From a virus: a stretch of 35,126 nucleotides of DNA. Below are positions 1-35,126 of this stretch, in pieces. Location of the stretch: positions 1-35,126 of IMG/VR virus record IMGVR_UViG_3300008259_000103; one strand, given 5' to 3'. Within the stretch, counting starts at the first letter, position 1. Every line of letters starts with the position of its first letter. The position numbers were made by a program, and so were the translations under genes. The notes below the pieces were generated by a model. The model saw nothing but the letters and a program-made list of their open reading frames with translations, ran no database searches and was not told the origin of the DNA.

Positions 1-1204
1 TTATCAGATAGGAGACCGCGTTTGGTACAATGGCAGCGTGTATAGTTGCATTGCAAATAACGATGGTATCAATCCAAGCAATCCTGCATACTGGACACTT
101 GTAGCTGTTGGATACAGATTGCGTCAAACACCTGTGGATTGGAACGCTACCACAGGCGACTATCAGATATTGAACAAACCTACTATACCTGCTGCACAGG
201 TTAACAGCGATTGGAATGCAGTAAGTGGTGTTGCGCAGATATTGAATAAGCCAATACTTGCAGCAGTTGCTACATCGGGCGATTACAATGACTTAATCAA
301 TCAGCCATCAATACCAAGCAACCTTGATGACTTAGCTGATGTGAATGCGCCTACTCCATCCAACGGGCAGGTGTTAACGTGGAATGGCTCGCAATGGGTT
401 AATAGCACACCGGCAACCGGGGGCACCGTCACAAGTGTAGGTTTAACGATGCCGAGCGCTTTTGCTGTTACAGGTTCGCCAGTTACGACGGCGGGAACGT
501 TGGCCGTAACGGGTGCGGGGACAACTAGCCAATACGTTCGGGGCGATGGCACTCTCGCCAATTTCCCCGCAATGGGCGGAGGTGGCGGGCAAGTATTTTA
601 TTTTAATGGCAATATCTCTCAGGGCACAATAGGCGGGACGGCCTTTTATGAATTAGGAACGGCGGCGAATACAGGGCCAGCGGCTAACTTTACTCGAGCG
701 ACAACGGGCGTTATTGCGAGTTTTATAACGGACGTTGGCGAGCCGAATCATTTGATAATTCCCTCTGGCCTTTGGATTATTGATGTTTATTTGAGCGAAA
801 CGGGAGGCGGTTCTAATAACGCCGAAATAATCGCGGTTTTAAAAATTTACAACGGCGCAACGTTCACCACGATAGCGAGCTCACCACTTGAGCAAATAAC
901 AAACGGAAACGTGCCCGACCTTTACACGTTCGCCATATCAGTACCCAACACGGTAACGGCGGCAACCGATCGCGTTGTTATTGAGTTCGATATTCAAAAC
1001 ACAAACGGAAAAACGGTTACCCTTTACACTGAGGACGGTCGAATCGGTGAGGTACATACTACTTATGCGATTGGGCTCAGCTCGTTGAATGGATTAACAG
1101 CAAACACTCAAACGTTCGCCACGGGTACGGCGGGCACTGATTTCGGTATTAACTCGGCGGGGTCGGTGCACACTTTTAATTTGCCCACGGCCTCGGCTTC
1201 AAAT
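1..1204. repeat. Terminal homologous segment, left copy
   Basis: These bases align to 33923-35126 over their full length with no net insertion or deletion. The stretch 212-317 matches 34134-34239 with a single mismatch that I can see. From about 420 onward the two copies keep the protein sequence but differ at most third codon positions. Both ends code for the same part of a tail fibre. The exact colinearity fits either two alleles of one locus at the ends of a circular assembly or two tandem fibre genes. Confidence 0.9.
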
Positions 1205-1792
1205 CGAGGTGCTCTTTCAAGTGCTGATTGGGCGACGTTCAATAATAAACAAAACTCAATCGGTTTAACGACGGTTGGAACTAACCTCGCAACGTTGCCC
1301 GACCCGAGCGCCATTAGGTATATACGCATTAACGCCAACAACACAGTCACAGCAATATCACTTGCCGACCTTAAGACAGAACTTGGTCTTGGCACACTTG
1401 TCAGCACTTCTAATCAAGCTACAAGTGGCACAGCATGGCAGGATATTACTGGTTTGACATTTCCGGTTACGGCAGGCAAGACATACAAGTGGCGTGCAAC
1501 GGTGGCGTATACAATAACAAGCGGTAACATCAACTTTGCGATCAGTGGACCGACGCTTGATTTCACTCGCTATCGTTTTACGGCAGCCGCAACGGGTACG
1601 ACGAATTTCGTAAACAATCAAACGAGTTATGATACCGGGACGCTCGTTGCTGGCGTGAATGGATGCGCCACGAGTGATGGAGTTATTAAGGTGTCTGCAA
1701 GTGGAACCGTTGCCATGAGAATGCGATCAAGTGTAGGTGGTGCTTTGACATCGCTGGCTGGTTCTGTTCTTGAGTGGGAGGAGGTGCTATAA
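2..1792 (+). CDS. Tail fibre / receptor-binding-type protein, 5' truncated by window edge
   Basis: The frame is open from base 2, so the true start lies outside the left edge. The GTG at 38 is internal, because the homologous right-end copy continues far upstream. The protein is low-complexity, Gly/Thr/Ser/Asn-rich and beta-type. It holds fibre repeats such as DWNATTGDYQILNKPTI and SGDYNDLINQPSIP, then a Gly-rich hinge (about nt 570-590), a jelly-roll-like section and a second fibre motif RGALSSADWATFNNKQ. The last 150 residues look like a small globular tip. The gene ends TAATG into the tail completion gene at 1792. Bases about 420-1320 use many NCG codons, unlike the flanks and unlike the homologous copy at the other end. 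Role in host adhesion is inferred from architecture and position. Confidence 0.85.
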   Translation, partial: YQIGDRVWYNGSVYSCIANNDGINPSNPAYWTLVAVGYRLRQTPVDWNATTGDYQILNKPTIPAAQVNSDWNAVSGVAQILNKPILAAVATSGDYNDLINQPSIPSNLDDLADVNAPTPSNGQVLTWNGSQWVNSTPATGGTVTSVGLTMPSAFAVTGSPVTTAGTLAVTGAGTTSQYVRGDGTLANFPAMGGGGGQVFYFNGNISQGTIGGTAFYELGTAANTGPAANFTRATTGVIASFITDVGEPNHLIIPSGLWIIDVYLSETGGGSNNAEIIAVLKIYNGATFTTIASSPLEQITNGNVPDLYTFAISVPNTVTAATDRVVIEFDIQNTNGKTVTLYTEDGRIGEVHTTYAIGLSSLNGLTANTQTFATGTAGTDFGINSAGSVHTFNLPTASASNRGALSSADWATFNNKQNSIGLTTVGTNLATLPDPSAIRYIRINANNTVTAISLADLKTELGLGTLVSTSNQATSGTAWQDITGLTFPVTAGKTYKWRATVAYTITSGNINFAISGPTLDFTRYRFTAAATGTTNFVNNQTSYDTGTLVAGVNGCATSDGVIKVSASGTVAMRMRSSVGGALTSLAGSVLEWEEVL

Positions 1793-2415
1793 TGGCAAGG
1801 CCTGTTGAATATGGTCCTCTTTATGACCTTCTCGATGATTTCGGGAAGGGAGTGGTCGAGAGTGCTCAGTCGAACTTGCGAATCTTGCGTCGCATCGGTG
1901 GCAAGCAACGCCGTCGTGTTGCATCTCGCAATCTCCTAAATTCGCTCGCCTTTGCAGTCAAGCGCAAAGGTAAGACATCTTCGCTTTTATTCTTTGCAAA
2001 GGGAAGTGCTGATGTTTATGCAGACTTTATTGAGCAGGGTGTTAATGGAACTGAAAAGAACCAGAACTCTCCTTACAGCTTTCGCAAAGGCAGGATACCT
2101 TTCAATCCAATATATGAATGGGTCAAGATCAAAGGAATCAAGCCCAGAAATGTTGACGACCCAAACCGGATGAAGCGCTCGCAGTTCACCAGCGCAGGCA
2201 GGGAGTCAAAGAAGCGAGGAAAGGAAGTAACGCAAGAAGACCTGCTGCGCCAGATGGCAGCACGCATGGCAGTGAGCATTGCACGAAAAGGTATTACAGG
2301 TATTCACTACTTCGAGGAGGCAATTGAGACGGAGCTTGACAAGCGCGGCGAGGCGTTCAATGAAATGGTTGAGCGCATCATTGAGGACATAATCAACAAA
2401 CGAAACAAGAAATAG
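1792..2415 (+). CDS. HK97 gp10-like tail completion / neck protein
   Basis: This is a 207-residue basic protein starting MARPVEYGPLYDLLDDFGKG. I chose ATG 1792 because it overlaps the fibre stop (TAATG) and has a strong purine-rich site, gggaggaggt, just upstream; an in-frame GTG at 1774 is less likely. A helical N-terminus is followed by a central segment with YADFIEQGVNG and PYSFRKGRIPFNPIYEWVK and a C-terminal helix. That pattern (YA.F.E.G...., then a P/W region) is typical of HK97 gp10-type tail completion proteins, which sit at the head-tail or tail-end interface. Assignment rests on motif resemblance only. It lies between the fibre and the tail-tip genes, an uncommon place for this family. 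Confidence 0.55.
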   Translation: MARPVEYGPLYDLLDDFGKGVVESAQSNLRILRRIGGKQRRRVASRNLLNSLAFAVKRKGKTSSLLFFAKGSADVYADFIEQGVNGTEKNQNSPYSFRKGRIPFNPIYEWVKIKGIKPRNVDDPNRMKRSQFTSAGRESKKRGKEVTQEDLLRQMAARMAVSIARKGITGIHYFEEAIETELDKRGEAFNEMVERIIEDIINKRNKK

Positions 2416-3711
2416 ATGGCCATCACAATACAAGATCAACCTAACGCATGGAGCCCACGAGGTCAGCGTCTTATATTCTATATGACGAGCGACAATAGTA
2501 CGCAGACAGGATTCAGAATGCAGGCTACCGTTACCGTCACAAGTACGTCAGAGGTGTATACATTTATGCTTTCATTAGACCCGAACACAGGAGTAATATA
2601 CGACCTCGGCAGTCTGGTGAGCTTGCGTAATTATGAAGAAACTGCGAATATACACGCAGCGGTTGATGAAATTGATGAGCCTACTGGTTCTGCTTTTGAT
2701 TTGTACACGGTTATCTTTGAAGAGTTTTGGATTGTAGGTGGCGTGCTTACTGCTTCTGGAATAACAAGTGATCCTGTCACAATTTGTGTTGTTAACGGAT
2801 ATTACCAAATGCGCAATGGATACAAGCCAAACGCAAATCTTGGAAGCATCGATGTAAAGTATGCGCTCACAAACTTCACGAATTCTCGTGCGATGAGTGA
2901 CCGATATGCAGCAACGCATACATGGACAATGAAGAATTCAGCTCTTGCCGCACCAGTAAATGCAAATACAATCTTCATTCCTGTGCGCGAGGCCGATTAT
3001 GGTTTGTTATATATTCCCGGCAATGATGCCTACCTGCCAGCAAATAACGTCGCTAAGTTTCGCATTACAATTTATGACAGCGCTGGATCAACTCACACAT
3101 ATACAAGTGGAACCATCACAGGCTACACAATAACAGGATTGGGTGTGTATCCTGCAAACATAAACGATAGCATCATTATCACGGAAAAGCCTAGTATGTA
3201 TCCGGGGTGGAGATATTATGTAGTCGCAATTTTGGATGCCTCAAACGTCACAAGATGTGCGCCGTATGTCTTTTACAATACCGAGCTTTATGGTCAATGG
3301 GACTGCCGCTATACACCGGTGCGTCTTGCTTGGGTTAACTCACGCAGTGGCTGGGACTATTTTAACTTCATAAAGAAAAATGAAATTACAAATAGCATTG
3401 AGCGTAAGCAGTACAAACAAACACGATGGCGTGGGGAGTCACCCTTCTATATCTCCAGCGACCGGGTGTTAACAGACCGAGACACTATTGTGACGCAGAC
3501 GCTTACTATTACCTCCGACTGGATTCAAGAGGAGGAGTATATATTCCTGCGTGGGCTGATTGTGTCAAATCAAGTCCAGATAGTGCAGGACAGTGGTATC
3601 TCAATACCTGTAAGCATAGAAGATACCGAGTTCCTTGAGAGAAAAGAGCGAAACGGGAAGCTCTATAATATTGTGCTTAAGATTAAATATTCACAAGACT
3701 ACTGGACATGA
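2416..3711 (+). CDS. Tail tip / distal-tail-type structural protein
   Basis: The protein has 431 residues, starting MAITIQDQPNAWSPRGQRLI directly after the previous stop. It is beta-rich throughout with many Tyr, Thr and Trp residues and no membrane segment. The C-terminal third has a run with KYKQTRWRGESPFYISSDR followed by a stretch rich in charged and aromatic residues, resembling Bacteroidetes phage tail proteins found beside the hub gene. It overlaps the next gene by ATGA. Together with the 960-aa gene downstream it probably forms the distal tail. A Dit-like role is an inference from neighbours; I cannot name a domain with certainty. Confidence 0.5.
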   Translation: MAITIQDQPNAWSPRGQRLIFYMTSDNSTQTGFRMQATVTVTSTSEVYTFMLSLDPNTGVIYDLGSLVSLRNYEETANIHAAVDEIDEPTGSAFDLYTVIFEEFWIVGGVLTASGITSDPVTICVVNGYYQMRNGYKPNANLGSIDVKYALTNFTNSRAMSDRYAATHTWTMKNSALAAPVNANTIFIPVREADYGLLYIPGNDAYLPANNVAKFRITIYDSAGSTHTYTSGTITGYTITGLGVYPANINDSIIITEKPSMYPGWRYYVVAILDASNVTRCAPYVFYNTELYGQWDCRYTPVRLAWVNSRSGWDYFNFIKKNEITNSIERKQYKQTRWRGESPFYISSDRVLTDRDTIVTQTLTITSDWIQEEEYIFLRGLIVSNQVQIVQDSGISIPVSIEDTEFLERKERNGKLYNIVLKIKYSQDYWT

Positions 3712-3911
3712 GATATGATGTCGAACTTATAGTAAGCGCTGGAGGCACTAGCTTCGTCAATAGTGGACCTTATACAACGGCCTTTAACCCTACAGGTGGC
3801 ACCGTTGCAAATATTGCAGATATTGGTAATCCTCCTGCTAACCTTATTACCATTGGTACTATCATCACAGGTCCTAATGGTGGTTTAGTTACTACATCTA
3901 CTGTTGCTTGA
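3708..3911 (+). CDS. Small tail-tip-associated protein (67 aa), unknown
   Basis: The start ATG overlaps the previous stop (ATGA) and the stop TGA overlaps the start of the 960-aa gene, so it is translationally coupled on both sides. The protein is MRYDVELIVSAGG followed by a Gly/Pro/Thr/Asn-rich, beta-type sequence without Cys or membrane segments. I do not recognise the family. The position suggests a minor tail component or a coupling peptide for the hub gene. Confidence 0.55.
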   Translation: MRYDVELIVSAGGTSFVNSGPYTTAFNPTGGTVANIADIGNPPANLITIGTIITGPNGGLVTTSTVA

Positions 3912-6786
3912 GCTTTATGAGAACGAAGTCATCAGTCAGAACTGGCGCTTCTCTGACCTGCAAACATTTGCTGCGCTCGGTTCATTTTCACGGCAGTTTC
4001 GAGTGCCTGCAACAAAGCGCAATTTGATGGCGCTCGGATATCTTCCAGATGTAAACTTTAAAGCTGAGACGGACTACTTTCAGACAAAACTCACAGCAGA
4101 GCTGCGTGTTCAAACTTTACCAATAGCTATCGGATACATCCGAGTAATGAGAGTAATTACTCAGGCTGAAAAGCTCGCTGACTTTGAGTTGACCTTCTAC
4201 GCCGAAAGCCCTGACCTATTCAATAAAATTGCAGGCAAGAAGCTCAAGGACATTGCTGCGCTCAATGATTTAAATGCTCCACTCGACTATAACGAGGTCA
4301 TTAACGCGACCGGATATCCATACCTTTATTCCTTAACTGATTATGGGCAAAAGTGGGACCAGAGCGGTGCTCAAAATGCTCGCAGCATATACGCCACAAG
4401 TATCGGTACTGCTCCACGAGCTGGAGACCTGACACCTTCTCTCAATTGGCAGTGGATATTTTCAAAGATACTTGAAGAGGCAGGATTCACATACACAGCC
4501 GTTGACCTCGACAATGTACTCAACCAATACTATGCACCATGGATTAATAGCAAGCAACTTGTATACACACAAAACGTTCAGAGCTTTATATTTAGGTTCT
4601 ATAATGCCACACCGCTTGCGATGAACACCACACAGCAGGCACTTGCAAGTGTGACTGAAAACTTTGACAACGGAAGCACTGTATCGAGCGGTGTGTTTAC
4701 AGCTCCGATCACAGGCCTCTATACTTTTCGTTATTGGTATACATTTAACAGCCCCAACTCAATGAGTGGGCTGTTCACTGTCTACTACAATAATATCACA
4801 ACTGGAGCAGTAGTGGCCATGAACTCAAGCGCAGTATTCAGTGGTGACAATAACTTCGATAGTGCCAATGGTGCGCCATACTTTTTTCTTGCAGCTGGTG
4901 ACCAATTTCAGCTTTTATATCAAGCTCCTGCTGCCACAATAACACTTAAAGCTGGCACAGCATATAACACAGGAACTGGTGTTGAGCTAATCGACGCAAA
5001 CTTTATGGATGGGCTGACTCTGAACTGGTCAGCAAATGCTCCAGACATGACGCAGTCTGATTTCATGCGTGATGTTTTAAATATGCACTGCTGTGTTATT
5101 GTTCCAGATCGTGGAACCCCAAATGCAGTAATCATTCAAAATATATCGGATTATGTTGGAACCGGGTCAGATAGAGATTGGAGTTCCAAACTTGATATTT
5201 CCAAAGATATTACACTAAGCAACACGAGTGATTTTCAAAATAAGCAACTCAAATTCACATACTCGGAAGGCGAGGATGTGGCATCTAAGATTTACTCAGG
5301 TTTAAATCGCATCTATGGTGACTACAAGATTGACAACTATACCGTTAGTGTAAACGACGTGCCGAATGATTTCGCTAGCGATTCAGAACAACAGATTCAA
5401 TTAATTACGCAATCAACTCCAAGTAACTATATTAAAGGCACCTCTATAGTTATACCCAAGTTCATCGATGAGAATGGAGATTTCGTAAGCCCCAAAATGC
5501 GGTGTCTTTTCCATGCTGGTGATTATGAGATGAGCTTGTATGATTTTGCGACCTTTACCGCAGACACTTCTTTTGTGGTTCCGGTCTTAAATCATTATGA
5601 ACTCATTGTGCCACTGTTCTCCTCTCGTGACCTGAACTGGGCGCCAGAGGTTCCCTTGTATACAATCGGAGCGATACCGTACAAAACTTTATTTAATGAG
5701 TACTGGCGCGACTATTTAAACCAGTTGTACTCACCTCAAGCCCGTATCATGGAGGCGTACTTTGCGCTTGATTTAGGAGACATCTTGAGCTTTAAGTTCA
5801 GTGACCGCATTTGGGTTAAAGATGCGTGGTGGAGAATTCTTGACATTAATGACTACAAAGTGGGCAGCTCAGATGTAACACAAGTACGGCTGCTTAAAAT
5901 TATTGATGCAGTACCAGAGGCACAGGCAGAGCCAGATGATATTGCCGACAACGGTGTGGTTTCATTTATTGATGGAAACGGTGACCCGGTAGGAGCGACG
6001 CAAGAAACCTGTGAGCGCTTCGGTTATTTTTGGGACCCTGTGACAAGCACCTGCTATGGTTTTACAACTACACCACAAATACCACCAGCCCCAGTTGATG
6101 AGCGCATTGGCAGCAGCTCAAATGAAATTAGCAATTCTATTAATAGCATTGTAATGACCGAGCGCCTAAATAATGATGCGTCAAACACCTACACGATTGC
6201 AGTGGGTTCGGATATTAAAATGGATGCAGGCAACACATCGAGCATTGCAGTAGGTGAAAAACTCATTATGGAAGGAACTGGCGGCGTCTCGATGTTTGGG
6301 CGCAATGTATACTCAAAAGTCAGCGGTCAGCATCTCGGCGGTGGTTATCTTAATAATATTCCTGCAACCAGCCCAGAGGGTTACGCTCAAAGTGGTGTTG
6401 TGATGTATCAAAGCAAGCAAGCATTTGCTGCTGCTGGACAATACTTTTTATTTATTAACGGCGTTAATGGTGAGCACCTTGATCTACCGGATGACACATG
6501 CTGGAGCTGCATCCTGAATTACACAATACAAGACGATAACTTTACAGGCAACTATGAAACAGGACAATTGAGCTTTGCACTGATTAAGTCGGGAGGTGTG
6601 GCTGCGGTAAGCGCAATAACTCCTCTAAATGTCATCGGTGGAATCGGTGCTTATATTTTTGGCATCGCCGTCAATGTTGCAGTGCCAAATCTTCACCGCC
6701 TATATTACACGGTCGGAGGTGCACCATTCCCGGACACTTTTCATGTTACAGCTTCACTCATATACACTCAATCAAAAATATCATGA
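3904..6786 (+). CDS. Large tail tip / baseplate hub-like protein (960 aa)
   Basis: No ATG is available near the 5' end: the frame is closed by TAG at 3886, and only TTG 3904 (or CTG 3901) can start it, both inside the end of the 67-aa gene. The N-terminus LELYENEVISQNWRFSDL, then GSFSRQFRVPATKRN, matches a motif I associate with Bacteroidetes phage tail-tip proteins. A long beta-rich central part follows, with SQSDFMRDVLNMH-like and WVKDAWWRILDINDYKVGSS segments that resemble hub or Tal proteins. Residues after about 690 change to a Cys-containing linker (TCERFGYFWD, TCYGF) and a fibre-like tail. It is probably the structural hub at the tail end. Coupling to the upstream ORF likely drives initiation. 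Function is inferred, not proven by a catalytic motif. Confidence 0.6.
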   Translation: MLELYENEVISQNWRFSDLQTFAALGSFSRQFRVPATKRNLMALGYLPDVNFKAETDYFQTKLTAELRVQTLPIAIGYIRVMRVITQAEKLADFELTFYAESPDLFNKIAGKKLKDIAALNDLNAPLDYNEVINATGYPYLYSLTDYGQKWDQSGAQNARSIYATSIGTAPRAGDLTPSLNWQWIFSKILEEAGFTYTAVDLDNVLNQYYAPWINSKQLVYTQNVQSFIFRFYNATPLAMNTTQQALASVTENFDNGSTVSSGVFTAPITGLYTFRYWYTFNSPNSMSGLFTVYYNNITTGAVVAMNSSAVFSGDNNFDSANGAPYFFLAAGDQFQLLYQAPAATITLKAGTAYNTGTGVELIDANFMDGLTLNWSANAPDMTQSDFMRDVLNMHCCVIVPDRGTPNAVIIQNISDYVGTGSDRDWSSKLDISKDITLSNTSDFQNKQLKFTYSEGEDVASKIYSGLNRIYGDYKIDNYTVSVNDVPNDFASDSEQQIQLITQSTPSNYIKGTSIVIPKFIDENGDFVSPKMRCLFHAGDYEMSLYDFATFTADTSFVVPVLNHYELIVPLFSSRDLNWAPEVPLYTIGAIPYKTLFNEYWRDYLNQLYSPQARIMEAYFALDLGDILSFKFSDRIWVKDAWWRILDINDYKVGSSDVTQVRLLKIIDAVPEAQAEPDDIADNGVVSFIDGNGDPVGATQETCERFGYFWDPVTSTCYGFTTTPQIPPAPVDERIGSSSNEISNSINSIVMTERLNNDASNTYTIAVGSDIKMDAGNTSSIAVGEKLIMEGTGGVSMFGRNVYSKVSGQHLGGGYLNNIPATSPEGYAQSGVVMYQSKQAFAAAGQYFLFINGVNGEHLDLPDDTCWSCILNYTIQDDNFTGNYETGQLSFALIKSGGVAAVSAITPLNVIGGIGAYIFGIAVNVAVPNLHRLYYTVGGAPFPDTFHVTASLIYTQSKIS

Positions 6787-6959
6787 CCCAAAATACCATT
6801 ACACCACTACTGATTCTGCTGCGCTCAGGATATAAATCTAACACAGATAGATATCGTCTCAAAGGATGGCGTCGTTTATTATATCACATTATTAAGTATG
6901 GAATCGTGGCCTTGCCATGGTCTATTATTATAATACTTACCTTCTTATACTTCAGATAA
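6783..6959 (+). CDS. Small membrane protein (58 aa) between hub and tape measure
   Basis: Reading from ATG 6783 (ATGA overlap with the hub stop) gives a 58-residue protein that ends TAATG into the tape measure gene. The N-terminal 35 residues are basic (LKGWRRLLYH). They are followed by one hydrophobic segment, IVALPWSIIIILTFLYF, ending in Arg-stop. This predicts a single C-terminal membrane anchor. Tight overlaps on both sides support it as a real gene. Its role is unknown. It could sit in the host membrane during assembly or be a small virion component linked to tape measure ejection. Confidence 0.65.
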   Translation: MTQNTITPLLILLRSGYKSNTDRYRLKGWRRLLYHIIKYGIVALPWSIIIILTFLYFR

Positions 6960-9457
6960 TGGCAAAGAAGATTGTTCTTGAGCTCGAAACCAAAGCAGAC
7001 GGCACGATAGGTACACTTGACCAGATAGCATCAGGTCTTAATCGTGTGTCCGATGCTGAGAAGAAAGTCGCCGACAATACAAAAGATGTGTCTGAGCAGC
7101 TTGCAAAGTTACGCGAGCAAATATCTCAGACTGATGTTAATAGTGATCAATATAAAGAGCTGACAGAGCAGTACAAAAAACTGGGTGGTTCTCTCACGGA
7201 TTTAGTTCCAAAAACTGCAAACCTAAAGCAGGAACAGCGTGAACTTCGCAAAGCATTACTTGCTGGACAAGAAGCACTTGGCACTGAAAAATACACTCAG
7301 CTTACGCAGCGGCTTGGTGAGGTCAATGATCAACTCAAAGATATAGCCGAGGCCGCAGGTCAAAACGCAGGTCCACCACTTGAAAATCTGAGCAATATTG
7401 CAGGTGGTTTGGGTTCTCGTTTGGAGAATCTTGATTTTGAAGGGCTGAACCAAGATTTACGCAACATTGCAGGAAATGTCAAGAACTTCTCGTTCAAAGG
7501 AATAGTAGATGGTATCAAGGATTTGAAGTCTGGGTTTATTTCTTTGGGCCAAGCATTACTTGCAAATCCTATATTTGCGGTTGCAGCGGCCATTGCTGCC
7601 ATTGCTCTTGCGGCTAAAGCATTTATTGATTCGGAACGTGAAAATGTCACGAAATTAAATGAACAGCTGGATAAAAGCGCAGCACGCAGAAAAGATTCAG
7701 AGCGGCTAGCATTTGCTCAAGCAGAAGGCAACACAAAGAAAATTACCGAGTTAAAGCTGCAATCAAATGCACAAGACCTCTCCGACACGCGCACTAAAAT
7801 TAATAGACTCGTTAATTTACAGAAGGAGTACTTTGGGCTTAGTGAGGAGCAGGAGCAGGAGCTTGCCGAATTGCGAGACAAATACAGGTCTCAAGAAATT
7901 GACCGGGAACTAATCAAAATTGAAACTTTAAATGCACTCAATGCTAAGCGCATCGATATTAATGCAGAGTTTGAGCAACGCAATCTAAATGAACGCCAGA
8001 AGGCAGAGGCACAACTTACTAATGAATTTAAGCGCCAGCAGGAAGAGTTAACTAAACTTGGAGGGACTGCGGAGGATTTTGAGAAACTGGACGAGATATT
8101 TGCCGCTCGCTTTCGAGATTTGCGTAAGGGATTTGCTGATGCGGACAAAGCTGCGTCACAATCTAAAGCAGATGCAGCAAAGTCACGGCGCGAGGCAGAG
8201 CTTGCCGCACAGCAGTCCGTGATTGATGCCATTAAGCAAGCTCAGAAAGAATTCGAATCCTTAACGAAAACTGCTCAGGAAAATGAACTGGCTGCGGTTG
8301 CTGACAAATATAAACAACTCAAGGAGCAGGCAGAGAAAGCAAAAGTTGACACTGCTCAAATTATCGAACTACAAGGCAAAGAGGAAGATGCCATTCGCAA
8401 AAAGTATGCGAAGCAAACCTTAGATTTAAGCAAGCAGGCTAAAGAAGATCAGCTCGCAATTGTCGAAGCGCTTGTTTTGGAAAATGAAAACATTCGTAAA
8501 GGCGCAAGGCAAGCTGAGCTGGATGCATTAGGCGAGGAGTATTTTGAAAAAATAACTTTACTCGAAAATGAAGGAAAGGATGCAACAGCATTGCGTGAAG
8601 AATGGGAGAAAAAGCGCAAAGAAATTATAAATAAGTATGCGCAAGATGAGGTTGAAAAAGAAAAAGAACGCCAGCAGGCAGTACTTACCGCTCAAAACGC
8701 TGGACTTAATTCTCGTCAGCAAGCGCTGAACAATGATCTGGCTGCACTGAAGGCTGACTATGACGCCCGGATTGCTCTGGCGAAGAAGTATGGGCAGGAT
8801 GTGTCTGCATTAGAAGCGGAGTATCAAGATGCAGTAAAGATTAAGAGAATACAAGCAGCAGCTGAGACCGTTCAAGTTTGGGGAGACACAGCCAGCAAAG
8901 CACTCGATGCGTTAAGCTCTATTAATCAAGCTAAAGCAGAAGAACTGGGTCAAAAACTAAACAGCCTCGACAAAGAAATAGAACGTGCTCGCACAAAAGA
9001 GCAGCGTGCAGAACTTATCAAGCGACGCAAAGCGCTGGAAGAGGAGCAGCGCAAGGTGTTTGAGCGCAACAAGAAAGCGCAAATTGCTCAGACACTTATT
9101 ACTACATTGACATCAGCAACTGCTGCATTTGCCTCTCAATTAATACCCGGTGATCCAACAAGTGTAATTCGAGGCGCTGTTGCCGCAGCTGCTGCCATAG
9201 CATCTGGTTATGCTAATGTTCAGAAAATTAAGCAAACTCAATTTGAAGCTTCAACACCTCCTGCAAGCTCTGACATTCCAGATATTGCTGGTGGAGGCGG
9301 TGGAACTGAAACCACTGCTCCGCAGTTTAACCCACTTGTTCTTGACTTTTTGAAAAATAGACCAGAGCAGCAGTTGCCTCGCGCTTATGTGCTGGCAGGT
9401 GATGTTGAGAAGGCAGCACAGGCGCGTGATAGGGTGGAGGAGCTGGCTCGATTATAA
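6959..9457 (+). CDS. Tail tape measure protein
   Basis: This 832-residue protein is very rich in Ala, Lys, Glu and Gln and is mostly predicted coiled coil. I chose ATG 6959 (MAKKIVLELETKADGTI) because it overlaps the upstream stop. A longer frame from 6917 would add a hydrophobic leader that belongs to the 58-aa gene in another frame. A hydrophobic segment at about residues 202-222 (NPIFAVAAAIAAIALAAKAF) and an Ala-rich region near the C-terminus (GAVAAAAAIASGYANV) are typical of tape measures, which span the tail tube and enter the host envelope. At about 0.15 nm per residue the tail would be near 125 nm. No lysozyme or peptidase motif is visible. Confidence 0.9.
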   Translation: MAKKIVLELETKADGTIGTLDQIASGLNRVSDAEKKVADNTKDVSEQLAKLREQISQTDVNSDQYKELTEQYKKLGGSLTDLVPKTANLKQEQRELRKALLAGQEALGTEKYTQLTQRLGEVNDQLKDIAEAAGQNAGPPLENLSNIAGGLGSRLENLDFEGLNQDLRNIAGNVKNFSFKGIVDGIKDLKSGFISLGQALLANPIFAVAAAIAAIALAAKAFIDSERENVTKLNEQLDKSAARRKDSERLAFAQAEGNTKKITELKLQSNAQDLSDTRTKINRLVNLQKEYFGLSEEQEQELAELRDKYRSQEIDRELIKIETLNALNAKRIDINAEFEQRNLNERQKAEAQLTNEFKRQQEELTKLGGTAEDFEKLDEIFAARFRDLRKGFADADKAASQSKADAAKSRREAELAAQQSVIDAIKQAQKEFESLTKTAQENELAAVADKYKQLKEQAEKAKVDTAQIIELQGKEEDAIRKKYAKQTLDLSKQAKEDQLAIVEALVLENENIRKGARQAELDALGEEYFEKITLLENEGKDATALREEWEKKRKEIINKYAQDEVEKEKERQQAVLTAQNAGLNSRQQALNNDLAALKADYDARIALAKKYGQDVSALEAEYQDAVKIKRIQAAAETVQVWGDTASKALDALSSINQAKAEELGQKLNSLDKEIERARTKEQRAELIKRRKALEEEQRKVFERNKKAQIAQTLITTLTSATAAFASQLIPGDPTSVIRGAVAAAAAIASGYANVQKIKQTQFEASTPPASSDIPDIAGGGGGTETTAPQFNPLVLDFLKNRPEQQLPRAYVLAGDVEKAAQARDRVEELARL

Positions 9458-9548
9458 AAAAAGCGCCACTCGTTAGCGACGCCTTAACCTAATATCACAT
9501 TTATCCTATTAACCAGATGCAAGATAATCAAAAATAAAAAATAAAAAA

Positions 9549-10118
9549 ATGAAAGGTAAGAAAGTTTTAAAGTGTGTCATAGATGATAACATGAAACTTG
9601 GCGTGCAGGCTATCTCGCTCGTTGAGTTTCCAGCGATTGAGGAGAACTTCATTGCTTTATCGAGTGTAAAGTTAAGCGCCGTCAACACAGAGCGCCGCAT
9701 GCTGTATGGGCCTGCACTAATACCTGACAAATATATTTTACGTCTTGACAAAGAAACTAACGAAGAATACTACATATTTTTTGAAAAGGACACCGTGTAT
9801 AAATGTGCGCATCAATTTATGATGAAGAACCTACAGCACAAACATACAATGGAACACAAGTACGATCTTACCGGTTGCACACTTGTCGAGTCTTGGATTG
9901 TGGAAGGAGAGAATGATAAAAGCAGGCAGCTTGGCATCGACGTACCTGTTGGCACTTGGATGGCTGGCACTTATGTTCAAGATGATGAAGTGTGGGAGCG
10001 AGTAAAAGATGGAAGTGTTCGTGGGTTTTCTATAGAGGGTGTTTTTGACAACGTGAGTACGGAGCTAAGCAAAGAGGACGTATTTGTCGAGGCGCTGATG
10101 CGTGCGTTAAGTGAATAA
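9549..10118 (+). CDS. XkdF-like prohead serine protease
   Basis: The 189-residue protein matches the XkdF phage protease family in layout. GPALIPDKYILR and EEYYIFFEKDTV are followed by HKHTMEHK (His103), VESWIVEGENDKS, VPVGTWMAG and the RGFSIEG motif with the probable catalytic Ser161. The family cleaves scaffold and capsid N-termini during prohead maturation. It stands 91 bases after the tape measure with an AT-rich leader and ends inside the stem region of a terminator at 10117-10144. The capsid and scaffold genes follow only after an inverted gene, so protease and substrate are separated by about 1.2 kb. Confidence 0.85.
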   Translation: MKGKKVLKCVIDDNMKLGVQAISLVEFPAIEENFIALSSVKLSAVNTERRMLYGPALIPDKYILRLDKETNEEYYIFFEKDTVYKCAHQFMMKNLQHKHTMEHKYDLTGCTLVESWIVEGENDKSRQLGIDVPVGTWMAGTYVQDDEVWERVKDGSVRGFSIEGVFDNVSTELSKEDVFVEALMRALSE

Positions 10119-10144
10119 AAAAAGGGAGCACGTCGCTCCCTTTT
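10117..10144. terminator. Bidirectional rho-independent terminator
   Basis: The stem gggagc / gctccc (10124-10129 and 10135-10140) is flanked by a run of A on the left and TTTT on the right. It can work for the + strand protease gene and for the - strand gene that ends at 10196. Confidence 0.75.
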
Positions 10145-10174
10145 CCACACATTAACAAAACCACACTATAGAAT

Positions 10175-10194
10175 GCGGTCATCATTTTGACCGC
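10175..10194. terminator. Second hairpin at the end of the inverted gene
   Basis: gcggtca (10175-10181) pairs with tgaccgc (10188-10194) around a 6-base loop, two bases from the stop of the - strand gene. There is no strong U tract on the - strand side, so it may assist the neighbouring terminator or protect the 3' end. Confidence 0.45.
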
Positions 10195-10195
10195 T

Positions 10196-11269
10196 TTAAA
10201 AATACTTTTCAATTCCGGTTTCGAGACTGTACTCTTTACCAACGTTCTCATTCTTGCCATTTGCAGGCATGAACTCCATGTATGCAATGATCTTTGCTTC
10301 CTCAGTTAGCGACGGATTGAATGTGAGTGTATGCGTAGCTGCGTCATAGCTATTTGTGCTGCCTGCCACGACGTTCAGTGTGCCATCGTTATTGATGGGC
10401 GCATTAAGTGTTGACCCGTACACGTTGTCCGTAGTGCCTCCAATGCGTGGCCCGTTATACAATCTCCACAACCACAAGTACCCGGTGTACTTTTGTCCAA
10501 AGCTATTTACTAGCGCTTGATAGTTGAAGGTGCGTGCGTCCTGTCCGTTGATATATACCACACTCTTCAGTTGTCCATCTTGAGGCTGCTCTATATCCAT
10601 AGCAATTGAAGTGATATGCGTGGTATTTGATACCTTCACGATGTTCCACTGGGTGCGAGAGTGGAACATAAGATCCTGCTCAGTCATGCCTGATAGTTTC
10701 ATGAACTCCGCACGGCGAAGACGGCGCTTAGGTGTAATTGCATACTTTGAGGTCCATACAGTGTACGGTTTGCCGTCAGCTCCCAGCTTAACTATGCGAG
10801 CTAAATATTGAGCGCGAATGAGTGGATCCTTCATGTCTTCAGCTTTGCCGTTGACAACTGTCTCGTATGGCTCGGTCATAAAGTCGATGGCTGCGGTCTG
10901 TGCGTCAACGTTGCGATATTTCACTGATGTCTTGCAGTAATATACACGTTGACCTGCCAATCCACTTGGTGGCTCATGCAAGACCCAAGAGCTCGGCTTG
11001 TCAAATACTACCTGAGTATCGTCTGCTGCTGTTATGGTGTGGCCAAAGTTGTAAAGCAAGTTGCTGGCATAGTTAAATGGATACATGCCAAAGGCTTGAG
11101 TGCTGCCGTTCATCTTCTCAACCTCATATCGGATAACCATAGATTTTCCGGTGTAATCATAGATTTCATATACACGCAGGCCGTATGTGGTGCGTGTTTG
11201 AACTTGTCCTTCGTAGGGTGCCAGCTCCGGTGGTAGTCCGAGCTGCTGGAGTGCTGTGGTTGTGCTCAT
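10196..11269 (-). CDS. Unknown 357-aa protein inverted within the virion operon
   Basis: This is a single long frame starting MSTTTALQQLGLPPELAPYE and ending KYF, flanked by its own hairpins at the 3' side and a 91-base gap to the scaffold gene at the 5' side. The first half is mixed alpha/beta with VYEIYDYTGKSMVIRYEVEK. The middle is basic (TPKRRLRRAEFMKLSGMTEQ). The C-terminal half is beta-type with aromatic clusters (YTGYLWLWRLYNGPR) and a Gly/Asn-rich region like virion or adhesin domains. No signal peptide, membrane segment or catalytic motif is evident. Opposite orientation and own terminators suggest a moron-type insertion or a separately timed gene. I do not recognise the family. Confidence 0.8.
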   Translation of the reverse strand: MSTTTALQQLGLPPELAPYEGQVQTRTTYGLRVYEIYDYTGKSMVIRYEVEKMNGSTQAFGMYPFNYASNLLYNFGHTITAADDTQVVFDKPSSWVLHEPPSGLAGQRVYYCKTSVKYRNVDAQTAAIDFMTEPYETVVNGKAEDMKDPLIRAQYLARIVKLGADGKPYTVWTSKYAITPKRRLRRAEFMKLSGMTEQDLMFHSRTQWNIVKVSNTTHITSIAMDIEQPQDGQLKSVVYINGQDARTFNYQALVNSFGQKYTGYLWLWRLYNGPRIGGTTDNVYGSTLNAPINNDGTLNVVAGSTNSYDAATHTLTFNPSLTEEAKIIAYMEFMPANGKNENVGKEYSLETGIEKYF

Positions 11270-11360
11270 GATTTAAATATTAGACAACAAACTTCGTCAC
11301 AAAAGTGCTACGTATGGGGGAAAGTTTTCTACATCAAGTCTTTTCTGCAAACATCAAAAC

Positions 11361-11990
11361 ATGAAAGGACAGATTGCACAAAAAGTGCGCGACATCTTCC
11401 AGTCATTTAATATCAACCCGAAAGACATCTTTCTTGAAGAGGAAGAGGTGAAAATGGAGATTGAAGGCAAACTTGCCGACGGTACCATTATTTATTCGAG
11501 TGCTACTGAATGGGCTGCAAGTGCTGACGTGTACACAAAAGACGAAACAGGTAACGCCATCCCTGTTCCAGCTGGAGATTATACTCTTGATGACGGACGC
11601 ATGGTTGTTATCGGAGACGATTCTAAGATTGTAGAAATCAAGGAAGCTGAAATGGAGGTGGAAGACGAAGTTGAGGAAGAGATGTCAAGCGCAGACCTGC
11701 TCAAGACGATTGAGAGCTTGGGTGCTCGCATTTCTGCTCTTGAAAATGAAAAATCAGAAATGCTAAACCAAATGAGTGAGGTCAAAGTGGAAGCATTGAG
11801 CAAAGAGATTGAGTTGTCCGCAGTAAAACATGAGCTGCAAACAATAAAGCAATCTCCAGCAGTAGATAGCATTAAATCCAAGCGTAGTGAGGTAGCTCTT
11901 TCTCGCGACAACAAAGAAACTAAAGAAAAAACGTACTCTGCCATGACCGTGCAAGAGCGCGTGAATCAATACCTATCAAAAATAAAGTAA
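11361..11990 (+). CDS. Capsid scaffold-like protein
   Basis: The 209-residue protein sits 4 bases before the major capsid gene. Its N-terminal half (to about residue 90) contains LADGTIIYSSATEW and PVPAGDYTLDDGRMVVI, a beta-hairpin module I associate with capsid assembly proteins of Bacteroidetes phages. It continues into a strongly acidic patch (VEDEVEEEMS) and a coiled coil (about 108-160). The C-terminus is basic and ends VQERVNQYLSKIK, similar to the C-terminal helix-turn-helix of scaffolds that contacts the capsid protein. A scaffold role is inferred from position, acidity and coiled coil. It may be processed by the XkdF-like protease. Confidence 0.65.
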   Translation: MKGQIAQKVRDIFQSFNINPKDIFLEEEEVKMEIEGKLADGTIIYSSATEWAASADVYTKDETGNAIPVPAGDYTLDDGRMVVIGDDSKIVEIKEAEMEVEDEVEEEMSSADLLKTIESLGARISALENEKSEMLNQMSEVKVEALSKEIELSAVKHELQTIKQSPAVDSIKSKRSEVALSRDNKETKEKTYSAMTVQERVNQYLSKIK

Positions 11991-11994
11991 AGAC

Positions 11995-12900
11995 ATGGCA
12001 ACAACCGTAGACAACACAACAAACTACTCGGGCAAATTTGCAGGCGAGTACATTAAGGCAGCGTTTTATGCAAATGATACGTTGCAAAGCATTACTGTAA
12101 AAGAAAACATTGAGTATCGTGCAGTCGTGAAGAAAATCGTTGACAACGTGACCTTCGCAGATGCTACGTGCGCATTCTCTCCTACTGGTGAGATTAATAT
12201 CAACGAGCGCTATTTGACACTCAAGAAGCTGCAGTTCCAGCAGGAAGTTTGCAAAAATGAATTTTTAAATGATTACATTGCAAAGGATATTCAGAATGGC
12301 TCCCTTGGCAGAGGATTGACTGACGCTATTATGAGCACTATGCTGGCAGGCATCTCTCAAAATAATGAAGATTTGATCTGGACAGGTAATGGTGCAAACG
12401 CTGGTGAGTACGATGGTCTCTTGCAGCTTATCGGTCTCGATGGTGACGGAGACATTAACTTCGTGCCAACTCCAGTAGCTATTGATAGCACTAATGTTAT
12501 TGCTAAGGTGCAGGCTCTTATCGCTGCTCTTCCACTTGCTGTTAAGAAAGCATCGGAAAAACCTGTAATCTACATGTCATACGACGTGTGGGAGAACTAT
12601 ATGTATGCGCAACTTGGCACTGGCTATGCCACTTATTTAACTACTGGACCTGAAGTTCAAAAGACATTCATGGGATTGTTCAAAATCGCAGTATGTCCCG
12701 GTATGCCAGCCAGCACAATGATCATGTCTCAGCCTTCAAACTTATGGTTTGGAACTAACCTTGTTAGCGACTGGAATAACGTACAAGTTGTTGATATGGG
12801 TCAGTGGGCTGAGGATAATGTTCGCTTCAGTGCTAAGTTCTTCGCAGGAACTCAGTACGGAATCGGTGCAGACATCGCAGCTTACTCAACTTGGTTCTAA
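11995..12900 (+). CDS. Major capsid protein, HK97-fold type
   Basis: The 301-residue protein follows the scaffold gene immediately. Features include KKLQFQQEVCKNEF, an alpha-helical spine region with EDLIWTGNGANAGEYDGLLQ (phage capsids commonly carry such an E.L..G.G.....GLL motif before the A-domain), then PVIYMSYDVWENY and a C-terminal beta strand set with DNVRFSAKFFAGTQYGIG. These match major capsid proteins of the HK97 type in order and size. It lacks an obvious long delta domain, in keeping with a separate scaffold. A hairpin lies just downstream at 12909. Confidence 0.85.
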   Translation: MATTVDNTTNYSGKFAGEYIKAAFYANDTLQSITVKENIEYRAVVKKIVDNVTFADATCAFSPTGEININERYLTLKKLQFQQEVCKNEFLNDYIAKDIQNGSLGRGLTDAIMSTMLAGISQNNEDLIWTGNGANAGEYDGLLQLIGLDGDGDINFVPTPVAIDSTNVIAKVQALIAALPLAVKKASEKPVIYMSYDVWENYMYAQLGTGYATYLTTGPEVQKTFMGLFKIAVCPGMPASTMIMSQPSNLWFGTNLVSDWNNVQVVDMGQWAEDNVRFSAKFFAGTQYGIGADIAAYSTWF

Positions 12901-12908
12901 TTATTCAT

Positions 12909-12930
12909 GGCAGGGGCTTAGGCTCCTGCC
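12909..12930 (+). terminator. Hairpin downstream of the capsid gene
   Basis: ggcagg (12909-12914) pairs with cctgcc (12925-12930) around a 10-base loop and lacks a following T run. It may be a weak terminator or a 3' stabilising structure that raises capsid mRNA relative to the genes after it. Confidence 0.45.
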
Positions 12931-12959
12931 TACTTTAAACATTAAAAACATATACTACT

Positions 12960-13523
12960 ATGGCATGTGTCCTGAGTACCGGATTTTTATTAGATTGTAA
13001 CGAAGGGGTCGGTGGGGTCAAGGAAGTATTCATTGCTCCTTGGAACCCATTCGCAGCTGGCGTAACACAAGATGGTGATGGTATTATTACCGCATTCAAT
13101 GTGACTTCGCCTGTTACTGTTTATCGTTATCAACCAAACCGCAACACCGGAGCGGTAACTATCACACCAACAGCGTCGCTAGAGAATGGCACGCTGTACT
13201 TCGTGCAGGCTGTCGAGTTAACCCTTGGCAAGCTCGACAACGAGAAACGTAAGGAGCTGGAGAATCTATCGAAGGCTAAGGTTGCAGTATTTGTTCGTTT
13301 ATATGACGATCAGATCATGATGTGTGGCACCACTGACGGATGCTTCCTTACTGCTGGAACCTATCAGAGTGGTAAAGCAAAAGGTGACCTCAACGGATAT
13401 ACCTTGACCTTGACAGCTGAAGAGCCAACACAGCCGCTCTTCCTTGAGGCATACACCGCAGGTGACACTCCTTTCTCTAACTTCTCTCCGGATATTGTCG
13501 TGGACCCGGCTTATCCTGCTTAA
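12960..13523 (+). CDS. Probable major tail tube protein
   Basis: The 187-residue protein starts MACVLSTGFLLDCNEGVGGV. The pattern MAC...GF.LDC...GG(I/V)K is one I know from a recurrent structural protein of Bacteroidetes prophages. The rest is beta-rich: TVYRYQPNRNTGAVTITPTAS, LYFVQAVELTLGKLD, AVFVRLYDDQIMMCG, then GYTLTLTAEEP. This alternation fits a tail tube fold. It has its own terminator at 13547 and its own 59-base leader, so it may be independently regulated for high expression. The tube assignment is an inference from fold-like pattern, size and place between capsid and portal. Confidence 0.6.
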   Translation: MACVLSTGFLLDCNEGVGGVKEVFIAPWNPFAAGVTQDGDGIITAFNVTSPVTVYRYQPNRNTGAVTITPTASLENGTLYFVQAVELTLGKLDNEKRKELENLSKAKVAVFVRLYDDQIMMCGTTDGCFLTAGTYQSGKAKGDLNGYTLTLTAEEPTQPLFLEAYTAGDTPFSNFSPDIVVDPAYPA

Positions 13524-13546
13524 TTTGTTATTGTGTATTTGGGAAT

Positions 13547-13578
13547 GGCGTGGCTCTATGGGCTGCGCCGTTTTTTTT
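13547..13578 (+). terminator. Rho-independent terminator after the tail tube gene
   Basis: ggcgtggc (13547-13554) pairs with gctgcgcc (13562-13569), allowing two wobble pairs, and is followed by G and eight T. This is the clearest intrinsic terminator in the + strand virion region. Confidence 0.8.
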
Positions 13579-13586
13579 AACCGACT

Positions 13587-13976
13587 ATGATTTACCTACA
13601 AGCAAATACAGCGAACCAGTCGCTTTATCTCACGCTCGATGAGGCACGTCAATATTTCTCGACTGCCTTTACGCATTACTTGTTAATTATTATTCACGAG
13701 GAAAATAGTCCTGTCGGTGTATCTTTGGCTCAGGTGCTCGATGTGGTGAGTGAATCGCAGCGAGTAACCCATGTGCTCGTTGATACGACAGGATTAACAC
13801 AGGTCGGGCGTTATCGCTACGTAGTGTATGGTCAAAACTCGAGCACGAATGTAGACCCGTCGAATGCTTCGGTAGTAGGAGAATGTGAGCAGGGTCTGTG
13901 CACTATAACCGACGGCACACAATATTTTGATGTGCCATCAATAAACATAGACGACGATGTCATCTACAACGGATAA
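13587..13976 (+). CDS. Small structural protein (129 aa), unknown
   Basis: The frame starts MIYLQANTANQSLYLTLDEAR and ends DDDVIYNG, overlapping the portal start by 20 bases in another frame. It is a beta-rich soluble protein with a C-terminal Cys-containing part (VGECEQGLCTITDG). I recall similar short proteins beginning MIYLQ near capsid and portal genes of Bacteroidetes phages, but no defined function. Position suggests a head decoration or neck component. Confidence 0.6.
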   Translation: MIYLQANTANQSLYLTLDEARQYFSTAFTHYLLIIIHEENSPVGVSLAQVLDVVSESQRVTHVLVDTTGLTQVGRYRYVVYGQNSSTNVDPSNASVVGECEQGLCTITDGTQYFDVPSINIDDDVIYNG

Positions 13977-15771
13977 AGCGCTCAAGCTGGACTTGAGTCA
14001 GTACACACCAGTCAGCACATCCGAAAAAGTTGACCGCTCTGGGTGGGTCAACTTTGGAGCTGACAACCTGCTACCTGTATATATTACAGAACTTGCGCAG
14101 AGCTCTCCCATTCACGGGGCGCTTTGTATATCGATTAGCGACATGATTGCAGGAAAGGGTCTGCAGGCGGGTCAATATCAAAACCGCGTGGATGCGCTCA
14201 ACGTTTATGCAGCTTTTGAGGGATGTTCACGCGATTTAAAACTATACGGCGGATTCTACTTAGAGGTTATATACTCAGTTGATCGGAAAACACTGGCCAA
14301 GCTTAACCACATACCATTTGAGGAGTGTCGAATCGCTGTCGAGGGTGAGGATGAAGATGAGATTGGAATTTATCATAGCGCGGATTGGTCTCAGACGCGC
14401 AAGAAGAAAAACAAACCTCTTCTTATTCCAAAGTTTAACCCAAACACTGCTATCGATGAGCCTCGTCAGGTATACTGGTGCTTTGATTATACTGGGTCGC
14501 AGACATACCCAAAACCTGACTACTGGAGTGCGGTTAATTATATCGAGCTCAGCCGCCAGATAGGAATATTTCACGTGTCGAACATACTAAACGGCATGTT
14601 CCCCTCGACGATTATCTCGTTCTTTAATGGGGAGCAGGACGCGGACTCGATCCGTAAACTGCGCAACGATTACAACACGCACCTTGGCGCCGCCCATAAC
14701 AGCGGTAAGACCTTGTTTTTATTTAACGAACCGGGCGCACAGCCTCCGAAAGTTGAAGCATACCCACTCAGTGATGCCGACAAGCAGTATGAATACCTCA
14801 CAAATACATCCAGAACCGAGGTCATGTTGGCTCATCGTGTGACCACTCCGCTCATTTTTGGCATCCGGGGCGAGGGTGGTGGCTTTGGATCCAACAAAGA
14901 TGAGATGGTAATCGGTTTGGAAATCTTCACAAAGCAGGTAATTGAGCCAAAACAGCGCAAACTTTCTACTGGATTTGAGGAGGTTTTGAATTATGAAATG
15001 AAAGGTATCGAGCTAAAAGTGATACCAAACACTCCAATTACCACCGATAATGGAACGACCGCAACGCCAGTAGAGCCCCAAAAACCAACAGAAACGCCCC
15101 AACAAGCCCCTGTTTCGGTTCCAATGGCGCATGCCTTCGAAAAAAAAAAGCATGAACATCCTGAGGCGGTAGATATGACCGCCGACGATGCCAAGTATTG
15201 GCTTGAACGCCTGCAAAGTGCTGGGGAAGTAATCGATTTAGAGGAATGGGAGCTAGTTCACGAGGCTGAGGCACTGCGTGATAGTGAGATTGAGCGCCAG
15301 TTTTGCGAGAATCTTAAGGAATATGAGCTGGCTTCACTTAATAGTTATGCCGAGGAGGATAAGAAAAGCGCGTGGGGAGACCGGGGACTGTACAAGTTGC
15401 GCTACGCATATAGCCAGAACTTAACGGAAAACTCGCGAGAATTCTGCGTTGAGATGGTTCAGCTTTCTAAGAATGGCACCGTTTATCGCTATGAAGACAT
15501 CCAAGCAATGAGTGATGCTGGGGAGAACGGCCAGTTTGCACCCTCAGGCTCAAGTAGTTACGACATTTTCAAGTATGTCGGGGGGTGTTTTTGCCATCAC
15601 CATTGGAAACGGCAAATTTACTTTAGAAAACGCGAAAAAGGTAAATTCCTGCCGAATAAAGGATTGGAAAATGATAAACTTGTAGGCAATGTTCCCTACG
15701 TTAAAAAGAAAGGTATCGAAGGCGTGGCACCTATTGATCGCCCCGGTAGAGGATCACTAAAATATAAATAA
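13957..15771 (+). CDS. Portal protein with C-terminal MuF-like extension
   Basis: The 604-residue protein begins with a portal body (to about residue 350): GWVNFGADNLLPVYITELAQ, SPIHGALCISISDMIAGKG, LYGGFYLEVIYSVD, IPFEECR and a late part with LAHRVTTPLIFGIRGEGGGFGS. These fit the dodecameric vertex channel that docks the terminase. A Pro/Thr/Gln-rich linker (about 370-400) leads to an additional domain. It contains REFCVEMVQLS, YEDIQAMSD and GGCFCHHHWKRQIYFRK, which resembles the Cys/His signature near the C-terminus of MuF-type minor capsid proteins. Fusion of portal and MuF-like domain would explain why no separate MuF gene is present. The domain boundaries are estimated by eye. Confidence 0.8.
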   Translation: MSSTTDKALKLDLSQYTPVSTSEKVDRSGWVNFGADNLLPVYITELAQSSPIHGALCISISDMIAGKGLQAGQYQNRVDALNVYAAFEGCSRDLKLYGGFYLEVIYSVDRKTLAKLNHIPFEECRIAVEGEDEDEIGIYHSADWSQTRKKKNKPLLIPKFNPNTAIDEPRQVYWCFDYTGSQTYPKPDYWSAVNYIELSRQIGIFHVSNILNGMFPSTIISFFNGEQDADSIRKLRNDYNTHLGAAHNSGKTLFLFNEPGAQPPKVEAYPLSDADKQYEYLTNTSRTEVMLAHRVTTPLIFGIRGEGGGFGSNKDEMVIGLEIFTKQVIEPKQRKLSTGFEEVLNYEMKGIELKVIPNTPITTDNGTTATPVEPQKPTETPQQAPVSVPMAHAFEKKKHEHPEAVDMTADDAKYWLERLQSAGEVIDLEEWELVHEAEALRDSEIERQFCENLKEYELASLNSYAEEDKKSAWGDRGLYKLRYAYSQNLTENSREFCVEMVQLSKNGTVYRYEDIQAMSDAGENGQFAPSGSSSYDIFKYVGGCFCHHHWKRQIYFRKREKGKFLPNKGLENDKLVGNVPYVKKKGIEGVAPIDRPGRGSLKYK

Positions 15772-15772
15772 A

Positions 15773-16333
15773 ATGGCAGAGGTACTTTTTATATCAGATG
15801 TGTACATTAAGAAGTACACACAAGTAAACGGAGCAGTTGATTCAAATCTGCTGTATCCTAGCGTTTATTTAGCGCAAGATAAGTATCTGAGCCCATGGCT
15901 TGGCGCTAATCTATATACAAAACTTAAGGACGACATCGCAAACAACACTCTCACCGGTGCGTATCAAATCCTTGTGGACGACTATTGTCGCAAGGTGGTA
16001 CTCTGGTGGACAATGGTGGAGGCGCTACCGTCACTTGTTTACAAGCTCGACAACGGCACCTACGTTCAGCGAACTTCAGAAGACTCTACTCCGATGAGTG
16101 GAGAGGTGATGAAGGACATGATTGTCCGCGCTCGTGGAAATGCTGAATATTACACTGGATTGCTCTTCGATTATTTATGCGCAAACAGCACAGACTTTCC
16201 GGAGTATTCGACAAACGTATGGCCTCAACGTCCTCCACTTCAAAAGCGACAACCATTTGGCTATGAATTCAGCTTTAATAATGGAGTGAACGGACCAGCA
16301 CCCGAACCCCGTCCGCTTAATTTTATACCATGA
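15773..16333 (+). CDS. Head-tail connector-like protein
   Basis: The 186-residue protein starts one base after the portal stop. The N-terminal half is helical with SDVYIKKYTQVNG, a LAQDKYLSPWLGANLYTKL segment and a DDYCRKVVLWWTMVEALPSL helix. The order (a short strand, then a helical bundle beginning at a conserved Asp/Tyr segment) resembles head-completion adaptors of the gp6/gp15 type. The C-terminus is Pro-rich. Place right after the portal supports an adaptor role; the family itself I recognise only as a recurrent unnamed one in Bacteroidetes phages. Confidence 0.5.
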   Translation: MAEVLFISDVYIKKYTQVNGAVDSNLLYPSVYLAQDKYLSPWLGANLYTKLKDDIANNTLTGAYQILVDDYCRKVVLWWTMVEALPSLVYKLDNGTYVQRTSEDSTPMSGEVMKDMIVRARGNAEYYTGLLFDYLCANSTDFPEYSTNVWPQRPPLQKRQPFGYEFSFNNGVNGPAPEPRPLNFIP

Positions 16334-16434
16334 AAGAGAACCGTAACGAAAAACGAGTCTATTTGGAGAAACTTAAGCAGTATGAGAAACGCCTGCTTGA
16401 GCGTGTAAAACCAAAAACAGAACCGAAAAAATGA
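16330..16434 (+). CDS. Tiny basic protein (34 aa)
   Basis: ATG 16330 overlaps the upstream stop and the TGA at 16432 overlaps the ATG of the next gene (both ATGA). The product is a highly charged helical peptide, MKENRNEKRVYLEKLKQYEK followed by a short basic tail. Perfect coupling on both sides suggests it is translated. Function unknown; its place before the membrane proteins fits a lysis accessory or a simple coupling ORF. Confidence 0.5.
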   Translation: MKENRNEKRVYLEKLKQYEKRLLERVKPKTEPKK

Positions 16435-16757
16435 AGACCATCTGGATTGAGGCGAAAGAGCTCCTCCATAACTCACATACCTACATCATCGGAATCGGTG
16501 TGGGCCTCATTGCAAAACTATCTTACGACATATACATGAAACGGACCCTTACCTTTATTCAGTGGTGCGCAGTTGTGGCCTTGAGTGTATGCTGCGGATA
16601 TATCACAAGCACCTACTGCATGAGCTCGGGCAAAGCTGAACTCTCTCAAGTACTTGTACCATTAGCCACGCTCTTCGGTGAGAAGGTTATCGTGTACTTT
16701 ATGGAGAATTATAAGCACATACTTGGTGGCGTGCTTGCACTATTTAAACGCAAATGA
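16431..16757 (+). CDS. Holin-like membrane protein
   Basis: The 108-residue protein has hydrophobic segments at about residues 18-30 (YIIGIGVGLIAKL), 41-60 (FIQWCAVVALSVCCGYITS) and near 70-85, and a basic C-terminus (LFKRK). Size, topology and basic tail fit a phage holin. It overlaps its neighbours by 4 bases on both sides and precedes a second membrane protein and the M15 peptidase. Holin function is inferred from this context. Confidence 0.6.
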   Translation: MKTIWIEAKELLHNSHTYIIGIGVGLIAKLSYDIYMKRTLTFIQWCAVVALSVCCGYITSTYCMSSGKAELSQVLVPLATLFGEKVIVYFMENYKHILGGVLALFKRK

Positions 16758-17341
16758 GCCAAGGCGCCGACACACCAGAGAAGAAGCGACTCGGCGAACG
16801 CATCCGAGAGTCGAATTTCGGCAAGTTTGTGCGCGACAGGGTTAAACCAGTGGCTGGCGACATTCTGGAGGTAGTCGGTGACGTCACCGGTATTCAGGCC
16901 ATTGAGACTGTAGGAGCACTTATCAATGGAAAGCGTGATCAAAGTGCAGCGCATGAGAAACTGGCCATAGACTTTGAGCGCTATCGATTGGAGTGGACAC
17001 TTGAAATGCACAAGATTGACCTTCAATCCGAGCTCGATGCGTATCGCTCAGAGGTTGAAGATAGGGTCAGCGCACGTATACGTGAGGCTGATTATGTCAA
17101 AGCAACGGGCAAGAGGGACTGGCTCATGGGCGCAGTGGTCGTTACCGGTCTGGTCATGCTTGTGGGCACAGTTCTCTCTTTAATTTTCATTACAATACCA
17201 CAAGAGAATCAGCGACTTGCGGACATGTGCTTTGGTGCTATCATGTCGATTGGCGCCAGCATATTCTCATACTATGTTGGCAGCAGTCGTGGATCGATGG
17301 TTAAGGATAAAACTATACAAGCGTTAAGCGGTGGCGAGTAG
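16754..17341 (+). CDS. Second holin-like membrane protein (3-TM holin type)
   Basis: The 195-residue protein has a long charged N-terminal half (helical, ending in DFERYRLEWTLEMHKIDLQS) and two hydrophobic segments at about 125-147 and 160-177. The second is followed by YYVGSSRGSMVKDKTI. A GSSxGS-K motif after the last segment is characteristic of 3-TM holins of the gene-transfer-release type. It overlaps the endolysin start by 11 bases. With the preceding gene it gives a two-component membrane lysis set. Either protein could be the main holin. Confidence 0.65.
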   Translation: MSQGADTPEKKRLGERIRESNFGKFVRDRVKPVAGDILEVVGDVTGIQAIETVGALINGKRDQSAAHEKLAIDFERYRLEWTLEMHKIDLQSELDAYRSEVEDRVSARIREADYVKATGKRDWLMGAVVVTGLVMLVGTVLSLIFITIPQENQRLADMCFGAIMSIGASIFSYYVGSSRGSMVKDKTIQALSGGE

Positions 17342-17714
17342 AACCATAACAGATTGTCATTGGAGACTGCGCCGTGTGTGGTTGCAGTGCTCGCGTATTT
17401 GGAAGGAAAAGTATCCAGCAGGTCCGACGGTATTTTTGACTTGCACGTATCGCTCTAATGAGGAGCAGGCTCAACTATACGCTAAAGGACGTACAGCACC
17501 CGGTTCGATAGTGACACACATCAAGGCCAATGGTAAACATAACCTCTTTCCGGCTCATGCATTCGACATCGCGTTTAAAGATGCGCAAGGAGTTGTCAAG
17601 TGGGACGCTGTATATTTTGAGCGCTTTGCCGCTATCGTTAAGGAGGAGTTTAAGGATGTCCAGTGGGGCGGTGATTGGAAAAACTTCAAGGATCTACCAC
17701 ATTTTGAAATATAA
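17331..17714 (+). CDS. Endolysin, M15-family peptidase
   Basis: The 127-residue protein starts at GTG 17331 inside the end of the membrane-protein gene. It contains TYRSNEEQAQLYAKGR (the arginine and substrate-binding region of the M15/VanY fold), then GKHNLFPAHAFDIAF with probable zinc ligands His70 and Asp79, and VQWGGDWKNFKDLPHFE with His124 and its usual WGGDW..F.D.PHFE context. The family cuts L-Ala-D-Glu or related peptide bonds in peptidoglycan. No signal peptide is present, so release depends on the upstream holins. Confidence 0.9.
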   Translation: MASRTITDCHWRLRRVWLQCSRIWKEKYPAGPTVFLTCTYRSNEEQAQLYAKGRTAPGSIVTHIKANGKHNLFPAHAFDIAFKDAQGVVKWDAVYFERFAAIVKEEFKDVQWGGDWKNFKDLPHFEI

Positions 17715-17738
17715 GTATAATCAATAAACCATACTATT

Positions 17739-17975
17739 ATGCCACAGCCAGCTAATAAAATAGACGATTTCTATAATTATACCATAAAGGAGCTGAATCG
17801 TTTGATTCAAATAACTCCTGCGGTTAAAAAAATATCCATAAAACATAAAACACCAGATTATGTTACCTATACTCGTGATGAATGGGATAAAAAGGTATAC
17901 CCAAGCTTAACGCTGGTGACCGGAGTATGGAAAATTAGGTGGAACCCCGAGCAGGGCATTTTAAGAATAGGGTAA
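17739..17975 (+). CDS. Hypothetical protein (78 aa) at the end of the late operon
   Basis: It starts MPQPANKIDDFYNYTIKELN 24 bases after the endolysin and is followed by a strong terminator. The protein is basic with a helical N-terminus and a beta-type C-terminus (VYPSLTLVTGVWKIRWNPE). Unknown family. Its place suggests a lysis accessory or last gene of the + strand transcript. Confidence 0.6.
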   Translation: MPQPANKIDDFYNYTIKELNRLIQITPAVKKISIKHKTPDYVTYTRDEWDKKVYPSLTLVTGVWKIRWNPEQGILRIG

Positions 17976-17980
17976 AAGCA

Positions 17981-18007
17981 AAAGAGCCCCATAAAGAGGC
18001 TCTTTTT
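17981..18007. terminator. Bidirectional terminator between convergent arms
   Basis: aaagagcc (17981-17988) pairs with ggctcttt (17998-18005), with T residues after it on the + strand and A residues (U on the - strand transcript) before it. It separates the converging late + operon and the - strand replication arm. Confidence 0.85.
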
Positions 18008-18025
18008 GTTTTAATGCAATCATTC

Positions 18026-18373
18026 TCACCATTGGAATTTGATGCGCTTGTGGCGGCGAGAAACGTGCTCTACGACCACACCACCGCGCTCTTCTAAAAT
18101 ATAAATGAGCTGATACGGATCTTCGATGTGATGCCGATGGCGCAAATTTCTAAACAGGTCATTTGAGGTGTCAATCCAGTTGTTTCCATAAGTGCTGCGC
18201 AGTTCTTCAAGAAATTTGATAGTATTCTCCCTGAATCTTTTATAGATATCTGTGGAGATTGGCTTCGGCTCCGGAAAGAGTTCGGCCTGTTTGCTTGCTT
18301 TGAGGATAACTGAGACCTCGTCAGCGGAGAGGTGAAGGCAGACACCGCCTTCTGAATCGCTTGTGATTTTCAT
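18026..18373 (-). CDS. Hypothetical protein (115 aa)
   Basis: I start it at ATG 18373 (MKITSDSEGGVCLHLSADEV) because the longer frame would enter the methyltransferase and because the leader here matches the leader of that gene. The protein has a beta-type N-terminus, a helical middle (IYKRFRENTIKFLEELRSTY) and a basic His/Arg-rich C-terminus with VVEHVSRRHKRIKF. Unknown family, last gene of the - strand arm. Confidence 0.65.
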   Translation of the reverse strand: MKITSDSEGGVCLHLSADEVSVILKASKQAELFPEPKPISTDIYKRFRENTIKFLEELRSTYGNNWIDTSNDLFRNLRHRHHIEDPYQLIYILEERGGVVVEHVSRRHKRIKFQW

Positions 18374-18374
18374 G

Positions 18375-18388
18375 TGTATATTGGATTT
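18375..18388 (-). repeat. Repeated translation leader, copy 1
   Basis: On the - strand AAATCCAATATACA ends two bases before the start codon at 18373. The same 14 bases stand just before the methyltransferase start (19049-19062). Confidence 0.6.
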
Positions 18389-18393
18389 ATAAT

Positions 18394-19047
18394 TTACAAT
18401 AATGTATCGAGTCGGTTCATCATGATTTTGCAATAATCCCAATCAATTTCGTAACCTTCACAATTATAACCGAGTTTTCTTGCTACTGCCAGTGTAGTTC
18501 CACTTCCAGCAAACACATCAATAATGCGTTGTCCCGGTTTTGCAGTGGTTAATATTATTCTCCGTATTATTTCTTCAGGTATTTGACAAGGATGTCCAGT
18601 CTTTTCTTTACTGGTGTTTTTCACTTGATTGATTTCCCACCAGTCATATAATTTTGCACCTAATTTACCTTCCGATATGCGCTTTTGAATTCTTTTGTCA
18701 TTAAGATTTTTGTATGGTTGTCGCACTTTAGATAAATCAGGCTTACATCCCCACCATGAAATTAGACGACTTTGCTTTCCGGTGTTGCTATTATATACCC
18801 AAGTAACCACTTGTTCGCATTTTACTTTTAGAGCCTTAGGCAGAATATTTATGGTTTCTTCTGGATAATGAATAATTACACATGGCAACGGTATTGCAGC
18901 CAATAGATTAATGTAATCTTCTTCATTAAGTTTGTCTTTATATTTACCATAGTGGTAATTTTGATTGTAAGGTGGATCTGTGATTACCAATCCTTCCGGT
19001 ATGTCCCAATTTCTAAAATCATCATTTACAGTTGCGTAATAGCTCAT
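18394..19047 (-). CDS. DNA adenine- or cytosine-N4 methyltransferase, beta class
   Basis: The 217-residue protein has motif IV DPPY (residues 24-27) near the N-terminus and motif I FAGSGTT (179-185) near the C-terminus, with IDVFAGSGTTLAVARKLGYNC typical of AdoMet binding. The order IV then I marks the beta class of amino-methyltransferases. HPCQIPEEIIRRII (152-165) is the usual motif X context. It lacks a restriction partner nearby, so it is best read as an orphan modification enzyme that protects phage DNA or marks it. Its ATG overlaps the stop of the 49-aa gene upstream. Target sequence cannot be read from the protein. Confidence 0.9.
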   Translation of the reverse strand: MSYYATVNDDFRNWDIPEGLVITDPPYNQNYHYGKYKDKLNEEDYINLLAAIPLPCVIIHYPEETINILPKALKVKCEQVVTWVYNSNTGKQSRLISWWGCKPDLSKVRQPYKNLNDKRIQKRISEGKLGAKLYDWWEINQVKNTSKEKTGHPCQIPEEIIRRIILTTAKPGQRIIDVFAGSGTTLAVARKLGYNCEGYEIDWDYCKIMMNRLDTLL

Positions 19048-19193
19048 TTGTATATTGGATTTTGAGTTAACTTAAACAGGCGCTTGTTTATGCGCTGCAT
19101 TCTGTGTTGTGCTTTCACTGCTTCGGACCTGAGGATGTCGTGTCGCTCACGTCGCAGGAGGCAAATCTCCTCGGCTTGTTCTTGTGTGTACAT
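19044..19193 (-). CDS. Tiny protein (49 aa) coupled to the methyltransferase
   Basis: Start ATG at 19193; stop TGA overlaps the methyltransferase ATG (ATGA). The protein starts MYTQEQAEEICLLRRERHDI and ends NPIYK and is one charged amphipathic helix with many Arg and Lys. It is the first of a block of four tiny coupled genes upstream of the methyltransferase. Function unknown. Confidence 0.6.
   Translation of the reverse strand: MYTQEQAEEICLLRRERHDILRSEAVKAQHRMQRINKRLFKLTQNPIYK
19049..19062 (-). repeat. Repeated translation leader, copy 2
   Basis: The same 14 bases as at 18375-18388 stand two bases upstream of the methyltransferase start. Here they also code for the end of the 49-aa protein. 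Confidence 0.6.
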
Positions 19194-19194
19194 G

Positions 19195-19413
19195 TTAAAC
19201 TTTTAGATTGTGTAGTTCGTTTTCAATTTGTATCCAGTAGCTGTGGAATTCAGGTGAGCAGTGTTGCTGCATTTGATTCGCAAATATTATGGCAGACATA
19301 AGGGCGGCGTCGACTCTTCTTCTGCGGCCTTGAAGTGTGAAGTCGTTGGTGAGGTCTGCGAGCATGTCGTAGTACTCCTCGAAAAGGTTCCGAGCGTGGT
19401 CTTCTGTTGTCAT
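19195..19413 (-). CDS. Tiny protein (72 aa) with C-terminus related to its upstream neighbour
   Basis: I start it at ATG 19413 (MTTEDHARNLFEEYYDMLAD), overlapping the upstream stop by ATGA. A longer frame from 19578 runs antiparallel to nothing but crosses two better frames. The protein is helical and acidic. It ends WIQIENELHNLKV, and the neighbour's end is LIQIQDELHIQNLKK, so the C-terminal halves look duplicated. Unknown function. Confidence 0.6.
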   Translation of the reverse strand: MTTEDHARNLFEEYYDMLADLTNDFTLQGRRRRVDAALMSAIIFANQMQQHCSPEFHSYWIQIENELHNLKV

Positions 19414-19571
19414 TTTTTCAAGTTTTGAATGTGAAGTTCGTCTTGTATTTGGATGAGTTGCCTGCGCAATTTTGAGCAGTGCGACTTGTCCTGCGCTGGT
19501 GTTGAGAGTAGCTTCCACCGGAGCATCCGGAGCTGATCTATTGATAGCTCTGTCATCTGTTTGCGTGTCAT
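19410..19571 (-). CDS. Tiny protein (53 aa) with the shared IQI-DELH-NLK end
   Basis: ATG 19571 overlaps the stop of the 68-aa gene; its TGA overlaps the ATG of the 72-aa gene (ATGA). It begins MTRKQMTELSIDQLRMLRWK and ends with QIQDELHIQNLKK. This frame is much better than the overlapping one from 19578 because both ends fit coupled initiation. Basic, helical, unknown family. Confidence 0.6.
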   Translation of the reverse strand: MTRKQMTELSIDQLRMLRWKLLSTPAQDKSHCSKLRRQLIQIQDELHIQNLKK

Positions 19572-19774
19572 TTGTCACCTCCGTATGTTTCGATTAATTC
19601 AAGTTGCCACCATCTCGGCTGTATTATTTGGCAGTTCATAGATGTATCTACTTTACCACCCCACACAATGTTAGTTATCTTGTATTTGATTGGATTCAAC
19701 TCTACTACTACGCCTTCATAGTAGCAGTCACCGTCTTCTATATCTCTTATTTTACTTCCTATTTCTAATTTCAT
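19568..19774 (-). CDS. Small beta-rich protein (68 aa)
   Basis: MKLEIGSKIRDIEDGDCYYE, then GVVVELNPIKYKITNIVWGG and WWQLELIETYGGDK. Length, Gly turns and the G-D-C-Y/G-V-V pattern suggest a small SH3-like or Tudor-like barrel of the kind that reads or binds nucleic acid, but this is only a shape impression. It overlaps the next tiny gene by 4 bases and starts 15 bases after the PAPS-reductase-like gene. Confidence 0.65.
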   Translation of the reverse strand: MKLEIGSKIRDIEDGDCYYEGVVVELNPIKYKITNIVWGGKVDTSMNCQIIQPRWWQLELIETYGGDK

Positions 19775-19789
19775 TCGTCACCTCCTTTA

Positions 19790-20614
19790 TTAATCTGTGC
19801 AAAATCCAGCTTGGCAACCAGAACCTTCTCCAAAATTAAAGTCTTGCTGTAAACCTATTTTTTTAATTTGCTCATATTTCATTTCCTTCTTCCATCTGGC
19901 GTTTATCTCTTGGTCTGAAAACCATTGCATTTTTTCGGGCTCGTCTTCAAAATTTCTGCGCAATTGCTGCAACGATTTATGAAAACAACCTACACAATTA
20001 CTATCAGGTGGAAAAATAAGACCACTTTGATCTGCCCATTGTTTAACATGATAATGCATAATTTTATTTTCAATCAAAGGAAAGTATCCTTCTCGCCATT
20101 CTATTTCTGCCCATTTGTTTTTGTTTCCTGTTTTTGATTTGCCTACCACGCCTTTGAAAGAAGTAGATAAACGGTCAGCTCTTTCTAATTCATCATATCT
20201 AAAGCCAATGCCCATTTTGATTTTTTCATTAATATTTTTAAACCACCAGTCCCAAATAGGTCTTATTTTCATTTCGGTTGTACAAAACCTCCATTGTTGA
20301 TTTGGTAGTCCTTTTCCACCTGTATTTTTTCTGTTTACTTTTTCAAAAGTTTCTCCGGAAACCCAGATAATTTCCTTACCTATTTTTTGTTCTAAATCAA
20401 GCATTACCTTTAAAGTTAAGTCACTTTCAGCAGTGCCAATAAATTCTGCTCCAATCTTATCTGAAACAATCCGTACCAGGCCTTCGTCTTTTGGTTTGCA
20501 GTGTAATGCCTCTATTTTTACTAAGGAAAAAATATTATAGTCTGCTGGGTAGTGTGCGGCCATATATGACGATGTTTTGCCGCCAGAAAGAGAATTCACG
20601 ATTATTTGACTCAT
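19790..20614 (-). CDS. PP-loop / PAPS-reductase-like ATP pyrophosphatase
   Basis: ATG 20614 is chosen because the site AAGGAGGTG lies just upstream and the codon overlaps the upstream stop. The 274-residue protein has a PP-loop NSLSGGKTSSYMA (about residues 7-19), which binds ATP for adenylation of a substrate. Cys residues sit at 39, 111 (RFCTTEMKIRPI), 207 and 210 (NCVGC) and 267 and 272 (GCQAGFC), enough to hold an iron-sulfur cluster as in DndC or TtcA-type enzymes. Phage PAPS-reductase-like proteins often occur with ParB-like proteins (the IbrA/IbrB pair), and a ParB-methyltransferase is encoded at 29751. Substrate unknown: sulfate reduction, base or RNA thiolation are all possible. Confidence 0.8.
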   Translation of the reverse strand: MSQIIVNSLSGGKTSSYMAAHYPADYNIFSLVKIEALHCKPKDEGLVRIVSDKIGAEFIGTAESDLTLKVMLDLEQKIGKEIIWVSGETFEKVNRKNTGGKGLPNQQWRFCTTEMKIRPIWDWWFKNINEKIKMGIGFRYDELERADRLSTSFKGVVGKSKTGNKNKWAEIEWREGYFPLIENKIMHYHVKQWADQSGLIFPPDSNCVGCFHKSLQQLRRNFEDEPEKMQWFSDQEINARWKKEMKYEQIKKIGLQQDFNFGEGSGCQAGFCTD

Positions 20615-20883
20615 GGCTTCACCTCCTTCTCTTGTGGGGTCCACTTGACCTGCTCCTTCTTTAGATTTGCTATGACGGTTTGAATAATTAGCTCCTCGAG
20701 CACGTCAGAAAGTGGCTCTTCATTTGCCTCGTAGATTAGTGCTACGTCAAAACTCACGCTTCCATTTGTCGTTCGCATTAGCTCAAACTTCCAGTTGGTG
20801 CGGTCCGTGAGAGGTAGCGCCATTGTAATGCTTCCACAGAAGTACTCCGTGCGCTTGTGTGGTTTGGTGTCGATGTTTATCAT
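20611..20883 (-). CDS. Hypothetical protein (90 aa)
   Basis: It starts MINIDTKPHKRTEYFCGSIT and ends PQEKEVKP with the AAGGAGGTG site for the downstream PP-loop gene embedded in its last codons. ATGA overlap on both sides. Acidic and soluble, mixed beta then helix; unknown family. Confidence 0.6.
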   Translation of the reverse strand: MINIDTKPHKRTEYFCGSITMALPLTDRTNWKFELMRTTNGSVSFDVALIYEANEEPLSDVLEELIIQTVIANLKKEQVKWTPQEKEVKP

Positions 20884-21413
20884 ATGTGTTTGATTTTTTG
20901 CTTGTATATTTTGATTAATTCCTTCATCTGGTCTACACTCAGGCGCAGTGGCTGTATCCTGCGTGCATATAGGTTGTCGTATGCTGGACCTCCGATTCTT
21001 TTCAGCAGGTGCTCACCGTACTCGATAAGATTCCCGTGTTTGTGTTGGTTGCACTCTACGCATTGCCCGTGAACGTTGTCCTCGTCAAAGCGCAGGTTCG
21101 GGTAGCTGCCAACGCTGAAGTAATGCCCTGCATCGTACTTTCCGGTCAAAGGTTTACCACAGCTGATACATGGGGACATTTTGTCCCTCTCTCGGATGAA
21201 CTTGTTGAATACCTGCTGGAGTTCTTTCCGGTAGTCGCTGAGTGTTTTAATCTTCTCACGCATCCGTTTGATTTCCGTGCTTGCCTCTTTTGCTTTAGTT
21301 CTCTTTGCGTACTGGAGGACACAGCTAACCTTTGTGCAGGTTGGCTGCAGGGTGCTGATGGTAGGCATGAATCTTTCTCGGCACACCTTACATGTTTTTG
21401 GTTTCTGCTTCAT
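20880..21413 (-). CDS. ninG: NinG-type recombination nuclease
   Basis: The 177-residue protein is a close fit to lambda NinG (Rap). A Cys pair CKVCRERF near the N-terminus is followed by a KRMREKIKTLSDYRKELQ helix, then PCISCGKPLTGKYDAGHYFSVGSYPNLRFDEDNVHGQCVECN. The paired Cys motifs hold zinc and the DAGHY/N-H segment is the HNH-like site. NinG proteins resolve branched DNA in phage recombination. It fits with the YqaJ-like exonuclease and annealing protein a few genes upstream. Overlaps both neighbours by 4 bases. Confidence 0.9.
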   Translation of the reverse strand: MKQKPKTCKVCRERFMPTISTLQPTCTKVSCVLQYAKRTKAKEASTEIKRMREKIKTLSDYRKELQQVFNKFIRERDKMSPCISCGKPLTGKYDAGHYFSVGSYPNLRFDEDNVHGQCVECNQHKHGNLIEYGEHLLKRIGGPAYDNLYARRIQPLRLSVDQMKELIKIYKQKIKHI

Positions 21414-21592
21414 TTTTCAATCACGTCGATGAGGTTCATGATGTGCTTCGGTATCCGGCGCAGAGGTGCACGGTGGTGCTTCCACTTGTCGGTTACATGC
21501 CCGACCTTTTTTGGAGCATAAACAATGTGGAAAAGCTCATTTTTACTGTTCAAGACGTCATAGCTGCCGTCGGTGTTTTTATATACTCTCAT
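21410..21592 (-). CDS. Small basic protein (60 aa)
   Basis: I start it at ATG 21592 (MRVYKNTDGSYDVLNSKNEL), just after the DnaB gene; a longer frame lies inside DnaB. The protein is beta-type then basic (HVTDKWKHHRAPLRRIPKHI), ending in a helix. The stop overlaps the ninG start. Unknown family; its DNA-metabolism neighbours and positive charge suggest nucleic-acid binding. Confidence 0.55.
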   Translation of the reverse strand: MRVYKNTDGSYDVLNSKNELFHIVYAPKKVGHVTDKWKHHRAPLRRIPKHIMNLIDVIEK

Positions 21593-21596
21593 ATTA

Positions 21597-22955
21597 TTAA
21601 AAAGGAACTTGTGAAGTTTTTGATGGGTCTGTGTAGCGCATAATATTCGGGTGGAAACGCATGGGGGCAATACCTGTCGATCCGTTGCGCTGCTTGGCGA
21701 CAATATATTCTCCAATCCCAGTCAGATCGTTACCTGCTTCGTCTCTGGTGATGCCATAGTATTCTGGGCGAAAAAGGAAAACCACTACGTCGGCGTCCTG
21801 CTCCAAAGATCCACTCTCGCGCAGGTCGGATAGCATAGGGCGCTTCTCCGCTCTGGATTCTACTGCCCTTGATAGCTGGCTCAGCGCAATCACAGAGATG
21901 TCGCACTCCTTTGCAATCAACTTCAGGTTGCGGCTTATAACGCTAAGCTCCTGTTCTCGGTTCTGGCCTTGGCGTCGGAGCTGGACCCCGGAGCTCATGA
22001 GTTGGACGTAGTCGATGAACACAGCCTCGACCTTGTGCTTCTCGACCATGTGCTTGACGCGTGCCCGAAGGTCAAAAACCGAAAGGCCAGCGGTGTCGTC
22101 AATGTAAATGGGCAGTGCGTTTATAATATCCCGGTAGTGGTAAAAGCTCTGCATCTCTTCCTTTGTGAGTCTGTACTTCATCAGCCTGCCACCATCGATA
22201 CCGCTTATCATGGAGATTAAGCGCAGCACTATCTGGGTGCTGGACATCTCCAAGGAGAAAAGTGCAACTGGTGTGTTTTTAAGGGCCATGTTCAGCATCT
22301 CGGTAAGGGCCATGGCTGTTTTACCCATCGAAGGTCTGCCTGCCATGTAAAGGAGGTCGCTTTTCTGGTGGCCTCCGATAAGCAAGTCAACTGATGAGAT
22401 ACCGGAGCTGAGTCCTGTAACGCCGCTTTCGCAAGTTTCACGTGCAACAACCACCTCGGTGACCTTTGCGGTTAGTTCTGCTATGTGCGAGATGTTTGTC
22501 TTCACCGACGTGTTAAAGGTTGAGGTCATCTGGCTCATAAAGCGGTCGTGAATCTCAAAGACGTCAGCGGTCGAATCATACGAAAACTCGTTCACTTGTG
22601 CGCTTATCCGGGCGAACTCTCGCTTCATATAGTGCTCATTCAGGATTGAGCACCAGTGCTCGAGGTTAGCGGTGGATGCCACCCGGTTGGTGAGCTTTGC
22701 AATAAAAGCTGCTCCTCCGCACTGATCCAAAAAACCCCTTTTCCGAGCCTGCTGGGTTACGGTTAGGAGGTCGATTGGCTTGTTCTCGATATAGAGCTCA
22801 ACGATACGTTCGTAAATTGAGGCCATACGCCCGTCATAAAACCGCTCTGGCGTGATGAGTGGCATCACAATGCCAGCGGCAGCGTTTTCGAGCAATATTG
22901 CGCCTAAAACGAGCTCCTCGAGTTCAGTGTCGTGTGGGGGGACTCTGTTAATCAT
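21597..22955 (-). CDS. dnaB: DnaB-type replicative helicase
   Basis: The 452-residue protein has the DnaB N-terminal domain (MINRVPPHDTELEELVLGAI and PLITPERFYDGRMASIYERI), a linker and a RecA-like motor. Walker A is GRPSMGKT (206-213), a SLEMSSTQIVLRLIS segment follows, Walker B is FIDYVQLM (313-320), and the H4-type region holds LSQLSRAVESRAEKRPMLSDLRESGSLEQDADVV. It unwinds DNA ahead of the replisome. It overlaps the upstream loader-like gene by 4 bases. Length is normal. Confidence 0.95.
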   Translation of the reverse strand: MINRVPPHDTELEELVLGAILLENAAAGIVMPLITPERFYDGRMASIYERIVELYIENKPIDLLTVTQQARKRGFLDQCGGAAFIAKLTNRVASTANLEHWCSILNEHYMKREFARISAQVNEFSYDSTADVFEIHDRFMSQMTSTFNTSVKTNISHIAELTAKVTEVVVARETCESGVTGLSSGISSVDLLIGGHQKSDLLYMAGRPSMGKTAMALTEMLNMALKNTPVALFSLEMSSTQIVLRLISMISGIDGGRLMKYRLTKEEMQSFYHYRDIINALPIYIDDTAGLSVFDLRARVKHMVEKHKVEAVFIDYVQLMSSGVQLRRQGQNREQELSVISRNLKLIAKECDISVIALSQLSRAVESRAEKRPMLSDLRESGSLEQDADVVVFLFRPEYYGITRDEAGNDLTGIGEYIVAKQRNGSTGIAPMRFHPNIMRYTDPSKTSQVPF

Positions 22956-23560
22956 GCGGGTCGATATTGGGAAGGTGGAGTGTAGATGGCTTTGGGCGGT
23001 TCGTTTCTTGCCGCTTGTGCCTGTGGTTTGTGCTCATCTCGAAACCAAACGCCGCGCATCTTCTGCTTCCAGTTCTTTACGGTCTGGCCTCGGCTATCTC
23101 GCCAGCCTGCTTCGTGGTAATAGTTGAAGGCTTTTGTGGCCGCGTCGGTTGTGTATCCGTTCTCGGTAAAGAACTGCTTCACATCCTCAAGGGTGGGTGC
23201 GGAGAAGCGTTGCTTCTTAATACTCTCACTCTCCTTCTCACTCTCACTCTCACTCTCCCTCTCGGCTTTTTTGGGTTCGCTTGGGTTCTTCTGGGTTTCC
23301 AAAAAACCCACTGGGTTCTTTGGCCGTCCTCCTTTCATGCCGTTTGCCCGGTTTCGATCACAAACCTTCTCAAATTTCACAAGGTCGCGCTTCCATTGGC
23401 TCAAGAATGGCATCAGGGCGAGCTTTATCACGCTGTCTTCGGGCATGGCACCCGTCAGGTGGTATTCTCGCATGGCCACAAGCAGCTGTCCGCATTGCTC
23501 CGGATTGAGCGCGTCAAGCACGTCGAGGCTGTCCAGATGTAAAACGAAGGATGTTTTCAT
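22952..23560 (-). CDS. Probable helicase loader / replication initiation protein
   Basis: ATG 23560 (MKTSFVLHLDSLDVLDALNP) is chosen because the longer frame upstream runs into the exonuclease gene. Residues 1-90 resemble the DUF6291-like domain of phage replication proteins (a small alpha/beta module with KRDLVKFEKVCDRNRANG, then GGRPKNP). A highly repetitive acidic linker rich in Ser and Glu, coded by a CTCACT-like microsatellite, leads to a second domain (FTENGYTTDAATKAFNYYHE, then W-DSRGQTVKNWKQKMRGVW) of the kind found in DnaD/loader proteins. Position directly before dnaB supports loading. The family name is from memory. Confidence 0.7.
   Translation of the reverse strand: MKTSFVLHLDSLDVLDALNPEQCGQLLVAMREYHLTGAMPEDSVIKLALMPFLSQWKRDLVKFEKVCDRNRANGMKGGRPKNPVGFLETQKNPSEPKKAERESESESEKESESIKKQRFSAPTLEDVKQFFTENGYTTDAATKAFNYYHEAGWRDSRGQTVKNWKQKMRGVWFRDEHKPQAQAARNEPPKAIYTPPSQYRPA
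23221..23265. repeat. CTCACT / CTCTC microsatellite inside the loader gene
   Basis: The bases consist of short pyrimidine repeats (units such as ctcact and ctctcc) that code on the - strand for an alternating Ser-Glu linker. It is in frame, so length changes by whole codon pairs would alter only linker length. Confidence 0.8.
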
Positions 23561-23571
23561 GTGAAAAATAC

Positions 23572-23632
23572 GACCACCGCTCGCAATGGCGACCCCTTGC
23601 TCGAATGAACTCTGGCAAAGCGGCGGCGGTCT
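23572..23632. other. Imperfect inverted repeat in a 115-base non-coding gap
   Basis: gaccaccgctcgc at 23572-23584 can pair imperfectly with gcggcggcggtc at about 23620-23631. The gap between the loader-like gene and the exonuclease gene is the longest non-coding stretch inside the replication arm except the promoter region at 25901-26040. It could be a regulatory structure or part of an origin. I see no strong promoter in it. Confidence 0.3.
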
Positions 23633-23675
23633 GTATTTAATATTTTCATAAGGAGTCGCGGTGCAAGTATAGGAT

Positions 23676-24410
23676 CTATCTGGTCGGGTATTCGTTCCAC
23701 TTATTAACAATCCTGTCGAGTTCTGCACGTCCTCTTTCCATACGCTGGCATAAATCGTCGAGCACTTCAATATCTACCTCAATCCTGCACCAGCTCAAAC
23801 GTCGGTGCTCAGGTTGGCGTGGGTCGTAGCTTGCAAAGATGCCAGCGGTGCACCCGTGAACGAGGCAGTTCATTTGGATCTGATAGTAGTAGTCGCTGTT
23901 GACTTCAATCAAGTCCGGACCGCATTCGACCGTGCTGTGCAGGTAGTGGTTGACAGAGTTAAAGGGGCACTTCATCTCGACGACCATGAGCACGTCGCCG
24001 CTCTTGTTCTTTATCAGTGCATCAGACGACGCACCGCTGTACTCGTTGAATGTCTTGAACGGCGGCTTGTGCTCGATCACGAAGCTCGACATGTCCAGCG
24101 TTCCTGCCAGTGCCTTCTCCAGTTCTCCAAGAGCATGTGCTTCCCATTCATTACCCCAATCGATGGCACGCCCATAAGCGTCCTCCTGTGACTCTCCGGT
24201 GAGTATCTCCATGGCCTTCTGGACCACGTACTTGTGCGCGGTCTGCGATAGCTTCCCGGCTTCCTTGTCTGCCTTGGAGCGTGGGTCGCTCATGAGATTG
24301 TGAATGGTTGAGGCCGTGAATTTACCAAGGCGTACCTTGTCCCATGCCTCAGACTGTTGTGCTGCATATCGCAACACATCCAGCGTGTACTTATTCGGTG
24401 TCTGTTCCAT
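23676..24410 (-). CDS. YqaJ-like viral recombinase exonuclease
   Basis: ATG 24410 (MEQTPNKYTLDVLRYAAQQS) is chosen over TTG 24419. The 244-residue protein has RLGKFTASTIHNLMSD at the start of the nuclease fold. AIDWGNEWEAHALGELE follows, then GASSDALIKNKSGDVLMVVEMKCPF, with Asp and Glu-x-Lys as the PD-(D/E)xK active site, and DYYYQIQMNCLVHGC, the conserved Q-x-Q-x helix. It degrades one DNA strand to make a 3' tail. The following gene is a candidate annealing protein, so they would form a lambda Exo/Beta-like pair. The two genes overlap by about 20 bases. Confidence 0.9.
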   Translation of the reverse strand: MEQTPNKYTLDVLRYAAQQSEAWDKVRLGKFTASTIHNLMSDPRSKADKEAGKLSQTAHKYVVQKAMEILTGESQEDAYGRAIDWGNEWEAHALGELEKALAGTLDMSSFVIEHKPPFKTFNEYSGASSDALIKNKSGDVLMVVEMKCPFNSVNHYLHSTVECGPDLIEVNSDYYYQIQMNCLVHGCTAGIFASYDPRQPEHRRLSWCRIEVDIEVLDDLCQRMERGRAELDRIVNKWNEYPTR

Positions 24411-25080
24411 ACTTTGCAAATAGTGAATTTATGTGGTTACGTTGTTCTTCGGTGATAAGTTCTCCGAGTGCGTCCATGGCTTCACGAATTTCAAATTCGT
24501 CCTCGCCTCGCACGATAGCTTCCTCAATCATCTTCATTGTGCTTTCCGGGAGGGACTTCACCGTGACGTCCTTCTGCGTTATCTTATATGGCTTGTACGT
24601 GTCCTTGTTCTTGCGATTGAGGTCACGTCCAAACACTTTCCCGAGGGACTGCGCTGCGTTCTTTAGGCACTCAGCCTTGAGCTTTGGGAAGGCCATGTCC
24701 AGTGCGTTTGCCTTCTTGTTGCTCGGGTTAAGCGCCCACTGGTTACGTTCGACTCCAGTCACACCTTCCGGAACGCGGTCAACCATGATGACGATGGAGG
24801 CAGCGCCAGTGCGCCGTATCTCCATGCCAGTCACTGGATGAATAACAACCAGCTCCAGTGATCCTTGCACCTCATTGGCAATGGCGTGCCACTTAAAGTT
24901 CTCGGTGGACCACTGACCAAAGAAGAGCTCATCAAGTGTCATCTCGATGTGACTGATGACAACGGTGCTCGCCTTCTTGTCGGGCGTTAGCTCGACGCTT
25001 TCAAACGCAGGTTCGCTGTTGAGACGGCCCTGAAACTTCTGCAGGCTGTCAATATTTTCGGGGTTCATTGGATATCTCAT
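24391..25080 (-). CDS. Rad52/Sak-like single-strand annealing protein (candidate)
   Basis: The 229-residue protein contains ENFKWHAIANEVQGSLELVV, PVTGMEIRRTGAASIVI and a later AFPKLKAECLKNAAQSLGKVFGRDLNR. A beta-sheet core followed by an A.K.AC.NA...G..FGR.LN helix is typical of Rad52/Sak and related phage annealing proteins. It lies directly upstream of the exonuclease. The C-terminal tail is acidic and helical, as in proteins that bind SSB or exonuclease. Assignment is by motif and context; RecT-like or Erf-like is the alternative. Confidence 0.6.
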   Translation of the reverse strand: MRYPMNPENIDSLQKFQGRLNSEPAFESVELTPDKKASTVVISHIEMTLDELFFGQWSTENFKWHAIANEVQGSLELVVIHPVTGMEIRRTGAASIVIMVDRVPEGVTGVERNQWALNPSNKKANALDMAFPKLKAECLKNAAQSLGKVFGRDLNRKNKDTYKPYKITQKDVTVKSLPESTMKMIEEAIVRGEDEFEIREAMDALGELITEEQRNHINSLFAKYGTDTE

Positions 25081-25400
25081 AGGTCCTCAATATTTTGAAT
25101 TTGTACAGCAATGTCATTTTGTGCTGCTGTCATCCATTGCATAAATTCATCCTTTGTAATATCCCGGTAGTCGGACTCTAATATTGCGCGTCCTACAGTG
25201 GATGTTTGACTGACAGCGTGATGTATATCGTGAGGCTCTACTTCGATGCGTGTGGTCTCTGTTTCATTCATCCATTTGATGCGCCAGATGGCCACTGTGT
25301 GAGTTTCAAAAATAGCGACGGCCTTGATGTCGCTTGCCCGGAAGCAAGGAGTCTCGCATGTGATTTCCTGCTCAACTGTGGTTTTAAGTGTGATTTTCAT
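25077..25400 (-). CDS. Hypothetical protein (107 aa)
   Basis: It begins MKITLKTTVEQEITCETPCF and ends NIEDL, overlapping the annealing gene by ATGA. It is beta-rich at the N-terminus (RASDIKAVAIFETHTVAIWR) and helical at the C-terminus with FMQWMTAAQNDIAVQIQNIE. No recognised domain. Its place suggests a role in recombination or replication. Confidence 0.6.
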   Translation of the reverse strand: MKITLKTTVEQEITCETPCFRASDIKAVAIFETHTVAIWRIKWMNETETTRIEVEPHDIHHAVSQTSTVGRAILESDYRDITKDEFMQWMTAAQNDIAVQIQNIEDL

Positions 25401-25418
25401 ATTTATGAATTTATGGGG

Positions 25419-25715
25419 TTACTTAATAGGATTTGAACGACGGGGTGGCAGATTGTTAAAAATGCTAATAACGTTCTGCTGAATAAGCTCAATGCGGTAA
25501 TCATGACCGATGCCTCCAGCTGTTCGCAATATTTCATCGCCGTCACCTTCTTGAGTGTTATATCCAAGTTCATCACTGCGCTCAAGAAAATACTGCACTG
25601 CTTTGGCAAATGTGATAAAAGTCTTAAGCTCGTGGGTTTTTGGTGAACCTTGAAGCTGCTCAATAATTACTGAGTAAGTCGGGGTGCCGACTGGAGTCTG
25701 TCTTTCTTTTTTCAT
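25419..25715 (-). CDS. Hypothetical protein (98 aa)
   Basis: The frame starts MKKERQTPVGTPTYSVIIEQ and ends PRRSNPIK. It is a soluble mixed alpha/beta protein with AKAVQYFLERSDELGYNTQE in the middle. The start overlaps the stop of the 62-aa gene upstream. Unknown. Confidence 0.6.
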   Translation of the reverse strand: MKKERQTPVGTPTYSVIIEQLQGSPKTHELKTFITFAKAVQYFLERSDELGYNTQEGDGDEILRTAGGIGHDYRIELIQQNVISIFNNLPPRRSNPIK

Positions 25716-25900
25716 ATATGTGTGGTTTTATTTAATTTATTAATAGCTGTGTCAATCAAGCTGATGTATCCGTTTAGGCGAGTGGCTTCTTTGTCTCCGA
25801 TAGTCAAGAGCTCAAACATATCTTGTAAAATGCTCTCTCGTAGGTGAATCAGATATTGCAGGTCCTTGCCTTTCAGATTTTTACGAAAATCAAATTTCAT
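25712..25900 (-). CDS. Hypothetical protein (62 aa), first gene after the arm promoter
   Basis: MKFDFRKNLKGKDLQYLIHL, then LRESILQDMFELLTIGDKEA and a final helix. It is short and helical and lies about 27 bases after the promoter candidate at 25928-25959. Unknown family. The first gene in a phage early transcript is often a regulator, but nothing in the sequence proves this. Confidence 0.6.
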   Translation of the reverse strand: MKFDFRKNLKGKDLQYLIHLRESILQDMFELLTIGDKEATRLNGYISLIDTAINKLNKTTHI

Positions 25901-25927
25901 GTTTTGTGTGTGTTTGTATTTGTGAGA

Positions 25928-25959
25928 GCAAATATATGCCTCATTTTTGCAACGTCAAT
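25928..25959 (-). promoter_or_regulatory. Bacteroidetes-type promoter for the replication arm
   Basis: On the - strand ATTG is followed after 19 bases by TATATTTGC, which fits the Bacteroidetes -33 TTG / -7 TAnnTTTG consensus. It lies in the 140-base gap between TerL and the 62-aa gene and would drive the - strand genes from 25900 down to 18026. The rest of the gap (25960-26040) is AT-rich with no gene. Confidence 0.65.
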
Positions 25960-26040
25960 AAAAAAGTTTAGAACATAGGTTTTTACGATGTGCATAACCG
26001 ACATAACTTTTGCTAAATCAAATAGTTAGATTGCTAATAA

Positions 26041-27342
26041 CTAACCGAACTGATATTTGCCATAGTTGGGACGTAGCTCGAAAAACATGCGCATCATAAT
26101 GGCATCTGCATAGTCTGGCGAAACGCCGTGCATCCTGCTTATCTCTTCCTTTGAGGTTACCGCCAGCTTGCCGTCGGCTTCCGGGCGTCGGCGCTTGATC
26201 ATGTCCAGCTCTCTTGATATTATATCCCTATGGCTTCTGGGCAGCACGATGGCCCTCTTCTCGATAACCTCGGCTAGTTTATAATAGCATTCGCTCTTCA
26301 GGTGCACGAAGCGGTCCGGATGTATTGCCCGTGATCCGTTCATGAATTCGCGGCAGCGCAGCACATCACAAAGGCCACCGCCAACCCCGTCGGCATCAGC
26401 TATCACTTGGCCCATCTTGATTGTATACTTTGCAGCCAGTTCCCGGATAACCCGAACCACCTCGTCCACACGCTGCTTGCGCAGTTCGTGTATTTCGATG
26501 CACTGGAGTCCACGCCAGACCGCAATAACGGTCCTGTCCTTTCCAAGGCGAGCAACGTCGCAGGTCATGTACATGTCTCCGGTCATTTGCTCGTCCCGGA
26601 AGCAGGCGCTGACGTCGTCGTATTTAAACAAGGCATCGTCACTTTCGTCATACTCCCAAACTCCCTGAAGCAGACGCTGGCGGTCGACCTCATTAAGGGC
26701 ATCCAATGTTGCGACATAGCTTTCCGGGAGGTGTGGGTTGTCATAAGCAAGGGACTGCACAAAGGCACGTTCCTTTGGCATGGTCTGGTCACGCCAAGGC
26801 AGGTAGAACTCGTGGTAGAGCCAGCCCTTATGTGGATTGCACGTCAGCAGGATCTTCGGCGGCAAGTCATACTCTCGCATCTTATATCGCAAGCAGCTGT
26901 ACAATATTTCAACTGCCCTGCGAGATACCTGTGCGGCTTCATCAACCCACGCATCCGTTAACTCCAGACCCTGCAACTGCTGGAACTCAGGGTCCGACGG
27001 GTAAGCAAACAAGTCCTTGAGCAATATCTCACTTCCGTTCTTAAAAGTAATGACATTAAGCTGGGCGTTAAATGTGAAGTGCTTATCTGCCTGCAAGCCA
27101 TAAAGAGTGGCAACCTCAAAGAAAGTCTTGAGTGTGGTCTTCTTCAGGGTGTCAAGTTTACTCCTTCCAATCAATCCTCTGGTACCGGGATACTTTAGGC
27201 GCCTTTGAATTTGCCAAACGCACCCAGTGAATGACTTTGCACCGCCACGACCTCCTCCAAAGAGCACCCATTTTGCAGGGCTGTCCACAGTCAGCGCCTT
27301 GAAACATTCGTACTGCTTTGGAAGGAAATCGATGCGTGCCAT
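26041..27342 (-). CDS. terL: Terminase large subunit
   Basis: The 433-residue protein has all expected motifs. Walker A is FGGGRGGAKS (28-37) and Walker B is AWVDEA (131-136). The coupling motif is LLTCNP (165-170). The nuclease part has Asp262 in TCDVARLGKDRT, Asp316 and Asp318 in IADADGVGGG, and Asp410 and Asp413 in SPDYADAIMM. It packages DNA through the portal. It is on the - strand, downstream of small replication genes and far from the portal (13957) and TerS candidate (32090), an uncommon arrangement. Confidence 0.95.
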   Translation of the reverse strand: MARIDFLPKQYECFKALTVDSPAKWVLFGGGRGGAKSFTGCVWQIQRRLKYPGTRGLIGRSKLDTLKKTTLKTFFEVATLYGLQADKHFTFNAQLNVITFKNGSEILLKDLFAYPSDPEFQQLQGLELTDAWVDEAAQVSRRAVEILYSCLRYKMREYDLPPKILLTCNPHKGWLYHEFYLPWRDQTMPKERAFVQSLAYDNPHLPESYVATLDALNEVDRQRLLQGVWEYDESDDALFKYDDVSACFRDEQMTGDMYMTCDVARLGKDRTVIAVWRGLQCIEIHELRKQRVDEVVRVIRELAAKYTIKMGQVIADADGVGGGLCDVLRCREFMNGSRAIHPDRFVHLKSECYYKLAEVIEKRAIVLPRSHRDIISRELDMIKRRRPEADGKLAVTSKEEISRMHGVSPDYADAIMMRMFFELRPNYGKYQFG

Positions 27343-27344
27343 TT

Positions 27345-27593
27345 TTAAAACGGAAGGTCGTCTTCAGATCCAGTTTGTGGAGCTGGTGTGGATGTCGTGC
27401 GCGGCTGATCCATATCGCTAAGTACAATTGACAGAAATTTCCCGTTCTTGCCTGCCTTAGTCCATGCAGCGATACGTCGCATGATTCCCTGCTCATTTAA
27501 ATACGTCCCAGTCATGTCCGGGTGCTTTGGATCTGTTTTCTTCGTGTTCTTGAAAAGTGTGCCTGTGTTAGGCTTCGGTGTGTAATTATTCAT
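27345..27593 (-). CDS. DUF736-like small protein with SSB-type acidic tip
   Basis: The 82-residue protein starts MNNYTPKPNTGTLFKNTKKT and contains HPDMTGTYLNEQGIMRRIAA then W-TKAGKNGKFLSIVLSDMD. That layout (G.LFKN.KK....HPD..G, then W.K..K.GKFLS) is the small beta-barrel family known as DUF736. The C-terminus GSEDDLPF copies the acidic tip of bacterial SSB proteins that recruits replication partners. Together these suggest an ssDNA-related role. It lies one codon from TerL and overlaps the upstream gene by ATGA. Confidence 0.65.
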   Translation of the reverse strand: MNNYTPKPNTGTLFKNTKKTDPKHPDMTGTYLNEQGIMRRIAAWTKAGKNGKFLSIVLSDMDQPRTTSTPAPQTGSEDDLPF

Positions 27594-28108
27594 CTGAGTA
27601 TATTTATTTTTTCAAGTTGATACATGGCACGCTGATATCCATGCGCTGCCAGTAGCTGTGTAAGATGTTTGAAAATATCGCGCGTGTCACGATCAGTCAT
27701 AAGTAGGTCTTCGACTGATTTTCGTGCGTGGACTACAGTGGCGTGGGTATATCGATGCTTAAACATCTCACCCAGTTGAAGATAGGTCAGCATACCTGTG
27801 TCTTTCATTTCTGCTAACATTAACCAGATAACATACTGCCGAGCACGAACTACATGGCGCAAGCGTGTTTTGCTGCTTTGTATATTTTTTACTCCTGTGA
27901 CTGCACCAACGCATTCGCACACCGTATTAAATACATCAATCGGTGACTTGATGTAATCGGCACGATGTAATGCGGCACTAAATCTATCACGATGCTCCTC
28001 TTGCAAGCAAGGTATTATTAGCATTATTAGAGTTCGTGACTTTTCTGGCGCGAGCATCATTAGCTCGTCCAGTGCGCGGTGTGCAGAGGTCAATGATGGT
28101 GTGGACAT
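27590..28108 (-). CDS. DnaA domain IV-like DNA-binding protein
   Basis: The 172-residue protein has a C-terminal region with LTYLQLGEMFKHRYTHATVV, then HARKSVEDLLMTDRDTR. It follows the helix-turn-helix pattern of DnaA domain IV (..EIG..F..R.HTTV.HA...I...). The N-terminal part is helical without a P-loop, so it is not a full DnaA. It may recognise DnaA-box-like sequences and help start replication. Its first 120 bases overlap the HTH gene in another frame; the true start might be later (for example MMLAPEKSRTL). Confidence 0.6.
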   Translation of the reverse strand: MSTPSLTSAHRALDELMMLAPEKSRTLIMLIIPCLQEEHRDRFSAALHRADYIKSPIDVFNTVCECVGAVTGVKNIQSSKTRLRHVVRARQYVIWLMLAEMKDTGMLTYLQLGEMFKHRYTHATVVHARKSVEDLLMTDRDTRDIFKHLTQLLAAHGYQRAMYQLEKINILR

Positions 28109-28265
28109 CGGTTTCAGTTATTTGTGCGAGTTTATGAAAATGCTTGAGTTGAATAATATCAGGCTGTGCCATCCATCGATAGATAGTGAATCGTGAAACT
28201 TTAAGGCGCCGAGCGGCTAATTCCTTTGTGCCAAAATAATCTACAATAAATTCTTCAAGCGTCAT
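27987..28265 (-). CDS. Helix-turn-helix regulator (Cro/YdaS-like)
   Basis: ATG 28265 (MTLEEFIVDYFGTKELAARR) is chosen over a start at 28337 because the latter would cover the intergenic region and the sigma gene start. The HTH is at about residues 10-35 (TKELAARRLKVSRFTIYRW) with a following helix, typical of small phage repressors of the Cro/YdaS type. The 92-residue frame continues into the next gene for about 120 bases. It is divergent from the sigma-like gene, so it could switch between the two arms. Confidence 0.7.
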   Translation of the reverse strand: MTLEEFIVDYFGTKELAARRLKVSRFTIYRWMAQPDIIQLKHFHKLAQITETDVHTIIDLCTPRTGRANDARARKVTNSNNANNTLLARGAS

Positions 28266-28309
28266 GTTCAAAAGTTTAGTGCTCACATCTCTTGATGTAT
28301 CGTAACTTC

Positions 28310-28318
28310 GCAAATATA
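28310..28318 (-). promoter_or_regulatory. Possible -7 element between divergent regulators
   Basis: On the - strand TATATTTGC fits the TAnnTTTG element and would serve the HTH gene at 28265. I do not see a good -33 TTTG at the right distance, so this is weak. Confidence 0.3.
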
Positions 28319-28328
28319 TGACACAAAA

Positions 28329-28877
28329 GTGCAACATCGCGACGAACTTGAGTTGGAGGTAGCAAAAAGATACTCACATTGGCGCAAGATGGCCATTGGT
28401 CTTGAGCGCGATGTAGTGCGTGGGGAAGACCTACTCAGCGAAACATTGTTAAAGATATTCGATCGTCACCGGGATGCAGCACTGGATGTGGCCAAAAGAG
28501 GTAAGCTGGATGAATATGTGCGAAGGTCGATGTATTTAATGAAGATTGGTAAGTACACGAAGTTTGCAATTAAGTATAAGCGATTTGCATCGATGTGGTC
28601 CTGCGAGGTGAGTGCGGACAATATAGAGCCCGAGGTGCCTTTTATAGGGGCAAGGTTAGACAACGAGTACGTCGACGCATACATTAGTATGATGCCAGAA
28701 CTTGATGCTACCGTCCTCAGGCTATATGCAATGCCCGACTTCAAATACGATGTGGTTGCTGCGGAGACAGGTATACCAAAATTGGTATTATATAAACTGG
28801 TCGAGAAGGCCATCAAAAAGATACGAGACAATGTTCAAACTAAACGTCCCAGCACGGGTCAAGGCGCAGAGGATTAA
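28329..28877 (+). CDS. Sigma-70-like regulatory protein
   Basis: The 182-residue protein starts at GTG 28329. Region-2-like features: LEVAKRYSHWRKMAIGLERD and GEDLLSETLLKIFDRH. A C-terminal region-4-like HTH includes MPELDATVLRLYAMPDFKYD, then VVAAETGIPKLVLYKLVEKA and KKIR. That layout fits small phage sigma-like factors. It probably controls the + strand genes or the switch to late expression. Divergent from the HTH gene, with a 63-base gap. Function as sigma factor is inferred. Confidence 0.6.
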   Translation: MQHRDELELEVAKRYSHWRKMAIGLERDVVRGEDLLSETLLKIFDRHRDAALDVAKRGKLDEYVRRSMYLMKIGKYTKFAIKYKRFASMWSCEVSADNIEPEVPFIGARLDNEYVDAYISMMPELDATVLRLYAMPDFKYDVVAAETGIPKLVLYKLVEKAIKKIRDNVQTKRPSTGQGAED

Positions 28878-29325
28878 TATCTGTAGCCAGTGCAAGTTCT
28901 TTAAGGAGGAGACCATGAGTTGCGGCACATTGATGTCAATTAAGGGTCTCCTCACTGGCACACATGGAGGTTTGGTAGATCCGGAAGAGGTCCCGAATGA
29001 CACCGTCAACAAAGTGAAATATTATAAGAAGAAGGTGCGTTTATGTGGCTGTCTTGTCATGGATAAAGCCAAGTATGCCTTTGAGTCTTGCCCTATAGGC
29101 AAATGGGGTAAATATCGATTGACAGACGAAGAGACGCAGCTACTTACTGAATTTGTCGCTACTTTGCCTTCTTCTGGAAAACTCACTAGCCAACAGGTAG
29201 ATACTGTGATTAAATGGTTCGAAAAAATGACAGGGCACCCGGTTCGCAGGTGTGACGGTTGCATCCGAGCCATGGTCAAAGAATTACAATTACAAAGCGC
29301 TCATGCTGAATACACACAAATATGA
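28831..29325 (+). CDS. Cys-rich zinc-binding protein (164 aa)
   Basis: ATG 28831 (MFKLNVPARVKAQRINICSQ) is chosen because the Cys pattern starts there; the frame overlaps the sigma gene by 47 bases. Cys pairs occur as CSQCKFFKEETMSCG, then LCGCLVMD, SCPIGKW and finally RRCDGCIRAM. The first module is a rubredoxin-like knuckle. The C-terminal 60 residues are helical. It looks like a DNA- or protein-binding zinc protein. No catalytic motif. Confidence 0.6.
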   Translation: MFKLNVPARVKAQRINICSQCKFFKEETMSCGTLMSIKGLLTGTHGGLVDPEEVPNDTVNKVKYYKKKVRLCGCLVMDKAKYAFESCPIGKWGKYRLTDEETQLLTEFVATLPSSGKLTSQQVDTVIKWFEKMTGHPVRRCDGCIRAMVKELQLQSAHAEYTQI

Positions 29326-29603
29326 ACGGACACCATTGCTACGTCGAAAACAACGTCCTGTACACAAGGGCCATCGTTACCGTAGATCACAACAGTGATT
29401 ACGATGAACTAACTGAAAATGTTCTAAAAGAACTGAATCTGCCTACAAGTCGCAAAAAGCGTGTGAACATAAGGGTCCCACTCGCAGCAATTGAGTGCTG
29501 GTACGAAGAAGTACATGGACAAACAGTGCTTGGTTTGATTTCGGGTCTTGCCTACAGGCTTGACGTCGATATAAGAGAGGTTGACAATATTTTACTTTTT
29601 TAA
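29322..29603 (+). CDS. Hypothetical protein (93 aa)
   Basis: MNGHHCYVENNVLYTRAIVT, then LNLPTSRKKRVNIRVPLAAI and GLAYRLDVDIREVDNILLF. ATGA overlap with the Cys-rich gene. Mixed alpha/beta, no membrane segment. Unknown family. Confidence 0.55.
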   Translation: MNGHHCYVENNVLYTRAIVTVDHNSDYDELTENVLKELNLPTSRKKRVNIRVPLAAIECWYEEVHGQTVLGLISGLAYRLDVDIREVDNILLF

Positions 29604-29610
29604 TATAAAC

Positions 29611-29754
29611 ATGCCAATACCAACACCTAAACTAAATGAGCAGCGCGACGAATATATCGGACGCTGTATGTCTGACCCTAAAATGATGACAGAGTATACA
29701 GATTCAAAACAGCGCTACGCCATTTGCATCAACAGATACCAAGAACAGAAATGA
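29611..29754 (+). CDS. Small conserved phage protein (47 aa), RCM..QRYAIC type
   Basis: MPIPTPKLNEQRDEYIGRCM then SDPKMMTEYTDSKQRYAICI and an ending with YQEQK. The pattern (E/D-I-RCM-D..M..EY-D..QR-AIC) is a small family commonly encoded near capsid or protease genes in Bacteroidetes phages. Here it is coupled by ATGA to the ParB-methyltransferase fusion. Function unknown. Confidence 0.6.
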   Translation: MPIPTPKLNEQRDEYIGRCMSDPKMMTEYTDSKQRYAICINRYQEQK

Positions 29755-30929
29755 ACAGCACCCTGACCCCTCTTGCCCAGATAAAGGCAAATCCTAACAA
29801 CCCGAGAACTATCAAGGACGTCAAGTTCAAGAAGCTCGTCGAGTCTATCCGGACCTTTCCAAAGATGCTCGAACTGCGCCCCATAGTCGTCAACGATGAC
29901 ATGGTGGTCCTCGGAGGCAACATGCGCCTGAAGGCATGCAAGGAGGCAGGCATCAAGGAGGTGCCAGTGATCAAGGCCAGCGACCTTTCGGAGGAAGAAC
30001 AGCGCCAGTTCATAATCAAGGACAACGTCGGCTTCGGAGACTGGGACTGGGAGATGCTCGCAAACGAGTGGGACGTCGCCGAGCTGGACGCATGGGGCAT
30101 GGAGCTTCCCAAGGACATGTTCGGAACGGATAACGAGGTGGTCGAAGATGAGGTTCCCGAGATACCCGAGGAGCCAGTCACCAAGCCCGGTGACCTTTGG
30201 ATCCTCGGAAACCATCGTCTGCTGTGCGGTGACTCCACAAACACCCAGCACGTCGACCGCTTGATGAATAAAGAGCAGGCGGACCTGATCTTCACGGATC
30301 CACCTTGGAATGTGAACTATGGAGCGCAAAAGAACAATGGCATCTGGGGCAAGCAGCAGAGGACCATTCTCAATGACCACATGGACGACGACAAGTGGGA
30401 CGAGTTCGTCGCAGGGTTTTGTGCCAGCTTCTTTATTGCATCCAAGCCCGGTGCGCCTATCTACGTGGTGATGTCGGCACAGGAGTGGCCATCGCTTCAG
30501 TTCAATCTTCTCAAGTCTGGATTCCACTGGTCTTCGACAATAATTTGGAAAAAGGACAGCTTGGTCATCTCTCGCAAAGATTACCACACTCAGTACGAAC
30601 CTATTTGGTATGGGTGGAACGACAAGGCGCCTCGCTTAGTTCAAGTAGAAGACCGCAAGCAGTCCGATGTATGGGAAGTGGCACGTCCCAAGGTATCGGA
30701 GCTACACCCAACCACAAAGCCCGTCGAGCTGGTCGCCAGAGCCTTGAACAACTCCTCCAAGGCAGGCGGCCTCGTTCTTGACCTGTTCGGCGGTTCCGGG
30801 TCCACCATGATTGCCTGTGAACAGACGGGTCGCAAGAATTGCAGCATGGAGCTGGATCCTAAGTACTGCGACGTCATCGTCAAGCGTTGGGAGAACCTCA
30901 CAGGCCAGAAAGCCATCCTTGAAAAATAG
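29751..30929 (+). CDS. ParB-like nuclease domain fused to DNA methyltransferase
   Basis: ATG 29751 (MNSTLTPLAQIKANPNNPRT) is chosen; it overlaps the 47-aa stop. The ParB-like N-terminus (about 8-95) has NPNNPRTIKD, ELRPIVVNDDMVVLGGNMR and PVIKASDLSEEEQRQFIIKD with the G-GN-RL helix of ParB/Srx folds. After a linker come GDLWILGNHRLLCGDS, motif IV DPPW (183-186) and motif I DLFGGSGST (344-352), again beta class. HPTTKPVELVARAL is the motif X region. Such fusions modify adenine or N4-cytosine and may read specific DNA. It has higher GC than its neighbours (clear from wobble positions with C and G). Confidence 0.9.
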   Translation: MNSTLTPLAQIKANPNNPRTIKDVKFKKLVESIRTFPKMLELRPIVVNDDMVVLGGNMRLKACKEAGIKEVPVIKASDLSEEEQRQFIIKDNVGFGDWDWEMLANEWDVAELDAWGMELPKDMFGTDNEVVEDEVPEIPEEPVTKPGDLWILGNHRLLCGDSTNTQHVDRLMNKEQADLIFTDPPWNVNYGAQKNNGIWGKQQRTILNDHMDDDKWDEFVAGFCASFFIASKPGAPIYVVMSAQEWPSLQFNLLKSGFHWSSTIIWKKDSLVISRKDYHTQYEPIWYGWNDKAPRLVQVEDRKQSDVWEVARPKVSELHPTTKPVELVARALNNSSKAGGLVLDLFGGSGSTMIACEQTGRKNCSMELDPKYCDVIVKRWENLTGQKAILEK

Positions 30930-30940
30930 ATTCGAATTTA

Positions 30941-30972
30941 CTTGCGGCGGTGGTAAAAACGTGTCATATTTG
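30941..30972 (+). promoter_or_regulatory. Candidate Bacteroidetes-type promoter before the small-gene block
   Basis: cttg at 30941 is followed after 20 bases by catatttg at 30965-30972, one base off the TAnnTTTG consensus. It lies in the 66-base gap before the first of four small tandem genes. Its sequence is AT-richer than the preceding gene. Confidence 0.45.
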
Positions 30973-30995
30973 GTCTATTATATAAAGAACTCAAA

Positions 30996-31292
30996 ATGAA
31001 GACGAATAAAGAGTTAATTGCACTGCTTAGTCAAGAGCCAGCTTCTTATAATTTGAAAAAAATTAGAGTTGGTCACGAGACTAGAGACAGAGCAGGAATT
31101 GTTTTTGACACAAGTACTGGCAAATTTCTTCTGGCTCCACAAGGGGAGAATTATTTCATACCTTTGGATGGATTCCTTGTGGATATTTTAAGGAAATATA
31201 AAAATACATTAGTGTTGCATCCAGAAGGTAAGAAGTTTTTCGACGACGAACTTTTCTCATTACCACCTGATTTAAAAAAATTTGAAATATGA
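30996..31292 (+). CDS. Small protein (98 aa) with MKTNKE-LIALLSQ N-terminus
   Basis: MKTNKELIALLSQEPASYNL, then a basic beta-type segment with VGHETRDRAGIVFDTS and an acidic C-terminus. The first 13 residues match the next gene nearly exactly. It ends ATGA into that gene. Unknown function. Confidence 0.6.
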   Translation: MKTNKELIALLSQEPASYNLKKIRVGHETRDRAGIVFDTSTGKFLLAPQGENYFIPLDGFLVDILRKYKNTLVLHPEGKKFFDDELFSLPPDLKKFEI

Positions 31293-31519
31293 AAACGAAC
31301 AAAGAGATTGTTGCGCTGCTGAGCCAGCAGGTTAATCTTGCCGACAGCAAAGCGAACTTCGATGCGACAATGAAAAGCATTGACACCACCTACAAGGCAA
31401 TCCAGGCAAAACTCAAGAAGCTGGAGAGCATGTTTAACCGAGATCCTGAACCAGATGGTTACGTCAGAGAAATCAACAACGTGCTGGAATCACTTAAAGA
31501 TATTAATAGCTCACTATAA
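31289..31519 (+). CDS. Small coiled-coil protein (76 aa) with MKTNKEI N-terminus
   Basis: MKTNKEIVALLSQQVNLADS shares its first 13 residues with the gene before it and then becomes a long helix (STYKAIQAKLKKLESMFNRD-like region). It is a short, mostly helical protein. Overlaps the upstream gene by ATGA. Unknown. Confidence 0.6.
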   Translation: MKTNKEIVALLSQQVNLADSKANFDATMKSIDTTYKAIQAKLKKLESMFNRDPEPDGYVREINNVLESLKDINSSL

Positions 31520-31528
31520 TACCACAAC

Positions 31529-31795
31529 ATGAAATACCAAAACCCAACCGTCGCAAAGATTGCGGCACAAATCGAGGAGATTAATCTCCAGAAAGAAGAA
31601 GTCAACCTTGCCAAGGAGAAAATTTCAACTCCGTTATTAAGAAGTCCATATTATGAATTGTATGACAAGATGATTACCGTCGAAGAGGCAGGGCGTAAAT
31701 TAGGAGACGACAAAATCAAAGGTCACGTTAAGAAAATAAATGCGGCCCTTGCTGAATTGAAAAAACACATGGACGCCACTTATCTTTGGGACTAA
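31529..31795 (+). CDS. Small coiled-coil protein (88 aa)
   Basis: MKYQNPTVAKIAAQIEEINL followed by a Glu/Lys-rich helix with heptad-like spacing, then a mixed region with ELYDKMITVEEAGRKLGDDK and a final helix. The start differs from the MKTNKE group but composition is similar. Unknown. Confidence 0.55.
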   Translation: MKYQNPTVAKIAAQIEEINLQKEEVNLAKEKISTPLLRSPYYELYDKMITVEEAGRKLGDDKIKGHVKKINAALAELKKHMDATYLWD

Positions 31796-31808
31796 ATAAA
31801 ACCATTCC

Positions 31809-32090
31809 ATGAAAACCACACGCGAAGTCATAACCGAACTTTCCAAGAAGGTCGAAGAGATACAACTCAAGGTCGTAGAGCTTCCAAAAAAGGTGAAAAC
31901 CTTAGAAGGTGAGATTGCTAGAGCGATTGAATACAATGAAAGTTTTGTTATTGTTGATACGAAATTAGGAGTAGTGCGCTATCACCCCACTAAAGTATTT
32001 GACCCCAAGGATGGACGTTCTATTGCCACAATTCAAAAAGAGAGAAAGAACGCGGGTCTACCATACGAAGGCAAGCCCGGATTAAAATAG
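31809..32090 (+). CDS. Small protein (93 aa) with MKTTREVITELS N-terminus
   Basis: MKTTREVITELSKKVEEIQL is a variant of the shared N-terminus, followed by a coiled coil and a basic C-terminus with VVRYHPTKVFDPKDGRSIAT, perhaps a small beta hairpin. Stop TAG overlaps the GTG of the TerS-like gene. Unknown. Confidence 0.55.
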   Translation: MKTTREVITELSKKVEEIQLKVVELPKKVKTLEGEIARAIEYNESFVIVDTKLGVVRYHPTKVFDPKDGRSIATIQKERKNAGLPYEGKPGLK

Positions 32091-32431
32091 TGAACAAGGT
32101 CGACATACCGACATACAAGAAAACGATGCTCGAGAACCTCGAAAAGGCTCTCGGCGTCGTTACCGTTGCTGCACACAACACTGGCATCCATAGGGACACC
32201 CACTACAACTGGATGCAAACCGATGAGGAGTACAAAGCCAAGGTTGCCTCGCTCAAGGAGGTCACAATCGACTTCGCCGAGGCCCAGTTGCACAAACTGA
32301 TCAAGGAAGGCAACGTCGCGGCCACAATCTTCTTTCTAAAGACTCAAGGCAAGCAGCGCGGCTATATCGAGCGCCAAGAAGTCACCGGTGCCGACGGAGC
32401 ACCCATCATCGAGATAATAGGAAACATCTAA
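32090..32431 (+). CDS. terS: Terminase small subunit-like protein
   Basis: The 113-residue protein begins at GTG 32090. It has a helix-turn-helix at about 18-43 (LEKALGVVTVAAHNTGIHRD, then THYNWM), then DEEYKAKVASLKEVTIDFAE and AQLHKLIKEGNVAATIFFLK-TQGKQRGYIERQEVTG. The HTH followed by a helix and a GN..A..F.LK..G..RGY.E motif is typical of TerS-like or terminase-associated HTH proteins. It would recognise the packaging site. TerL is almost 5 kb away on the other strand. Confidence 0.75.
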   Translation: MNKVDIPTYKKTMLENLEKALGVVTVAAHNTGIHRDTHYNWMQTDEEYKAKVASLKEVTIDFAEAQLHKLIKEGNVAATIFFLKTQGKQRGYIERQEVTGADGAPIIEIIGNI

Positions 32432-32456
32432 CCCAAAAGAGTCCAGTCTTTAGCAC

Positions 32457-33035
32457 ATGAAGTTACGCGTCCACATACCCGAGACGCTTGACGACGTGAC
32501 CCTTGGCACGTTCATCAAGTATCAAAACGCACGCACCGACTTGGAGCGCATCTGCGCATATACCGGGTTGAAGAAGAATCTGGTAGAGAACTGGACCTAC
32601 GACGCCGTGAACAAAGCACTGGAGTTGATAGGCCACAGCGTAAACAACTGCACGCCAATTCACCTACCGAAGTTCCGGATTGATGGCAAGCTGTTTGGCT
32701 TCGTCCCAGACATGGACCTGCTGACCATGAGGGAGCACGTCGACTCAGAGGCATGGGCCAGCGAAATCTGGAAGGCCGACGGCATGAACTGGACGCGCAT
32801 GCCCGAACTGATGGGTGTTCTGTTTCGTCCCGTGACTGCTCAGCTCGGAGACTACTACGACATCGAGAAATATAGCATGGAGTCAGCAAAGCGATACAAC
32901 GAAAGCTTGAAGCAAATGACTATGAGCCAAGTGCAAGGGGCGCTGGTTTTTTTTTCGACTATCGCAAGAGAATCAATAGTCGCTACACTGGAGGAGGAGC
33001 TGACGATGGAGCTGATGAGGATGGAGACGAGGTAG
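32457..33035 (+). CDS. Tail assembly chaperone, short form (gpG-like)
   Basis: The 192-residue protein starts MKLRVHIPETLDDVTLGTFI and has the helical layout of tail assembly chaperones: LTMREHVDSEAWASEIWKAD, MPELMGVLFRPVTAQLGDYY, YSMESAKRYNESLKQM. It ends shortly after a run of nine T at 32947-32955. The same run is a -1 slippery site leading to the longer product described below. It is normally placed directly before the tape measure gene; here it is before the fibre. Confidence 0.8.
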   Translation: MKLRVHIPETLDDVTLGTFIKYQNARTDLERICAYTGLKKNLVENWTYDAVNKALELIGHSVNNCTPIHLPKFRIDGKLFGFVPDMDLLTMREHVDSEAWASEIWKADGMNWTRMPELMGVLFRPVTAQLGDYYDIEKYSMESAKRYNESLKQMTMSQVQGALVFFSTIARESIVATLEEELTMELMRMETR

Positions 33036-33229
33036 GCACAACGCCTGAGGGACTTGCTCGGTATGGTTGGCTTCATGTGCTGGAGATATTAAGCGCTAAC
33101 GATGTGACGAAGTTCGATGCAGTACTCGACCGGAACATCTACGAGATATACACACACATGAGTTATATGCGTGATTATAACGCGATGAAACTCAGAGAAC
33201 TAAAACGAATACAGAGGCAGCATGTTTAA
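32457..33229 (+). CDS. Tail assembly chaperone, -1 frameshift form (gpGT-like)
   Basis: If the ribosome slips back one base on T_TTT_TTT (32948-32954), translation continues from 32954 in the -1 frame to TAA 33227-33229, giving about 257 residues. The added part begins FDYRKRINSRYTGGGADDGA (an acidic linker), then EGLARYGWLHVLEILSANDV and a helical end NAMKLRELKRIQRQHV. This T-like extension would recruit the tape measure in the way lambda gpGT does. The long open -1 frame, acidic linker and coupling to the fibre start at 33222 support it. Confidence 0.85.
32948..32954 (+). promoter_or_regulatory. -1 programmed frameshift slippery heptamer
   Basis: T TTT TTT in the zero frame of the chaperone gene. 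It is a canonical X XXY YYZ site, in the position seen for phage G/GT tail chaperone genes. Confidence 0.85.
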
Positions 33230-35126
33230 TCAGGTATCCTACAACGTCGTCATCGAACGCTTCAAAGTGTTTGCTGACGGTCATTTTATAATTCGACGCT
33301 TCTCTCATGGGCAGGTAGACGTCACCGATATAGACAAGGACCAGCTCTTCCCATGGATGCACGTCGCCCCGGTGGATGTTAAGCTGGAGACTGGTTCACG
33401 CGTTTACTCCTTTGATGTTATCTTTGCAGATATGCCTCGCGATAAGGAGGATGCCACTGACTACCAGCGTGAAGTCATTAGCGATTGCGTTCGTTTGTGT
33501 GAGGATCTTGTTAATGAGATTGCAAATGGAAGCACAGTCTTTGGTGAGGATGTAGAGCTTGAAGATGGCAGCACCATTACTCCATTCATTGCTGAATATA
33601 CTCATACTTTGTGTGGCGCTACCTTGTCGTTGAGTATTTCAGTGCCAAACGACTACTCTGCTTGCGATATACCCGCAGACTGGAGCATCGGTGGCAGTGG
33701 ATCAGCTACGCCACCATCACCTGCTGTTTCTCTTGTGCTAAAGGTGAATGGTGTGGACAACGTGGTTCAAAACGTGCTGGACGTGGAAGAAGGCACGAAC
33801 ATGACTATCACCGACCTCGGTGACGGACGTGTTCGTTTTGATAGTACTGGAGGAGGAGGTGGTTCCAGCCAGCTCTTGTGCACTGAGTTCAATGTCAACC
33901 ACCTCGCAGCTACAGGCAACCCTTACTTGGTTGGAGACCGGGTATTCTATAATGGCAACATCTACCGGTGCACTGCGCAGAATGACGCGATACTACCAAC
34001 AAACACATTATACTGGACGCTTGTCGGTGTGGGATTTCGTATACGTCAAGCGCCTGTGGATTGGAACGCTACTACAGGCGACTATCAGATATTAAACAAG
34101 CCAACTATACCTGCAGCGCAAGTAAACTCAGACTGGAATGCAGTAAGTGGTGTTGCGCAGATATTGAATAAGCCAACACTTGCAGCAGTTGCTACATCGG
34201 GCGATTACAATGACTTAATCAATCAGCCATCAATACCAAACAACCTTGATGACTTAGCGGATGTAAATGTGCCTACTCCATCAAATGGGCAGGTACTATC
34301 TTACAACGGCTCGCAATGGGTTAATAGCACACCGGCAACAGGAGGCACGGTTACTTCGGTAGGTCTATCAATGCCTTCAGCATTTAATGTTGCTAATTCA
34401 CCTGTGACTACTGCAGGAACATTGACGGTAACCGGTGCAGGTACCACAGATCAATATGTGCGTGGTGATGGTACTCTTGCTAACTTTCCCGCAACAGGTG
34501 GTGGAGGTGGGCAGGTTTTTTATTTCAATGGTAATGTATCTCAAGGTACGATAGGCGGTAATGATTACTATGAATTAGGCACAGCTGCAAACACAGGACC
34601 AGCGGCTAACTTCACCCGGGCAACAACAGGTGCAATAGCTCGATTCATTACTGATGTAGGTGAACCAAATCATTTGCTTATACCTGCGGGTGTATGGACT
34701 ATTGATGTGTACTTAAGTGAAACAGGTGGCGGTTCAAACCATGCACAAATACTTGCAAAGCTTTACACGTATAACGGCAGCACGTTCACATTGGTAGCTA
34801 CTTCCACTATGGAAGAAATCACCAATGGCAGCACACCTGATTTGTACACATTCACTATATCTGTACCAACAACTGTAACTGCTGCAACCGACCGCATACA
34901 TATTGAATTTGATATTCAAAACACGAATGGGAAGACTGTTACACTATACACTGAAGACGGCAAGATAGGTGAGATTCACACTACCTATGCTATCGGATTG
35001 TCTTCGCTTAACGGCCTAACTGCAAACACACAAACATTTGCAACAGGTACAACAGGTACTGACTTTGCTATTAACAGCGCAGGCAGTACGCATACATTTA
35101 ACCTGCCCACTGCAAGCGCAGCAAAT
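33222..35126 (+). CDS. Tail fibre with N-terminal tail-completion-like domain, 3' truncated by window edge
   Basis: ATG 33222 overlaps the -1 frame stop of the chaperone. The 635 codons run to the window edge without a stop. Residues 1 to about 110 (MFNQVSYNVVIERFKVFADG, then WMHVAPVDVKLETGSRVYSF and VISDCVRLCEDLVNEIANGS) resemble a short, separately encoded tail protein of Bacteroidetes phages. A linker with Pro/Ser and Gly runs leads to the fibre repeats, colinear with bases 2-1204. If joined at 33922 to base 1 the gene would have 830 residues. The same adhesion role as the left copy is inferred. Confidence 0.9.
   Translation, partial: MFNQVSYNVVIERFKVFADGHFIIRRFSHGQVDVTDIDKDQLFPWMHVAPVDVKLETGSRVYSFDVIFADMPRDKEDATDYQREVISDCVRLCEDLVNEIANGSTVFGEDVELEDGSTITPFIAEYTHTLCGATLSLSISVPNDYSACDIPADWSIGGSGSATPPSPAVSLVLKVNGVDNVVQNVLDVEEGTNMTITDLGDGRVRFDSTGGGGGSSQLLCTEFNVNHLAATGNPYLVGDRVFYNGNIYRCTAQNDAILPTNTLYWTLVGVGFRIRQAPVDWNATTGDYQILNKPTIPAAQVNSDWNAVSGVAQILNKPTLAAVATSGDYNDLINQPSIPNNLDDLADVNVPTPSNGQVLSYNGSQWVNSTPATGGTVTSVGLSMPSAFNVANSPVTTAGTLTVTGAGTTDQYVRGDGTLANFPATGGGGGQVFYFNGNVSQGTIGGNDYYELGTAANTGPAANFTRATTGAIARFITDVGEPNHLLIPAGVWTIDVYLSETGGGSNHAQILAKLYTYNGSTFTLVATSTMEEITNGSTPDLYTFTISVPTTVTAATDRIHIEFDIQNTNGKTVTLYTEDGKIGEIHTTYAIGLSSLNGLTANTQTFATGTTGTDFAINSAGSTHTFNLPTASAAN
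33923..35126. repeat. Terminal homologous segment, right copy
   Basis: Aligned end to end with 1-1204. About 64 of 401 residues differ by my count and no gap is needed. Codon choice in this copy is like that of the rest of the genome, whereas the left copy is CpG-rich from about 420. Confidence 0.9.

Follow-up and report, generated by a model that had tools for sequence, protein, structure and literature searches.

Probably one tail fibre gene in two forms: an uncultured phage contig whose ends carry divergent fibre copies and which is probably a composite of a mixed population

Do the two tail fibre fragments at opposite ends of one phage contig represent two forms of a single gene, or two adhesins encoded side by side? 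The window considered here, i.e., the whole stretch of DNA that was analysed, is the complete IMG/VR virus record IMGVR_UViG_3300008259_000103 (35,126 bases), and its source is an uncultured tailed phage. Along with DNA methylases, it encodes the following proteins:

6917-9457: tape measure
9549-10118: head maturation protease
13957-15771: portal
20880-21413, minus strand: NinG/Rap-family protein (Pfam, E 2e-48)
21597-22955, minus strand: DnaB helicase
26041-27342, minus strand: large terminase
32090-32431: small terminase

Also present is a PAPS reductase-like gene (phrog_424; 19790-20644, minus strand), of an auxiliary metabolic or a modification type. The two halves of phrog_24921 are matched by separate plus-strand genes, 9549-10118 and 11361-11990, and between them sits a minus-strand gene of unknown family (10196-11269); in the relative G040, the homologues of the 10196-11269 and 11361-11990 genes are adjacent. 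Another record, L235 (IMGVR_UViG_3300008450_007885), shares 4470 bases with window positions 23203-27672 at 99.9% identity and belongs to the same species. Among cultured phages, none was close to the window's fibre, and phage isolates gave short motif matches only.

The fibre is divided between the two ends as follows:

33222..35126, plus strand: fibre allele R, the 5' 635 codons, an open frame running off the right contig end (PHROG tail fiber protein phrog_9729, E 8e-18)
1..1792, plus strand: fibre allele L, the 3' 596 codons, open at the left contig end, with an open frame at 2..1792 (phrog_9729, E 9e-17)
33222..33922, plus strand: N-terminal domain, present in the right copy only; it starts the fibre in relatives, at 93% (L003) to about 47% identity
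33912..33983, plus strand: CBM5/12-like carbohydrate-binding motif of allele R (Pfam PF02839, E 2e-6, residues 231-254)
34074..34348, plus strand: linker island of allele R, with QILNKP-type repeats, nearly identical to the left copy and of low synonymous divergence
152..426, plus strand: linker island of allele L; the L-like/R-like switches of related phages lie in or beside it
34349..35126, plus strand: head module of allele R, its protein 99% identical to the L097 head (tree, AU test)
427..1204, plus strand: head module of allele L, nearest to L204 at 94% (tree), beta-rich in an AlphaFold2 model
1205..1792, plus strand: C-terminal part of allele L, with homology to L005 and others along its entire length
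32457..33035, plus strand: immediate upstream neighbour of the fibre, both here and in the relatives that span the locus
1774..2415, plus strand: immediate downstream neighbour of the fibre, both here and in the same spanning relatives

The N-terminal domain is presumably the part that attaches to the tail. The counterpart of the CBM5/12-like motif in allele L lies at approximately bases 1-60, and allele L aligns along its full length with the C-terminal portion of the L005 fibre. The right copy has nothing to set against the C-terminal part of allele L itself, as the contig stops before reaching it.

An initial annotation, made from the sequence alone, had proposed that the two ends are homologues aligning without gaps, and that joining base 33922 to base 1 restores an intact fibre gene. 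Both statements held. Bases 1-1204 align to 33923-35126 with 890 of 1204 positions identical (73.9% DNA identity), and the encoded proteins share 337 of 401 residues (84%) with 0 gaps and a score of 687 bits, far above chance. The 33922/1 join gives an in-frame fibre of 2493 bases, i.e., 830 amino acids plus a stop codon, with no internal stop; a direct 35126/1 join is out of frame, as had been claimed, and meets a stop 14 codons past the junction. That both segments are 1204 bases long is likewise correct, but it is not a separate coincidence and adds no evidence, since homology that runs off both contig ends forces equal lengths.

Identity between the ends is uneven. Across codons 151-400 of the shared region, 87 of 120 fourfold-degenerate sites differ (72%), and synonymous sites in the head are near saturation; across codons 51-125 only 8 of 34 such sites differ (24%), with exact runs of 62 and 43 nt, and the linker island also contains a run of 32 nt. 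Both copies are intact across the overlap and under purifying selection. The ends are thus diverged homologues with a recently shared island. Direct terminal repeats (terminal redundancy) were considered and rejected, as the two ends are 73.9% identical and not the same sequence.

The organization of the locus in relatives bears directly on the number of fibre genes. Relatives were fetched using the fibre N-terminus, the upstream gene, the two downstream genes, both allele regions, and the terminase, and a locus was counted as spanning when it took in the upstream gene (32457-33035), the downstream genes (1774-2415 and 2416-3711), and all that lies between. All 105 distinct spanning loci have a single fibre between the same flanking genes, and two N-terminal domains or two heads were seen in none of them. 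The distance from fibre start to the next gene ranges from 1989 to 3312 bases (median 2720), a size range that accommodates the composite 2493-base fibre of the window. At the far end of the gene, relatives fall into two classes. In one, the fibre and the following gene share 15-36 bases; the window belongs here, with an overlap of 19 bases between allele L and that gene. In the other, a gap of approximately 160-275 bases leaves enough room for a small extra gene. Such a gene, tied to certain C-termini, could possibly encode a chaperone or a cap.

For 35 near-complete relatives (28-36 kb), the two contig ends were also compared with each other. Exact end overlaps of 98-127 nt, such as a de Bruijn k-mer would leave, were found in nine (G015, G018, G020, G021, G027, G032, G042, G043, and G044), and these closures sit at different genes, scattered over the map; G021 closes inside its own fibre gene through 123 identical bases. 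The relatives are therefore circle-mapping, i.e., circularly permuted, and the window itself shows no exact closure. A further 13 of the 35 have inexact end overlaps of 53 nt to more than 2 kb at 92-99.6% identity, listed here with length and identity:

G006: 150 nt, 99.3%
G016: 176 nt, 98.9%
G019: 159 nt, 99.4%
G023: 111 nt, 95.5%
G026: 147 nt, 98.6%
G028: 206 nt, 93%
G029: more than 2 kb, 92-95%
G030: 429 nt, 94%
G031: 130 nt, 99.2%
G033: 53 nt, 96%
G034: 228 nt, 99.6%
G041: 585 nt, 92%
G045: 1095 nt, 93%

The natural reading of these inexact overlaps is strain mixtures in which the circle could not close, and the window is the extreme of the series, located within a highly variable gene. 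Its 74% DNA identity between ends lies far below the 92-99.6% of the others, and the two ends may thus derive from different phage species instead of different strains. The possibility that contigs break preferentially in the fibre was examined and dropped: ends of shorter relatives fall there at 22 per 181 kb, versus 23 per 167 kb on the mirror side, and the fibre is thus not a general assembly breaker. Several near-complete contigs do stop within the fibre or next to it (G001, G014, G021, G025, and G035), each with a gap or an exact closure and no second allele.

The histories of the two heads were reconstructed from a tree of 108 head modules. The allele R head falls in a five-member clade with that of L097 (99% identical; support 99/99), and the allele L head groups with L204 (94%), L191, and L202, with support of 99/85. 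Constraining the R and L heads to group together costs 73 lnL units (AU test, p-AU 0.0002). The heads are therefore not sisters, and the two copies do not stem from a recent tandem duplication.

The fibre as a whole is a mosaic. For example, L097 and L096 have an N-terminal domain that is 53% and a downstream gene that is 44% like those of the window, and their fibres nevertheless carry the allele L state at all 36 L/R differences within bases 1-100 of the shared region; from base 401 on, L097 carries the allele R state at 233 of 241 differences. Correspondingly, bases 1-100 of allele L differ from R at 36 positions and are identical to L097, and bases 1-177 are about 99% identical to it. L098, L099, and L100 are L-like to approximately base 360 and R-like beyond. 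In these phages of another genus, the start of allele L is fused to the head of allele R, and the switch points lie in or beside the conserved linker. In another example, L003 has a backbone 83-89% identical to the window in DNA, and the first 63 codons of its shared region are 90% identical to R before the sequence passes into another fibre. It is well shown, then, that fibre pieces have passed between phages with a mere 44-53% similarity in their other tail genes. Different heads on nearly the same backbone are also common: among 93 pairs with a 2416-3711 homologue at least 90% identical, 19 have heads less than 80% identical. Over 124 loci, which are not independent of one another, N-terminal and head identity to the window are uncorrelated (rho 0.01), placing this gene among modular tail fibres, in which a conserved N-terminus is joined to independently inherited distal domains. 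Taken together, the mosaics and the varied heads mark the two window alleles as two draws from a pool that recombines both within and between genera.

Three other accounts of the two ends can be weighed against this background. The annotation had offered a true tandem duplication of an adhesin as its alternative, with full fibres R and L following one another in that order and the contig broken between them. Such an arrangement would fit two copies that have each stayed intact across the overlap under purifying selection (84% protein and 74% DNA identity), but we consider it very unlikely. The absence of two fibres from all 105 spanning loci puts the frequency of such loci under about 3% (rule of three), and the space between fibre start and next gene gives room for one gene only. 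Moreover, as the heads are not closest kin, a second copy would have to be an import. Programmed switching within one genome, through invertible cassettes or a diversity-generating retroelement, might account for two forms that have a conserved linker in common and differ on both sides of it. It is extremely improbable, however, because the window has no inverted repeats of at least 30 nt and no match to a resolvase/invertase, reverse transcriptase, or integrase, so neither the enzymes nor the repeats of such a system were found; furthermore, the head differences are mostly synonymous, and near homologues of both alleles occur in other genera.

A cross-species chimera, in which the assembler took the left end (allele L, from base 1 to somewhere short of 1474) from a phage of another genus in the same sample, deserves more attention, since a contig of just such a kind exists. 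At positions 6541-6560 of L100 (IMGVR_UViG_3300008117_001533), a fibre of the L098 type meets, in a blunt and out-of-frame join, 1400 bases that are 99.8% identical to window 1474-2873; L100 is either a chimera or a broken recombinant, and the match means that the window's species occurs in that sample too. The near-identity of allele L bases 1-177 to L097, whose N-terminal domain is so unlike that of the window, points the same way, as does a second site within the window itself. There, the gene at 3708-6786, which is a single uninterrupted open frame in all distinct relatives (104 of 104), has its frame broken at 3906, directly after a 142-nt block that is 98.6% identical to L096/L099, from another genus. 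This break is either a misassembly or a real deletion. The gene is a second hypervariable tail gene, its first ~100 residues, between the motifs MNGEVQLIV and YLDLYENES, varying very strongly among relatives. (The notion that this domain and the fibre head travel together was discarded: among pairs with distant backbones, the domain is shared in 2% of those with shared heads versus 1-2% of those with unshared heads.) Against a chimeric left end, allele L is in frame from 2 to 1792 with whole-length homology to intact fibres, nothing closer than 94% to its head was found, and positions 1-1792 showed no blunt junction. On balance, we regard this origin as unlikely.

The best explanation, and a highly likely one, is a circle-mapping genome of approximately 33.9 kb (a size that assumes equal length of both alleles) with a single fibre gene, of which at least two alleles occurred on nearly the same backbone in the sample, such that closure failed. 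This was also the reading that the initial annotation preferred, and it agrees with the single-fibre synteny, the circular closures, and the inexact end overlaps of relatives; tandem duplication is disfavoured. Given L100 and the frame break at 3906, the window is probably a composite rather than the clean sequence of one genome, assembled from a mixed population in which both alleles presumably coexisted. In this scheme, the assembler would build the common backbone and run on into the fibre at each end, reaching allele R through the conserved N-terminal domain and allele L through its C-terminal part; since it would halt inside both alleles, the ends would overlap by 401 codons without matching. 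The left end starts right at the CBM-like motif; a simple graph branch would be expected to leave a k-mer overlap with the N-terminal domain, and none is present. Trimming, coverage, or a chimeric extension may lie behind this. The CBM5/12-like region, the repeat linker, and the beta-rich head would each come out of a pool to which other phage genera also have access, and the route that we infer for the mosaics is homologous recombination in and beside the conserved linker, which would reassort the fibre modules.

What the exchanged head may do is suggested by modelling. The head and C-terminal part of allele L were modelled together with AlphaFold2 using 69 sequences (mean pLDDT 83, pTM 0.48), yielding two beta-rich domains with a partly helical, low-confidence stretch between them. 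Foldseek searches with the model returned tail proteins of uncultured phages, the best at 68% identity, and, against the PDB, proteins with jelly-roll folds (tandem CBM22 and TNF, for example), all of them weak matches with low TM-scores over the model. From the CBM5/12 motif and the predicted fold, it is reasonable to suppose that the variable part of the fibre binds a surface glycan. The heads would then act in receptor binding, and their exchange would be expected to change host specificity. It is also possible, if on balance doubtful, that several aquatic phage genera share one pool of fibre pieces, with the ~90-codon repeat linker serving as a standing crossover region, and that modules are reassorted within species fast enough to maintain at least two fibre types per backbone as a population-level host-range polymorphism.

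In practical terms, a protein-level comparison of both ends, with mismatches allowed, is a simple check for virus contigs reported as “linear”. About a dozen nearly complete genomes of this group with inexact end overlaps are probably complete but unclosed. In addition, fibre genes, and any host predictions made from them, may be composites of two strains.

Both sides of this picture have counterparts in known systems. Strain variation fragments short-read viral assemblies, and hypervariable islands are missed, as described with VirION2 (PMC8018248) and with long reads from the Sargasso Sea (PMC11094077). As in those studies, mixtures of related variants block the resolution of genomes from short reads and variable regions suffer; unlike there, the failure in the window leaves a trace, in the form of two divergent copies of one locus at both ends of a nearly complete, circle-mapping contig. 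In lambdoid phages, mosaicism arises through relaxed homologous recombination, with Rap (formerly NinG) as an accessory that contributes to the mosaicism of lambda (PMC3945230). The window resembles these phages in its homology-driven mosaics and in encoding a NinG-family protein, and differs in that an Erf or RecT family recombinase was looked for in it and not found. Distantly related Alteromonas phages share tail fibres (PMC10579305), and there, as here, nearly identical fibre modules occur on divergent backbones; analysis of the window, by contrast, revealed no fibre chaperone, and what is shared is a set of segments within a gene instead of a unit of fibre plus chaperone. Finally, domain mosaicism is known in phage receptor-binding proteins (PMC10684548), where fibre domains have been shuffled recently, distal parts are swapped behind a conserved N-terminus, and exchange reaches across genera. 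The present case does not differ from it in principle; it concerns an uncultured phage group and has a repeat linker as the region of exchange. Both the trading of fibre parts and the effect of coexisting variants on assembly are thus already known and ordinary, and the window illustrates how freely such phages exchange the parts of their fibres.

Follow-up and report, generated by a model that had tools for sequence, protein, structure and literature searches.

A coupled phage replication/recombination operon carrying two separate cassettes, for an SspD-like PP-loop protein and a beta-class methyltransferase

The genes lying between positions 18394 and 20614 of the 35,126-base virus record analysed here (the window) are part of a conserved replication/recombination operon that has separately acquired two AT-rich cassettes, one with a gene for a PP-loop protein and one with a gene for a methyltransferase (MTase). 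By its cysteine motifs the PP-loop protein follows the plan of SspD and not that of CysH, such that an SspD-like sulfur chemistry appears quite likely for it. SspD is the PP-loop subunit of the SspABCD DNA phosphorothioation system, which places sulfur in the backbone of bacterial DNA. The overall account preferred here, of a coupled operon with two separate cassettes that encode an SspD-like sulfurtransferase and an independent DNA methyltransferase, is put forward tentatively, since as a whole we give it somewhat less than an even chance.

Gene layout and coupling

A single run of minus-strand genes extends from position 22955 down to 18026, in the order DnaB, 60-aa gene, NinG, g90, PP-loop gene, 68-, 53-, 72- and 49-aa genes, MTase and 115-aa gene (Table 1). 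Most of the junctions are 4-nt overlaps of the ATGA type, and those in the block that do not overlap are a 1-nt gap between the 49- and 72-aa genes and a gap of 15 nt between the 68-aa and PP-loop genes, where there is a strong Shine-Dalgarno sequence. The first-pass annotation had described the genes at 18394-20614 as overlapping or nearly abutting, which is borne out by the positions and the strand of the gene calls, and had counted five small genes between the two enzymes, where there are four. It is relevant in this regard that the coupling runs on upstream of 20614 through g90, NinG and the 60-aa gene up to DnaB. The upper edge of the block is therefore arbitrary.

Table 1. Genes of the operon in the window, and the ParB-methyltransferase fusion, with the basis of each assignment
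Feature	Position	Strand	Basis
115-aa backbone gene below the MTase	18026..18373	-	L122 96%, L123 91%; dN/dS 0.02-0.04
MTase, beta-class N6/N4 by sequence, 217 aa, cassette 2	18394..19047	-	Pfam PF01555, phrog_67, context
49-aa backbone tiny gene, without known family	19044..19193	-	69-73% identity in L122/L123; dN/dS 0.23-0.30
72-aa backbone small gene	19195..19413	-	Kept in close relatives; dN/dS 0.10-0.13
53-aa backbone tiny gene	19410..19571	-	L123 91%, absent from L122; dN/dS 0.14
68-aa predicted small-barrel protein, 36.2% GC	19568..19774	-	Co-inserted with the PP-loop gene in the window and L122
PP-loop protein, 274 aa, SspD-like, cassette 1, 35.3% GC	19790..20614	-	phrog_424, PADLOC SspD, AlphaFold2
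g90, 90-aa backbone gene directly upstream of the insertion slot	20611..20883	-	L122 98%, L123 77-78%
NinG/Rap recombination endonuclease, backbone	20880..21413	-	Pfam PF05766 E 1.7e-48
60-aa backbone small gene	21410..21592	-	L122 92%, L123 85%
DnaB-type replicative helicase, backbone	21597..22955	-	L122 98%, L123 90%; DNA resembles an annotated DnaB-like phage helicase
ParB-methyltransferase fusion	29724..30929	+	phrog_498 E 1e-126, PF01555 and PF02195

The small genes are real genes under purifying selection and not chance open reading frames. Their frames are found again in other contigs. The four that lie between the enzymes have dN/dS values of 0.10-0.30 when compared with relatives, and in nearly all small-gene comparisons the range is 0.02-0.30. 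A 127-aa frame with a GTG start is the frame of the 72-aa gene opened too far, the 72-aa form being the one that close relatives keep. Pfam matches of the tiny proteins (MetOD1, DpnII-MboI and LinB) were far below the cut-off and were dropped as chance.

Separate exchange of the two cassettes

Related loci (n = 80) were obtained from an IMG/VR search with NinG. One of these, L122, in which NinG is 94-95% and g90 98% identical to the window, carries a PP-loop protein 65-67% identical and a 68-aa protein 62% identical to those of the window, and has neither the MTase nor the 53-aa gene. Another, L123 (NinG 80%), has the backbone together with the 53-, 72-, 49- and 115-aa genes and lacks the PP-loop, 68-aa and MTase genes, which makes it an empty site for both cassettes. 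In L123 g90 directly overlaps the 53-aa gene and the 49-aa gene directly overlaps the 115-aa gene, and it is exactly at these two junctions that the cassettes are placed in the window. In other words, the cassettes were inserted precisely at start/stop junctions of the operon, such that coupling was kept; the coupling is thus a property of the operon that received them and gives no sign of joint function. Of the four small genes that separate the enzymes, three belong to the backbone and occur even in a relative that has neither enzyme.

The slots are variable in other relatives. In L136 and L143 the MTase (74%) occupies the position that the PP-loop gene has in the window, in L131, L182 and L197 a C5-cytosine methyltransferase lies between NinG and g90, and further relatives have unrelated small genes. 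The composition of the genes follows the same division, with the PP-loop, 68-aa and MTase genes at 35-36% GC and the backbone at 46-51%. Base identity between the window and L122 is 85-99% over most of the stretch from DnaB to g90, with a minimum of 73-76% at the start of NinG, and drops to 54-71% within the PP-loop gene beyond its first ~60 nt, after which it partly recovers. The PP-loop alleles of the window and of L122 fall in different clades, and a tree that groups them together is rejected (AU test p 0.00055). The PP-loop and MTase cassettes have accordingly been gained, lost or exchanged separately, and each enzyme gene occurs on its own in some close relatives as well as in hundreds of further phages.

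The MTase itself, whose gene has 35.3% GC, matches Pfam PF01555 (E 3.3e-29) and has its DPPY motif before the FxGxG motif (DVFAGSGTT), features which uphold its earlier assignment to the beta class. DPPY favours N6-adenine. It has 219 viral relatives, found in other and often larger phages, and shares with the stand-alone beta-class N6/N4 methyltransferases of phages the PF01555 domain and the order of motifs, with relatives ~75% identical and nothing notable that differs. Judged from these sequence features, it is a stand-alone beta-class N6/N4 DNA methyltransferase.

These observations bear directly on the proposal, made in the first-pass annotation, that the MTase, the small genes and the PP-loop protein form one thiolation-plus-methylation pathway, with the ParB-methyltransferase fusion as an IbrB-like partner. 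The tight gene coupling in this genome is what speaks for such a pathway. Against it, the cassettes assort independently in relatives, a PP-loop gene is found in the flanks of the MTase at only one of 79 fetched loci, this being the window's own phage, and an association with ParB is absent (see below), so that a single pathway is highly improbable. Of the proposed modification block, the parts that stand are the SspD-like sulfurtransferase plan and the N6/N4 methyltransferase; the joint reaction does not, the genes being separate, exchangeable insertions. More generally, the comparison shows phages taking up complete enzyme genes at the points where the start and stop codons of a coupled operon overlap, so that close overlap of genes in a single genome cannot be taken as evidence that they work together.

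The PP-loop protein and its family

The PP-loop protein matches phrog_424 (E 4.2e-27), a family named PAPS reductase, and has no match in Pfam, in NCBIfam or in a sequence-profile search of solved structures. A pattern scan places relatives in at least 536 IMG/VR contigs; Cellulophaga phage phi19:3, the nearest isolate, has a protein of the same phrog_424 family that is 49.5% identical over 99% of the length. Among 84,980 species of bacteria and archaea there are 13 loci with relatives, mostly in Bacteroidota and several in phage-like surroundings, and with so few loci, several of them phage-like, no cellular donor of the gene is seen. A search of 395 sampled Bacteroidota genomes returned only the genome already known, and in 22 related records chosen without the gene, searched with positive controls, no family member was found. 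The occurrence of relatives in Bacteroidota suggests that the phages of this family probably infect hosts of that phylum.

The loop SGGKTS is conserved across the family, with S10, G12, K13, T14 and S15 invariant. The six candidate cysteine residues that had been pointed out earlier (C39, C111, C207, C210, C267 and C272) are likewise conserved, five of them in every full-length homologue and C39 in nearly all. An AlphaFold2 model (pLDDT 82.5) has the PP-loop fold with a disordered tail, and the part of the C-terminal tail that carries the last cysteine pair is at pLDDT 34. In a fold search with VIA-align the model reaches Z values of 9-10.7 to PP-loop enzymes, with CysH tied with the [4Fe-4S] enzymes LarE, NcsA and TtuA, and such values fail to separate CysH from the thiolases; families missing from the list of fold matches were not counted as excluded.

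The list includes tRNA thiolases, and a role of the protein in the thiolation of host or phage tRNA during infection, in the manner of TtuA, NcsA or TtcA, has to be weighed. NcsA and TtuA, as fold neighbours, have a three-cysteine [4Fe-4S] centre, for which the PP-loop protein, as with LarE, has three candidate cysteines, and MnmA is a further fold neighbour. The best sequence relative, SspD, is nevertheless a subunit for DNA modification, no tRNA gene lies within the window and the slot is shared with DNA methyltransferases, all of which makes tRNA thiolation distinctly unlikely.

Likeness to SspD versus CysH

The PADLOC SspD profile matches 22 of 22 family members (best E 1.5e-12) and DndC matches more weakly; for the protein of the window the SspD match is at 3.3e-8 over residues 68-239. 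By comparison, Pfam PAPS_reduct (PF01507) matches none of the same 22 at E values up to 1. A profile-profile comparison of the family with bacterial SspD gives P 96% and E 4.4e-9, confined to the N-terminal half. The bacterial set used for comparison consists of six SspDs taken from Ssp operons, such as that of Sphingobacterium sp. N143 (SspA 8.5e-151, SspB 1.6e-89, SspC, and SspD 5.3e-91) and that of Chryseobacterium sp. SN22, where SspC and SspD were found.

In the alignment, C111 is matched to the Cys of RWCTxxLK in SspD, C207 and C210 to its CxxC, and C267 to the first Cys of its terminal pair, C272 lying two columns past the second; the columns of C111, C207, C210 and C267 are invariant Cys in SspD, and each of the two has a further C-terminal Cys. 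The phage family and SspD therefore have in common the PP-loop core, RxCTxx(L/M)K, CxxC and two Cys at the very end of the chain, along with the motifs LP(S/N), G(I/F)RxDE and FPL(I/V)EN. The phage proteins differ in being ~100 aa shorter, with the middle segment of SspD missing, in having SGGKTS where SspD has SGGKDS, in a final pair of the form Cx4C as against Cx2C, and in the extra conserved C39. The likeness to CysH, on the other hand, is limited to the PP-loop fold and a CxxC in the same region: CysH from the same bacterial genomes has ENRKECC, GCxPC and ECGLH, while the phage family is without the CC pair, the ECGLH catalytic tail and any PF01507 match. The phage family keeps, in short, the cysteine plan of SspD (RxCT, CxxC and C-terminal pair).

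A competing assignment is that of an assimilatory PAPS or APS reductase, acting as an auxiliary metabolic gene that boosts cysteine and methionine synthesis. The name of phrog_424 implies sulfate assimilation, CysH structures are matched at Z ~10 and the virome literature usually gives such viral genes this meaning (PMC7785012). The cysteine plan disagrees with that name, as does the lack of PF01507 and of the two CysH motifs just described, and the neighbours of the gene belong to replication and recombination, not to sulfur metabolism. Sulfate assimilation accordingly appears improbable, and we continue with the SspD-like reading.

Candidate partners

Neither SspD nor DndC modifies DNA without partners, which are SspB/SspC and DndD/DndE, respectively. 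Near the phage gene none of these was identified, the SspB model having been run on the virus records and the SspC model on bacterial genomes. Of 33 virus records with the PP-loop gene none has a cysteine desulfurase of the SspA type (PF00266), for which 14 of 14 control genomes were positive, and none matches SspB (DUF4007), a search in which the control genomes were silent as well; since the virus records are fragments, the desulfurase and DUF4007 counts are lower bounds, as are those for ParB.

The ParB-methyltransferase fusion of the window, whose presence is confirmed (Table 1), had been proposed as the second half of an IbrA/IbrB-like pair. It lies ~9 kb from the PP-loop gene on the opposite strand, and is 86-90% identical in L135, L136 and L143, which are without that gene. 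ParB was seen in 11 out of the 33 records that have the PP-loop gene and in 5 out of the 22 that do not (Fisher p 0.55). Being no commoner with the gene than without, ParB was rejected as a partner, and the pairing is unsupported. The 68-aa gene was similarly rejected: at 21 of the 22 viral loci that have it the fetched flanks contain no PP-loop gene, and apart from the window only L122 has both side by side.

Partners might instead be sought in the host, where a lone SspD-like protein could compete with or poison a resident SspABCD, or borrow SspA, SspB and SspC to mark phage DNA. Six bacterial genomes have a PP-loop relative; three of them also encode a full-length SspD, and in two SspC is confirmed as well. 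Among 395 Bacteroidota genomes only 20 have the SspC marker (3/6 versus 20/395, Fisher p 0.0026), a comparison that sets one marker, SspD, against another, SspC. The six genomes are a small sample, picked up by homology search from different orders, one relative has no more than 29% identity, and the three remaining genomes are without an Ssp partner. Such interference is therefore about as doubtful as tRNA thiolation.

Proposed function

Returning to the SspD-like sulfurtransferase, the following scheme may be envisaged. The protein would act as a compact enzyme of the SspD/DndC type, binding ATP at SGGKTS. From the alignment and by analogy with DndC, for which a three-cysteine [4Fe-4S] centre and a cysteine dyad that passes on sulfur have been described (PMC10853773), C111, C207 and C210 would hold a [4Fe-4S] cluster and the C267/C272 pair would relay sulfur; with the tail at pLDDT 34, this assignment of cluster and relay draws on the alignment only. 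Sulfur would presumably be supplied by a cysteine desulfurase of the host, since no examined virus record carries one.

An SspD-like plan together with an N6/N4 DNA methyltransferase makes nucleic-acid modification a fair guess, and that the sulfur acceptor is a nucleic acid is given slightly better than an even chance. Phage DNA is the first guess, with escape from host restriction or another DNA-directed defence as the benefit, although this more specific combination is possible rather than probable. The MTase would independently add N6-methyladenine or N4-methylcytosine to phage DNA, with the same kind of benefit. In favour of the scheme, the variable slot is filled in sister phages by other DNA methyltransferases; the points counted against it are the missing middle segment of SspD, the SGGKTS loop, the requirement for partners, the low-pLDDT tail and the Z values that do not separate the enzyme classes. 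That a lone SspD/DndC-type phage protein, with a host desulfurase, thiolates phage nucleic acid without DNA-scanning partners is unlikely. If true, it would amount to a minimal viral thiolation system, swapped as a plug-in cassette among hundreds of phages that probably infect Bacteroidota, and phage DNA might thereby be shielded from host nucleases or phosphorothioation-sensing defences be confused.

Relation to known systems

Lone genes with PADLOC matches to SspD/DndC have been reported in Sinorhizobium phiLM21-like prophages, where their affiliation was left open by the authors (PMC12429752). Those prophages have other hosts and carry methyltransferases elsewhere in the same prophage, and are likened to the present case by description only. 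In the literature covered, no paper turned up in which the function of such a lone SspD-like protein from a phage is put to the test. What was already known, therefore, is the existence of such prophage genes without function, to which is added here a large phage family whose members resemble a pared-down SspD. Virome surveys routinely place viral 'PAPS reductase' genes under sulfur metabolism, and an SspD-type reading would shift a large PP-loop family from sulfate-assimilation ecology to phage-host conflict, a shift that is directly checkable as sulfur in virion DNA.

Distribution of the cysteine plan and of Ssp genes

The cysteine plan is not confined to SspD and the phage family of PP-loop proteins, since two further PP-loop proteins of a Siphonobacter genome (L303 and L307) both have the motif RFCTxxLKxxP and a CxxC, and towards the C terminus a pair of Cys residues. 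Of the six bacterial genomes in which a PP-loop gene of the phage type occurs, three (G057, G058 and G062, which hold loci L108, L111 and L118) have a full-length SspD as well, SspC being confirmed in two of these three; in this small sample of six, Ssp genes are commoner than across Bacteroidota generally. Close to the PP-loop relatives of Kordia and Siphonobacter lie genes whose products, judged by eye, resemble three-Cys-motif proteins of the Gp37/Gp68 type; a TcmP partner may also lie near the Kordia gene.

Genes in and around the slot

The slot, that is, the insertion site of the PP-loop gene in the replication-region operon, holds in three relatives a gene whose motif makes its product look like an alpha/beta hydrolase, an unusual cargo in a phage. 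The C5-cytosine methyltransferase insert of three sister phages adjoins the slot. As for the 127-aa frame of the window, relatives conserve no more of it than the 72-aa part that starts with ATG.

Coordinates of the features discussed
Feature	Position	Remarks
Region with putative Gp37/Gp68-type protein, Kordia	L112:4677-6502	near PP-loop relative
Region with putative Gp37/Gp68-type protein, Siphonobacter	L108:9069-9902	near PP-loop relative
127-aa GTG-started frame	window 19195-19578	overlaps 53-aa gene
C5-cytosine methyltransferase gene	L131:1244-2248	between NinG and g90
C5-cytosine methyltransferase gene	L182:6537-7406	between NinG and g90
C5-cytosine methyltransferase gene	L197:3074-3955	between NinG and g90
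148-aa hydrolase-like gene	L128:4300-4746	in slot; GFSAGG
148-aa hydrolase-like gene	L129:7068-7514	in slot; GFSAGG
148-aa hydrolase-like gene	L171:4191-4637	in slot; GFSAGG
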